Of a stretch of DNA of 64,000 nt, positions 1 to 64,000 are shown in pieces (the first letter of the stretch is position 1; every line of letters starts with the position of its first letter). The notes below the pieces were generated by a model, which worked only from the letters and a program-made list of their open reading frames with translations, was not told where the DNA came from and searched no databases. Position numbers and translations under genes: made by a program. The DNA is from Lepiota brunneoincarnata (Eukaryota; Basidiomycota; Agaricomycetes; Agaricales; Agaricaceae), in the NCBI GenBank assembly GCA_023014365.1, contig JAEBUN010000059.1, positions 62,001 to 126,000 of the forward strand, read 5' to 3'.

Positions 1-510
1 TGTAATCTGCTCATTATTTATTCTATCCTCCACTCTACAACATGATTTTGGTATCATTGTGTCACCCTGAATGAGGGCTATCTGGTGATATCAGTTATAT
101 TATGTCTGGGTGAGGGGAAGAGCATGAGGCTCCGAAAAACTGCTAAAATTAGAAACAAGGAGGAAGATGATGGCAATCACTGTCACAAAGCGTGACATCC
201 CTGTCCTGCAGGGTCTGTCGTAGTGCCCCCAGCCTGCCTTTGCTCTCTAAGATGCCTGACTGTATATATGTATTGCTGGAGGATGCAGAACTAATGTATC
301 AAGATAGAATAGCAATATAAACCAATTTTATGACTGCAAAAACTCGAAATATGGGTGCTTTATTTATATTCCAAATTTATCTATTAATAAGTCAAATCTG
401 TCATCTAATTTTATATTGTATAGGATACCCTGGCATCTCTCATTGTCGAGATCAACCCCCCAAGCATCCCAACACTGTCTCTAGTGTCAAACAAGCCTCT
501 CATACTCAAA
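1..510. other. Non-coding left flank of the pogo-like transposase
   Basis: No gene is recognised here. The stretch is AT-rich with short frames only. It contains a small inverted motif around 182-197 (GTCACA and GTGACA) resembling the GTGTGAC/GTCACAC motifs at the other side of the transposase. It may be the 5' untranslated and subterminal part of the transposon, but this is not proven. Confidence 0.35.
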
Positions 511-2915
511 ATGCCCTCCAAAGCCACAAAATCCAGGATTTCAGAGGAGAAAATGAGACTTTTCAATGAGGAGAAGGAAATGCTGGTGAAGAAAGCTGCT
601 GAGATGTATCTGATGGAGCAAGATAGAAATCTAGGGCCAGGAGAGTGCAGGAAGGGGTATCGAGTTATTGCAGAAGAGGTTACAGCTGCCCATCTAGTTG
701 CAACAGGGAGGGAAGTAAAGATTAACCATGCCACAGTCGCAAACCGTGCAAAGGGTAATTATTACTCACTTGTATATTCAGTTATTATTATACTGAAATA
801 TACTAAAAGCATTCAGAGCATCCAGGAGTTTAACACTACAAAACGGTGGCTTACTGATGAGGAAGAAATAGCAGTGGTTATGTTTGCACTCTATTCTACT
901 GACCGAGGATTTCCACTGACAGCTGGCCGGTTGGAGGACCATGTTAATTCAATTGCCTGTGTGCGGCAAGATGATTTTCCAGAGGATGGTGTTGGTACCA
1001 ATTGGATCAGCCGCTTTGCTCGACGCCATGCTGATCAACTCAAGCTAACATACTCAAGGACCCTTGACAATGTTCGAGCCAAGGCGGTTAATCCAACAAA
1101 TCACCACCTCTGGTTTGATCTTCTGGAGAAAGAGCTTGAGGGTGTTTCCCCTGATTGTATTTGGGGTGTTGATGAAACAGGAATTCAGGTACAAATTATA
1201 TCTCTCACAAATAGTTTTGGTTAATTAACTGATATGACCATAGACAGGTAAAGGAGGAAGGGAGCAGGTTTATGGACGAAGGGGTGAACCAGCACCATAT
1301 CAGCAACGTGATGGTAGTCGTGAAAATATCACGATCATTGTTACTATTTGTGCTAATGGTACCAGCATTGCACCTGCTGTCATATTCAAGGGTCATGGCT
1401 ACCATATCAACTGGAACCAGCAAAACCCAGCTGCAGCATCGTGAGTTAACTCTATTTGCATAATATTACAGTTTTACTGATTTAATTATCATTAGTATTG
1501 GCTACTCAAAGAAAGGGTGGACAGATTCAGAGCTGGGTACTTTGTGGCTCAGGCAGTTTGATACATTCACTCAAACCCAGGCTAATGGTCGCAAACAAGC
1601 TATTCTGCTTGATGATCACAATTCCCACTATTCCTTCACTTTCCTTGACTATGCTTGGGAACACAACATCTCCATCCTTTGTTATCCATCACACTCCATG
1701 CATGTCTACCAGGGCCTCAATGTTGCTATTTTTGGTGTTCTCAAGTGTTACTGGCAGCAGGAGCATGACAAGTTCCAAGCAAATACTGGCCAAAGGATTA
1801 CAAAATCAAATTTTCTATCTATCTATGGTCAGGCTCACATTTGTGCTCTTACTCAGGAGAATATCCAAACTGCATTCCATAAAACTGGGGTTGTTCCTCT
1901 TGACTGTCAAGTTATTTGCTCTGAGCTCTTTTGGCCTAGCTTGGAAACTTCTTGTAATGCACCCATGCCCCTTCCATTCAGCACTCCTATCCGCAACACT
2001 GCCAGAGCCATTACAATGCTAGCTGAAAAGCAAAATGTGGATGCTCAGAGTTCTATACCACTTGTTAGTAACAATTCTGACCCAGAGGATGAACATGGTG
2101 TTAGCTTTGATGTTCCTGAATCTCTTGTTGACATGTTTGCCCAGCCCACAACCAACATCAACCATCCACTCTTTGCTCCTGACCCTCTTCCTTCCAACAC
2201 TCCTCCCCCTGAGTACAACCCATTCATTATGTCACCAGTCAAGAAGTGAACCAATCTTCTTCAGTTTGTACCTCAAACTGAATGGGAAAGTCTTCTTCAG
2301 GCTGCATTATGGGATGCAGCATTATGTGAAACATATCACAAAGGCCAGCTACAGGGCCAGCAGGCAGCCATCATCCTCCAGCATGTCTACTGTGGTCGCA
2401 TGCAAAATCAACTTCACGCAAAGGAGAAGAAAGCCAAGTCAAAGACATCTCGCAGTGCACTCTTGGGTGGAGTTCCTCGTTTGTTGACTGGAGATGAGTT
2501 TGTTGAGGCAGTTGTGGCTAGAGAGCAGGAGATGAAGCAGGAAGATGAGGAGAAGCAGAATAAGCGCACAGTTAGGGCTTATCACTCAGAGAAGTTAAAG
2601 GAGTGGAAGGAAAAGGAGGCAAAGAGAATCAAGGAGAATAATTGGGAGAGAGTGAACTACAAGCTTTATATGGAGGTATGGAAGGAAGACAACTTGGATC
2701 GGAAGGACAATGGTTTGGCTCCCCTCCCCCATCCTGGTCCACTGGGTCCACTCCCAAAACCAGTCCCAAAACCTACCCTTGCACAATCTGCAAGGCATTG
2801 TGGCTTTCAAAACCTCTTCCAGCCCCAGGAAAAGGCTGCAAGTAGTGACTCTGACATTACTCATACATTTTCCAGTGATGACGAGCACCAGGGGAGCAAC
2901 AACGATGATGATTGA
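511..2915 (+). pseudogene. pogo/DDE_1 family transposase, inactivated
   Basis: Transposases of this family cut and paste their element using an N-terminal helix-turn-helix/CENP-B-like DNA-binding region and a DDE catalytic domain. The start is ATG 511. The N-terminal third is charged; the catalytic part shows VDETGIQ (first Asp, codon 1171), LDDHNSHYS (second Asp, near 1611) and GLNVAIFG (codon 1719), where the family normally has a third Asp (LD before VG.FG). An intron at 1441-1495 (GTGAGT...TTAG) restores ASIGYSKKGW; others probably lie near 755-816 and 1189-1247, but their exact junctions do not give a clean frame. An in-frame TGA at 2247-2249 separates the DDE domain from a lysine/glutamate-rich C-terminus that stays open to 2915. 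The missing Asp and the stop argue that it is dead. Confidence 0.7.
1441..1495 (+). other. Intron in the pogo-like transposase
   Basis: The 55-bp segment starts GTGAGT and ends TTAG. Removing it joins the frame ending ...NPAAAS to IGYSKKGWTDSEL without a shift. The size is typical of basidiomycete introns. Confidence 0.6.
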
Positions 2916-2951
2916 AATATTTCTGAAGGATTTACAGGGGTTTCGATGGCG

Positions 2952-3180
2952 GTGTGACCAAATGTCACACGCGGCGTCACACTGTATAAAGGACTCGTTT
3001 TGTGCTTAAATTTCGAAGTGATACTATGCATTCAAAACTTGACGAAAAATTCTGTAATTCTGTAATTATATTTTGACAAAGTGTATCTACATATGTACAA
3101 AATTCGAAGTGGATACGTTGAGCTTTGTACCCACTGTGTGCAAAATAAGTTTCGGTGTATAAAGGAGTGGTGAGTGACTG
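2952..3180. repeat. Subterminal repeats and right terminus of the pogo-like element
   Basis: Between the transposase and the right end are short repeated motifs: GTGTGAC at 2952-2958 facing GTCACAC at 2964-2970, a further GTCACAC at 2976-2982, TGTATAAAGGA near 2984 and again near 3157, and CGAAGTG(G)ATAC near 3015 and 3109. Such repeats are commonly transposase-binding sites. The likely outer end is 3180, next to TA. Confidence 0.45.
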
Positions 3181-3182
3181 TA

Positions 3183-3311
3183 TTCCCTTGCCATCGCAGA
3201 AGTTGCATCTCAGATGCGCCAAATGGTCGATGATCTCGACCCTGAACTCCAACAAGAACTCCACTCTGCGCTAGCTGAGGACCCGGAGATACGTCCATTC
3301 CAGGATTTTTA
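3183..3311 (+). pseudogene. Gypsy-1 gag C-terminal fragment
   Basis: An open frame through ATG 3214 reads ...EVASQMRQMVDDLDPELQQE... and ends ...RPFQDF at a TAA (codon 3310). The codons before the stop are GAT TTT TAA inside a T5A5 run. The -1 frame stays open from here, across the solo-LTR insertion once that is ignored, into the protease at 4172. This suggests the end of gag and a possible -1 frameshift into pol. The N-terminal part of gag is absent. Confidence 0.5.
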
Positions 3312-3384
3312 AAAAGGAACACTGTCAACCGATGTGCCCCTGCACATTCCAGAACTCAGAAGGACATTTCGTATTCTCACTCCC

Positions 3385-4047
3385 TGTCATATCCACACCA
3401 AACCTAGAGCTTAACCATTAGGCTTCGGCTTCTCGACTCCACGTGTGCTCCACACGACAACCCTATGCCCTCCGACTCGGCCCCGACTGGCTCCGACCGC
3501 AACCCTTCGCCCCGATCACGCGACCTACCTCTACACGTGCCACGACCACCTGACCCTCGGTGCTCCCATTGTCCAGTTCTCCATTCTCCGTCCGTAATCA
3601 GAATACGTTACCAGTCTCCATACCTGTACCGGTCTCCATTCCATTTGAAATTATTCGTAATCCGCTTGTAACCATATGGGTCTCCGCTTCGCTCCGCACG
3701 TAGTCAGTACGAGTCATCATTCGTCGAGCTAGTAGTATATATACCGTAGGCACTTGGCTTGTACTCCTCAGTCTGATAATCGAATCGAGCAGCGGACCAG
3801 CTCCCTGTTCCATATCCTCTCCTCTCTTCTGCCTCGCTCCGCTTCGGCTCCGACTTCCTGAAATACGGACTAGGACAGTAGGAGGGCACAGCACATAAGC
3901 TGAGGCCGCAAGTCCAACCCCCCGCCCGACGTACTCCGCCTCGGTCCCGAAGTCTACGTACTGACTTCGCCCTGTCCCCCGGTTACCTTATACCAAGGAT
4001 ACCACCCCGACCCTCCGCTTCGGTCCCGACCCGCACCGGCTCTAACA
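3385..4047 (+). repeat. Solo LTR of the Gypsy-2 family, inserted in Gypsy-1
   Basis: The sequence begins TGTCATATCC and ends GGCTCTAACA (TG...CA) and is flanked by the perfect 5-bp duplication CTCCC (3380-3384 and 4048-4052). It matches the two LTRs of Gypsy-2 (50607-51257 and 57802-58452) in reverse orientation along its whole length, but is about 12 bp longer and more diverged. A TATATATA promoter-like motif lies near 3735. No internal retrotransposon sequence is present, so it is a product of LTR-LTR recombination. Confidence 0.92.
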
Positions 4048-4057
4048 CTCCCAGAAG

Positions 4058-7000
4058 GACACTTTCTCAATAAACTCTGTACAATTACAACTATCCCCAA
4101 ATAAACGATCCCTTTTCTTACCCATCGAGATTTGGAGTGAACGGACATCAAAACCCGTGGCCATCACAGCCCTGATAGACTCAGGAGCCCAAGGGAATTT
4201 CATCTCCCACAAAGTCGTTGAACGACATGGTTATCAAACAAAACAGCTGGACCAACCAATTCCACTCAGTAACGTCAACAGAACTGATAATCAATATGGC
4301 AAGATCCATGAATACATCAAAATCAGAACCATCATCGATGGAAGAGATTGCACACTAGAAGCGTACGTCACAAACACTGGTGAAAAAGACCTCATCATCG
4401 GATTTCCCTGGTTGGAACAATACAATCCTGACATCAACTGGAAGACCAAGACATTCTCTTGGAAACCCCAAATCGATCACCAAGACTTTTCCAAACTCCT
4501 CAGAACCTTACGACGACCTGTCAAACTCAACTCTATAGCTATGGACAGAATGGCTGGGAAGACCTCTCAACCCGAGGAAAACCCCGAAGAATATGTCAAC
4601 CTGTCAAACGTTGACCTCAACACCTTCTCTTTAGAAAGAGAAATGAATCCGATGCTTCTAACCCCATTAGAAGTAAACGCCAAAGTGACACATGCCACAA
4701 CGCTCCACAATGAACAACACCACCCGACAAAATCGGCAACCCAAAAAGGGAAACAACCAGAATCAAACAAAGAACCACCTGAGATCCCTCGGAGATTCGC
4801 CCAATGGGCTAAAATATTCAACAAAAAAGCCTCCGAACGATTCCCACCATCAAGAACGTTTGATCACGAAATCGAACTAAAACCAACATTCGAAGCAAAA
4901 TTGATGAAACCTTATCAAGTGGCACCTGCCGAAGAAAAAGCACTGAAGGAATTCATAGACGAAAACCTCCGAAAAGGCTACATCCACCCTTCAAAATCCC
5001 CTATGGCATCACCCTTCTTTTTCGTTGCCAAGAAAGGAGGAGACCTCTGACCCTGCCAAGACTATCATTATCTAAACGATCATACCATCAAAAACGCTTA
5101 CCCAATCCCCATGATTTCCTCCATCATGGACAAACTCAAAGGAGCTAAGTATTTCACTAAGCTCAATGTCCGCCTAGGATACAATAACGTCAGAATCAAA
5201 GATGGTGATCAATGGAAAGCAGCGTTCAAGACTCCCATGGGTCTTTTCGAACCGACTGTTATGTTTTTTGGACTCTGCAACAGTCCCGCGGCGTTCCAAC
5301 ATATGATGGACACATTATTCTCCGAAATAATGGAGAAAGGAGGAATCATCATCTACATGGATGATATCCTAATCTACGGTAAAACCCAGGAAGAAACCGA
5401 CTGACTTACAGAAAAAGTACTACAAATCCTGCAGGAAAACGACCTCTACCTCAAAACGGAGAAATGCAAGTTCAACAAACAACGACTCGAATACCTTGGC
5501 ATGATCATCACGCCAGATGAGATCAAAATGGATCCTGGAAAACTCAAGGGAATAGAAGACTGGCCAGTACCAAAAACAGTCCAACACATTCGGAAATTCA
5601 TCGGATTCTGTAACTTCTACCAGAAGTTCATCCGCAGCTACTCCCACCACACCAAACCCCTGAACCAACTCCTTTCCAAATCAAACAAATTTGAATGGAA
5701 AGAAGAGCAACAGAAAGTGTTCGAAACGCTCAAGAATGAATTCCTAAAGGAACCAGTACTCCTCATGCCTGACTCCACAAAACCCTTCGAAATAGAAGCT
5801 GATGCTTCTAAATTTGCATCAGGAGCTGTCCTGTATCAACACAACATCAACGGAATACGGAAACCCATATCATTCTATTCAAAGACATTTGGACCAGCAG
5901 AACGCAATTACGATATCTACGACAGGGAACTTCTCACTATTATCCGAGCCCTCGAAGAATGGCGCCACTATCTCCTTGGCAGCCCCCATACCGTCCGTAT
6001 CAGAATGGATCATCAAAACCTAACATACTGGCGCAAACCCCAGAAAATCAACCACAGACAAGCACGATGGGTCCAGACCCTCGCTGACTACAACTTTAAA
6101 TTAGAACACGTCCCAGGATCAAAGATCCCTGCACCAGACGCCCTATCAAGATGACCAGACCACATCCCTGATGAGGATAATGATAACAAAGACGTCACCA
6201 TAGTCCCAAACAACCTCTTTGTCGCCACTGCGGACATAGAAGATCAAAACCTGATCACAATACTCCCAGAACACCTCTTTATTGCCACCATCGATATGGA
6301 ACTCCAAGAGAGAATCATGGAATCACCCAAATATGATGCTAGAACCACTGAAGCATTCAAACTCCTAAAAGAAACCCATCCTAACGCCACTGATAAAGAC
6401 TTCGGAACAGTCCCGACCTCAAATGGTCCACTCCTCACGTTCCAAGAACATGTCATTATTCCAGAAGACCTCCAACTCAGACGCGATGTCATCGCAAGAT
6501 ACCACGACCACCCTACACATGGCCATCCTGGAGAACAGGAAACATACCGCCTCACCAAGAAAGAAGTATATTGGCCAGGAATGTCGATGTTCATAAAGAA
6601 CTACATCAAAGGCTGTCCAGAGTGTCAGCAACACAAGATCATATGCAGACCGGATCGCGCACCAACTCAACCGATCCCACCATCATCTTCCAAATGCCCA
6701 TTTGCACAGATCTCATGGGATCTTATCACCGGTCTACCGCCTAGTGCCGGCCATAATGTGATATTGTCTGTGGTGGACCACGGCCTTACGAAGGGGGTAA
6801 TTTTCATCCCAACCTCAGATTGATCAAACGCCAATGACATCGGACAATTATTAATAGAAAAGGTCTTCACCAGATTCGGATTACCTGACAAAATCATATC
6901 AGATCGAGACCCCAGATTCGCTGCCAAATCCCTCCGACAACTAGCCAAACGCCTAAACATCCAACAAGCATTCTCAACTGCATACCACCCCCAGACAGAT

Positions 7001-7816
7001 GGTTCCACCGAACGATACAATCAAGAAATTGAAACCTACCTTGCCATATACTGCACCAGAAACCCCCTTGACTGGTCAGAAACCCTCCCTATCGCTGAGT
7101 TTGCACACAACTCCAAAATACATGCCTCAAGGCAGAAATCCCCATTTGAACTAATCATGGGATACAACCCTCCACCGATACCCACGGTAATGGAAACATC
7201 GAACTTTCCATCAGTAGACGAACGCATCAGACTCCTTGATGATGCCAGAAAAGAAGCACACACAGCACATCAACTCTCCACTGATATTATGAAACAAAGA
7301 ACCAGAAGAACTGTCAAACCCCTTGAAACACATCAAAAGGTATGGCTAGAAGCCAAGAACCTCAAACTCCCCTTCATTTCCAACAAAATATCCCCAAAAT
7401 GACTAGGACCTTTCCTTATCTCAGAAGTCTTATCCCCACTCACCTACAAACTAAAACTTCCGATCAAATGGAAGATACACCCGGTATTCCATAGAAACCT
7501 TCTAACCCCATATACCGAAACAGAAGCATATGGATCTCACCCGACTCCACCACCACCAGACATCATCAATGAAGAAGAAGAATACGAAATAGAAGCCATT
7601 CTAAATCACCGCCAACACCATGGAAAACTCCAATACTACGTCAAATGGAAAGGATACCCCCACACGGAGAACGAATGGATCACCGATGAAACACTCCACA
7701 CAAACGCCAAAGAATACCTAACCGAGTATAAAGAAGCTCATGGAATTCTCCAGAAAGAACAGGAACCCACCAGAACCAACCAAAGACAACTTTGCTCCCA
7801 CACCAAACATACTTAA
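4058..7816 (+). pseudogene. Gypsy-1 pol polyprotein (PR-RT-RNase H-IN-chromodomain), inactivated
   Basis: One uninterrupted reading frame apart from five TGA codons (5048, 5402, 6152, 6822, 7400); no frameshift was seen. Domains in order: aspartic protease with LIDSGAQG (from 4172), reverse transcriptase with YMDD (5354-5365), RNase H with EADAS, YDREL and RMDHQN, integrase with an HGHPG...CPECQQHK zinc region, D (SWDL), D (ISDRDPRF) and E (STERYNQE), then a chromodomain (about 7575-7725, YYVKWKGYPHTENEW). At least three of the stops sit where Arg is expected (for example L-stop-PCQDY and DALSR-stop-PDH), consistent with CGA to TGA. RT motif A reads [10 protein letters not shown] where KLD.RWGYNN is usual, so a catalytic Asp is lost as well. 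The TAA at 7814 is probably the true end. Confidence 0.85.
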
Positions 7817-7818
7817 AG

Positions 7819-9188
7819 ATGCCCATGAACCTTGACCTCACTCACCCCCAAACTACTCCCCCTTTTTCAACAACACCTTCGCCAACTTCCTCATCATCCT
7901 CCATTGTCATCATAAACAATGCAAGCATCGAACATACTACACTTCAGACAACTCCCATTCCGGCCCCGTCTCCCTACACCCCCTCTCACACCTTCACCGC
8001 AACATACGCCTCCCTCAGGGACGAGACCCCTGACCCCAACAACACCCCAGAACCAACAGCTGCCCCAGCCACCTCCCTTAGATACCATACAGCTGGAGTA
8101 TGATCATATAGACCAGATCACCCTTCTGATGGAGATCTGCATGAGGCTGCCACCGATGGAGCCTTTATGACTAAATTGGAACACACTTCAATTTCAGAAT
8201 ACGACCAACAACTCTGGTACAACTATACCCACCACGTACGACAGACTAAGGCTCTCGCTACTGCGTACAATACACAAACACGCCTGGGCAGAATCACTTG
8301 AGCGACTTCTCCGCTCAAGATCGAGCCTCATGTCCGAGGTGTCGAAGAACCTACCCAAACGAGATGAGGTACATACCTCGCAGCCCCCCATTGCAACCAT
8401 CCCCACCACTACCACGACGACCACTGCCGCAATCATCACCACTGTCCCCAACAAGGGAAGAAAGCCCACCAGTATCTGAAATCCCTTCAGACTTCTCACC
8501 CCCACCAAGGACGCCACCCACACCATCACTGGTAACAACGTCCCAATTCGGAACTCCCCCAATCCCATTCACTCACGAACCAACCCCCGAACCACCGACA
8601 GATCAGTCTGTATCCAATGCAGACACACAGGACACTGGGCCATGGATTGCCCCCAATTTGCTTGCCTCAGATGCAAGCAATATGCCCCAGGGCATTACTC
8701 ATACGATTGCATCAAATACAGATGCCCCCACTGTGCTGTTTTCCAACCGCGCCACAAACGGACCGAATGTCCAAGTCAAAAGACTCGACACATCCCCTAC
8801 TCCAGAAATCAGACAACCCATCCCTCGACCACTCCCACAACTCACCATAGATACATCGACCTCACCCATGATGACTACTATGAGGAATGCTATGACGACA
8901 TGGCCGAATCAAACATTACAGGAGAACCGTGCGGTTCCTTCTGAAGAAGACCCAACCACCCCACCAGAAGAAAGAATAGAAAGTCCCCATTTCAGACGCC
9001 TACTATATGACATCTTCTATCCAGGACAACCCCCATCCCCAGAAACTGCCACTATACTCGATCTACACAGAACTCCCACTCCCACCTTCTCTCCAGTCAT
9101 TCCCCCCAGACCAGACTCTACCAACCAAACTCAGATCGAATATTACAAACCAAACTACCTAGCCAAATACCTGGAAGAAGGAAATTAA
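7819..9188 (+). pseudogene. Gypsy-1 third open region with CCHC zinc knuckles downstream of pol
   Basis: After pol, three overlapping frames carry protein-like sequence. Frame a starts at ATG 7819, continues past TGA 8101 and reads ...EYDQQLWYNYTHHVRQ... to TGA 8299. Frame b is open from 8480 to TGA 8942 and encodes tandem zinc knuckles: CIQCRHTGHWAMDC (about 8612-8653), CLRCKQYAPGHYSYDC and CPHC...C. Frame c is open for 296 codons (8298-9188), is Pro/Ser/Thr-rich and ends ...YYKPNYLAKYLEEGN. The likeliest reading is one decayed accessory or gag-like gene whose frame has been broken, but true overlapping coding is possible. CCHC knuckles usually sit in gag, upstream of pol, so the position is unusual. 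Confidence 0.55.
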
Positions 9189-9190
9189 CA

Positions 9191-9560
9191 AGTTGTATGG
9201 AAAACAACTCTAGAAACGGACCTAATGTTATCAGAATTCCATCAGAAGGACAGTTATTTTTAGTTACATTTCCCATGTCACTACGAAACTATCAGTAGTG
9301 TACATCAGAAGGACGATTCTTACCACATGCCTCATGTCTCTTATCTCTGACTCATAATTACCTTGGTCTGGACTATTATAGTAGGAGTATAGCCACACTT
9401 AGAAGTATATAAAGATACAGTACAATACCTTGTATCCTTATCTTAGTGTTATACAGTTCTTGCCTCCTATACCTCTTTGCCCTTAAACTGGCTGGACTAT
9501 AGTGCTCCGTTGTCTCCAAGTCATGCCTAGTAGGACAGGACCAAGTCTGTATAGACATCC
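9191..9560 (+). repeat. Probable 3' LTR/downstream region of Gypsy-1
   Basis: No coding sequence was recognised. A purine-rich run (GAAGAAGGAAA, about 9173-9184) precedes the stretch, as a polypurine tract would. TATATAAAG at 9406-9414 resembles an LTR promoter. The motif ATCAGAAGGAC occurs twice (near 9242 and 9304), and its core CAGAAGGAC also occurs near 3357 and 4052 in the gag-pol linker. The 5' LTR is not in the window, so neither end can be fixed. Confidence 0.4.
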
Positions 9561-9603
9561 TGCCATGAACGCTGTGCTACTCAAGAGCGAACCCCTAACC
9601 CGG

Positions 9604-11358
9604 GTAACAGCTGCTGCCCCCCCAGTCTCTAGGGATGGCGATACCAAGGTCACAGAGGCTATCACTACCATGGCGAGGGCCTTCCCCCACCTCTCCCCTG
9701 CAGACATCCTCCACACTGTTGGAAGGGGGTCCCTCACTCCTTTGTCTGGGAGGCCCCGCAAGAGGCCTCGCAACACTACTTCTGGCCCCACGAGGTGCCA
9801 GGTTGTCATCCTGTTCGTGGGCCCTAGGCCCCTGGTCAAGGACCTATCCCAAGTCATTGTGGGAGCTAACAGAGCCCTCCTCAATGCGAAGTCCTCCCTC
9901 AATGTCACGTCTGCCTCCCTGGCATACGATGGCCTGTCTCTTGCGACCAACCCAGTCGTGTCCACTATTGTTAGAGCCGGTGCGGGTTGGAACTGAAGCG
10001 GAGGGTCGGGGTGGTATCCTTGGTATAAGGTAACCGGGGGACGGGACGACGTCAGTACGTAGATGGCGGGACCGAGGCGGAGTACTTCGGGCGGAGAGTG
10101 GACTTGCGGCCTCAGCTTATGTGCTGTGCCCTCCTACTGTCCAAGTCCGTATTTCAGGAAGTCGGGGCCGAAGCGGAGCGAGGCAGAGAGAGAGGAGGAT
10201 AGGGAACAGGGGACTGGTCCGCTGCTCGATTCGATTATCAGACTGAGGAGTACAAGCCAAGTTCCTACGGTATATATACTACTAGCTCAACGAATGATGA
10301 CTCGTACTGACTACGTGCGGAGCGAAGCGGAGACCCATATGGTTACAAGCGGATTACGAATAATTTCGAATGGAATGGAGACCGGTACGGGTATGGAGAC
10401 TGGTAACATATTCTGATTACGGATGGAGAATGGAGAACTGGACAATGGGAGCACCGAGGGTCAGGTGGTCGTGGCACATGTAGAGGTAGGTCGCGTGATC
10501 GGGGCAAAGGGTTGCGGTCGGAGCCAGTCGGGGCCGAGTCGGAGGGCATAGGGTTGTCGTGTGGAGCACACGTGGAGTCGAGAAGCCGAAGCCTAATGGT
10601 TAAGCTCTAGGTTTGGTGTGGATATGACAACTATGGATCTTAACATGATCCAGGACTGGGCCTCCCAGTTCTTCCCAGCAGGGTCGAAGCCTATGGCGAT
10701 GGTTCCCTCCTCCAAGTCCTTCATGAAAGTGTTGGACATCCCCTTCTTCGCACCTGATGGGTCTCATATAACCAGTCAGTGGATTGAGAACATCATGTGG
10801 CAGTTGTCGCATCATGGCTTTCAGAACCTCCAGGGCCCACCCCAGGTCAGGAGGAACTCCAACAAATCAGACACTGCAACTGTCTGGTTTGAGATCTGGG
10901 ACTCGCAGACCAGGTCCTCCTCCAAGTCAATGATCAGAAGGTCATTGGCCATTGGGCCCTGTGCTTGCTCTATAAGTGCGGCCTCCCAGCAAGTTGGGAT
11001 GTCTCTCTGCCACTGGTGTTGGTGGTGGGGGCACCCAACTAATGTCTGCAGGGCAAGATTCCCAACCTGCCCCATCTGCTCCGAGCCCCACAGCAAGGAG
11101 AATCATCAGTCAATGGTGGGGTGCTGTAAGGCCCGCCCCAACACGAACCCACTGGTCGCTGGCACTGCTGAGGGCACTCCATGCCCTCATCAGCCCCGTT
11201 GTAGGAACTGTGGCAGCCCCTATGCTGCCCATGACAAGAAATGCCCTTTCTGGCACAAGCATTTTGAGGATGGTTGGGCCAAGAAGAGATATCAGGAGGT
11301 ATGTGGCTTGTCTGCCACCCACAGGGTCCCACTAACTCAATCCAGGAGTAATGCCTAG
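9604..11358 (+). pseudogene. LINE-A1 ORF1 (nucleic-acid-binding protein), split by a solo LTR
   Basis: ORF1 proteins of LINEs coat the RNA. The part before the solo LTR reads ...PPVSRDGDTKVTEAITTM...; after it the frame is open from 10630 to TAG 11356. Three zinc knuckles are visible near the C-terminus: CHWCWWWGHPTNVC, CPICSEPHSKENH and CRNCGSPYAAHDKKC. The 5' end is missing. The solo LTR plus its duplication totals 666 bp, a multiple of three, but the LTR contains stops. ORF2 ATG lies inside the last codons (11351), giving an ATGCCTAG overlap of 8 bases. Confidence 0.8.
9969..10629 (-). repeat. Solo LTR of the Gypsy-2 family in LINE-A1 ORF1
   Basis: On the + strand it runs TGTTAGAGCC...GGATATGACA, i.e. 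it is a reverse-orientation LTR. The flanking 5-bp duplication is ACTAT (9964-9968 and 10630-10634). Removing the LTR and one ACTAT restores the ORF1 reading VVSTMDLNMIQDW. It resembles the 3385-4047 copy more than the two Gypsy-2 LTRs, sharing an extra segment near 10355 (TTACGAATAATTTCGAAT). Confidence 0.92.
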
Positions 11359-12289
11359 GTTCCAGAATGAGTTATGCATATGGTCTCAGAATGTAAATTG
11401 TAATTACATTTTGTTGGACAATTATCTCAAGTTGTATAAAAATGACTTTGATGTTCTTTTCGTGCAAGAACCTCCTTGGTGAAACCTCTGTAAGGCTCCT
11501 TCCACCATTAGTAGGGATGGTGAGGGTGTTATAGGCACTCCACTCCACCTGGAGTGGACTTGCATTTGGAATCCTCAGCCAGGCAATTTGTCCCCGCGGG
11601 TGCTGGCTTATGTCCACTCGAGGCTGAAGTTGCTGTGATCGTCCCTCCACAGGGATCTGGTTGATTATCACAACATTATGGTTGTGTCCATGTGGCAAGG
11701 GGGGCACACCTATAATCTCATGAATGTCTATTTGGACGATTGTTACACTGCCATTCTGGCCCTTTGGGGGCTGGTGGACTCCCTGCCTGCCATGACCTAC
11801 ATGGCTGGCGACTTCAATTGCCACTCGGAGCGGTGGGATCCTAATTGGGTCTCGCATCCAGGGATCGCCCAATCCCTCTTGGAGGTTGGGATGGATCTGG
11901 GGCTTGACTTGGCGCTTCCAGTGGTTCTGGGCCCAACTCACTTCCCACATGATTCAAATCTTTTTCCATCGGTGATCGATCTCGTCTTCCTTCTGATGGC
12001 CTACAATCCAGATCTCAGGCCCTTGATTGATCTTAAGAAGCGTGGCCCTTTGGACCACGCTCCTCTAACTCTGGTTCTCCCAGTCACTCGTTTTATGACT
12101 GGTGTGATCCATTGAGTTCTGAAGCCCAATAGTGATGAGGAGTCAAAATTTGTGGTGCAGATATGTGAGGGGCTGGCCGCTCTGCAGCTACCCTTGGACA
12201 CTCCTGTGGAGGTGGAGTCTGCAGCTCAGGCTGTGGCTCACATCATCTCCCAGGCCTGGGATGCCTTCTCTGAGGAGGTGTTCATTGTG
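11351..12289 (+). pseudogene. LINE-A1 ORF2, part 1: AP endonuclease domain
   Basis: This is the N-terminal APE-type endonuclease that nicks target DNA for target-primed reverse transcription. Motifs: SQNVNCNYILLD at the start, VQEPPW, AGDFNCHSERWDP and LDHAPLTLVL (the usual SDH region). TGA codons at about 11480, 11636 and 12113 break the frame. It ends at the insertion point of the truncated LINE-A at 12290 and resumes at 13841. Confidence 0.8.
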
Positions 12290-13374
12290 CTCTTATGGAG
12301 GTACAGAATGTGCTTCTGCAGCTTACTGAGCCATTCAATCCATTCACAGACAAGAACAGGCCAGGTCTCTAGCTTTTGGACTGCTTCTCGGAGTGGATCA
12401 AATTCATGCTGTACACCGTTGATCTGGAGGGGGATTCGAAACAATGGCATCTTGATGGATTGCACACCTCCATCCAGAGGGCACAGTCCAACCCTTCGTC
12501 TGCTTGCATAGCGGCTGGTGCCCACCAGCTACCATGTGGGAGGCTGCAGGCTGTTTTGGCAGCTTGCGTGTTTGCAGGTGGACGTCTGGTCAGATAGGCC
12601 AGGCAGGCTGTGGGGAGGGTTCTGCTCACTGACGCAGAGCTCCATTCCATTTGGCTGGGAGTAGGCATGGTCTTGGATCGTGCTGAAACCGACCACATCT
12701 TTATCTACACCAGCTCTGCAGGCTCCGCCCACAGAGCCATTGATCCTTCTGTGCATGCTGGCCAAGCTCATTCCCTGGAGGTGTGTCAGTCTCTGGATCG
12801 CTGGTTGTCTGCCAAGGCCCAGTAGACCATCACTTTCTGGCAGGTGCCTTCGGGCTCTGTTGCAGAGCTTCACTCTGACACTGTTGCAATGGCGAAGGAG
12901 CTTCACATATTGTTGGGTGTTTGCCCGGCGACTACCATTGACTCCCTCTGTGCTGAGGTCATGAGGGGGTGCATCGACAAGTGGGTGAATATGTTTTGCT
13001 CGCCCTTGTACTGGGGTAGGAATTTCCTCCCCCTATTGGACTCCCTTGGGAGGCCTCTCCAACCCTCATACCTCTCTGGAGGTACTTGGCTCTGAGAAAT
13101 TGGCCCCCGGATGTCTGTTGCTGGTACAGTGTGGGCAGTCTGCACTATACTCGGTCACGCCCCTATAGGGGAGTACCGTGCTAGATTCCATCCCCAGGAG
13201 GATCACTCCTGTCCTTGTGGGTTGCGGCTGGAAACCTGCACTCACATTCTCACCTCCTGTCTGGAGTACATGCAATGTGGCGGCTTACCCCGCGACCTCG
13301 ATGCCCTTCTGGGCTTTCTGGAATGCAATCCTTCCACATTTGTGTTCCTATCCCAGCCCCAAGGGGTGGGATGA
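12290..13374 (+). pseudogene. ORF2 C-terminus (RNase H-like and zinc motif) of the truncated LINE-A
   Basis: The reading starts at ...LMEVQNVLLQLTEPF-like sequence and runs through an RNase H-like region (VLLTDAELHSIWLGVG, then IFIYTSSAGS) to a C-terminal zinc motif HPQEDHSCPCGLRLETCTH..., ending at TGA 13372. A 1-nt shift near 12370 and in-frame stops at 12596, 12823 and 13093 break it. In RNase H the TSS replaces the usual TDS, and the first catalytic Asp is not evident. Confidence 0.75.
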
Positions 13375-13460
13375 CTGGGGAGGGCCTTCAGGTTATTCCC
13401 CCCTCATGGGCTTTGGCCTTGAGAAGCTGACAGTTATTCACCCCCTGCCCTCTGGGCGGA

Positions 13461-13593
13461 GTGTAGCAATTTATGGAGAATTGACTCCTAACGCCCCTAG
13501 GGGCGGAGACCCAAAGCTCTTAGAGCCTTTGCCTGCGGGGTGTAGGGATTTATGGAGAACTGACTCCTAACCCCCTTTGGGGGGGGGACCTGT
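13461..13593 (+). promoter_or_regulatory. LINE-A 3' UTR repeated stem-loop unit
   Basis: Two related units, each of the form (G)TGTAG..ATTTATGGAGAA.TGACTCCTAA followed by a C-run/G-run hairpin. In the first the hairpin core is the perfect 14-bp palindrome CGCCCCTAGGGGCG (13492-13505); in the second a C5 run faces a G8-9 run. The same unit recurs in every LINE-A 3' UTR seen and once per LINE-B 3' UTR. A shared RNA structure recognised by the LINE reverse transcriptase is a reasonable inference. Confidence 0.55.
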
Positions 13594-13840
13594 TGGCCCT
13601 ATCCACCCCTCATCTGTCGCACCCCGGTTTTCGTTGGGGTAGCAAGCTCTTCACCCACACGCACTTCTTTATGGAGTGTAGCCTTTCGAGTCAGTGGGAC
13701 TCTCTTCCCTACCTTCATTGGTAGTTATACCATGTATTAGTTGCTTTGTACGTAGCTAGTGCACGTGGACTGCGTTCGAGCACCGCGTTATAAATTGTTG
13801 ATTTAAAAAAAAAAAAAAAAAAGAGGAGGTGTTCATTGTG

Positions 13841-15809
13841 GGGCGCTCTAATCCTTGGTGGAATGACAAGTGCACTGTGGCCATTCAGGTGTACCAGGTG
13901 GCTCCTTCAGGGGATGCGTGGTTCGAGTTCCAGCAAGTCGTTAAGACCGTCAAATGCAAATTCTTTGATGAGAAAATTAAGGAAATTGCTTCTGCAAACA
14001 AGTGCCCCTGGGACCTCATGGCCTGGGTTAAACAGTGCAAACTCCCTGCTTGTGATGTGATCCAGCACAATGGTGTGCTGTGTCATGATATGGACTCCCT
14101 TTGGGATGCCCTCCATGGGACCTACAATGCGGCCTCTGGCCGCGTTGTGGATCCCTCTGTGTTGGACACTCTCCCTGTGCAGGCAGAGAGGGCGTGGTAC
14201 CCATTCTCGACCTTGGAACTTGAGGACACACTGTGTTCTTGCACGAAGGGGTCTGCCCCTGGGCCCAACCATGTTCCGTGGTCGTACCTGAAGGATATCG
14301 TGGTGGACCAAGCATCCTGCCGCATGTTCATTGATCTTGCCAATGCCTGCCTGACAGCAGGGCATTGGCTGGATTATTTCAAGGAGTCTAACTCGGTGGT
14401 CATACCTAAGCCAGGAAAGCCTTCATACTCTACGCCCAAGGCCTTTTGGCCAATTGTGCTGCTAAATACATTGGGCAAGCTTGTGGAGAAGATGATCTCC
14501 AACCGCCTTCAGTTTGACTGTGTCAAATGGGGGGTGTTTCATCCCAACCAGGTTGGCAGTATCTGCCAGAAGTCCACTGAGGACACTGGGTTGATCCTCA
14601 CCCATCTCATTCATGCAGGGTAGGCCCGGGGGCTTTGGATGAGCATTGTCGCTTTTGACATTGCTCAGTTCTTTCCTTCGCTGAATCATGATATGATTCT
14701 TGTGGTGCTGTCATGGTTGGGGTTTGCGCCAGAGTTGGTGCGATTCTTTGGCTCCTACCTGGTTGGAAGGTCTACCACCTATTTGTGGAATTCCTTCTGG
14801 TCGGACCCCAGACAGGTGGATGTGGGCATGGGGCAGGGCTCTGCTCTGTTGCCAGTCCTGTCTGCCTTGTATCTCACCCCCCTGGTGTATCTTTACTACC
14901 AGAGGACCCCTGGCCTTGGGGTCGACATGCTCTCATATGTTGATGATGGGACCCTTATAGTCCAGACCAAAACCTGGGAGGACAACGTTTCTGCCCTGCA
15001 GGTGGCCTATCGCTGCATGCATGGGCTTTTTGACTCTTTGGGCCTCATGCTTGAGCATGCCAAGTCTGAGGTCTTTCACTTCTCTCACAATCTGAGGGAT
15101 GCCAACCTGCTCATTGACTTGGGCTTCCATCCATACACGGGGGACACCCCTTTGAGACCTAAGCCATTTTGGTGATACTTGGGTTTCTATTTCGATTGTG
15201 CTCTCACTTTTTGCGAGCATGTATGCTACTATTCTACCAAGGCGTTCTCCACAGTTGGAGCAATGGGGATGCTTGGTAATTCAACCCAGGGGCTACATCC
15301 TGATCAGAAGCACCTCCTTTACTGGTCCTGCATGGTTCCTATTGCCACATATGGGTTCCGTATGTGGTATCACGAGGGTTTCCATAACAAGGGAATCCTC
15401 AGGATGTTCAACTCCATGCAGTGGCGTGCTGCTAATTGGATCATCAGTGCTTTTCGCACATCCCCCTCGGGGGGGGCAGAGGCCCTTGTGGGCCTTCTGC
15501 CCTTCCAGTTACATCTCAAGAAGTTGGCTTCCCGAACAATATTCCAGGTTGCCACGCTTGTGGTAAATCACCCACTTTGGCCCTTGCTGGGCCACGAGTT
15601 CAGGGGGAGCTCCCTGGCACACCCTTGTTCTATTTTGTCTCTCACCCTGGTGCTTTGGCCCAAGGTGAAGAGTGCCCTTATGGAGGTACAGAATGTACTT
15701 CTGCAGCTTACTGAGCCATTCAGCCTGTTTACAGACAAGAACAGGCCAGGTCTCCAACTTTTGGACCGCTTCTCAGAGTGGATCAAATTCATGCTCTACA
15801 CCGTTGATC
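13841..15809 (+). pseudogene. LINE-A1 ORF2, part 2: reverse transcriptase
   Basis: Continues directly from the endonuclease part once the truncated LINE-A is ignored (EEVFIVG joins RSNPWWNDKC). RT motifs: SVVIPKPGKPSY, FDIAQFFPSLNH (motif A), GQGSALLPVLSALYL and YVDDGT (about 14935-14952), with both active-site aspartates retained. In-frame stops occur at 14621 (TAG) and 15173 (TGA). It is cut at 15809 by LINE-B0 and resumes at 18402. Confidence 0.85.
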
Positions 15810-18401
15810 TTTTTTTTTTTTTTTTTTTTAAATCTCCAATTTATTATGTGGGCCGCATAGGGAGGCCGTGTGCAGCAATGTACTACAGTACAAATGACCG
15901 AGCCATACACTACAGGGTATCTGTACATACAACATGTGACCGTGGATGCGGGCATGTGTTTCCCTATGCCCAGGACAAAGCCACCCCAAATGAACGGAGG
16001 CGGGAAGATGACTGCCGCCCAGTGCCTGGCGCAGGAACCAAACCAGAGCGAGGTCCCCCCCCTTATCAGGGGTTAGGGGTCAATTCCCACATAAATCCCT
16101 ACACGCCACCTGAAGGTGGTAGGGGAATAACCAACACCCCAGCCCAGGCCCAACTGGATGCCAGGCAGAGCCACTAGCCAATACCCCCCAGAGGGGGCCC
16201 GGCCCTCTCAGCAAACACAAATGCAGTTGGCGACGCTTCAAGGAAAGCAATGAGGGCCTTGACCATAGCCAGGACCCCCGCCATGGAGTGCCTGGGGCAA
16301 CTCCAGAACACGTGCTCACAAGTTTCCTCCCAAAACCCGCAGCGACAGGAATAGTCTTCCTGTGGGAAAAAGCACCTCCAATAGTTCTCTATCAGCATGT
16401 GGTTGGGAATAGCATGTGTCATCCGGGCCATTACTGACACTGAGTGAGCGTGCAAGATCCAGGCCCCACTGTGGAGATACGTGGGCCGCAGGGGACAGTC
16501 ATTGTCCCTGGCAAGCTGGAGGAAACCATGCCCACAATAGTCAGGATCCTGGAACAAATTGATCCAGCAGTCCTGGCAAGAATGTACTTCCTCCTTACAG
16601 AGGTAGTCGAGTGAGGCCCGGGGATGAGCCCCTACCCCAACAGGAGGCAATGACCGAGCAAAGTCATGCACCTGAGTATGGAAAGGCCACTTTGCACGCA
16701 AAGGGACCTCCCAGAAGTGGACTGAGTGGGCCGGACTCCTGGCAAACCACCCAGCAAGAAGGCAGCAGACCACCAAGGAGTGACCCTGGGCAGAGTGCAC
16801 TGACAGGTCCACCACCCGCCTGGCCAAGGCCATCAAGTTGGTGAACAGGACCAGACCAGCTGCGCCCTCAACAGTAACTGCCTTGGACACCACCAGCCGG
16901 ATGGTGAAAAGCTTGGCCTCAGGAGCTGTAACCTTCCCCCCTGGAAGCTGGACTGCATGGACACAGTCCAGCCCCTGGAAAACCTGGGTGGCTGAAACCA
17001 CCTGGTGGACCTGGTGGGGTGGCAGACTCGCATCCGTCGCTGCCACCAGAACCCCCGGATCAGCCTGTGCCCAGGCAAGCACCCGGTTGAGAGCCGCAAT
17101 GTGGGCCGTAAGGGCATCCTCCACCCCCCGGTTGTATGAGTGGAAGTGGACCCTTCCCAGGTACACATCCAAGAGATGGCGCTCTGGCCAAGCCTCCGGC
17201 GCAACAGTGTCAAAAGACCCGGATAGGGCGGCAAGACACTGATTAGCATTGATAACAGGCCCCTTCACCTTGATCAACTTGTGGGGAGGGAGCCTGGCTA
17301 TGGACCAGACATGAGACCAGAGATCACCGCTGTAGCCCCAGCCAAGGAGGGCACAAACGGGGTGGCCCGGAGCAAGCATGGCGTACCGCAACTCAGCATG
17401 ATCATAAAGCTTCCAGAGATGAAGATGAATAGGGATCAGGCCTGCAATGGCCCCGACCCCCCCATCGGGTAACATCTTAAAGGCACCAGTGATCCAGAGT
17501 GCAGCCCAATGCTGCATCCAGCAAAGGTGGTCCAAAGCGCCCTTACACCTGGCGCCCCAGTAGTACTACAAGTGAAAGCTGTACATGGCAATAGGCACCA
17601 CACATGACCGATACAGGAGGCACTTCTGGTCTGGCAGAAGCCCCCGGATGGAATTACCAAGCATTCCCATGGCCTTGACCATGGAAATAGCCTTGGTAGA
17701 ATAGAACCAAACATGCTCCTTAAACGTAAGAGCATGATCAAAATAGAAACCCAAGTACCTCCAATAGGTCCTGGGCCAAAGAGGAGTAGTGCCAGTGAAC
17801 GGGGGAAACCCCAAGTCCACCAGGGGATTCTCACCAGAACAATCCCATGAGAAATGGAAGAGCTTGGACTTGTTATGCTCCACGACAAGTGCAAACCGAG
17901 TAAAGGTGTCATGGACCACCTCGTAAGATCTGCGGAGCAGGACGCAGTTAGCGTCCAGGTTCCAGGCCTGTGCCACAATGGTACCATCGTCAACGTAAGA
18001 CAGGAGCGAGAGGCCCAGCTGAGGGAGCCCCTGCTCGATGATATACATGGCCGGAGCCAGGTAGAGGCCAGACAGGACGGGTGAGAGGGCAGACCCCTGG
18101 CTCACCCCCACCTCTGCCCCAAATGGTTCAGACAGGAAGGAATTCCAAGCATAGCTGGTAAACCCTCCCATGAGATATGAAGCGAAAAACCTGCCAACAC
18201 AAGGGGAGAACCCCTGCTGGGCAAGAATTGTGAGAAGCATCCCATGGTTCAGGGATGGGAAGAACTGTGCAATATTGAAGGTGAGAACACTCCTCTTCAA
18301 CCCGTGGGCCCACCTGGCATGGACTGAGTGCACAAGGTAGGCACCAGCATTGTCAGTGGACTGCTGGATCACACTGCCAAACTGGTTTGGATGGAACATG
18401 C
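15810..18401 (-). mobile_element. LINE-B0: 5'-truncated LINE-B in LINE-A1, reverse strand
   Basis: A poly(T) (15810-15829) on the + strand marks the 3' end of a reverse-strand LINE. The flanks CTCTACACCGTTGATC (15794-15809) and CTCTATACTGTTGATC (18402-18417) form a 16-bp TSD with two C-to-T changes. The body is LINE-B RT to 3' UTR. Confidence 0.92.
16174..18399 (-). pseudogene. LINE-B0 ORF2: RT, RNase H-like domain and zinc motif, one stop
   Basis: The longest nearly open LINE-B ORF2 segment. The frame is open from 18399 to 16174 except for one TAG (17566-17568), where related copies have Trp. RT motifs: FNIAQFFPSLNHG, SQGSALSPVLSGLYL, LSYVDDGT with intact YVDD. RNase H-like: VAATDASLPP (first Asp), KVTAPEAKLF (Glu), LFTNLMALARR, where the third acidic position is Asn. 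The C-terminal zinc motif is FFPQEDYSCRCGFWEETCEH. It is 5' truncated at FHPNQFGSV. Confidence 0.85.
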
Positions 18402-19367
18402 CTCTATACTGTTGATCTGGAGGGGGATTTGAAGCAACGGCATCTTGATGGACTGCATGCCTCTAGCTGGAGGGTGCAGGCTGACTCGTTGTCTGCTTGC
18501 ATAGCGGCTGGTGCCCATTGGCTGCCATGTGGGAGGCTGCAGGCCATCTCAGTGGCTTGCGTGTTTGCAGGTGGGCGCTTGGTCAGACAGGCCAGGCAGG
18601 CCACAGGGAGGGTTCTGCTCCCTGATGTGGAGCTCCACTCCATCTGGTTAGGAGTAGGCATGGTCATGGATCGTGCTGAAACCGACCACATCTTTATCTA
18701 CACCAGCTCCACGGGCTCTGCCCGCAGAGCTGTTGATCCTTCTGTGCATGCCAGCTAGGCTCATTCCCTGGAGGTGTGCCGGTCTCTGGATTGCTGGTTG
18801 TCTGCCAAGGCCCAGTGGACCATCACTTTCTGGCAGGTGCCTTCGGGTTCTGTTGCAGAGCTTCACTCTAATGCTGTTGTGATGGCGAAGGAGCTTTGCA
18901 TCTCACTGGGCATTTGCCCAGCAACTACAATCAACTCCCTCCGTGCCGAGGTCATGAGGGGGTGCATCGACAAGTGGGTGAACATGTTTCGCTCACCCTT
19001 GTATAGGGGCAGGAATTTCCTCCCCCTACTGGACTCCCTCGGGAAGCCTTTACAACCCTTGTACCTCTCCAGAGGTACCTGGCTCTGAGAAATTGGTCCT
19101 TGGATGTCTGTTGCTGGCACAGCATGGGCAGCCTGCACTATACTCAGTCATGCCCCTATAGGGGAGTACCGTACTAGGTTCCACCCCCAGGAGGATCACT
19201 CCTGTCCTTGTGGGTTGTGGCTTGAAACCTGTACTCACATTCTCACTTCCTGTCTGAAGTACATGCGACATGGTGGCTTGCCCCACAACCTCGATGCCCT
19301 TCTGGGCTTTCTGAAATGCAATCCCTCCGCATTTGCGTTCCTATCCCAGCCCCAAGGGGTGGGATAA
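18402..19367 (+). pseudogene. LINE-A1 ORF2, part 3: RNase H-like domain and zinc motif
   Basis: Resumes after LINE-B0 (YTVDLEGDLKQRHLDGLH...). RNase H-like IFIYTSSTGS lacks the usual Asp. A TAG at 18757 and a TGA at 19086-19088 interrupt; the latter falls at the same codon as in other LINE-A copies. After it the zinc motif HPQEDHSCPCGLWLETCTH is intact and the frame ends at TGA 19365. A 3' UTR with the repeated stem-loop and poly(A) follow. Confidence 0.8.
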
Positions 19368-19879
19368 CTGGGGAGGGCCTTTGGGTTGTTCCCCCCTTGT
19401 GGGCTTTGGCCTTGAGGAGTTGGTGGTTATTCACCCCCTGCCCTTGGGTGGGGTGTAGCGATTTATGGAGAATTGACTCCTAACGCCTGATAGGGCAGAG
19501 ACCCAAAGCTCTTAGAGCCTTAGTCTGCAGGGTGTAGGGATTTACGGAGAACTGACTCCTAATCCCTTGGGGGGAGGACCTGTTGGCCCTATCCACCCCT
19601 TGTCTGTTGCACCCTGGTCTTCGTCAGGGTAGCGAGCTCTTCACTCATGTGCACTTCTTTACGAAGTGTAGCCTTTCAAGTCAGCGGGACTCTCTTCCCT
19701 ACCTTCATTGGTAGTTATACCATGTATTAGTTGCCTTGTACATAGCTAGTGCATGCGGACTGTGTTTGAGCACCACATTATAAATTGTTGATTTTTAAAA
19801 AAAAAAAAAAAAAAAGAAGTACTACTGGAGGGATCCAACAGCAGGGGTGTGCAGAACAAGGGATAAAGTGTCAAGGTGG

Positions 19880-20464
19880 GTGTGGCTGTGCACGTTGCTG
19901 GTGGTAGTACCAGATCAAGAAGCGATAACACTCTGTCCCTCAGCTCCCCTAGAAGCCCCACCGCTGCCCCCACTAGCTTGTCTGGCATCACCACAAGCAT
20001 CCATGCTGCCTCCCCACCGTGCGGGATAGCCGTAGACCTGGTGGAGATGCCAAGGCAGGCTCACCCTGTCTCCCGCCTCTCCAACTTCTCTAACAACTTG
20101 CAGTCATCCTCCAAATGGCCACGACATAATTCTAGCGAAGGGAGTCACCCCCTCTTTGCCCCCTCACAAGTCTCCCCCCTCAGGTTGGACTTTGAGGTGG
20201 ACATGTCTGCCCCAAGTCAGGTGATGAACATGCAGGCCATAGGGGAGTCATTGGAGAATGCAGCCCAGTATCTCTCGGAGCATATTGAGGAGCTACTTAC
20301 TGGCCTGTCATGGGAGCAAGTGTGGATTGCCTATGACCAGCTTCTCAAGGCCACTGGTCACAGTGGGTTCCTTGACTACCCCCTGGATGGCCATGCAGAT
20401 GAGGAGACACTGTGGGCCTCCATTATCAATGGCATGCACCCCTTCAGGGAGGGCATACACCAAC
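19880..20464 (+). pseudogene. LINE-A2 ORF1, N-terminal part
   Basis: An open frame reads ...SLSSPRSPTAAPTSLSG..., then VSRLSNFSNN, MNMQAIGESLENAAQYL and SWEQVWIAYDQLLKATG, up to the LINE-B1 insertion at ...MHPFREGI. The same N-terminal region occurs on the reverse strand in LINE-A4 (59651-59997 and 61299-61400), confirming it as LINE-A ORF1. The exact start codon is uncertain. Confidence 0.65.
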
Positions 20465-20662
20465 ATCCCTTCTTGGAAGTCAACCACCACCAACTTGCTT
20501 GCACAGCCACAAGCCTTCCCCTCCATTGTTCTATACAACAAGCTCTAGTGGTCTGATTCTTGATCTTAACTTCCTATGTGCATGCCTCCTAGGTCTACTC
20601 ACTCTACTCAGGGAGTGGGGGCTCCTCCGCCGGCGGATCCTTCGTCACTGGACCCCCTTGCT

Positions 20663-22783
20663 ATGGCTATCTCCCACACTCAGGACACCCCCCCTGGCTC
20701 CTCTTGACCCAGCTACAGCTCTGCATCGCAGGCTGCTGCCCCTGCTCCAGCTGCTGAGGCCCCCAAGAGTTCTTGCAAGTCCATCATTTACCTGGATGAT
20801 GCCCTGGTGACCCCTTGTCCCAAGCGCACCTGCATGCCCAAGCCCTCTGCCTCCCTCAGGCAGGAGCTCAACCTTGAATTGGTCTCCAGTTCCACCAGGA
20901 TGGCAGTTGACACGCCTGGCCCCAAGCCATCCCCTGACCCTGCCTTTGCTGTGGATGAGGAGGAGGGTCCCGACTTCATCCCCACCTTTCTCACCCTTTC
21001 CCACAGTCTTGCGGATGTAGAGGGTGAGACTGGGATCATGGCGGACATGCTCAATATGGTGGCCCTTTGACTGGAGAGAGCCAAGAGGGCCAGGCTTTCT
21101 GAAGGCAGCAGTGTGAAGGTCACCTGCTCCCTGGCCAAGCTCTTCCATGAGGTAGAGGAGCATGACTGGGACAATATCCCCTTTACAGAGGGTGAGTGCA
21201 CCCATAGGCTCCATGAGTGGGCCTCTGAGGTGTATGGTCCATCCAGGCCAGGCACCCCCACCCCTGCGCAAGGGAGGGGCAAACAGCCAGACTTTGCTAG
21301 TGCGGCTGCCCCTGCTGGGGTGGCTGGCAGCATGCACACCCCCTCTCCTAGGGCCTCTGTGGCTCCTATGGAGGTGGATGGCACTCTGTGGGCCAGTGGC
21401 TCTCACTGCCCCCCCATGGAGGGTAACCTCCCCCTGCCTCCCCCCCTGGCAGAGGATTTGGGGCATTTTTCTGTGGGGTATGCATGTCCTGCACCTACCC
21501 AGCAATTCTTCAGGAACCTGGCCCATACGGGGTTGGGCAATCCTGTCCCAGTGGCTTGCAACCCCAGTGTGGGGCAGCAACCATCTCGCATCAGGGCAGC
21601 TTGCACCACTCTTGTCCCTCCACTGTCAGCAGTGGACAGGGCTCGGTTGGCTGCTAGGCTGCCCCCTGGCCCCCCTCCTCCACGCATCAACTTGGCTACC
21701 AAGCCTCATTCCCCACCCCACTTGTATGCGGCTGCAGCTGTCTCTTCCCTGTCGGGTCTGGTTGACCTGGTGCATGCTCTCCCAGGGCTGCCTTCTCACA
21801 AGGTAGTCTTGTTTCACAAGCAGGTGGCAGCTGCTCAGCAGCCACCCAAGGCCCCCAAGCCTTGGATGACTATGTCAGGACCTTCGCATAAGCAGGTCAT
21901 GCTCACCCTCGCAGGAGGCAGCCTCCTGGTTAGTCTGGGTCCTGTCGTCTGTGCAGAGATTCATCAGGTGGTAGCAGCTGCCCTGGCTTCTGTGGGCTCC
22001 CTCGTGCACATCAAGCAGGTCCAGCAGATGAACACCCATGTAGCTTACTACACCACCACCATGCCCAGTGAACTGGACATTAGCACTATCAGGAATGCAG
22101 TCCACACATGGTGGCCTCAGGCCATTGTGGACGCAAACCTTCCTTGCTTGAAGAGCTACCTTAAGCTCCTCAATACACCTATGTTCCAAGGCGGTCAGCC
22201 CTAGCTCACTCCCAATAGGGTTGTCAAGGCCATGCAGTGTTTTGTATGGTCTGAGTATTTTGTGCTGACCACCAGGCTGTGCATTGTCAAGAACTCACGG
22301 GCCGCCAACATGGCCACCATGTTCTTTGAGATCTGGGACTCCCAATAGGGCTCCAATGTGAAGACCATTTCTTGGCGGGTTATCACTATCAATGGCACCC
22401 TGTGCAGGATTATCCCTGCCAAGGCCAACCCCAGTATCCCCCTCTGCCAGCACTGCTGGAAGTGGGGGCACCCTTCTCTAGCCTGCTGATGCAAGGCTAT
22501 CCGCTGCTCTTACTGTGGTGGCCTGCATTCCCTGACTAACCATTGGGCATTTGCTGCATGCTGCAAGGGCCAGCCCAACCATAGGCTGCCCATTGCACCC
22601 ACCCCCACTGACCATCCCTGCCCTCACACCCCTGTGTGTGTGAACTGTGGCTGCGCTTATGCTGCATCGGCTTTGGCCTGCCTGTTCTGGGCTCACTGCT
22701 TTGATCAGGAGTGGATTGAGCGCCAGTACGATTCACTGGTAAGGGTTTGTTCCCCACTATGTCAACCTTGCTTACCCCAATGA
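20663..22783 (+). pseudogene. LINE-B1 ORF1 (zinc-knuckle protein)
   Basis: One frame from ATG 20663 to TGA 22781, broken only by in-frame stops: TGA 20705, TGA 21068, TAG 22202, TAG about 22346 and TGA about 22487. No frameshift was needed. The N-terminal half is Pro/Ala/Ser-rich; a conserved block reads YYTTTMPSELDISTIRNAV; the C-terminus has zinc knuckles CQHCWKWGHPSLAC, CSYCGGLHSLTNH and CVNCGCAYAASALAC. The stop overlaps the ORF2 start as ATGA. Confidence 0.8.
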
Positions 22784-25640
22784 ATAGGGACTGTCAGGAA
22801 CCTACGAGATTGAGGTGGGCTTGTTGTATCTGGTCTCAGAATGTATTTCGTAATTACATTCTTGTAGACACTTTACTCGAACAATTCAAGGATGATGTGG
22901 ATTTGTTCCTACTGCAGGAGCCGCCTTGGCGCTGATACGCCGATTTCATGCCTATACATGAATTCCGTACTCCGGAACGATTCTCTACATAGAATCATTG
23001 GCTATATCATTAAAGAACTCTATAGAGGATTGGTACTATATCCCGTAGTAGCCAGTTCGACCGAACTGAGGATATTCGAGCCTCGGAAGTGTTCAAACCA
23101 GCTCATTATCACTAAGCTTAGTGAACCAAGCTATCAGAACGCTCTCTGGAGGGATTCAGGACTCTACATAGCCTATCGAGTATACCCCAGTCGCATCCAG
23201 GGACCTTACGAGCAGTTTTCTGATGAACCCGAATGCGTTTGAACATAAAAGAATGTACCTAGCGGCTGTCGCAGGTGTATTACGTCTATAGCGAGTTCAA
23301 TAATGATGACCGGACCACGGAACGGAACGTCCAACGTTCGGGAGGCAATACCCGATGCCCAAAACCCTAGAAACATCAAAGACTCCTAATTAACGAGTGC
23401 TTTGTGGGTCCCGGCACTTCGGCATTCTGCTTAACTGAGATTAATTACAACGGATCAAGGGATTGTCCATCCGCTATACATTCCGATCATAATTGATCTG
23501 GAAACTTAACGCGCTCGCGTGGACACAGAATAATGCAGCCGAGCACGGAGCACGTCTGGCTGGATTGCCATTCGTTAATCAGAGAAAAACCCATAACCCA
23601 GGGTGAGGTAGAAATGCTGCCGAACCTTCCAAAATGTTCTACAGTGCCTGTAACAATTAAGCTTATTGTTTTCTATTTCATATTTACTATCTCTCGTATG
23701 TATCTAAACAATATAAATACGGTCGCACTTGTTCGTGGAGAAGGGGGAGGTCTCACCCCTGCTTCCACACGCAAGTCTGCGAGCCGTGATCAAGAACGGT
23801 TTCAGAGGGCTATTTAGTGTGCGTCGTTAAGTGTGATTTCTTCGGTCGTCGACCAACCCAGGGACAGAGACAGAGACCAGAGTTCAGAGTTTAGAGTTCC
23901 AGAGTGCTAGAGACAGAGACAGAGACAGAGACCAGAGTTCAGAGACCAGAGACCAGAGACCAGAGACCCAGCACTTTGAATTGACAGGGATTGTCCTTTC
24001 ATTGTTGCACCGTACGGCTAAGATAACTTCAACGGCTGTTCGTTAACCTCTAAAAACACTACTCTCTTGAATTTCGCTGTCAGAACGCACCCCCAGAACA
24101 CCCTAAAAGACGAAACTGTTCATTATCTATCTCATTCCACTTGTATTAGCTTAAGCTTATCGAATAGCGGCTAAGCTTAGTGAAAACGAGCCCCCTATCT
24201 ATATTAAAACCTACGAAAGTTTCTACCTTTTCAGCACTCCATCCAATGTGTTCCATCCTCCTCTGACCCTGATGGGGATGAGGTTGTTGGGGTGCCCAAA
24301 CATCTGGAGTGGCTGTACTTGTTCCACCCTCCTCCTTCCCTGGATCAGCCTTCTTAGGTTATGGCATATGTACATAACCAGATAATGCAGCTCCGGCCCT
24401 CACTTTGGTGTGATGTCACTGATCACTGTGATGTCATGGCCATCTCCATGTTTCTGCATGGAGAGGTGGTGTACTTCCTCAATGTCTACTCGGATGACAG
24501 GCAGTCAGGCATCCGCTATCTGGCAGATGCCATTGACTCTCTCCCGCAGTGTGCCCTCATGGCGGAGGACTTTAACTGCCACTCACCACAGTGGGACCCA
24601 TGGGCTCCCCACAATCCTGCTGCTGCTGCCTCCCTGCTGGAAATGGCGGATGCACTGGGTCTGGATCTCTTGCTCCTTGAGAGCCCAGGCCCCACACATT
24701 TCCCCTTTGAGGAGGGGCTCACCTCTACCATGATCAACCTTGTGTTTGCAAGGGTGGCCATGGGCCAGTTACCACTTCCCATGCGGTGTCCCAATCTGCG
24801 GGGTCAATCTGACCATTGCCCCCCTTGGATTACTGTCCCTCTGGAGGCCTTTGAGGAGGCTGTGCCCAGGCGCTTGCTGAAGCAGGATTCGGACAAGGAG
24901 GCCAAATTCCTAGCTGAGGTTTCGACAGGGCTTTTGGGGCTGGATTATCTGGACCTGGGCTCACCCAACAGGATCAACAAGGTGGCTCTGGCTATCTCTG
25001 CAGTCTTCTCTGAGGTGTGGCTTGTCCACTTCAAGGAGATCTGTGTTGTCTCACAGTCTAAGCCATGGTGGGATGACAAGTGCTCTTGCACTTACAGGGT
25101 GTATTCTCGGTTTTGGGACTGGGAGGATGCCTGCACGTTTAAGCGGACCTGGAAGGCCACCAAGTGCAAGTTCTTCAATGAGCACATTGAGGAGATTGCT
25201 TCTACCAACAAGTGCCCCTGGGACCTGATGGATTGGGTCAGGGTGCACAAATTGCCTCCCTACGAAGCGATTCATTATTGCAATCACCCCTGCAATACTC
25301 TCAAGGAGCTCTGGGAGGGGCTCCACAGCTCCTACAATGCTGCCAACGACCACCCGGTTAATGTCAGGGTTCTTGATCAGATTGATCTGCTCCCACTGTG
25401 GGAGTGGCCAGTCTTTTCCAACCTGGAGATGCATGAGGCCTTACGTGTGTGCTCCTCTTTGTCATCGCCCAGTCCAGACCATGTTATGTGGATGCACCTC
25501 AAGTCTGTTCTGGCAGGCCCAATGGTTACCTGTTTGGTCTGTTGGATCGCCGATGCCTGCATGGAGTGCAGGCATTGGCCTCATCACTTTAAGGAGAGCA
25601 TGGCAGTTATCATACCGAAGCCTGGCAAGCCCTCCTATGC
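22780..25640 (+). pseudogene. LINE-B1 ORF2, part 1: endonuclease and RT start, split by X1
   Basis: ATG 22780 overlaps the ORF1 TGA. The endonuclease reads CIWSQNVFRNYILVDTLLEQ and LLQEPPW, is interrupted by X1 at 22933-24233, and continues with AEDFNCHSPQWDP (usually GDFN) and GQSDHCPPW. A TAG lies just before MAYVH at 24361, and the frame is then open to 25640. The RT begins SMAVIIPKPGKPSYA and is cut by Z1. Confidence 0.8.
22933..24233 (+). repeat. Element X1: putative 1.3-kb solo LTR
   Basis: It starts TGATACGCCG, ends CTACCTTTTCA (TG...CA), and is flanked by the 4-bp duplication GCGC (22929-22932)/GCAC (24234-24237). Uninterrupted LINE-B copies show the joined target. Two further copies with different 4-bp duplications exist (X2 and X3). 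Features: TATAAATA near 23713, a GACAGA/AGAGACC-rich tandem stretch (about 23866-23975), and the perfect palindrome CACTAAGCTTAGTG near 23110. Two frames of about 95 codons are open (ATG 22960 to 23242, and ATG 23533 to 23815); whether they are coding is unknown. The best fit is a solo LTR of an unidentified LTR retrotransposon. Confidence 0.75.
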
Positions 25641-25804
25641 AGCTGCTTCTTTTCCTCTTACCACCATCATCTCCACTTTACATTATTTTCTACTCTTAAT
25701 CTACAGGCGGCCGTCCCTTTCTTAGTGGGCTGTCTACACTATTCCTACTCTCTTCACCCTTCTGAAGCGTCCTGGGGCTGTTTGGTGCTGTTGGGGAGTC
25801 AGGT

Positions 25805-26047
25805 GTGCCCTTGGCAAAGGTGCTTAATGGCTGGGTATGCTGGCCACCTGATGAGCTGGCAGTTCTGGACAGTCTCTGCTGGGGTCAGTGGATCCCTGGC
25901 TGGTCAAAACGGGTTAGGAGTCCCCCTGGGCATGTCCTGGGTGGGTTTGCAGTGGGACAACCACACTCCTCACCAAGCTCTCACAAAACCTGTAGTGAGT
26001 GCACTTCCCCCAAATACCCCCTCATGAGTAGGGAGTCTCCCACTTGA
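25805..26047 (+). pseudogene. Small ORF in the Z1 5' module
   Basis: Function unknown. 80 codons reading VPLAKVLNGWVCWPPDEL... to ...CTSPKYPLMSRESPT. In Z2 the corresponding frame is open from ATG 61822 for 105 codons; in Z1 the upstream part of that frame is cut by a TGA near 25765. It is Trp- and Gly-rich with two cysteines in CSEC. No family was recognised. Confidence 0.4.
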
Positions 26048-26876
26048 AAACGAGGGCACGCCCACAAGGGACCGAGAGGATAGAGGATGGTAAGAGGGGG
26101 CATCAAGGTGAGAACAAGCTGACTGAGAGGACAGGCCACCCCCCTCCTGCATTCCAAGCGAGTAAAGCTCAGCCGGGTGCAGGATGTTAGTAGGGATCAC
26201 CCAAACTCCAGGGCAGCTCTCATGCTGCGACTTCCATCCCAGTAGCAGCCCCTGCAAGATGGTAAGCCTGGACAGTTATACAGGGATCTGTGCTTATTGC
26301 AGATCTGGGCAACCAGATCTCGATCACAAACCAGCTGCTGGGTAACAGGAAGGTGGTCCGGGGGTCACACCCCAGGTAGCCACTGGGCCATAGTGGTTCG
26401 TTCAGAGAATGGCAAACCGGCTCGAGAGGTCAAGATCTGCCATCGATCGATCCTGGGTAAGATCCGGGTTTATTGGTTTAAGTTGTTACCATGTCAGTAG
26501 TTCTAGCGTGAGTCTGTGGGGTGAGTAGCAGAGTTCAGCCCACCTTGTACACCCTTTAGGAAGGCTTTGCGCTGACCCACTGCCCCAAGGATTACCTAGT
26601 TGGGAGGGCAACGGGTTTGGGGTGTTCCACGTTTTTGCGCCGCCTCATGTAAGTCTGGCCCGTTGGCTTTAGTGCTGCACCAATTAGGGAGGCTGTTAGT
26701 GTGCCAACCCATGCCCCCAGGTGCACCACCTATAGGGGAGGCCCCCCGCCTGTGTCTATGGCGAGTAAAGCTCAGTCTGGCATGGGAGTAATGGGCGCCG
26801 TAGCACTCATCTCACACCAAGTGGACCATGTTGGGGTTACACAGAGTTTGCCTGCAAGGGACTCCTTGGACAGGCT

Positions 26877-27380
26877 GACACTGTTGCGATGGCGAAGGAG
26901 CTCTGCGTCTCGTTGGGTGTTCACCTGACGGCTACCATTGACTCTCTCCATGCTGAGGTCATGAGGGGGTGCATTGACAAGTGGGTGAACATGTTTCGCT
27001 CACCCTTGTATCAGGGTAGGAACTTCCTCCCCCTGTTGGACTCCCTCAGGAAGCCTCTCCAACCCTCGTACCTCTCCGGGGGTACTTGGCTCCAAGAAAT
27101 CAGCCCTCAGATGTCTGTCACTGGCACAGCATGGGCAGCCCGCACTATACTCGGTCATGCCCCTATAGAGGAGTACTGCGCTAGATTCCACCCCCAGGAG
27201 GATCACTCCTGTCCTTGTGGGTTGCGGCTTGAAACCCACACTCACATTCTCACTTCCTGTCCAAAGTACATGTGATGTGGTGGTTGACCCCGCAACCTCG
27301 ATGCCCTTCTGGGCTTTCTGGAGTGCAATCCCTCTGCGTTTGCAATCCTATCCTGGCCCCAAGGGGTGGGATAACTGGGG
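26877..27380 (+). pseudogene. LINE-A ORF2 C-terminal piece in Z1
   Basis: From ADTVAMAKELCVSLG-like sequence through NMFRSPLYQGRNFLPLLDSL to the zinc motif HPQEDHSCPCGLRLETHTH. At the codon where the other LINE-A copies have TGA, Z1 has CAA (27093-27095). A TGA near 27274 follows. The stem-loop 3' UTR and poly(A) complete the element. Confidence 0.7.
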
Positions 27381-27820
27381 AGGGCCTTTGGGTTGTTCCC
27401 CCCTCATGGGCTTCGGTCTTGAGGAGCTGGTGGTTATTTGCCCCCCGCCCTTGGGTGGGGTGTAGTGATTTATGGAGAATTGACTCCTAATGCCCGATAA
27501 GGGCGGAGACCCAAAGCTCTTAGAGCTGTGGTCTGCAGGGTGTAGGGATTTACAGAGAACTGACTCCTAACCCCCTTTGGGGGGGGGACCTGTTGGCCCT
27601 ATCCACCCCTCGTTTGTCATGCCCCAGTTTTTGTTGGGGTAGTGAACTCTTCGCCCACACGCACTTCTCTATGGAGTGTAGCCTTTCAAGTCAGTGGGAC
27701 TCTCTTCCCTACCTTTATTGGTAGTTATACCATGTATTAGTTGCCTTGTATGTAGCTAGTGCACGCAGACTGCATTTGAGCACTGCATTATAAATTGTTG
27801 ATTTAAAAAAAAAAAAAAAA

Positions 27821-30162
27821 GCAAGCCCTCCTATGCCACTCTGAAGGCGTTCAGACTGATCATCCTTCTTAACACTCTCAGTAAACTTATTGAGAAAATG
27901 ATCTTGCACCACTTGCAGTTTGAGGCTGTCAAGTTTGACATGTTCCATCTGAACCAGTTTGGCAGTGTGATCCAGCAGTCCACCAAAGATGCTGGCGCCT
28001 ACCTTGTGCACCTAGTTTGTGCCAGGTGGGCCTGCAGGTTGAAGACAAGTGTTCTCACCTTCGACATTGCACAGTTTTTCCCATCCCTGAACCATTGCTT
28101 CTTGCGGTTCTGGCTTGGCAGGGGTTCTCCCCTTGTGTGGGCCAGTTCTTCACTTTGTATCTCATGGGGAGGTTTACCAGCTATGCCTGGAATTCCTTCC
28201 TGTCTGAGCTGTTCCGGGCAGAGGTGGGGGTGGGCCAGGGGTCTGCCCTCTCACCTGTCCTGTCCGGCCTCTATCTGGCTCTGGCCATGTATATTATTGA
28301 ACGGGGGCTCCCTCAGCCAGGCCTCTTGCTCCTGTCTTACATCGACAATGGCACCATCATAGCGCAGGCCTGGGACTTGGATGCAAATTGCATCCTTCTT
28401 CGCAGATCTTATGAGGTTGTCCATGACACCTTTACTCAGTTCACACTAGTTGTGGAGCACGACAAGTCCAAGCTCTTCCACTTCTTGTGGGACTGTTTTG
28501 GTGAGAATCCCCCAGTGGACTTGGGGTTTCCCCTGTTTACTGGCGCTACCCCCCTTCAGCCCAAGACCTATTGGAGGTACTTGGGCTTCTATTTCGATTG
28601 TGCCCTTACATTTAAGGAGCATGTTCACTTTTACTCTACCAAGGCTATTTCCACGGTTAAGGCCATGGGAATGCTTGGTAACTCTGTTCAGGGGCTTCTG
28701 CCTGATCAGAAGTGCCTTCTTTATCGGTCGTGTGTGGTTCCTATAGCCATGTACAGCTTCTGCTTGTGGTACTACCCAGGCACTAGGTGTAAGGGTGCTC
28801 TGGACCACCTCTGCTGGATGCAGTGTCGGGCTGCACTCTGGATTACTGGCACCTTTAGGACGTTGCCTGATGGGGGGGTTGGGGCCATTGCAGGCCTGAT
28901 CCCTGTTCATCTTCATCTCTGGAAGCTCTGTGATCGTACCAAGTTGCGGTATGCCACACTTGCTCCAGGTCACCCCATTTGTGCCCTCCTTGGCTGGGGC
29001 TACAGTGGTGATCTCCAGTCCTACGTCCGGTCTATAGCGAGGCTCCCTCCCTGAGAGTTGGTCAAGGTGAAGGGGCCTGTTGTCAATGCTAATCAGCATC
29101 TTGCCACCCTCACTGGGCCCTTCGATACTGTTGCGCTGGAGGCCTGGCCAGGGTGCCATCTCTTGGATGTGTACCTGGGTCAGGTCCACTTCCACTCATA
29201 TGACTGGGGGATGGAGGACACCCTCATGGCCCACGTCGCGGCTCTCGACCAGGTTCTTGCCCAGTTGCAGGCTGATCCAGGGGTTCTGGTGGTGGTGATG
29301 GATGCGAGTCTGCCACCCTGCCGGGTCCACCAGGCAGTTTTGGCCACTCAGGTTTTCCAGAGGCTGGACTGCATCCATGTGGTCTGGCTTCTGGGGGAGA
29401 AGGTTATGGCTCCTGAAGCTGAGCTTTTTGCCGTCCAGCTGGCAGTGTCTAAGGCAGGTTCTGTCGAGGGTGCCACTAGGCTCGTCTTGTTCACCAACTC
29501 AATGGCCATGGCCAGGCGAGCGGTGGACCCATCAGTGCATTCCACCCAGGGTCATTCCTTGGTGGTTTGTCACCTTCTCACTGAGTGGTTTGCTGGGGGT
29601 CTGGCCCACTCGGTCCATTTCTGGGAGGTCCCTTCGCATGCAAAGTGGCCTTTCCATACTCAGGTGCACGACTTCACAAGGTTGTTGCCTCCCATTGGGG
29701 TAGGGGCTCATCCATGGGCCTCGCTCAACTACCTCTGCAAGGAGGAAGTACATTCGTGTCAGGACTGCTGGATCGACTTATTCCAGGATCCTGACTACCA
29801 CGGGCATGGTTTTCTCCAGCTTGCCAGGGACGATGACCATCCCCTGTGGCCCACATATCTCCATGGTGGGGCCTGGATCCTGCACGCTCATTCAGTGTCA
29901 GTAATGGCCTGGATGATGCATGCTATTCTTAACCATGTGCTGATAGGGAGCTATTGGAGGTGCTTTTTCCCACAGGAGGATTACTCCTATCGCTGCGGGT
30001 TTTGGGAGGAGACCCATGAGCACATGTTCCAGAGCTGCCCCAGGCACTCCATGGCAGGGGTCCCAGCTATGGTCGAAGCCCTCATTGCTTTCCTCGAGGC
30101 ATCGCCTATGGTATTCACATTTGCCGAGAGGGCTGGGCCCCCTCTGGGGGGTAATGGCTAGT
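27821..30162 (+). pseudogene. LINE-B1 ORF2, part 2: RT, RNase H-like domain, zinc motif
   Basis: Resumes KPSYATLKAFRLIILLNTLSK after Z1. A frameshift lies near 28090, within FDIAQFFPSLNH. The RT active site reads YIDNGT instead of YVDD. A TGA at 29052 separates RT from the RNase H-like part (VVVMDASLPP, APEAELFAVQL, LFTNSMAMARR). The C-terminal zinc motif FFPQEDYSYRCGFWEETHEH has one Cys replaced by Tyr. Frame end: TAG 30160. Confidence 0.8.
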
Positions 30163-30224
30163 AGCTCTGCCTGGCACCCAGTTAGGACCAGGCTGGGGTG
30201 TTGGTTATTCCCCTGCTGCCTTCA

Positions 30225-30288
30225 GGTGGTGTGTAGGGATTTACGTGGGAATTGACCCCTAACCCCCAATAAGGGGGGGGACCTCACC
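30225..30288 (+). promoter_or_regulatory. LINE-B 3' UTR stem-loop unit
   Basis: GTGTAGGGATTTACGTGGGAA, then TTGACCCCTAA and a C5-AATAA-G8 hairpin (about 30262-30280). It has the same plan as the LINE-A units at 13461-13593. Reverse-strand counterparts are in LINE-B0 (about 16054-16113), LINE-B2 (about 33138-33194) and LINE-B3 (about 48893-48950), and a + strand one in LINE-B5 (about 59357-59410). Confidence 0.55.
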
Positions 30289-30521
30289 TTGGTTTGGCTC
30301 TCATACCATGTGCTGGGTGGCAGCTGTCCTCCCACCTCCATTCGTTTGGGGCAGCTTTATCCTGGGCATGGGGAAATGCATGCTCACATCCATGGTCACA
30401 CATTGTATGTACAGATACCCTGTAGTTTACAGCTCAGGTTGTACCATAGTTAGTAGCTGCATGTGGCCTCCCTACATGGCCCACATTATAAATTGGAGAT
30501 TTAAAAAAAAAAAAAAAAAAA

Positions 30522-31960
30522 GAGGGCATATGCCAACCTATCCCAGAGATGGCCAAGGTGATTCCCAAGCACATTGCTGCAGCTCCCCCTCCCTCTCAGC
30601 TAGCAATCAGGGCTCCGCCCTCTGGTCCAGCCCCTATGGACATGGCCCCTGACTCTCATGCCACCCCAGCTGCAGGGTCGGGTGTGGCTAGGTCCAACAC
30701 CCCTAAGGGCAACAAGGGTAAGGGCAAGGCCCCCCCTCCCCCGGCAAAGCTGCCCAACCCTGTGGGTCCTGGGCCTTCACAAGCAGGCATATCCTATGTG
30801 CGGACGGCATTCCCACCACTGCCTAAGGTCAACTTATCCACCAAGCCTAAGGGTACCAAGCACTCTTTTGCTCAGGTGGCTGCCACCACCCCGGTCTCCA
30901 GGGATGGTGATACTAAGGTTGTGGAGGCTACCATCACTATGGTGAGGGCTTTCCCCCACCTATCCCCTGTAGACATCCTCCACATGGTTGGTTGGGGATC
31001 TCCAACTCCATCTGCTGGCAGGCCCTGAAAGAGGCTGTGCAACACTACCTCTGGCCCCACAAGGTGCCAGATCATCATCTTGTTCGTGGGGCCCTGTTCT
31101 CTGATCAAGGATCTTTCCCAGGTTGTCACAGGGCTAACCATGCCCTCTCCAATGCAAGGTCTAACCTCAATGTCATGTCCACATCCCCAGCGTACAATGG
31201 CATCTCTCTCACGACTGGGTCAGTTGTGTCCATGGCAGATCTGAAAGTGATCCAGGACTGGGCCTCCCAGTTCTTTCCTTTGGGGTCATAGCCTACAGTG
31301 ATGGTCCTGTCCTCTAAGTCCTTCATGAAAGTGTCGGATGTCCCCTTCTTCACCCCTGATGGTACTCGGATTACCAGCCAGTGGATCGAGAACATCATGC
31401 GGCAGTTGTTGCATCATGGCTTCCAAAACCTCTAGGGCCCCCCCTGGGTTAGGAGGAACTCCGACAAATCAGACACCACAACTGTCTGGTTTGAGATCTG
31501 GGACTTGCAGACTGGGTCCTCCTCCAAGTTGATGATTAGGAGATCATTGGCCATTGGGCCCTATGCTTGTCCTATAAGTGCAGCTTCCCAGCAAGTCAGG
31601 ACGTCCCTCTGCCACTGTTGCTGGTGGTGGGGGCACCCGACTAATGTCTGCAGGGCATGATTTCCAACCTGCCCTATCTGCTCCAAGCCCCATAGCAAGG
31701 AGAACCACAGGTTGATGGTGGGGTGCTGCAAGGCCTGCCCCAATGCAAACCCACCAGTTGCTGGCACTGCTGAAGGCACTCCATGCCCTCACCAGCCCCA
31801 TTATAGGAACTGTGGCGGTCCCCATGCTACCCATGACAAGAAGTGTCCATTCTGGCACAAGCATTTTGAAGATGGTTGGGCCAAGAAACATTATCAGGAG
31901 GTAGGTGGTTCACCTACTGCCCCTAGGGTCTCACTAACTCAGTCTAGGAGTAATGCCTAG
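30522..31960 (+). pseudogene. LINE-A2 ORF1, C-terminal part
   Basis: Continues from the N-terminal part at 20464 across LINE-B1: ...AKVIPKHIAAAPPPSQ, SGPAPMDMAPDSHATPAAG, then the conserved VSRDGDTKVVEATITMVRAF. A TGA at 31026, a frameshift near 31110 and further stops follow. The zinc-knuckle region (CHCCWWWGHPTNVC, CPICSKPHSKENH, CGGPHATHDKKC) is recognisable, with a TGA near 31660. It ends at TAG 31958, overlapping ORF2 ATG 31953 by 8 bases. Confidence 0.75.
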
Positions 31961-32893
31961 GTTCCTTAATGAGTTATGTATATGCTCTCAGAATGTAAAC
32001 CATAACTATATTCTGCTGGACTCTTTTCTTGAATTGTATAAAAATGATTTTGACGTCTTTTTCATGCAAGAACTGCCTTGGCAAAACCTAAGGAAGGCTC
32101 CCTCTACCATTTCTAGGGATGGTAAGGGTGTTGTTGGCATGCCACTCCATCTGGAGTGGATGTGCATCTAGAATCCACAGCTAGGCAACTTGTCCCCACG
32201 AGTGCTGGCTTACGTCCACTTGAGGCTGAAACTCTTGTGACTGTCCCTCCGTAGGGACTTGGTTGATCACTGTGACATAATGGTTGTGTCCATGTGGCAA
32301 GGGAGGCACACCTATAATCTCATGAACATCTACTCAGATGACTGCTACACTGCCATTCTGGCTCTTCGGGAGCTGGTGGATTCCCTGCCTGCCATGACTT
32401 ACATGGCAGGTGACTTCAATTGCCACTCAGAGTGGTGGGATCCAAATTGGGTCTCACATCCAGGGGTCGCCCAATCTCTCTTGGAGGTTGGGATGGATCT
32501 GGGACTTGATTTGGTGCTTCTGGTGGTTCCAGGCCTGACTCACTTCCCACACGATTCAAATCTTTCACTGTCGGTAATTGATCTTGTTTTCCTCCCAATG
32601 GCCCAAGATCTTGATCTCAGGCCCCTGATCGATCTTGAGAAGCATGGCCCTTCAGATCATGCTCCTCTGACTCTGGTTCTTCTGGTCACTCGTTTCATGA
32701 CTAGTGTGATCTGTCAAGTTCTGAAGCCTGATAGCAACAGGGAGTCAAAGTTTGTGGCACAGGTATGTGAGGGGCTGGCTGCCCTTGGACACCCCTGTGG
32801 AGGTGGAGCTTGTGGCTTTGGCTGTAGCTTGTATCATCTCCCAGGCCTGGGATGCCTTCTCTGAGGAGGTGTTCATGGTTGGATGGTCCAATC
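31953..32893 (+). pseudogene. LINE-A2 ORF2, part 1: endonuclease
   Basis: CSQNVNHNYILLDSFLELYKN, MQELPWQN, AGDFNCHSEWWDP and SDHAPLTLVL mark the AP endonuclease. Stops fall near 32169 and 32238, and a frameshift near 32790. The segment ends ...EEVFMVGWSN at the LINE-B2 insertion. Confidence 0.75.
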
Positions 32894-33253
32894 TTTTTTT
32901 TTTTTTTTCTTTAAATCTCCAATTTATAATGCGGGCCACATAGGGAGGCCACATGCAGCTACTAACTACGGTACAACCCAAGCTGTAAGCTACAGGGTAT
33001 CTGTACATACAACGCATGACCATGGATGCGGGCATGCATTTCCCCATGCCCAGGACGAAGCTGCCCCGAATGAACAGAGGTGGGAAGACGGCTGCCACCC
33101 AGCATGTGGCGCAGGAGCCAAACTGGAGCGAGGTCCCCCCCCTTATTGGGGGTTAGGGGTCAATTCCCATGTAAATCCCTACATGCCATCCGAAGGCAGC
33201 GGGGGAATAACCAACGCCCTGGCCCAGACCCAACCAGGCGCCAGGCAGAGCCA

Positions 33254-35642
33254 CTAGCCGATACCCCCCGGGGGGGGCCCGGCCCTCTCAGCAAATGTAA
33301 ATGCAGTCAGCAACGCCTCAAGGAAAGCAATGAGGGCCTCGACCGTAGCCGGGACTCCCACCATGGAGTGCCTAGGGCAGCTCTGGAACACATGCTCACA
33401 AGTTTCCTCCCAAAACCCGCAGTGACAGGAATAATTTTCCTGTGGGAAAAAACGCCTCCGATAGCTCCCTATCGGCACATGGTTAAGAATAGCATGTGTC
33501 ATCCGGGCCATTACTGACACCAAATGAGCGTGCGGGATCCAGGCCCCACCATGGAGATATGTGGGCTGCAGGGGACAGTCATCATCCCTGGCGAGCTGGA
33601 GGAAACCATGCCCATGATAGTCAGGATCCTGGAATGAATCGATCTAGCGGTCCTGACACGAACGTACTTCCTCCTTACGGAGGTAGTCAAGTGAGGCCCA
33701 GGGGTGAGCCCCTACCCCAACAGGAGGCAACAACCTAGCAAAGTCATGCACCTGAGTATGGAAAGGCCACTTCACACACGAAGGAACCTCCCAGAAGTGG
33801 ACCGAGTGGGCCGGGCTCCTGGCAAACCACTCGGCGAGAAGGTAGCAGACCACCAAGGAATGACCCTGGGTGGAGTGCACCAATGGGTCCACTGCCCGCC
33901 TGGCCAAAGCCAACGAGTTGTGGAACAGGACAAGACCAGCGGTGCCCTTGACAGAAACTGCCTTGGACACCGCAAGCTGGATAGCAAAAAGCTCAGCCTC
34001 AGGAGCTGTAACCTTTCCCCCTGGGAGCCAGACCGCATGGATGCAGCCCAGCCCCTGGAAAATTTGGGCAGCCAAAACTGCCTGGTGGACCCGACAGGGC
34101 GGCAGACTTGCATCCGTCGCCGCCGCCAGAACCCCCAGATTGGCCTGCGCCTGAGCAAGAACTTGGTCGAGAGCTGCGACATGGGCTGCAAGAGCGTCCT
34201 CCACCCCCCGGTTGTATGAGTGGAAGTGAACCCTCCCCAGGTACACATCCAAGAGATGGCACCCTGGCCAAGCCTCTGGCACAACAGCATTGAAAGGCCC
34301 GGCAAGGGCGGCTAGACGCTGGTTAGCATTGACAACAGGCCCCTTCACCTTGATCAACTTGTGGGGAGGGAGCCTGGCTATGGACCGGACATGAGACTGG
34401 AGATCGCTGCTGTAGCCCCAGCTAAGGAGGGCATGAATGGGATGGCCCAGGGCAAGCGTGGCATACCGCAACTCAGCATGATCATGAAGCTTCCAGAGAT
34501 GAAGATGAATGGGGATCAGGCCCGCGATGGCCCCAACCCCCCCATTGGGTGACGTCCTAAAGGCGCCTGTAATCCAGAGTGCAGCCTGATGCTGCATCCG
34601 GCAAAGGTGGTCCAGAGTGCCCTTACACCTGGCACCCTGGTAATACCACAAGCGGAAGCCATACATGGCAATAGGAACCACACATGACTGATACAAAAGG
34701 TGCTTCTGGTCTGGCAGAAGCCCCTGGACAGAGTTGCCAAGCATTCCCATAGCCTTGACTGTGGAAATAGCCTTGGTAGAATAGAACCAAACATGCTCCT
34801 TAAACGTAAGGGCACAATCGAAGTAGAAGCCCAAGTACCTCCAATAGGTTTTGGGCTGAAGGAGAGTAGCACCAGTGAACAGGGGAAACCTCAAGTCCAC
34901 CAGGGGATTCTCACTGGAACGATCCCATGAGAAATGGAAGAGTTTGGACTTGTTGTGCTCCACGACAAGTGCGAACCGAGTAAAGGTGTCATAGACAACC
35001 TTGTAAGATCTGCAGAGCAGGACGCAGTTAGCGTCCAGGTCCCAGGCCTATGCCATGATGGTACCATCATTGACATAAGACAGGAGTGAGAGGCCTGGCT
35101 GAGGGAGCCCCGGCTTGATAATATACATGGCCGGAGCCAGATAGAGGCCAGACAGAACGGGTGAGAGGGCAGACCCCTGGCCCACCCCCACCTCCGCCCG
35201 GAATGGCTCAGACAGGAAGGAGTTCCAAGCATAGCTGGTAAACCTTCCTGTGAGATATGAAGTGAAGAACCTGCCCACACAAGGGGAAAACCCCTGCCAG
35301 GCAAGAATTGTGAGAAGCATCCCATGGTTCAGGGATGGGAAGAACTGTGTGATGTTGAAGGCGAGAACACTCGTCTTCAACCTGCAAGCCCACCTGGCAT
35401 GGACTAAGTACACAAGGTAGGTGCCAGCATCTTTGGTGGACTGCTGGATCACACCGCCGAACTGGTTCGGATGGAACATGCCAAACTTGACAGCCTCAAA
35501 CTGCAAGCGGCACAAGATCATTTTCTCGATAAGCTTACCAAGAGTATTGAGAAGGACAATTGGCCTGAATGCCTTCGGAGTAGCATAGGAGGGCTTGCCA
35601 GGCTTCAGTATGATAACTGACACGCTTTCCTTAAAGTGACAA
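33254..35642 (-). pseudogene. LINE-B2 ORF2, C-terminal half: RT, RNase H-like, zinc motif
   Basis: One frame with stops only. RT: SVIILKPGKPSYATPKAF, FNITQFFPSLNHG, YVNDGT (first Asp of YVDD replaced by Asn), then a TAG near 35047 where related copies have Gln. RNase H-like: AAATDASLPP, APEAELFAIQL and LFHNSLALARR. A TAG near 33642 precedes the zinc motif FFPQENYSCHCGFWEETCEH. Frame end 33254. Confidence 0.8.
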
Positions 35643-37506
35643 TGTTGCACTGCAAAATCATTTCATTTGTGAAATCACTAGCTAATAAAGTAACTAACTC
35701 TCCATTACTGAATAATATCAGTATATGGCCATGGTCAGACACTGGGTGCGAGAGATTTAGAATACTATCTAAAATATGTGAAGGCAGACATCTCAGAAAC
35801 AGAACCAGAACACCCAGACAAGTAAAAGTGATGTTAACTAACTTATGGGTGACAAGGCTATGGAAGAATGACTCTGGTATGAATGTACCTGAGCATTGTA
35901 TCTGATACCGTGTTAACTAAGATATTAGTTAAGATACTCATAACTGCACAAAAAAACCCATTTCTTTGCCTCTGCCCTAGAAAGCGGATGAGTCGCAACA
36001 CCTATGTCATCTGGATGGTACCTAGTCATAATAACAGGTCCAGGAGTGAATCTTGACAAAAGAATGTAGGGATTAGCTGAATGCCCTGACAAGAATGTCC
36101 CCTTGAAACGGTTCTGATGATATTGAAACCTAAGGGATCAAATGGGGGTATCCCAGAGGGTACTCAGGGAAGAATGCCCCCTCATAGAAACAAAAAGAGA
36201 TCAGAAATGATAAACTAGAAAATGAAGATTGATAAGAATAGAATAAGCTAATTAATTCTAGTGTTAGTCTACTACCTGAAGACTATGGAAGTGGACTTTA
36301 GAACATTAGGGTTGAAAAGCTCAGGTGTGGAGAGTCCAAGAATAAAATAAAAACCAATAGATAAATGTTAGTGAGGAAACTTGCTAACCCAGCTGGCTGT
36401 GATATAAATAGCCAGGCACCTAGGGAGCAAGTCCCTGAGAGCAAATTGATGTCGCTGATATCAGAACTCCTAGAATGATGCTCCTAAATGATGAGGAGAC
36501 AATAAAATGATGAAGCTGAAGGCTTGTTTCAGGTATACCCATAAGTTAATTGTATATTGTTATAAAAACTTGTCTGTAAATTACATGGGAGGGAAGAAAC
36601 CACTTGCCTATTTCCCCCCCTGATTGTATGGTCGATTAGGATAGGAATATAAAGCAATTTTACGCGATTTTCTTCGGTCATAAGACCCCCAGAGACTTAA
36701 AGAGTTATACTCTTTAAAACCAGACCCTTTGAAACGATTGAGATATTGACAGACCCTTCTGCTTGACTCGAGAACTGAATACAAGTTGCTACACCTCTTC
36801 TGTTCTTAAGTAGAAAGTTCACTAACTTCCGTTTCTTTGGGTTCCTCTTAGAGGCCTTGCCTCAGAAGTATACCATTGAATTGTAGAGCTGTTTAATTGA
36901 GAAGCGAACATAGTATGCTAGGGCCCGTTGAAAACGCTGTCCACTAGGTCTATCTAATCTACAGATACTTACTGCAGGAGCTCGCTAGCAGCCTGTCTCA
37001 CTGAGTAGTATAAAAGTTTCATTGCCTTGTTCAGAAGCTGTAGTGTGCTAGGGCCCGTTAGATAATGCTGTCTGCTAGGCCTACTAGCTTAAAGACACTT
37101 ACTGCAGGAGCTTGTCAAAAGCCTGTCTCGCTGGGTAGTGTAAATTTACAGTATTGTCAAGAGAAAAGGATATAGTACGCTAGGGCCCATTAGAACACGT
37201 TGTCTGCTAGGTCTATGGAGGTTCACTGATTGCGAAAGCTTGCATTTTGCCTGACTTATCGAATTGTGAAGATATTAGTTAACATATTATATAGTAACGA
37301 CCGTCAAAGTTCCCATTGTATTCAGATAGAACAACTGTCTGTCTGGTGGAGACTAAGAGAATAACGTACCAAAACCCTAAAAACACTAGAATTGAATATA
37401 TTTCTGGAGATCTGTGACAACCTCTCCCCCATGAACTTATAAAGTCAGAGTTAGCGAACCTGTTAACGAACTTTGTTTTCAATCTTGTAAAGTAATCCGC
37501 ATTTCA
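35643..37506 (+). repeat. Element Y: putative 1.86-kb solo LTR in LINE-B2
   Basis: It starts TGTTGCACTG, ends CCGCATTTCA (TG...CA), and is flanked by the 4-bp duplication ACAA (35639-35642)/ACGA (37507-37510). Removing it restores the LINE-B ORF2 junction CRHWP..HFKES. No gene is seen in it. It has TATAAAG near 36652 and three tandem units of about 131 bp at its right. Orientation is assumed from the TATA motif. Only one copy is present in the window. Confidence 0.65.
36911..37270 (+). repeat. Three tandem ~131-bp units inside element Y
   Basis: Units begin TAGTATGCTAGGGCCCG (36911), TAGTGTGCTAGGGCCCG (37041) and TAGTACGCTAGGGCCC (37173). Each continues with an A/T-rich spacer, a (G)CTG.C(T)CTAGG.CTA block and, in the first two, ACTTACTGCAGGAGCT and AGCCTGTCTC.CTG. 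The third unit is shorter and more diverged. Confidence 0.8.
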
Positions 37507-37510
37507 ACGA

Positions 37511-39006
37511 GGCCAATGCCTGCACTCCATGCAGGCATTGGTGATCCAACAGACCAAACGGGTAGCTGTTGGGCCCACCAGAACGGATTTGAGGTGCATC
37601 CACGTGACATGGTCCGGACCGGGCAAAGACAGAGAGGAGCACGTGTGCAGAGCCTTGTGCATCTCCAAGTCGGAGAAGACTGGCCACTCCCATGGTAGGA
37701 GTGGATCGATCTGATCAAGAACCCTGACATCGATTGGATGATTGTTGGCAGTGTTGTAAGAGCCGTAGAGCCCTTCCCAGAGCTCCTTGAGGGTGTTGCA
37801 GGGGCAATCGCGATAGCGGATCGCCTTGCAGGGAGGCAACTTGCGTGCCCTGACCCAATCCATCAGGTCCCAGGGGCGCTTGTTGGTAGAAGCAATCTCC
37901 TTGATATGCTCATCGAAGAACTTGCGCTTGGAGGCCCTCCAGGTCCACTTAAATGTGCAAGCATCCTCTTGGTCCTGAGACTGAGAGTACACCACATAAG
38001 TGTGAGAGCACTTGTCATCCCACCATGGTTTAGACCATGAGATGACACAGATCTCCTTGGAGTGGGCAAGCCATGCCTTGGAGAAGACTGCAGAGATAGC
38101 CAGGGCTACCTTGTTGATCCTGCCGGATGAGCCCAGGTCCAGAAAATCCAGACCCATGAGCCCTGTTGAGACCTTGGCTAGGAACTCAGCCTCCTCGTCT
38201 GAGTCCCGCTTCAGCAAGCGCCTGGGCACAGCCTCCTTGAAGGCTTCCAGAGGGACAGCAATCCAAAGGGGGCAATGGTCAGATTGACCCCGCAGATTGG
38301 GACACCATGTGGGAAGCGGCAAATGGCCTGCAGTCGCCCTTGCAAACACAAGGTTGATCACAGTAGAAGCAAGCCCCTCCTCAAAGGGGAAGTGTGTGGG
38401 GCTGGGGTTCTTGGGAAGCGAGAGATCCAGGCCCAATGAATCAGCTGTTTCCAGCAGGGAGGCAGCAGCAGCAGGGTTGTGGGGAGTCCATGGGTCCCAC
38501 TGCGGTGAGCGGCAGTTAAAGTCCCCCGACATGAGGGTGCACTGCAGGAGAGAGTCAACCGCATCCGCCAGATAGTGGATGCCTGACTGCCTGTCATCTT
38601 AGTAGACATTGAGAAAGTACATGGCCTCCCCATGCAAGAACATGGAGATGGCCATGATGTCACAATGATTGACGACATCACGTTGAAGCGAGGGTTGGAG
38701 CCACATCATCTGGTTATGTACATATGCCATAACCTGAGGAGGTTGATCAGGGGAAGAAGGAGGGTGGAACAAGCACAGCCACTCCAGATGCTTGGGCACC
38801 CCAACAACCTCATCCCCATCAGGGTCAGAGGAGGATGGAACATGACGAATGGAGTGCCAGGGCGGCTCCTGCAATAGGAACATATCCACGTCATCCTTGA
38901 ATTGTTCAAGTAAAGTGTCTACAAGAATGTAACTATGAAATACATTCTGAGACCAGATACGACAAGCCCACCTCAATCTCCTAGGTCCCTGACAGTCCCT
39001 ATTCAT
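37511..39006 (-). pseudogene. LINE-B2 ORF2, N-terminal half: endonuclease to RT start
   Basis: ATG at 39006 (reverse), overlapping the ORF1 stop as ATGA. Reads CRIWSQNVFHSYILVDTLLEQ, LLQEPPWHS, GDFNCRSPQWDPW, LRGQSDHCPLW, then the connector (SKPWWDDKCSH) up to CMECRHWPR at element Y. The main open stretch is 38532-37507; a stop near 38599 lies in the endonuclease. Confidence 0.8.
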
Positions 39007-39470
39007 TGGGGTAAGCGAGGTTGATGTGGTGGGGAACGAACCCTTACTGGAGAATCGTACCGGCACTCAATCCACTCCTGATCAAAGTGGTGAGCCCAGA
39101 ATGGGCAGGCCAAAGCCAAAGCAGCATGAGCACTACCGCAATTCACACACACAGGCACGTGGGGGCAGGGGCGGTCAGCGGGGGTGGGGGCAATGGGCGG
39201 CCTGTGATTGGGCTGGCCCTTGCAGCATGAGGCAAATGCCCAATGGTTAGTCGGGGAATGCGGAATGCCACAATGCAAGCAGCGGATAGCCTCGCGTCAG
39301 CAGGCTAAAGAGGGGTGCCTCCACTTCCAGCAGTGCTGGCAGAGGGGGACGCTGGGGTTGGCCTTCACAGGGATTATCCTGCATGGAGTGCCATTGATAG
39401 TGATGACGCATTGTGAGACTGTCACGTTGGAGCCCTGTTGGGAGTCCCAGATCTCAAAGAACATGGTGGC
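39003..39470 (-). pseudogene. LINE-B2 ORF1 C-terminus, second (downstream) duplicate
   Basis: Reads ATMFFEIWDSQQGSN..., CQHCWKWRHPSLAC, then a TGA, HCGIPHSPTNHWAFASCC and CVNCGSAHAALALAC, ending at TGA 39003-39005. Compared with the upstream duplicate the second knuckle has lost a cysteine. Confidence 0.75.
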
Positions 39471-39471
39471 C

Positions 39472-39977
39472 TGCGGTGAGTGGCAGTTAAAGTCCCCCAA
39501 CATGAGGGCACACTGTGGGAGAGAGTCAATGGCATCTGCCAAATAGCGGATGCCTGACTGCCTGTTGTCCGAGTAGATGTTGAGGAAGTACATGGCCTCC
39601 CCATGCAAGAACATGGAGATGGCCATGATGTCATGATGATCGACAACATCACGTTGAAGCGAGGGTCAGAGCCACATCATCCGGTTATGTACATATGCCA
39701 TAACCCGAGGAGGTTGATTTGGGGAAGAAGGAGGGTGAAACAAGCACAGCCACTCTGGATGCTTGGGCGCCCTAACAACCTCATCCCCACCAGGGTCAGA
39801 GGAGGACAGAACGTGATGAATGGAACGCCAGGGCGGCTCCTGTAGTAGGAACATATCCACATCATCCTTGAATTGTTTGAGTAAAGTGTCTACAAGAATG
39901 TAACTATGAAATACATTCTGAGACCAGATACGACAAGCCTGCCTCAATCTCCTAGGTCCCTGATGGTCCCTATTCAT
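39472..39977 (-). pseudogene. LINE-B2 ORF2 N-terminus, first (upstream) duplicate
   Basis: ATG at 39977 (reverse). Reads CRIWSQNVFHSYILVDTLLKQ, LLQEPPWRSIHH, then MAISMFLHGEAMYF and LGDFNCHSPQ, and stops at the duplication junction. A truncated endonuclease. Confidence 0.75.
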
Positions 39978-40795
39978 TGGGGTAAGCAAGGTTGATGCGG
40001 TGGGGAACGAACCCTTACCGGAGAATCGTACCGGTGCTTGATCCACTCCCGATCAAAGTGGTGAGCCCAGAATGGGCAGGCTGAAGCTGAAGCAGCGTGA
40101 GCACCGCCGCAATTCATGCACACAGGCACGTGGGGGCAGGGGTGGTCAGTGGGGGTGGGGGCAATGGGTGGCCTGTGATTGGGCTGGCCCTTGCAGCATG
40201 AGGCAAATGCCCAATGGTTAGTCAGGGAATGCAGACCGCTGCAATGCAAGCAGCAGATAGCCTTGCATTGGCAGGCTAAAGAGGGGTGCCCCCACTTCCA
40301 GCAGCGCTGGCAGAGGGGGACGCTGGGGTTGGCCTTGGCAGGGATTATCCTGCATGGAGTGCCATCGATAGTGATGACGCGTCGTGAGACCGTCTTCGTG
40401 TTGGAGCCCTGTTGGGAGTCCCAGATCTCAAAGAACACGGTGGCCATGTCAGTGGCCCTTGAGTTCTTGATGATGTGCGGCCTAGTAGCCAGTATGAAGT
40501 ACTCAGACCACACAGAGCACTGCATGGCCTCGACAACCCTGTCGGGCATGAGCCAGGGCTGACCACCCCGGAACATAGGCGCGTCGAGGAGCTTGAGGTA
40601 GCTCTTCGAGTGAGGAAGGTTTGCATCCATGATGGCCTGAGGCCAGTTTGCATGGACCGCGTTCCTGATAGTGCCAATGTCCAGTTCACTAGGCACAGCA
40701 GTGGTGTAGCAAGCTACATGTGCGTCCATCTGCTGGACCCACTCAATACGAACGAGCGAGCCTGCAGAAGCTAGAGTGGCGGCAGCTGTTGATGA
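39974..40795 (-). pseudogene. LINE-B2 ORF1, 5'-truncated, upstream duplicate
   Basis: Open from the 5' truncation point to TGA 39974. Reads ...YYTTAVPSELDIGTIRNAV-like sequence, then zinc knuckles CQRCWKWGHPSLAC, CLHCSGLHSLTNH and CMNCGGAHAASASAC, all with their cysteines and histidines. The best preserved LINE-B ORF1 C-terminus in the window. Confidence 0.8.
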
Positions 40796-40811
40796 GTTGG
40801 ACAATCCAATC

Positions 40812-43800
40812 CATGGTGGAATGATGACTGTACCACAGCCATTCAGATGTACCAGGCGGCCCCCTTGGGGGAAGCATGGTTTGAGTTCCAGCGGATCATT
40901 AAGACCATCAAACGCAAGTTCTTCAATGAGAAGATTGAGGAAATTGCTTCTGTGAACAAGCATCCCTGTGGAATGACAAGTGTACCGCTGCCATTCAGGC
41001 ATACTGGGCAGCTCCTCCAGGAGGTGCATGGTTCGAGTTCCAGCATGTCGTTAAGGCCGTCAAGTGCAAGTTCTTCAATGAGAAGATCAAGGAAATTGCT
41101 TCTGTGAACAAGCACCCCTGGGACCTCACGACCTGGGTTAAACAGTGCAAGCTCCCTGTGTGTGATGCGATCCAGCACAATGGAGTGCTGTGTCATGATA
41201 TGGACTCCCTTTGGGATGCCCTTCACGGACCTACAACGCGGCCTCTGGCCATGCTGTGGATCTCTCAGTATTGGATGCTCTCCCTGCACAGACGGAGAGG
41301 GCATGGTACCCATTCTCAACCCTGGAGCTTGAGGACGCTTTGCATTCTTGTGCAAAGAGGTCTGCTCCCAGGCCCGACCATGTTATGTGGTCATACCTGA
41401 AGGATATCGTGGTGGACCGAGTATCCTGCCGCATGCTCGTCAATCTTGCCAATGCCTGCCTGGTGGCAGGGCATTGGCCAGATTATTTCAAGGAGTCTAA
41501 CTTGGTGGTCATACCTAAACCGGGGAAGCCCTCTTACTCTATGCCCAAGGCCTTTTGGCCAATTGTGTTATTGAACACGTTGGGCAAGCTTGTGGAGAAA
41601 ATGATCTCCAACTGCCTCCAATTTGACTGTGTCAGATGGGGGGTGTTTCATCCCAACCAGGTTGGTGGCATCCGCCAGAAGTCCATGGAGGATGCTGGGT
41701 TGATCCTCACCCATCTTGTTCATGTGGGGTGGGCTCAGGGACTGTGGACAAGCATTGTCACTTTTGACATTGCTCAGTTCTTTCCTTCGCTGAATCATGA
41801 TATGATTCTAGCAGTACTATCATGGTCGGGGTTCGCACCAGAGTTGGTGTGGTTCTTTGGCTCTTACCTAGTCAGAAGGTCTACCACGTACCTGTGGAAC
41901 TCCTTCCAGTCTGACCCTAGGCAGGTGGATGTGGGGGTGGGGCAGGGCTCTGCTCTGTCGCCAGTCCTGTCCACCTTGTATCTCACCCCCCTGGTGTACT
42001 TGTACTACCAGAGGACACCTGGCCTCAGCATCGACATGCTTTCGTATGTTGACGACAGGACCCTTATAGTTCAGACCAAAACTTGGGAGGACAACATTTC
42101 TGCCCTACAGGCAGCCTACCGCTGCGTGCACAGGCTCTTTGACTCTTTTGGCCTCATGCTTGAGCATACCAAGTCTGAGGTGTTTCACTTCTCTCATAAC
42201 CCAAGGGATGCCAACCCGCCCATTGACCTGGGCTTCCATCCGTATATGGGGGACACCCATTTGAGACCCAAGCTGTTTTGGCAGTACTTTGGTTTCTATT
42301 TTGACCAGGCTCTCACCTTTCGTGAGCACATACATTACTATTCTACCAAAGCATTCTCCATGGTTGGAGCGATGGGGATGCTTGGCAATTCAACCTGGGG
42401 GCTGCTTCCTGATCAGAAACGCCTCCTGTGCCAGTCCTGCGTGGTTCCTATTGCCATGTATGGATTCCACATGTGGTATCATGAGGGCTTCCATAACAAG
42501 GGAATCCTCAAGATGTTCAACTCCATGCAGCGGTGCACCGCTAATTGGATCATTGGTGCATTTTGCACATCCCCTACTGGGGGGATGGAGGCCCTTGCAG
42601 GCCTTCTGCCCTTCTGGTTGCATCTCAAGAAGTTGGTGTCCTGAACAATATTCTGGGTAGCCACACTTGGGGCGAATCACCTGCTTCGGCCCTTGCTGGG
42701 CCAAGAGTTCAGAGGAAGCTCCCCAGCGCACCCTTGTTCCATTTCATCTCTCACCCCAGTGCTTTGGCCCAAGGTGAAGAGTGCCCTTATGGAGGTACAG
42801 AGCGTACTTCCACAGCTTACTGAGCCGTTCAGCCTGTTCGCAGATAAGAACAGGCCAGGTCTCAGGCTTTTGGACCGCTTCTTGGAGTGGATCAAATTTG
42901 TGCTATATGCTGTTGATCTGGAGGGGAATTCAAAGCAACAGCATCTCAATGGACTGCACACCTCCATTTGGAGGGTGCAGGCTGACCCATCATCTGCCTG
43001 CATAGCAGCTGGTGCCCACTGGCTGCCATGCAGGAGACTGCAGGCTGTTTCAGCAGCCTGTGTGTTTGCAGGCAGGTGCTTGGTCAAGCAGGCCAGGCAG
43101 GCCATGGGGAGAGTTCTGCTCGCTGATGCAGAACTCCACTCCATTCAGTTGGGAGTAGGCATAGTCTTGGATTGTGCTGAAACTGACCACATTTTTATCT
43201 ACACCAGCTCCGCAGGCTCTGCCCACAGAGCTGTGGATCCCTCCATACATGTCGGCCAGGCTCACTCCCTGGAGGTGTGTCAGTCTCTGGATTGCTGGTT
43301 GTCTGCCAAGGCCCAGCGGACTGTCACCTTCTGGCAGGTGCCCTCGGGCTCTGTTGCAGAGCTTCACTCTGACACCATCGTGATGGCAAAGGAGCTCTGC
43401 ATGTCACTGGGCATCTGCCCAGCAACTACTATTGATTCCCTCTGGGCTGAGGTCATGAGGGAGTGCATTGATGAGTGGGTGAATATGTTTCGCTCGCCCT
43501 TGTATAGGGGTAGGAACTTCCTGCCCCTATTGGACTCCCTTGGGAAGCCTCTCCAACCCTCATACCTCTCCAGCGGTACTTGGCTCTGAGAAATCAGTCC
43601 TTGGATGTCTGTCGCTGGCACAGCACGGGCAGCCTGCACTATACTTGGTCATGCCCCTATTGGGGAGTACTGTGCTAGATTTCACCCCCAGGAGGATCAC
43701 TCCTGCCCTTGTGGGTTGCGGCTTGAAACCTGCACTCACATTCTCACTTCTTGTCCGAAGTATAGGTGGCGTGGCAGTTTATCCCATGACCTCAATGCCC

Positions 43801-43868
43801 TTCTGGGCTTTCTGGAACACAATCCTTCCATGTTTGTGTTCCTATCCTGGCCCCAAGGGGTGGGATAA
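40812..43868 (+). pseudogene. LINE-A2 ORF2, part 2: RT, RNase H-like domain, zinc motif
   Basis: Resumes after LINE-B2. A 152-bp tandem duplication near 40817-41120 shifts the frame. From 41211 the RT is open for 477 codons: VVIPKPGKPSYSMPKAF, FDIAQFFPSLNHD, GQGSALSPVLSTLYL, YVDDRT (YVDD kept, next Gly to Arg). TGA 42642, then open 42693-43587 (VLLADAELHSIQLGVG, IFIYTSSAGS), TGA 43587, then the zinc motif HPQEDHSCPCGLRLETCTH to TGA 43866. The longest open RT of the LINE-A family here. Confidence 0.85.
40817..41120 (+). repeat. 152-bp tandem duplication in LINE-A2 ORF2
   Basis: TGGAATGATGACTGTACC (40817) recurs as TGGAATGACAAGTGTACC (40969), and both units end at CTTCTGTGAACAAGCA.CCC. The two units differ at many positions, so the event is old or joined two different copies. 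152 is not a multiple of three, which explains the frame change. Confidence 0.8.
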
Positions 43869-44319
43869 CTGGGGAGGGCCTTCGGGTTATTCCCCCCTTG
43901 TGGACTTTGGTCTCGAGGAGCTGGTGGTTATTCGCCCCCTACCCTTGGGTGGGGTGTAGCAATTTATGGAGAATTGACTCCTAATGCCCAATAAGAGTGG
44001 AGACCTGAAACTCTTAGAGCCTTAGTCTGTGGGGTGTAGGGATTTATAGAGAACTAACTCCTAACCTCCTTTGGGGGGGGACCTGTTGGCCCTATCCACC
44101 CCTCGTTTGTCGCACCCAGGTTTTTGTTGGGGTAGTGAGCCCCTCACCCATGTGCACTTCTTTATGGAGTGTAGCCTTTCGAGTCAGTGGGACTCTCTTC
44201 CCTACCTTTATTGGTAGTTATACCATGTATTAGTTGCCTTGTATGTAGCTAGTGCACATGGACTGCATTTGAGCACCACATTATAAATTGTTGATTTCAA
44301 AAAAAAAAAAAAAAAAAAA

Positions 44320-47300
44320 GAACAAGTGTCCCTGGGACCTCATGGCCTGGGTTAAGCAGCACAAGTTACCGGCCTGTGACGCAATTCAGCATGATAGTGT
44401 GCCATATCATGACATGGATTCCCTTTGGGATACCCTCCACAGTACCTACAATGTGGCCAGAGGCCGCATTGTAGATCCCTCTATATTGGACACCCTCTCT
44501 GCTTGTGCAGAGAGGGTGTGGTACCCCTTCTCGATTTTGGAGCTTGAAGACGCCTTGCATTCTTGCACGAAGTCCACCCCTGGTGAAAAGGTAGAAACTT
44601 TCATAGGTTTTAATATAGATAGTGGGCTTGTTTTCACTAAGCTTAGCTGCAATTCAATAAGCTTAAGCTAATACAAGTGGAATGAGATAGATAATGAACA
44701 GTTTCGTCTTTTAGGGTGTTCTGGGGGTGCGTTCTGACAGCGAAATTCAAGAGAGTAGTGTTTTTAGAGGTTAACAAACAGCTGTTGAAGTTATCTTAGC
44801 CGTACAGTGCAACAATGAAAGGACAATCCCTGTCAATTCAAAGCGCGGGGTCTCTGGTCTCTGGTCTCTGGTCTCTGAACTCTGGTCTCTGTCTCTGTCT
44901 CTGTCTCTAGCACTCTGGAACTCTAAACTCTGAACTCTGGTCTCTGTCTCTGTCTCTGGGTTGGTCAACGACCAAAGAAATCACACTTAACGACGCACAC
45001 TAAATAGCCTTCTGAAACTGTTCTTGATCATGGCTCGCAGACTTGCATGTGGAAGCGGGGGTGAGACCTCTTGCTTCTCCACGAACAAGTGCGACCGTAT
45101 TTATATTGTTTAGATACATATGAGAGATAGTAAATATGAAATAGAAAACAATAAGCTTAATTGTTACAGGCACTGTAGAACATTTTGGAAGGTTTGGCAG
45201 CATTTCTACCTCACCCTGGGTTATGGGTTTTTCTCTGATTAACGAATGGCAATCCAGCCAGATGTGTTCCATGCTCGTCTGCATTATTCTGCGTCCACGC
45301 AAGTGCGTTAAGTTTCCGGATCAATTATGATCAGAATGTATAGCGGATGGACAATCCCTTGATCCGTTGTAATTAATCTCAGTTAAGCAGTATGCCAAAG
45401 TGCTGGGACCCACAAAGCACTTGTTAGGAGTCTTTGATATTTCTAGGGTTTTGGGCATCGGGTATTGCCTCCCAAATGTTGGACGTTCTGTTCCATGGTC
45501 CAGTCATCATTATTGAACTCGCTATAGACATAATATGCCTGTGACAGCCGCTAGGTACATTCTTTTATGCTCAAACGCATTCGGGTTCATCAGAAAACTG
45601 CTCGTAAGGTCCCTTGATGCGACTGGGGTATACTCAATAGGCTATGTAGAGTCCTGAATCCCTCTGGAGAGCATTCTGATAGCTTGGTTCACTAAGCTTA
45701 GTGATAATGAACTGGTTTGAACACATCTGAGGCTTGAGTATCCTCAATTCGGTCAAACTGGCTACTACCGGATATAGTACCAATCCTCTATAGAGTTCTT
45801 TAATGATATAGCCAATGATTCTATGTAGAGAATTGTTCCAGAGTACGGAATTCATGTATAGGTGTGAAATCGGTGTATCACCGGGCCCAACCATGTTATG
45901 TGGTTGTACCTGAAGGACATCATGGCAGACCAGACGTCATGCTGCGTGTTCATTGATCTTGCCAATGCCTGCCTTACGGCAGGACATTGGCCTGATTATT
46001 TCAAAGAGTCCAACTCGGTGGTCATACCTAAGCTGGGGAAGCCTTCTGACTCTATGCCCAAGGCCTTCTGGCTGATCATGCTACTGAACACATTGGACAA
46101 ACTTGTGGAGAAAATGATCTCCAACCACCTCCAGTTTGACTGCGTCAAGTGGGGGGTGTTTTATCCCAACCAGGTAGGCAGTATTTGCCAGAAGTCCATG
46201 GAGGATGCTGGGTTGATCCTCACCCATCTCGTTCATGTGGGGTGGGCTTGAGGCCTACAGATGAGTGTTGTTGCTTTTGACATCGCTCAGTTCTTCCCCT
46301 CGCTGAATCATGATATGATTCTAGCAGTGCTTTTGCAGTCGGGGTTCACGCCAGAGTTGGTGTGATTCTTTGGCTCCTACTTGGTTGGGAGGTCTACCAC
46401 TTACTTGTGGAATTCCTTCAGGTCAGACCCCAGGCAGGCGGATGTGGGTGTGGGGCAGGGCTCTGCTCTGTTGCCAGTCTTATCTGCCTTGTATCTCGCC
46501 CCCCTGGTTTATCTTAATTACCAGAGGACCACCAGCCTCAGTGTCAACATGCTTTCATATGTCGACAATGGGACTCTCATAGTCCAGACCAAGTCATGGG
46601 AGGACAATGTTTTGGCCCTGCAGGCAGCTTACTGCTGTGTGCATGGGCTCTTTGACTCTTTTGGCCTCACACTTGAGCATACCAAGTCTGAGGTGTTCCA
46701 CTTCTCTCACAACCCGAGGGATGCCAACCTGCCCATTGACCTGGGCTTTCATCCATACATGGGGGATACCCCTTTGAGGCCCAAGCTGTTTTGGTGGTAC
46801 TTGGGTTTCTATTTTGATCATGCCCTCACCTTTTGCAAGCACGTACATTACTATTCTACCAAGGCATTCTCCACAGTTGGCATGATGGGGATGCTTGGCA
46901 ATTCAACCTGGGGGCTGCTTCCTGACCAGAAACACTTCCTCTACCAGTCCTGTGTGGTTCCCATTGCCACGTATGGCTTCCGTATGTGGTATCACGAGGG
47001 TTTCTGTAATAAGGGAATCCTCAAGATGTTTAACTCCATGCAGTGACAAGCCGCTAATTGGATTATCGGTGCATTTCATACATCTCCCACTGGGGGAGCA
47101 GAGGCCCTTGTGGACCTTCTGCCCTTTCAGTTGCATCTCAAGAAGTTGGCTTCCCAGACAATATTTAGGGTTGCCACTCTTGCGGCAAATCATCTGCTTC
47201 AGCCCTTGCTGGGCCATGAGTTCAGGGGGAGCTCCCCAGAGCACCCTTGTTCTATTTCCTCTCTCGCCCTGGGGCTTCAGCCCAAGGTGAAGAGTGCTCT

Positions 47301-48372
47301 TATGGAGGTACAGGATGTGCTTCCTCAGCTTACTGAGCTGTTCTCTCCATTTGCGGATGAGAACAGGCCTAGTCTCAGACTTTTGGACTGCTTCTTGGAG
47401 CAGATCAAATTTAGGCTCTACACCATTGATCCAGAGGGGGATTCGAAGCAATGGCATCTTGACAGACTGCACACCTCCATTTGGAGGGTGCAGGCCAACC
47501 TGTCATCTGCCTGCATAGCAGCTGGTGCCCACTGGCTGCCATGCGGGAGGCTGCAGGCCATTTCAGCGGCTTGCGTGTTTGCAGGTGGGCACTTGGTCAG
47601 GCAGGCTGCGGGGAGGGTTCTGCTTGCTGATGCAGAACTCCACTCCATCTGGTTGGGAGTAGGCATGGTCCTGGACCATGCTGAAACTGACCACATCTTT
47701 ATCTACACCAGCTCCATGGGCTCTGTCCACAGAGCTGTGAATCCTTCTGTACATGCTGGCTAGGCTCACTCCCTGGAGGTGTGTTGGTCTCTGGATTGCT
47801 GGTTGTCTGCCAAGGCCCAGTGGACCATCACTTTCTGGCAGGTGCCTTCAGGCTCTGTTGCAGAGCTCCACTCTGACACCATTGCAATGGTGAAGGAGCT
47901 CCATGTATCGCTGGGCATTCACCCGGTGACTACTATTGACTCCCTCTGGGCTGAGGTCATGAGGGGGTACGTTGACGAGTGGGTGAACATGTTTTGCTCA
48001 CCCTTGTATTGGGGTAGGAACTTCCTCCCCCTACTGGACTCCCTTGGGAAGCCTCTACAACCCTCATACCTCTCCAGGGGTACTTGGCTCTGAGAAATTG
48101 GTCCTCAGATGTCTGTTGCTGGTACAGTGTGGGCAGCCCGCACTATACTCGGTCATGCCCCTATTGGGGAGTACTGCACTAGATTCCACCCCCAGGAGGA
48201 TCACTCCTGCCCTTGTGGGTTGCAGCTTGAAACCCACACTCACATTCTCACTTCTTGTCCAAAGTATACACGGCGTGGCAGTTTACCCTACAACCTCAAT
48301 GCCCTTCTGGGCTTTCTGGAGCGCAATCCCTCTGCATTTGCATTCCTATCCTGGCCCCAAGGGGTGGGATAA
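44320..48372 (+). pseudogene. LINE-A3 ORF2: RT, RNase H-like, zinc motif, split by X2
   Basis: From NKCPWDLMAWVKQ to STPG, then after X2 GPNHVMWLYLKD..., VVIPKLGKPSDSMPKAF, FDIAQFFPSLNHD, YVDNGT (second Asp of YVDD to Asn), IFIYTSSMGS and HPQEDHSCPCGLQLETHTH. Stops: TGA near 46249, TGA near 46363, TGA near 47043, TAG near 47761, TGA 48091. Frame end TGA 48370. Confidence 0.8.
44584..45880 (-). repeat. Element X2 (reverse orientation)
   Basis: Second copy of element X. On the + strand it begins TGAAAAGGTAG and ends GGTGTATCA; the 4-bp duplication is CTGG (44580-44583)/CCGG (45881-45884). It matches X1 along its whole length. It interrupts LINE-A3 RT at PG/GPNHV. The frame corresponding to ATG 23533 of X1 is still open (about 94 codons); the other is cut short. 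Confidence 0.8.
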
Positions 48373-48646
48373 CTGGGGAGGGCCTTCAGGTTAATCCCCC
48401 CTCGCAGGCTTCAGTCTCAAGGAGTCTACAGTTATTCACCGGCTGCTTTCGGGTGGTCTGAAGTGATTTACTGCAAACCGACACATTACCCTGATAAGGG
48501 GGGGACCCGATGCTCTTAGAGCCTTTGTCTGTGAGGTGTAGGGATTTGCAGGGAATTGACCCCTACCCCCTTCAGGGGGGGGACCTGTTGGCCCTATCCA
48601 CCCCTTGTCTGTTGCGCCCTGGTTCCTGCTGGGGTAGTGAGCTCTT

Positions 48647-50040
48647 TTTTGTTTTTTTGTTTTTTTTAAATCTCCAATTTATAATGCAGGCCATATAGGG
48701 AGGCCACGTGCAGCTACTAACTATGGTACAACCGACTGAGCCATACACTACAGGGTATCTGTACATACAACGCATGACCACAGATGCAGGCATGCATTTC
48801 CCCATGCCCAGGACAAAGCCGCCCTGAACAAATGGAGGCAGGAAGACAGCTACCACCCAGTGTGTGGTGCGAGAACCAAACCGAAGCAAGGTCCCCCCCC
48901 TTATTGGAGGTTAGGGGTCAATTCCCTCATAAATCCCTACACACCACCTGAAGGTGGCGGGGGAATAACCAATGCCCCAGCCCGGACCCAACTGGGTGCT
49001 AGGCAGAGCCACTAGCCAATACCCCCTGGAGGGGGCCCTGCCCTCTCAGCAAATGTGAACACGGTTGGCAATGCCTCGAGGAAAGCGATGAGGGCCTTGA
49101 CCGTAGCCGGGACCCCTGCCATGGAGTGCCTAGGGCAACTCTGGAATACATGCTCATGAGTCTCCTCCCAAAACCCGCAGTGACAGGAATAGTCTTCCTG
49201 TGGGAAGAAGTGCCACTGATAGCTCCCTTTTAGCACGTGATTAAGAATAGCACGTGTCATCCAGGCCATCACAGACACCAAGTGAGCATGTGGGATCCAG
49301 GCCCCACTGTGGAGATACGTGGGCTGCAGGGGATGGTCATCGTCCCTGGTGAGCTGGAGGAAACCATGCCCACAATGGTCAGGATCCTGGAACAAATCAA
49401 TCCAGTGGTCCTGACACAAACATACTTCCTCCTTGTGGAGGTAGTCAAGCAAGGCCTGGGGACAAGCCCCTACCCCAACAGGAGGCAATGATCGAGCAAA
49501 GTCGTGCACCTGAGTATGGAAAGGCCACTTTGCATGCAAAGGGACCTCCCAAAAATGGACTGAGCAGGCCAGACCCCCAGCAAACCACTTGGCGAGAAGG
49601 CGACAAACCACCAAGGAATGACCCTGGGTGGAGTGCACCGAAGGATCCACTGCCTGCCTGGCTGTGGCCATCAAGTTGGTGAACAGAACGAGATAGGCGG
49701 CACCCTCAACAGAAACTGCCTTGGACACTGCCAGCCAGATGGCAAAAAGCTTGGCCTCGGGAGCCATAATCCTCTCCCCTAGAAGCCGGACCACATGGAT
49801 GCAGTCCAGCCCCCGGAAAACCTGAGCAGCTGAAACCACCTGGTGGACCCAGCAGGGTGGCAGACTTGTGTCCATTGTCACCACCAGAACCCCCAGATCA
49901 GCCTGTGACTGGGCAAGAACCCAGTTGAGAGCTGTGACGTGGGCTGTAAGGGCATCCTCCACCCCCCGGTTGTATGAGTGGAAGTGGACCCGACCCAGGT
50001 ACACATCCAAGAGGCGATGCCCTGGCCAGGCCTCCGGCAT
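48647..50040 (-). mobile_element. LINE-B3: truncated LINE-B in the LINE-A3 3' UTR
   Basis: A T-rich run (48647-48667, with two G interruptions) marks the 3' end. The exact 15-bp TSD is GGGTAGTGAGCTCTT (48632-48646 and 50041-50055). Confidence 0.93.
49012..50040 (-). pseudogene. LINE-B3 ORF2 C-terminus, uninterrupted
   Basis: Open from the truncation point to TAG 49012 with no stop. RNase H-like part: VVTMDTSLPP, APEAKLFAIWL and LFTNLMATARQ (Asn for the usual Asp). Zinc motif FFPQEDYSCHCGFWEETHEH. Non-functional only because it lacks the endonuclease and RT. Confidence 0.8.
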
Positions 50041-50226
50041 GGGTAGTGAGCTCTTCACCCATGTGCACTTCTTTACAGAGTGTAGCCTTTCAAGCCAGTG
50101 GGGCTTTCTCCCCTATCTTAGTTGGTAGTTATACCATGTATTAGTTGCTTTATTGTAGCTAGTGCACACAGACTGCGTTCGAGCACCATGTTATAAATTG
50201 TTGATTTAAAAAAAAAAAAAAAAAAA

Positions 50227-50606
50227 GGACTTAGAGGATGGGACTGTCACTGTAGGCTGTGAACCTGAGGGGAAGAACCAGGAAGCCCAGTCCTGGATCA
50301 TGTTAAGATCTGCCATGGAGGCAACTGGGTTGGTTGCAAGAGAGATGCCATCATATGCCAGGGAGGTGGACGTGATGTTGAGATTCAACCTCACATTGGA
50401 CAGGGTGCGGTTAGCTCCTGCAATGACCTGAGACAAATCCTTGATTGGAGGCTGAGGCCCAATGAACAGGATGATGATCTGGCGCCTTGTGGGGCCAGAG
50501 GTTGTATTGTGTGGCCTCTTCTGGGGCCTCCCAGCAGAAGGGGTTGGAGATCCTCGACCAACCATGTGGAGGATGTCCACAGGGGATAGGTGGGGGAAGG
50601 CCCTTG
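50227..50606 (-). pseudogene. LINE-A4 ORF1, most C-terminal piece
   Basis: Reverse strand: AFPHLSPVDILHMVGRGSP, ILFIGPQPPIKDLSQVIAG, MADLNMIQDWAS, then VPSSKSF at the junction with poly(A). Open throughout. It matches LINE-A1 ORF1 in 9680-10740. Confidence 0.75.
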
Positions 50607-51257
50607 TGTTAGAGCCGGTGCGGGTCGGGACCGAAGCGGAGGGTCGGGGTGGTATCCTTGGTATAAGGTAACCGGGGGACAGGGCGAAGTCAGTACGTAG
50701 ACTTCGGGACCGAGGCGGAGTACGTCGGGTGGGGGGTTGGACTTGCGGCCTCAGCTTATGTGCTGTGCCCTCCTACTGTCCTAGTCCGTATTTCAGGAAG
50801 TCGGAGCCAAAGCGGAGCGAGGCAGAAGAGAGGAGAGGATATGGAACAGGGAGCTGGTCCGCTGCTCGATTCGATTATCAGACTGAGGAGTACAAGCCAA
50901 GTACCTACGGTATATATACTACTGGCCTTACGAACTATGACTCGTACTGACTACGTGCGGAGTGAAGCGGAGACCCATATGGTTACAAACGGATTACAAA
51001 CGAAATGGAGACCGGTACGGGTATGGAGACTGGTAACGTATCTTGACTACGGACGGGAAATGGAGACGGGGAAATAGAGACAGCGAGGTTCAGGTGACCA
51101 CGGCACGTGTGGAGGTGGTCGCGTGATCGGGGCAGTGGGTTGCGGTCGGAGTGAGTCGGGGCCGAGTCGGAGGGCAGAGGGTTGTTGTGTGGAACACACG
51201 TGGAGTCGAGAAGCCGAAGTTTAAGTGATTAGACTTATAGTTGGCATGGATATGACA
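50607..51257 (-). repeat. Gypsy-2 3' LTR
   Basis: On the + strand TGTTAGAGCC...GGATATGACA; in element orientation TG...CA. A TATATATA motif lies near 50909. Same length as the 5' LTR. Confidence 0.95.
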
Positions 51258-51270
51258 GTGCCCCCCCTTT
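51258..51270 (-). promoter_or_regulatory. Gypsy-2 polypurine tract
   Basis: In element orientation AAAGGGGGGGCAC directly precedes the LTR start TGTCATATCC. A G-run at this place primes plus-strand DNA synthesis in LTR retrotransposons. Confidence 0.75.
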
Positions 51271-51332
51271 AGGGCCGAGCCTCGAGGCCCTAGGCGGTCC
51301 AGACCGGGTCCATCGGAAGACATCCGCCCGAG

Positions 51333-51340
51333 TATAAAAA
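51333..51340 (+). promoter_or_regulatory. TATA box of the antisense gene in Gypsy-2
   Basis: TATAAAAA on the + strand, 50 bases before ATG 51390, in GC-rich surroundings and with CCACC just before the ATG. It points the same way as the spliced gene and opposite to gag-pol. Confidence 0.6.
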
Positions 51341-51389
51341 CCGGCGAACTGGTTCGGTCCGGAAATACACAACTTGACCTCCTACCACC

Positions 51390-52475
51390 ATGAGCAGCCA
51401 ATCGTCTTGACAACCAACCACGGCGGAGCGCAAGGCGCAGTTACTGAGGGAAAAGGCGGAGCAGGAGGAGCGGATGCGGCTGGAGATCGAGAGGTTGGAA
51501 GAGGAGGAATGGCGAGAGGAGGAACGGCGATTGGCGGTAGAGCGCCAAGAGGAAGAACGGCGACGGATGATTGAACTGCGTCAACGGCAAGCGGAGGAGC
51601 GGGCAAGGGAGCGACGGGCGGAAGAGATCAGGCGACAGCAAGAGGAAGCTGCTGAGGACGAACGTTGGGCGATCCGGGCCCGACTCGTCGCGATGACTAC
51701 GACGGCTTCATCCAGCCGCCTGCCGGAGCAGCCTATGGAAGTCGACCATGAAGAGTCCGACCCGAATTACACGGGCGATGACGCGGCGAGGGACGAAGAG
51801 GAGGAGGAGGAGGAGGACTCCAAAGGTTCGGAGGTAAAGGGAAAGGGAAAAGGAAAGGCGAGGGCGGCCCCGCGGCGGGGCAACAAACACGTATTCGGAG
51901 GCGATAACCCGTGCTGGAGATGTCAGCGGGATGAGGTCCGGTGCGAGATTGCCGGCGGGTAAGTAAATACAAGAGTTCCTACGATGATAATTGCTGACAA
52001 AGGCCCCAGCAACACTAGGAGTTGCCGACGGTGTAGCAAAATGAAGAAACGATGCGGGGGTCAAGAAGAGACGGAGCCGAGCGGAGCCGGAGGTTTGTCG
52101 GGCCAGCAATTCGAAGGTGAGTAAGGAATCCTGTATTATGATGGACGCCAATTGATGGACCTTGTAGAGTTGAAACGGCTCATCGAAGAAAGGCACCAGG
52201 AGACCGTCAAGAAAATCTACATCCTGGAGGTGCGAATTGAGCGGTCCATCGCTCGGTTGGGGGAAAAGGTCGACAAGATGGGGTCGCTTGCTGGCCGCTA
52301 CGAGCAACTACGGCGTTGGGAGGCTCAGGTGGACGGAAATTGGTCGAGTGGAAATTTTTCGGAGACGGAGGGTTCGGAGGGGAGTGTCGGGCCCGCTTCG
52401 GAGGAGGAGGTGCAGGATTTGATGGAAGAAGTGAATGGGTCGCCCGGGCTCTCTGGAGACGACACCGATAGGTAG
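51390..52475 (+). CDS. Three-exon antisense gene inside Gypsy-2: coiled-coil/Zn2Cys6-like protein
   Basis: Exons 51390-51958, 52010-52116 and 52168-52475 give exactly 328 codons including TAG. Introns of 51 bp: GTAAGT...CCCCAG (with GCTGAC branch-like motif) and GTGAGT...TTGTAG. The N-terminus (about 20-100) is a long Glu/Arg-rich coiled coil; an acidic stretch and a KGKGKGKA basic patch follow; then C175-WR-C178-X6-C185-X9-C195-RR-C198-SKMKKR-C205, which fits the Zn(II)2Cys6 spacing, with intron 1 splitting the two halves; the C-terminus is a second coiled coil (LKRLIEERHQETVKK) and acidic tail. In-frame TGA at codon 7 (51408-51410) is either a mutation (CGA to TGA) or means translation starts at ATG 51474. 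It could be a DNA-binding regulator; the function is unknown. It converges with pol, whose stop is 70 bases away. Confidence 0.75.
51959..52009 (+). other. Intron 1 of the antisense gene
   Basis: GTAAGT...CCCCAG, 51 bp, with GCTGAC about 12 bases before the acceptor. Using the nearer AG at 52001-52002 would give an early TAG; using 52008-52009 keeps the frame and yields SCRRCSKMKKRC. Confidence 0.75.
52117..52167 (+). other. Intron 2 of the antisense gene
   Basis: GTGAGT...TTGTAG, 51 bp. Splicing joins GGLSGQQFE to ELKRLIEERHQ in frame. Confidence 0.75.
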
Positions 52476-52544
52476 TTGTACGGGGTTGTTTTTTTGGTTT
52501 GTTTAATACATGGTTGTTTCTTGGTGCGATGTGTGGTCAGTAAC

Positions 52545-55500
52545 TCAAAGTGAGTGAAGAGGACCAGGCTTTGCAGGGTAAGAGGAATGAAAAGCCTCTA
52601 CGAGATCTATAGCATGTTCAAGCTTGGTGGCTGGCAACCACGAGGACTCTTCTTCAGTGTCTTCATAACCTAACCAGATGACTTTATAGAGGAGCTTGCA
52701 CGCACGGCGCCGATCGATCTTAGAGTCGACGATGCGGGCAATCTCGTATTCTGGTTCACCGTCAATGGAAACCGGTGCGGGCGGCGGATCCGATCGGGCG
52801 GGTATGGTGTTAGGTGTGGCTGGTTCGAGCATGGAAACATGGAAGACTGGGTGTACTCCACGCATGGAGTCGGGAAGTCGGAGTGTAAGGGAGTGAGTAC
52901 CTGCTTGTGCAATGATCTCATAAGGCCCAAGGTACTTTTCGGAGAGTTTTTTGGAGGGACGGGTGGTGCGGAAGAATTGGGCTTTCACGAATACCTTTTG
53001 TCCAACCTTGAAGTCCGGGGCGGGGAGTCGGCGGGCGTCGGCGGAGGTCTGATAACGTTGCTGGGCTAGCGCTATTTCGGACTTCAAGGTGGTGTGTAGG
53101 TCGTCGAGGTCAACAGCAAAATGGCGGGCCCGAGCGGAGGCGAGATCGCGTTCAGGATGAACTGTGATGTTCGGATGGTATCCTTTATTAGCGAAGAACG
53201 GGGAGATACCGGTGGTGGCACTAGGAGCGTTGTTGTAAGCGAACTCGGCTAGTGGTAGTAATTCGGACCAATTGTCCTGTTGGTAGTTACAGTAGACCCG
53301 AAGATATTGTTCGAGGGTCTGGTTGGTGCGTTCCGTCTGTCCGTCGCCTTCTGGATGGTAGCCCGAAGTGAAATGTAACTTCATATCGAGGGCTTGTCCC
53401 AATGAGCGGAAGAAGTGGGAGACGAATTCGGAGCTGCGGTCGGAGGTAACATGTTCGGGTACGCCGTGCTTGGAGAAGACGTGGAGGACAAATAGGCGGG
53501 CGAGGTCGGAGGAGGTGACGGTATCATAAGTCGGGATGAAGAGGGATTGCTTGGTGAGTCTGTCAACGATTACTAGGATGGCGTCGTAGCCGGAGGAGGC
53601 GGGGAGTTTTTCGATGAAGTCCATGGAGATTGAATTCCAAGGGCGTTCGGGAATGGGGAGTTGTTTGAGGAGACCGTAGGGACGGTGGCGCTGGGGTTTA
53701 GACCTCATACAGGTGACACAAGACTTACAGAAATCCTTGACGAAGGTGCGGACACTAGGCCAGGTGTATTCGCGCCGGATGAGTTCTAGCGTTTTGTTCT
53801 GACCGAAGTGTCCGGCTAGGACATGATCATGCTTGTACTGGAGGACCCGAAGTCGGAGATTGTCGGCGTCAGGGACGTAGATTCTGTCGTCTAGTAGGAG
53901 GAAACCTTTATCATTAACTGACCAACGGCCTTCTGGGCTAGCAAGGTGGGCGGAAGCGGTCGGATCCGCTGGTAGGGCGGCGAGGATATCGCGGTGTAGC
54001 TGGTCGAGATCCATGACTACAGCTGCGCGAAGGGAAGGGGCGTAAAGAGTGGTGGCACGGACGGAGGCCGCGAGTTGTTCATGAGTGAACACAGGCCGGA
54101 AGTTGTGCGGGTTGACCGATGCATAGTCGCTATTCCCCCCTTTAGGGTAGACGTCCCACCGTCTAGTTAGGGCGTCAGGCTTGGTACCGAGGCGGCCGGG
54201 TCGGAAACGGATGACGAGGTGGAACTGGGATAGGAACTCGGACCAACGGGCTTGGCGGCGAGTGAGGATTTTGGTGGTGCAGAAGTATTCAAGGTTTTTG
54301 TGGTCGGTGACTACATCAATAGTAAGAGGGGCACCCTCAAGATAGTGCCGCCAGATACGAAAAGCCTCGAATATCGCCAGGAGTTCCTTGTCGTGGGTGT
54401 CATAATTAAGTTCGGCCGGGTTAAAGGTGCGGGAATGGAATGCAACGGGGTGAACCTCTCCATCATCGGTGATGATAGAGAGGATAGCCGCAAGGGCGTA
54501 GTCGGAGGCGTCGGTCTCGACAATGATCTGAGCATCGGGGGCCCAAGAAGTGAGGACGGGGGCGGATATGAATGCTTCTTTCAGGGAACTGAAGGATTCG
54601 CAGCATTCGTCGGTGAAATTCCATTTCACATCTTTGCGGGTGAGGCGGGTGAGCGGAACGACGATGTCGGAGTAACCGTGAATGAAGCGACGGTAGAAAT
54701 TGGCGAAACCTAAGAAGGACTGGATGTCCTTGACTTTCTTAGGTTCAGGCCACTCCTGGATGGTCTTGACCTTGGATTGGTCCATTCGGAGACCGTCGGG
54801 GGAAAGAATGTAGCCGAGGTATTCCACTGTGTCAGAGTGGAATTGGCATTTGTCGGGGCGGGCGTATAGGCCGTGTTGTCGGAGCCGCTTGAGGACCTCC
54901 TTGACTTGGTCACGATGGATACTATGATTGTCGGAGTATATCAGAATGTCGTCAAGGTAAATAGTAACGCAGACGTCGAGCATGTCCTTGAATATATCGT
55001 TCATGAACCGCTGGAAGGTGGCGGGGGCATTGGTGAGGCCGAAAGGCATAACCATCCATTCGAAGGAGCCGTAGCGGGTCCGAAAGGCGGTCTTCCATTC
55101 GTCGCCGTCAGCAACGTGGACTAGATGGTAAGCGTGACGGAGGTCGATTTTGGTATATACGCGAGCTTTGCGAGGGGAGTCTAAGAGGTCGGAGATGAGC
55201 GGAAGGGGGTAGCGATCCTTCTTGGTAATACGGTTGAGACCTCTAAAATCAACACATAAACGGAGGGAGCCGTCCTTTTTCTTGACGAAGAGGACCGGGG
55301 CTCCATGAGGAGAAGTGGAGGGGCGAATGAAGCCAATAGATAAATGTTCGTCAATGAAATCACGTAGAGCTCCAAGCTCTGATTGTGAAAGGGAGTAAAT
55401 GGTACCGACCGGAGGCTGACCGCCATCCTCTAGGTTAATCTGGAGGTCGTAAGGGCGGTGTGGAGCGAGTGTGTCAGCACGCGATTTACTGAAAACATCG

Positions 55501-56210
55501 GCGAACTCATGGTATTCCTCGGGGATGGACGAGAGGTCAGCCGGGTCATCGGAGACAGAAGAGGACGCGGCCGATGCGGAGGCGGCGGAAAGATTGATTC
55601 GGAATTGTTGGGAGCCAGGGAGCTTGGCAGCGCGGATAAAGGCAGGAGCGTTTATCAAGGAGATGTGCGGTTTCGCAAGGGGGACAGATTGGGACGAGGT
55701 CCCGGACAGGGGTGGTGAACCTAGGTCAGGAGAGTCAGGGGCGGCCATAGGCGGAGCCGATGCGGGTGCGACGCAGGTAGAGACGGAAGCAGGATTCTCG
55801 AGTAGGGATGGCCGGAAAGTAATACTGCCCAAAGCCCAGTCAATCAACGGATTGTAGCGGGTGAGCCAGTTGTGTCCTAAGACCACAGAACAGGAAGAGT
55901 CGAGCTGGGTGACATAAGTGTCCAAAATGATAGATTCACCGGAGGGGAAGGATACAGGCAGTTGCGCAAGCTCCGTAATGTAGGCGTTTGAGGTCCCATC
56001 AAATAACCGAAGTTCAATAGCCGGGATGGACGAGGTTGGAATACTATGAGAACGAACGAAAGAAGAGTCCACAAAACAGTGAGTAGAACCACTATCAACA
56101 AGAGCTTTGAAAGGAGAAAAAGAAGAAGAAAAGTCAGAACTAACTACATTGTCCGTTGTAGAAAGCGGGTCCGAAGCGGAGAGTACAGGAGCGGAAACAG
56201 AGGGTAACAA
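52545..56210 (-). CDS. Gypsy-2 pol polyprotein (PR-RT-RNase H-IN-chromodomain)
   Basis: 1,221 codons from the first ATG without interruption; the frame is also open upstream to the gag stop (56350), so it is probably made as Gag-Pol. Domains: aspartic protease ALVDSGSTHCF (about residue 36), RT with KIDLRHAYH and YLDDILIYSD (about 420), RNase H with ETDASDYALA, HDKELLAIF and VTDHKNLEYF (about 565-670), integrase with HFGQNKT...CKSCVTCMRS, then D (MDFIEKLP), D (TSDRSSEF) and E (GQTERTNQ), and a C-terminal chromodomain (EYEIARIVDSK...LYKVIWLGYE). All checked catalytic residues are present. It copies RNA to DNA and inserts it; the chromodomain probably steers insertion to marked chromatin. Confidence 0.93.
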   Translation of the reverse strand: MLPSVSAPVLSASDPLSTTDNVVSSDFSSSFSPFKALVDSGSTHCFVDSSFVRSHSIPTSSIPAIELRLFDGTSNAYITELAQLPVSFPSGESIILDTYVTQLDSSCSVVLGHNWLTRYNPLIDWALGSITFRPSLLENPASVSTCVAPASAPPMAAPDSPDLGSPPLSGTSSQSVPLAKPHISLINAPAFIRAAKLPGSQQFRINLSAASASAASSSVSDDPADLSSIPEEYHEFADVFSKSRADTLAPHRPYDLQINLEDGGQPPVGTIYSLSQSELGALRDFIDEHLSIGFIRPSTSPHGAPVLFVKKKDGSLRLCVDFRGLNRITKKDRYPLPLISDLLDSPRKARVYTKIDLRHAYHLVHVADGDEWKTAFRTRYGSFEWMVMPFGLTNAPATFQRFMNDIFKDMLDVCVTIYLDDILIYSDNHSIHRDQVKEVLKRLRQHGLYARPDKCQFHSDTVEYLGYILSPDGLRMDQSKVKTIQEWPEPKKVKDIQSFLGFANFYRRFIHGYSDIVVPLTRLTRKDVKWNFTDECCESFSSLKEAFISAPVLTSWAPDAQIIVETDASDYALAAILSIITDDGEVHPVAFHSRTFNPAELNYDTHDKELLAIFEAFRIWRHYLEGAPLTIDVVTDHKNLEYFCTTKILTRRQARWSEFLSQFHLVIRFRPGRLGTKPDALTRRWDVYPKGGNSDYASVNPHNFRPVFTHEQLAASVRATTLYAPSLRAAVVMDLDQLHRDILAALPADPTASAHLASPEGRWSVNDKGFLLLDDRIYVPDADNLRLRVLQYKHDHVLAGHFGQNKTLELIRREYTWPSVRTFVKDFCKSCVTCMRSKPQRHRPYGLLKQLPIPERPWNSISMDFIEKLPASSGYDAILVIVDRLTKQSLFIPTYDTVTSSDLARLFVLHVFSKHGVPEHVTSDRSSEFVSHFFRSLGQALDMKLHFTSGYHPEGDGQTERTNQTLEQYLRVYCNYQQDNWSELLPLAEFAYNNAPSATTGISPFFANKGYHPNITVHPERDLASARARHFAVDLDDLHTTLKSEIALAQQRYQTSADARRLPAPDFKVGQKVFVKAQFFRTTRPSKKLSEKYLGPYEIIAQAGTHSLTLRLPDSMRGVHPVFHVSMLEPATPNTIPARSDPPPAPVSIDGEPEYEIARIVDSKIDRRRACKLLYKVIWLGYEDTEEESSWLPATKLEHAIDLVEAFHSSYPAKPGPLHSL

Positions 56211-56347
56211 AGTAACTAAAGGAGAAGTTAATGTAATATGAAGAGAGTTTGGATCGGAAAGAGCGGACGCATTGAGACGGAAACTCTCTGGAGCACAGCA
56301 GAGTTCAATGCGATCCTCAGTCTGTGCAGAGGCCTGAGGACCGCCGA

Positions 56348-56357
56348 CTATTTTTCC
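56348..56357 (-). promoter_or_regulatory. Putative -1 frameshift site at the Gypsy-2 gag stop
   Basis: In element orientation the codons are GAA AAA TAG. If the AAA tRNA slips back one base it re-pairs with AAA and the next codon becomes ATA; that frame is open into pol. It is not the classical X XXY YYZ heptamer, so the mechanism is inferred from frame continuity only. Confidence 0.5.
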
Positions 56358-57748
56358 GAGCTCGGGAGAGCCGGCGCGTCTGTCTCGGGGAGCTGAGCCT
56401 GTCGGCCTTTAGCCTTGGCATCAGGGAATTTTTTCTTGTCGCAGTTAGCAGCCCTGTGATTGGGATCTGCGCAGACAAGGCAGAGGTTATTGTCGAAACG
56501 TCGTTGACGTTCCTCGGGGGTTAATTTACCGTCCTTACCAAGTTTACTAGTAAGGTCGGATTTGTGCGGGGCCGATTTCTGACCGGCGGACGGGTTGGGC
56601 GGATTGCCCTTGAGGCTGGTGTTGGGCGTGCTGCCTCTGTTATTATTGGCAGGCTTGGCGGCAGGTTGCGGGTTGGTCGAGGTGGAAGGGGATGGGTTAC
56701 CTCCAGGTTTCCTAGAGGCGGTCGGGTCCGAAACGGATTTGGCGCGGGCCTTCTCGCGTTGGCGTTCCCAGTAGCGAGCGTCGATCTTCATCGCTGCTGC
56801 TCGCATTTCGATGAAGGTGTCGGGCTTGCCGTCGGGCCGATTGGACAGAATGTCCTGGATGCGGTCGGGGAGGCCTTTGTAGTAGCGGTGACAGAATACT
56901 TCGTCACCCCAGCGGAGTTGGCCAGCTAGACGGAGGAAATCGACGTTGTAGATGGCGATCTTCTCGTCGTAGCGCATTCGGAGGGAGTCGAGCTGCTCAG
57001 CAGCTTCTCCGGTCGGATCCGCGGGACCGAAATTGGTCTGCAGTTCCAGGGTGAACTGGTCCCAGTCCTCGATCCAGTCGTGTATTATTCCATGGTTGTC
57101 GGCCTCGTTGAGGCCGATTTCGAAGTGTTGCTGTGCCACGCCTGTGAGGTATGTCAACGCGAAGTTGACCTTGGTGGCGGGGATTGCGAACTGGGCCGGG
57201 TTAGTACGGAAATAGAGCCGACATTGGAAGAGGAAGGGTTTGAGTTTGGCGGGGTCGGAACCTGTAAAGATGTCAGGTTCGCGAGCTTTGGTACGGGGAG
57301 ATCGAGGAGGCTGTGGGGCTTGAGAGTTCCCACGGCCGTCCATTTGGTCGGCTATGCGTTGGAAAACTCGGAGTATGAGTCTATCATGGTCGTCTCGGGT
57401 GTTGCCAGGTGGGATGTTGTTGTTGTTGTCGCCGTTGTCTGATGGTTCGTCGTCGCCCGGGGGCCCGTCCCCATTGTCAGGGTAGTCGTCGGGATCACCA
57501 GGGTCGCTGGGATCAGGATTGGGGTCGGGGCCGTCGTCGGGGCCGTCGGGAGTCCGGAATACTGAAGGTTGTATATCTTCAGAGAAACGGTCTGGGGTCG
57601 AGGGTGCAATCGATTGTTGGTGAGAGCGAGAAGCCCTCGGGGAGTCGGGTTGCAGTTCCTCGGAAGGAGGTTGTCGAGTGATGCGTTTGCTACGGCGAGC
57701 GGCTGGAGTTACCAGAGTGCGAGTACGGGTAACTGTTCGAGAGACCAT
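56348..57748 (-). CDS. Gypsy-2 gag (capsid/nucleocapsid)
   Basis: 466 codons, ATG 57748 to TAG 56348. The first 150 residues are Pro/Asp/Gly-rich and probably disordered. The central part is a Ty3-type capsid (FLFQCRLYFRTNPAQF, WDQFTLELQTNFGP, LRMRYDEKIAIYNVDF). A CCHC knuckle CLVCADPNHRAANC lies at about residue 423. The pol frame is -1 relative to gag, and the stop follows GAA AAA, so a -1 shift at the A run would join them. Confidence 0.92.
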   Translation of the reverse strand: MVSRTVTRTRTLVTPAARRSKRITRQPPSEELQPDSPRASRSHQQSIAPSTPDRFSEDIQPSVFRTPDGPDDGPDPNPDPSDPGDPDDYPDNGDGPPGDDEPSDNGDNNNNIPPGNTRDDHDRLILRVFQRIADQMDGRGNSQAPQPPRSPRTKAREPDIFTGSDPAKLKPFLFQCRLYFRTNPAQFAIPATKVNFALTYLTGVAQQHFEIGLNEADNHGIIHDWIEDWDQFTLELQTNFGPADPTGEAAEQLDSLRMRYDEKIAIYNVDFLRLAGQLRWGDEVFCHRYYKGLPDRIQDILSNRPDGKPDTFIEMRAAAMKIDARYWERQREKARAKSVSDPTASRKPGGNPSPSTSTNPQPAAKPANNNRGSTPNTSLKGNPPNPSAGQKSAPHKSDLTSKLGKDGKLTPEERQRRFDNNLCLVCADPNHRAANCDKKKFPDAKAKGRQAQLPETDAPALPSSEK

Positions 57749-57801
57749 GGTTAGAAAAATTCAGAGTGTGGTGGACAGGAGGAGTTTGAGTCTGATAATA
57801 C

Positions 57802-58452
57802 TGTTAGAGCCGGTGCGGGTCGGGACCGAAGCGGAGGGTCGGGGTGGTATCCTTGGTATAAGGTAACCGGGGGACAGGGCGAAGTCAGTACGTAGACTTC
57901 GGGACCGAGGTGGAGTACGTCGGGCGGGGGGTTGGACTTGCGGCCTCAGCTTATGTGCTGTGCCCTCCTACTGTCCTAGTCCGTATTTCAGGAAGTCGGA
58001 GCCGAAGCGGAGCGAGGCAGAAGAGAGGAGAGGATATGGAACAGGGAGCTGGTCCGCTGCTCGATTCGATTATCAGACTGAGGAGTACAAGCCAAGTACC
58101 TACGGTATATATACTACTGGCCTTACGAACTATGACTCGTACTGACTACGTGCGGAGTGAAGCGGAGACCCATATGGTTACAAACGGATTACAAACAAAA
58201 TGGAGACCGGTACGGGTATGGAGACTGGTAACGTATCTTGACTACGGACGGGAAATGGAGATGGGGAAATAGAGACAGCGAGGTTCAGGTGACCACGGCA
58301 CGTGTGGAGGTGGTCGCGTGATCGGGGCAGTGGGTTGCGGTCGGAGTGAGTCGGGGCCGAGTCGGAGGGCAGAGGGTTGTTGTGTGGAACACACGTGGAG
58401 TCGAGAAGCCGAAGTTTAAGTGATTAGACTTATAGTTGGCATGGATATGACA
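57802..58452 (-). repeat. Gypsy-2 5' LTR
   Basis: On the + strand TGTTAGAGCC...GGATATGACA, 651 bp, TATATATA near 58104. The base pairs just inside it in element orientation read GTATTATCAGACTC, without the TGG that starts most tRNA primer-binding sites. Confidence 0.95.
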
Positions 58453-58968
58453 CCTTGCCATAGTGGCAATAGTCTCTGCCACCTTGGTATCGCCATCCCT
58501 AGAGACCAGAGGGGCAGTGGCCACCTGAGCAAAGAAGCACTTAGCATCCCTAGGCTTGGTGGAGAGATTGACCTTAGGCAGTGGCGGGAACGCCATCCGC
58601 ACATAGGACATGCCTGCCTGCGAAGGCCCAGGACCCAGAGGGTTGGGTGGCTTTGCTGGGGGAGGGGGGGCCTTACCCTTGCCCTTGTTGCCCCTAGGGG
58701 TGGTGGACTTGGCCACACTTGACCCCACTGCCTGGGTGGTGTGGGAGTCAGGGGCCATGTCCATGGGGGCTGGACCAGAGGGCAGAGCCTCGATCGCAAG
58801 CCAGGAATGGGGGGCTACAGTGACACCCTTAGGGATTGTTTTAGCTGCCTCCAGGATAGGTTGGCATATGCCCTCCCTGAAGGGTCACATGCCATTGATA
58901 ATAGAGGCCTGCAGCATCTCCTCGTCCATGTGGCCATCCAGGGCATAGTCAAGGAACCCACTGTGATG
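58453..58968 (-). pseudogene. LINE-A4 ORF1, middle piece
   Basis: Reverse strand: IPKGVTVAPHSWLAIEALP, SGPAPMDMAPDSHTTQAVG, KGKAPPPPAKPPNPLGPG, MSYVRMAFPPLPKVNLST, then PLVSRDGDTKVAETIATMAR at the Gypsy-2 insertion. It matches LINE-A2 ORF1 after 30522. Confidence 0.75.
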
Positions 58969-59650
58969 TCCCCTGCAGCCCATGTATCTCCACAGTGGGG
59001 CCTGGATCCTGCATGCTCACTCAGTGTCAGTGATGGGCCAGATGACACATGCTATTCTTAACCACATGCCGATAGGGAGCTATTGGAGGCGCTTTTTCCT
59101 GCAGGAGGACTATTCCTGCCGCTGCAGGTTTCGGGAGGAAACTTGTGAGCATGTGTTTTGGGGCTGCCCTAGGCACTCCATGGTAGGGGTCCTGGCTACA
59201 GTCGAGGCCCTCATTGCTTTCCTTGAGGTGTCACCAACTGCATTCGCATTCGCTAAGAGGGCAGGGCCCCCTCCGGGGTATTGGCTAGTAGCTCTGCCTG
59301 GTGCCCAGTTGGGTCCAGGCTGGGGCATCAGTTATTCCCCTGCCACCTTCGGGTGGCATGTAGGGATTTACGTGGGAATTGACCCCTAACCCCCAATAAG
59401 GGGGGGGACCTCGCTTTGGTCTGGTTCTTGCACCGCATGCTGGGCAGCAGCCATCTTCCCACCTCCGTTAACTTGGGGCAGCTTTATCCTGGGCATAGGG
59501 AAACGCATGCCCACATCTGCGGTCATGCGTTGTATGTACAGATACCCTGTAGTGTACAGCTCAGGTTGTACCATAGTTAGTAGCTGCACGTGGCCCCCCT
59601 ACATGGCCTGCATTATAAATTGGAGATTTTTTTAAAAAAAAAAAAAAAAA
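58969..59650 (+). mobile_element. LINE-B5: short truncated LINE-B in LINE-A4
   Basis: Only the zinc-motif end of ORF2 (YLHSGAWILHAHSVSVM to CPRHSM, with FFLQEDYSCRCRFREETCEH) and the 3' UTR with stem-loop, ending TTGGAGATTTTTTTA(n) at 59650. Flanks CCCACTGTGAT (58957-58967) and CCCACTACAAC (59651-59661) form a diverged TSD. Confidence 0.85.
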
Positions 59651-59997
59651 CCCACTACAACCAGTGGCCTTGAGAAGTTGGTTGTAGGCAAGCCACACTT
59701 GCTCCCATGACAGACCAGTAAGCAGCTCCTTAGTATGCTCTGCAAGATACTGGGCCACATTCTCCAATGACTCCCCTATGGCCTGCATGTTCATTGCCTG
59801 ACTCAGGGCAGACATATTTGCCTCAAAGTCCAACCTGAGGGAGGAGACAAGTGGGGGGGCAAAGAGGGGATGACCCCCTTTGCTAGAGTTGCACTGTGGA
59901 CATTTAGAGGACAACTGTGAGTCGTTAGAGAAGTTGGAGAGGCGAGAGACAGGGCAAGCCTGCTGCGGCATCTCTACCAGGTCTACCACCATCCCGT
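59651..59997 (-). pseudogene. LINE-A4 ORF1, N-terminal piece
   Basis: Reverse strand: VVDLVEMPQQACPVSRLSNF, MNMQAIGESLENVAQYLAEH, SWEQVWLAYNQLLKATG. It matches LINE-A2 ORF1 at 20030-20350 and joins 61299-61400 (SLSSPRSPTTAPTSLSGIAA) across X3. Confidence 0.75.
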
Positions 59998-61298
59998 TGA
60001 AAAGGTAGAAACTTTCGTAGGTTTTAATATAGATAGGGGGCTCGTTTTCACTAAGCTTAGCCGCTATTCGATAAGCTTAAGCTAATACAAGTGGAATGAG
60101 ATAGATAATGAACAGTTTCGTCTTTTAGGGTGTTCTGGGGGTGCGTTCTGACAGCGAAATTCAAGAGAGTAGTGTTTTTAGAGGTTAACGAACAGCCATT
60201 GAAGTTATCTTAGCCGTACGGTGCAACAATGAAAGGACAATCCCTGTCAATTCAAAGCGCTGGGTCTCTGGTCTCTGGTCTCTGGTCTCTGAACTCTGGT
60301 CTCTGTCTCTGTCTCTGTCTCTAGCACTCTGGAACTCTAAACTCTGAACTCTGGTCTCTGTCTCTGTCCCTGGGTTGGTTGACGACCGAAGAAATCACAC
60401 TTAACGACGCACACTAAATAGCCCTCTGAAACCGTTCTTGATCACGGCTCGCAGACTTGCGTGTGGAAGTGGGGGTGAGACCTCTCCCTTCTCCACGAAC
60501 AAGTGCGACCGTATTTATATTGTTTAGATACATACGAGAGATAGTAAATATGAAATAGAAAACAATAAGCTTAATTGTTACAGGCACTGTAGAACATTTT
60601 GGAAGGTTCGGCAGCATTTCTACCTCACCCTGGGTTATGGGTTTTTCTCTGATTAACGAATGGCAATCCAGCCAGACGTGCTCCATGCTCGGCTGCATTA
60701 TTCTGCGTCCACGCGAGCGCGTTAAGTTTCCGGATCAATTATGATCGGAATGTATAGCGGATGGACAATCCCTTGATCCGTTGTAATTAATCTCAGTTAA
60801 GCAGAATGCTGAAGTGCCGGGACCCACAAAGCACTCGTCAATTAGGAGTCTTTGATGTTTCTAGGGTTTTGGGCATCGGGTATTGCCTCCTGAACGTTGG
60901 ACATTCCGTTCCGTGGTCCGGTCATCATTATTGAACTCGCTATAGACGTAATACGCCTGCGACAGCCGCTAGGTACATTCTTTTATGTTCAAACGCATTC
61001 GGGTTCATCAGAAAACTGCTCGTAAGGTCCCTGGATGCGACCGGGGTATACTCGATAGGCTATGTAGAGTCCTGAATCCCTCCGGAGAGCGTTCTGATAG
61101 CTTGGTTCACTAAGCTTAGTGATAATGAGCTGGTTTGAACACTTCTGAGGCTCGAATATCCTCAGTTCGGTCGAACTGGCTACTACGGGATATAGTACCA
61201 ATCCTCTATAGAGTTCTTTAATGATATAGCCAATGATTCTATGTAGAGAATCGTTCCGGAGTACGGAATTCATGTATAGGCATGAAATCGGCGTATCA
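59998..61298 (-). repeat. Element X3 (reverse orientation)
   Basis: Third copy of element X, begins TGAAAAGGTAG and ends GGCGTATCA on the + strand, exact 4-bp duplication CCGT (59994-59997 and 61299-61302), 1,301 bp as in X1. Both frames noted in X1 are open here. Confidence 0.85.
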
Positions 61299-61515
61299 CC
61301 GTGTGGTGGGGAGGTAGCATGGATGTTTGCAGCGATGCCAGACAGGCTAGTGGGGGCAGTGGTGGGGCTCCTAGGGGAGCTGAGGGACAGTGTGTTCAAG
61401 GGGTCTGTGGAGGGGGTAGGGGGGGGACTGTGGCCTTGGCTGTGGGATCTGCCACAATCTGCCCCTCCTCACGAAGCCTGTTGAGAGGCTGAGAAGGACA
61501 TGTTCAGGTAAGGTT
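61299..61515 (-). other. LINE-A4 ORF1 start and 5' leader
   Basis: The reverse strand reads into ORF1 at SLSSPRSPTTAPTSLSG. Beyond about 61405 it has no match to the LINE-A2 leader. No independent gene seen. Confidence 0.5.
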
Positions 61516-61821
61516 ACCACTGGTCAAATCCAACAGTGGGGGTGTGCAGTATGAGACACTGAGTGAGGATGTGGGTGTGGCTGTGCATGTTACTGGTAGT
61601 GGTACCAGATCAAGAAGTAATACCAATCATCCTTCTTAACACTCTCAGTAAACTTATTGAGAAAATGATCTTGTGTCACTTGCAGTTTGAGGCTGTCAAG
61701 TTTGGCATGTTCCATCCAAACCAGTTTGGCAGCAGTGCTCCTTTCCCTCTTACCACCATCATCCTCCTCTTATATTATTTTCTACTCCTAATCTACAGGC
61801 AGCTGTCCCATTTTTAGTGGG

Positions 61822-62139
61822 TTGTCTACAATATTCCACCTCTCTTTGCCCTTCTGGAGCGTCCCGGGGCTGTCTGGGGTTGTTGGGGAGTTGGGTGTGC
61901 CCTTGGCAAAGGTGCTTAAAGGCTGGGTATACTGGCTGCCTGATGAGCTGGCGATTCTGGGTAGTCTCTGCTGGGATCAGTGGATCTCTGGCTGGCCAAA
62001 ATGGGTTAGGAATCCCCCTGGGCACATCCTGGGTGGGTTTGCAGTGGGACAACTGCGCTCCTCACCAAGCTCTCATGAAGCCTGTAGCAAGTGTGCTTCC
62101 CCCAAATACCCCCTCACGAGTAGGAAGTCTCCCACTTGA
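61822..62139 (+). CDS. Small ORF of the Z 5' module, open in Z2
   Basis: 105 codons, ATG 61822 to TGA 62137. Reads MSTIFHLSLPFWSVPGLSG, VPLAKVLKGWVYWLPDEL, CWDQWISGWPKWVRNPPG, then CSKCASPKYPLTSRKSPT. Most of the sequence is shared with Z1. Family not recognised; it may be a captured host exon or chance. It follows an intron-like TTTTCTACTCCTAATCTACAG. Confidence 0.35.
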   Translation: MSTIFHLSLPFWSVPGLSGVVGELGVPLAKVLKGWVYWLPDELAILGSLCWDQWISGWPKWVRNPPGHILGGFAVGQLRSSPSSHEACSKCASPKYPLTSRKSPT

Positions 62140-62817
62140 AAACAAGGGCATACCCACAAGGGACCGAGAGGATAGGGGACGGTAAGAGGGGGCATAGCCA
62201 TGAAAACAAGCTGACCGAGAGGACAGGCTACCCCCCTCCTGCATTCCAAGTGAGTAAAGCTCAGCCAGGTGCAGGGCATTAGTAGGGATCACCCAAACTC
62301 CAGGGCAGCTCTCATGCTGCAACTTCCATCCCAGTAGCGGCCCCTGCAAGACAGTAAGCCTGGACAGTTATATAGGGATCCGTGCTTATTGCAGATCTGG
62401 GCAACCAGATCTCAATCACAAACCGGCTGCTGGGTAACGGGAAGGTGGTCCAGAGGTCGCACCCCAGATAGCCACTGGGCCATAGTGGTTCATTCAGAGA
62501 ATGGCAAACTGGCTTGAGAGATCAAGATCTGGGTTTATCAGTTTGAGTTGTTATCATGTCAGTGGTTCTAGCGTGAGCCTGTGAGTTGAGTGGTGGAGTT
62601 TAGCCCGCCTTGTACACCCTTTAGGAAGGCCTTCTGTGCCAACCTGCTACCCTGGGGATTACCTAGTTGGGAGGGCAATGGGTTTGGGGTGTTCCACATT
62701 TTTGCACCACCTCATGTAAGTCCAGCCTGTTGGCTTTAGTGCTGCACCAATTAGGGAGGCTGTTAGTGTGCCAACCCATGCCCCTGGGCGCACCACCTAT
62801 AGGGGAGGCCCCTGCCT

Positions 62818-63204
62818 GTGTCTATGGCAAGTAAAGCTCAGTCTGGCATGGGAGCAATGGGTGCCATAGCACTCATCTCATGCCAAGCAGGCCATGTTGG
62901 GATCATGTGGAGTTTGCCTGCAAGGGGCTCCTTGGACAGGATATCTGTTGCTGGCACAGCACAGGCAATCCGCACTATACTCGGCCACACCCCTATAGGG
63001 GAGTACCACACTAGAATCCACCCCCAGGAGGATCACTCCTGTCCTTGTGGGTTGTGGCTTGAGACCTGCACCCACATTCTCACTTCTTGTCTGAAGTATA
63101 CATGGTGTAGCAGGTTACCCCATGACCTCAACGCCCTTTTGGGCTTTCTGGAACGCAATCCCTCTGCATTTGCATTCCTATCCCGGCTCCAAGGGGTGGG
63201 ATAA
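62818..63204 (+). CDS. Fusion ORF: Z module plus LINE-A zinc motif
   Basis: An open frame of 128 codons (first ATG 62824) beginning MASKAQSGMGAMGAIALISC in the Z module and passing in frame into LINE-A ORF2 C-terminus at RISVAGTAQAIRTILGHTPI, with zinc motif HPQEDHSCPCGLWLETCTH, ending TGA 63202. In Z1 the same joint is out of frame. Expression is unknown. Confidence 0.35.
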   Translation: MSMASKAQSGMGAMGAIALISCQAGHVGIMWSLPARGSLDRISVAGTAQAIRTILGHTPIGEYHTRIHPQEDHSCPCGLWLETCTHILTSCLKYTWCSRLPHDLNALLGFLERNPSAFAFLSRLQGVG

Positions 63205-64000
63205 CTGGGGAGGGCCTTTGAGTTAGTCCCCCCTCACAGGCTTGGGCCTTGAGGAGTCTATGGTTATTCACCAACTGCCTTTGGGCGGTCTGAAGGGATT
63301 TACTGCAAATTGAGACATTACCCCAATAAGGGGGGGACCTGATGCTCTTAGAGCCTTTGTTGGCAAGGTGTAGAGATTTGCAGGGAATTGACCCCTACCC
63401 CCTTTGGGGGGGGAACCTGTTGGCCCTATCCACCCCTCATCTGTTGTGCCCCAGTTTCTGTCAGGGTAGTGAGCTCTTCACCCACATGCACTTCATTATG
63501 GAGTGTAGCCTTTCAAGTCAGCAGGACTCTCTTCCCTACCTTCATTGGTAGTTATATCATGTATTAGTTGCCTTGTACGTAGCTAGTGCATGCAGACTGC
63601 ATTCAAGCACCACGTTATAAATTGTTGATTGGAAAACAAAAAAAAAAAAAAGAACCAGTTCGGTGGTGTGATCCAGAGGTCCACTAAGGATGCTGGTTCC
63701 TACATACCTTGTGCACCTTGTGCATGCTGGGTGGGCCCATGGGTTGAAGACAAGTGTTCTTGCCTTTGACATCACACAGTTCTTCCCATCCCTTAATCAT
63801 GGGATGCTTCTCACAATTCTTGCCCAGCAGGGGTTCTCCCCCTATGTTGGCGGATTTTTCACTTTGTATCTCATGGAGAGGTTCACCAGCTATGCCTGGA
63901 ACTCCTTCCTGTCTGAACTGTTCTGGGCAGAGGTGGGGGTGGGCCAGGGGTCTGCCCTCTCACCCATCCTGTCTGGCCTCTATCTGGCTCCAGCCATATA

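Follow-up and report, generated by a model that had tools for sequence, protein, structure and literature searches.

A conserved two-intron gene antisense to gag-pol in a chromodomain Ty3/Gypsy retrotransposon of Lepiota brunneoincarnata, and its candidate role as an LTR regulator

We found that a Ty3/Gypsy retrotransposon of Lepiota brunneoincarnata contains a real, protein-coding gene under purifying selection on the strand opposite to gag-pol. The structure of this gene is conserved among copies across the genome, the gene is linked to both pol and the LTR, and the LTRs hold an excess of short CGG/CCG sites. We tentatively favour the idea that the antisense product is a trans-acting, DNA-binding regulator of the LTR, to which we give slightly less than an even chance.

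The window, by which we mean the whole stretch of 64,000 nucleotides analysed, contains a full-length element on its minus strand (50607-58452; Table 1). The pol ORF matches protease, RT, RNase H, integrase and chromodomain families, with the rve match below rve's own cut-off, and the element is therefore a chromodomain Ty3/Gypsy retrotransposon; the Gypsy order of the pol domains, with the chromodomain after the integrase, is that of chromovirus Ty3/Gypsy elements. The gag and pol ORFs overlap in different frames. Among the matches listed for pol, the closest named entries were from Leucocoprinus (84%) and Agaricus (82%). The window contains two further LTRs of the same family, at 3384-4047 on the minus strand (90% identical to the LTR of the element, target-site duplication CTCCC) and at 9969-10629 on the plus strand (87% identical, duplication ACTAT); these have target-site duplications and their internal region is absent from the window, indicating that they are solo LTRs. 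Three other stretches (41199-44320, 45868-48640 and 49012-50226) are decayed and partly repeated, and by eye resemble non-LTR elements, with RT-like frames that contain stops. A-runs lie in or near these stretches, close to 44300 and 50208, and dense CTCTGGTCTCTG-like simple repeats occupy 44850-44960.

Table 1. Features of the retrotransposon and its antisense gene, in window coordinates; + and - are the strands of the window.
Feature	Position	Strand	Remarks
Target-site duplication CCTTG	left 50602-50606, right 58453-58457
3' LTR	50607-51258	-	99.2% identical to 57802-58452 over 651 bp
LTR repeat 1	50625-50641	+	CGG-N2-CCG-N3-CGG
LTR repeat 2	50704-50720	+
LTR repeat 3	50801-50817	+	one core mismatch in the window copy
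LTR repeat 4	50956-50972	+	weakest, 76% to the reference copy
LTR repeat 5	51156-51172	+	one core mismatch
Polypurine tract	51259-51275	-	AAAGGGGGGG on the element strand, adjoins 3' LTR; by eye
TATAAAAA of antisense gene	51333-51340	+
Exon 1	51390-51958	+	ATG at 51390; E/R-rich helix, acidic stretch, basic KGKGKGKAR stretch, cysteines 1-3
In-frame TGA	51408-51410	+	codon 7; disrupts the window copy
Six-cysteine cluster	51912-52055	+	CX2CX6CX9CX2CX6C, split by intron 1
Intron 1	51959-52009	+	51 bp, GTAAGT..CAG; 48-51 bp across 40 copies
Exon 2	52010-52116	+	cysteines 4-6
Intron 2	52117-52167	+	51 bp, GTGAGT..TAG; 49-51 bp across 40 copies
Exon 3	52168-52475	+	most of the coiled-coil candidate, acidic tail, stop at 52473-52475
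pol ORF	52545-56408	-	1287 aa; protease, RT, RNase H, integrase, chromodomain, by family matches
gag ORF	56348-57760	-	470 aa stop to stop; CX2CX4HX4C knuckle, by eye
5' LTR	57802-58452	-	pairs with 50607-51258

Between pol and the 3' LTR of this minus-strand element lies a plus-strand gene of three exons and two introns, with 327 codons and a stop. A preliminary description of this DNA had placed the gene at this location and on this strand, and the ORF and LTR coordinates bear it out. The coordinates likewise confirm the TATAAAAA sequence, the ATG, the three exons, the two 51-bp introns with canonical ends and the 327 residues that were described, as well as the division of the cysteine cluster between two exons, with three cysteines in each. 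By contrast, the statement that the gene looks complete overlooked the TGA at codon 7, which makes the window copy broken and incomplete as a gene.

The preliminary description had proposed a search of basidiomycete Gypsy elements for the gene and a measurement of dN/dS; the other copies in this genome and their dN/dS turned out in favour of the gene. In the genome of the same organism (55.6 Mb, 95 contigs) we found at least 40 DNA-level matches to the gene (40 of 202 candidates scored), and at least 120 distinct matching places. The ATG and the GT..AG ends of both introns are kept in all 40 aligned copies, TATAAAA is kept in all 38 copies that span that site, and 37 of the 40 have a total exon length divisible by three. 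The gene is free of inner stops and frame shifts in 23 copies and broken in the other 17. Its Nei-Gojobori dN/dS is 0.15-0.39, with upper bootstrap limits of 0.22-0.64, in eight pairs chosen by hand from the 23 open copies; for the end of pol, the values are 0.02-0.06 (eight pairs, five of them common to the gene comparison), indicating that the gene encodes a protein and is less tightly constrained than pol. Of the eight gene pairs, seven differ within the cysteine cluster, and there dN/dS falls to 0-0.15. In five of the six pairs counted, divergence at third codon positions is similar to that of the introns, and first and second positions diverge less. For example, divergence between copies L021 and L024 is 0.175, 0.135 and 0.390 at the three codon positions and 0.469 in the introns, and the weakest contrast of the six pairs is that of L002 with L018 (0.104, 0.064 and 0.125; introns 0.228). 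The conservation in 40 copies and the purifying selection thus uphold the earlier claim of an accessory gene on the opposite strand; the part of that claim that concerns splicing is a prediction from the gene structure.

No clean loss of an intron was seen among the copies examined. Two candidates for an intron-less copy were rejected: L056 is a short match in which a deletion spans intron 2 and parts of exons and is not a clean splice, and L057, whose open frame is longer, proved to be a normal copy adjoining an LTR and pol. Two diverged copies (L045 and L046) gave a consistent two-intron reading by script, with one and two stops, respectively, and in six diverged copies (L041-L046) the frames break, by eye, at about the same places. 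The retention of the antisense introns in all 40 aligned copies fits spread of the element through its sense RNA.

We also asked how firmly the gene is tied to the rest of the element. The end of pol is present in the expected arrangement at 39 of the 40 gene loci, L040 having none, and LTR-related sequence lies upstream at all 38 loci tested, if only in part at L027, L028 and L038. Conversely, when the 40 best pol copies are taken as the starting point, 29 are accompanied by the gene at the expected spacing among the matches listed. The gene thus has the position and orientation of an aORF-3R (an antisense accessory ORF between pol and the 3' LTR), occurs in the majority of family copies and, judging from dN/dS, is conserved as a protein. 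Three of the remaining 11 best pol copies were examined, and in all three an internal deletion has removed the middle part of the gene. Two gene-deleted copies, L047 and L048, share identical breakpoints and lie at different sites, as their alignment ends at the LTR edge; the remnant in both is an intron-free frame of 71 codons that contains no cysteines. Hence, a gene-deleted derivative has multiplied, indicating that the element can do without the antisense gene or receives its product in trans. Copies L024 and L032 are mosaics, in which the first half of the gene is diverged and the C-terminal half is close to the family of the window copy. Between L024 and L002, dS exceeds 1 through the end of the cluster, whereas the C-terminal half is nearly identical (dS 0.05 and 0); dS of pol is 0.1-0.4 in eight pairs. 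Based on the divergence pattern of L024, members of the family seem to exchange segments of the gene.

The predicted protein consists of an E/R-rich N-terminal helix, an acidic stretch, a basic stretch, the cysteine cluster, a linker and a coiled-coil candidate. The preliminary description had two coiled-coil regions around the cluster. The C-terminal one is retained as a candidate (residues 222-275, with 67% hydrophobic residues at a/d positions); the N-terminal one is better described as a helix rich in E and R whose heptads are weak (38% hydrophobic a/d over residues 14-105 of L002). The order of cluster, linker and coil is the layout of Gal4-type dimers, and the Zn2Cys6 spacing is CX2CX6CX5-12CX2CX6-8C. 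The spacing CX2CX6CX9CX2CX6C, which falls within this range, is present in 38 of the 40 copies, the exceptions (L031 and L037) both being frame-shifted. Matches to the Zn2Cys6 family PF00172, for which the gathering cut-off is 21 bits, were weak: two full-length copies scored 7.6 bits each, two 54-aa pieces 14.6 and 21.4 bits, a 46-aa piece 16.8 bits and the first half of the cluster 16.3 bits. The best stretch aligns the first half of the cluster with the second half of the profile, and the second half of the cluster alone matched no Pfam family. Among PDB sequences, the best matches of the cluster piece were to the fingers of MutM-type glycosylases (E 0.46 and worse); matches to the structures of C27B12.11c, Pho7 and PPR1, which we take to be Zn2Cys6 proteins, were also weak (E 0.88, 4.1 and 8.6). 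Given this weak evidence from Pfam and solved structures, we call the cluster Zn2Cys6-like by its spacing, and not a member of PF00172. A search of 5.8 billion proteins with residues 150-290 of L002 gave 402 candidates, none at E<=0.01. With a five-piece alignment (A1), none of the best 7992 candidates by shared words, among which low-complexity words may have taken up places, reached E<=1 in the same 5.8 billion proteins. No relatives were found in virus and prokaryote contig collections, which is weak evidence given what these collections cover, and neither NCBIfam searched with L002 nor Rfam searched with the element gave anything at the gathering threshold.

The LTR contains a 17-nt repeat with the core CCGARGCGGAG, which occurs five times between the LTR and the ATG, all five within the LTR. 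Allowing at most one mismatch, the core has 20 matches in the window, compared with 1.19 expected, and 18 of these lie in the window's four LTRs of the family. CGG-type sites are typical of Gal4-type Zn2Cys6 factors. We counted CCG-N3-CGG sites in six LTRs chosen by hand from among the site-richer ones: each has 4-6 sites, compared with 0.22-0.32 expected, a number reached in none of 1000 shuffles of each LTR; when any of 48 orientations and spacings was allowed, the observed count was reached in 0 to 45 of 1000 shuffles. Across near-full LTRs, 25 of 35 have 4-6 such sites and 10 have 0-3, the most decayed copies included. Six other stretches, located upstream of diverged copies, contain just 0-2 each. 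Sequence identity is 94.1% within the sites and 90.3% elsewhere in the LTR, a difference that is not significant (61 of 500 random placements reach this value), in a comparison of ten hand-chosen LTRs that left out L036, L037, L039 and L040, which are decayed, and LTRs of 630 bp or less.

The element carries a third gene beside gag and pol, on the opposite strand and with a putative TATA-like promoter of its own just internal to the 3' LTR. In the reading that we favour, the gene would be spliced from a plus-strand transcript. The packaged RNA would be the other strand, on which these splice signals do not exist, so the introns would persist through each round of retrotransposition. The product would be nuclear, dimeric and Zn2Cys6-like and would bind DNA in trans, most likely at the CGG/CCG triplet sites repeated in the LTRs; binding would set transcription from the LTR (gag-pol) and of the antisense gene itself, in a direction that may be either activation or repression. 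In favour of a regulator are the invariant splice sites and ATG, the dN/dS values, the linkage to pol and the LTR, and the intron-like divergence of third positions. The Zn2Cys6 spacing, the 21.4-bit piece and the weak matches to Zn2Cys6 structures point the same way at the level of sequence resemblance, and the coil candidate behind the cluster, the excess of sites in the LTR and the two gene-deleted copies with the same breakpoints are also in its favour. Against it stand the low score of the full protein, the lack of any homologue in our searches and the best PDB matches being of MutM type, together with the non-significant conservation of the LTR sites and the near-full LTRs with few of them; moreover, a dispensable gene would likewise yield deletion derivatives. 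The earlier suggestion of a DNA- or RNA-binding regulator therefore gains from the Zn2Cys6-like spacing, the coil candidate and the LTR sites, loses from the score of the full protein, and is kept as a candidate.

Other roles would also account for parts of these data. The product could be an anti-silencing factor, binding the CpG-rich LTR repeats to block host methylation or packing, rather than a classical transcription factor. The candidate sites do hold CpG and lie within the LTR, L036-L040, which are the most decayed copies, combine 0-1 sites with 4-13 stops, and plant VANC proteins are said to act by anti-silencing; however, the full protein has no above-threshold family match in Pfam or NCBIfam, and we regard this role as quite unlikely. 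It is also unlikely that the product acts after transcription, in nuclear import, integration targeting or RNA chaperoning with Gag and integrase. The basic stretch and the cysteine cluster would suit binding of DNA or RNA, and the gene remains linked to pol, but such a role would leave the repeated LTR sites unexplained, and pol already carries a chromodomain, often regarded as a targeting module. The interruption of the window copy and of 17 of the 40 aligned copies, and the existence of gene-deleted copies, would be consistent with a chance ORF or a decayed captured host gene that has no function. This explanation is strongly disfavoured by the kept splice sites and by dN/dS well below 1 between subfamilies, and we consider it extremely improbable.

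Restraint, or control of copy number, is in our estimation a minor possibility. It could work through repression of the LTR or through double-stranded RNA formed with the genomic RNA, to which any plus-strand transcript would be complementary; the gene-deleted copies have multiplied, and the same possibility has been raised for plant antisense ORFs (excerpt of PMC7264820). An effect of RNA only, however, needs no purifying selection on the protein. Furthermore, the coding part of the gene does not overlap pol, stopping 69 bp short of the end of the pol ORF, and the simple form of the antisense restraint on pol put forward in the preliminary description is not supported; an effect at the level of RNA is still conceivable.

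The gene had been described as foreign to the standard Ty3/Gypsy plan. This is right; however, plants and Botrytis already provide examples of antisense genes at this location, in Grande, RIRE2, Retand, PvRetro13 and the fungal element Boty (excerpt of PMC7264820). Grande gene23 and its counterparts in RIRE2, Retand and PvRetro13 resemble the gene described here in being antisense and in lying between pol and the 3' LTR, and gene23 has its own promoter and a nuclear protein (excerpt of PMC7264820). Antisense ORFs occur in all Retand elements studied, with a TRP28 domain in 97% of clusters (excerpt of PMC11963269). The excerpted descriptions of plant antisense ORFs name TRP28, SMC and similar domains and no zinc cluster, and do not mention introns, whereas the gene described here has two conserved introns; Retand is a plant non-chromovirus (excerpt of PMC11963269), whereas our element is a fungal chromodomain element. 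Boty brtn of Botrytis cinerea (Zhao et al., 2011, cited in the excerpt of PMC8365987) is likewise an extra gene antisense to gag-pol in a fungal Ty3/Gypsy element (excerpt of PMC8365987), between pol and the 3' LTR (excerpt of PMC7264820); its host is an ascomycete, and the likeness is at the level of published description. The word "antisense" is absent from the excerpt of a survey of fungal chromodomain elements (PMC2864245), and the titles and abstract openings listed from the open-access literature yielded no fungal LTR element with a zinc-cluster gene in antisense orientation. What antisense accessory genes do in LTR elements is an open question (excerpt of PMC7264820). The present family makes it testable: its copies are many and nearly identical, the protein has a conserved candidate DNA-binding domain, and the LTRs hold short candidate sites; copies that have lost the gene naturally serve as controls, and the host is a fungus.

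Compared with fungal Zn2Cys6 factors (Gal4-type, PF00172), the antisense product is alike in its cysteine spacing, in the coil candidate after the cluster and in the CGG-type candidate sites, and unlike in that the full protein scores far under the family cut-off and the gene sits in a retrotransposon. HBZ of HTLV-1 is spliced and has a bZIP domain. It belongs to a retrovirus and has that bZIP in place of a zinc cluster, and we claim no homology with it. Like the gene described here, HBZ runs antisense in a retroelement, and its product is nuclear (excerpt of PMC11963269); a further difference is that the antisense promoter of HBZ lies within the 3' LTR (excerpt of PMC7264820). What is new here is apparently the conserved introns, the zinc cluster and the candidate LTR sites, the antisense position being already known. 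A more specific proposal, doubtful but worth stating, is that the product is a Gal4-like regulator encoded on the opposite strand, with introns that exist only in the antisense direction, which reads arrays of CGG-N2-CCG-N3-CGG throughout the family, among them gene-deleted copies that would depend on it, and which would be an independent fungal counterpart of HBZ.
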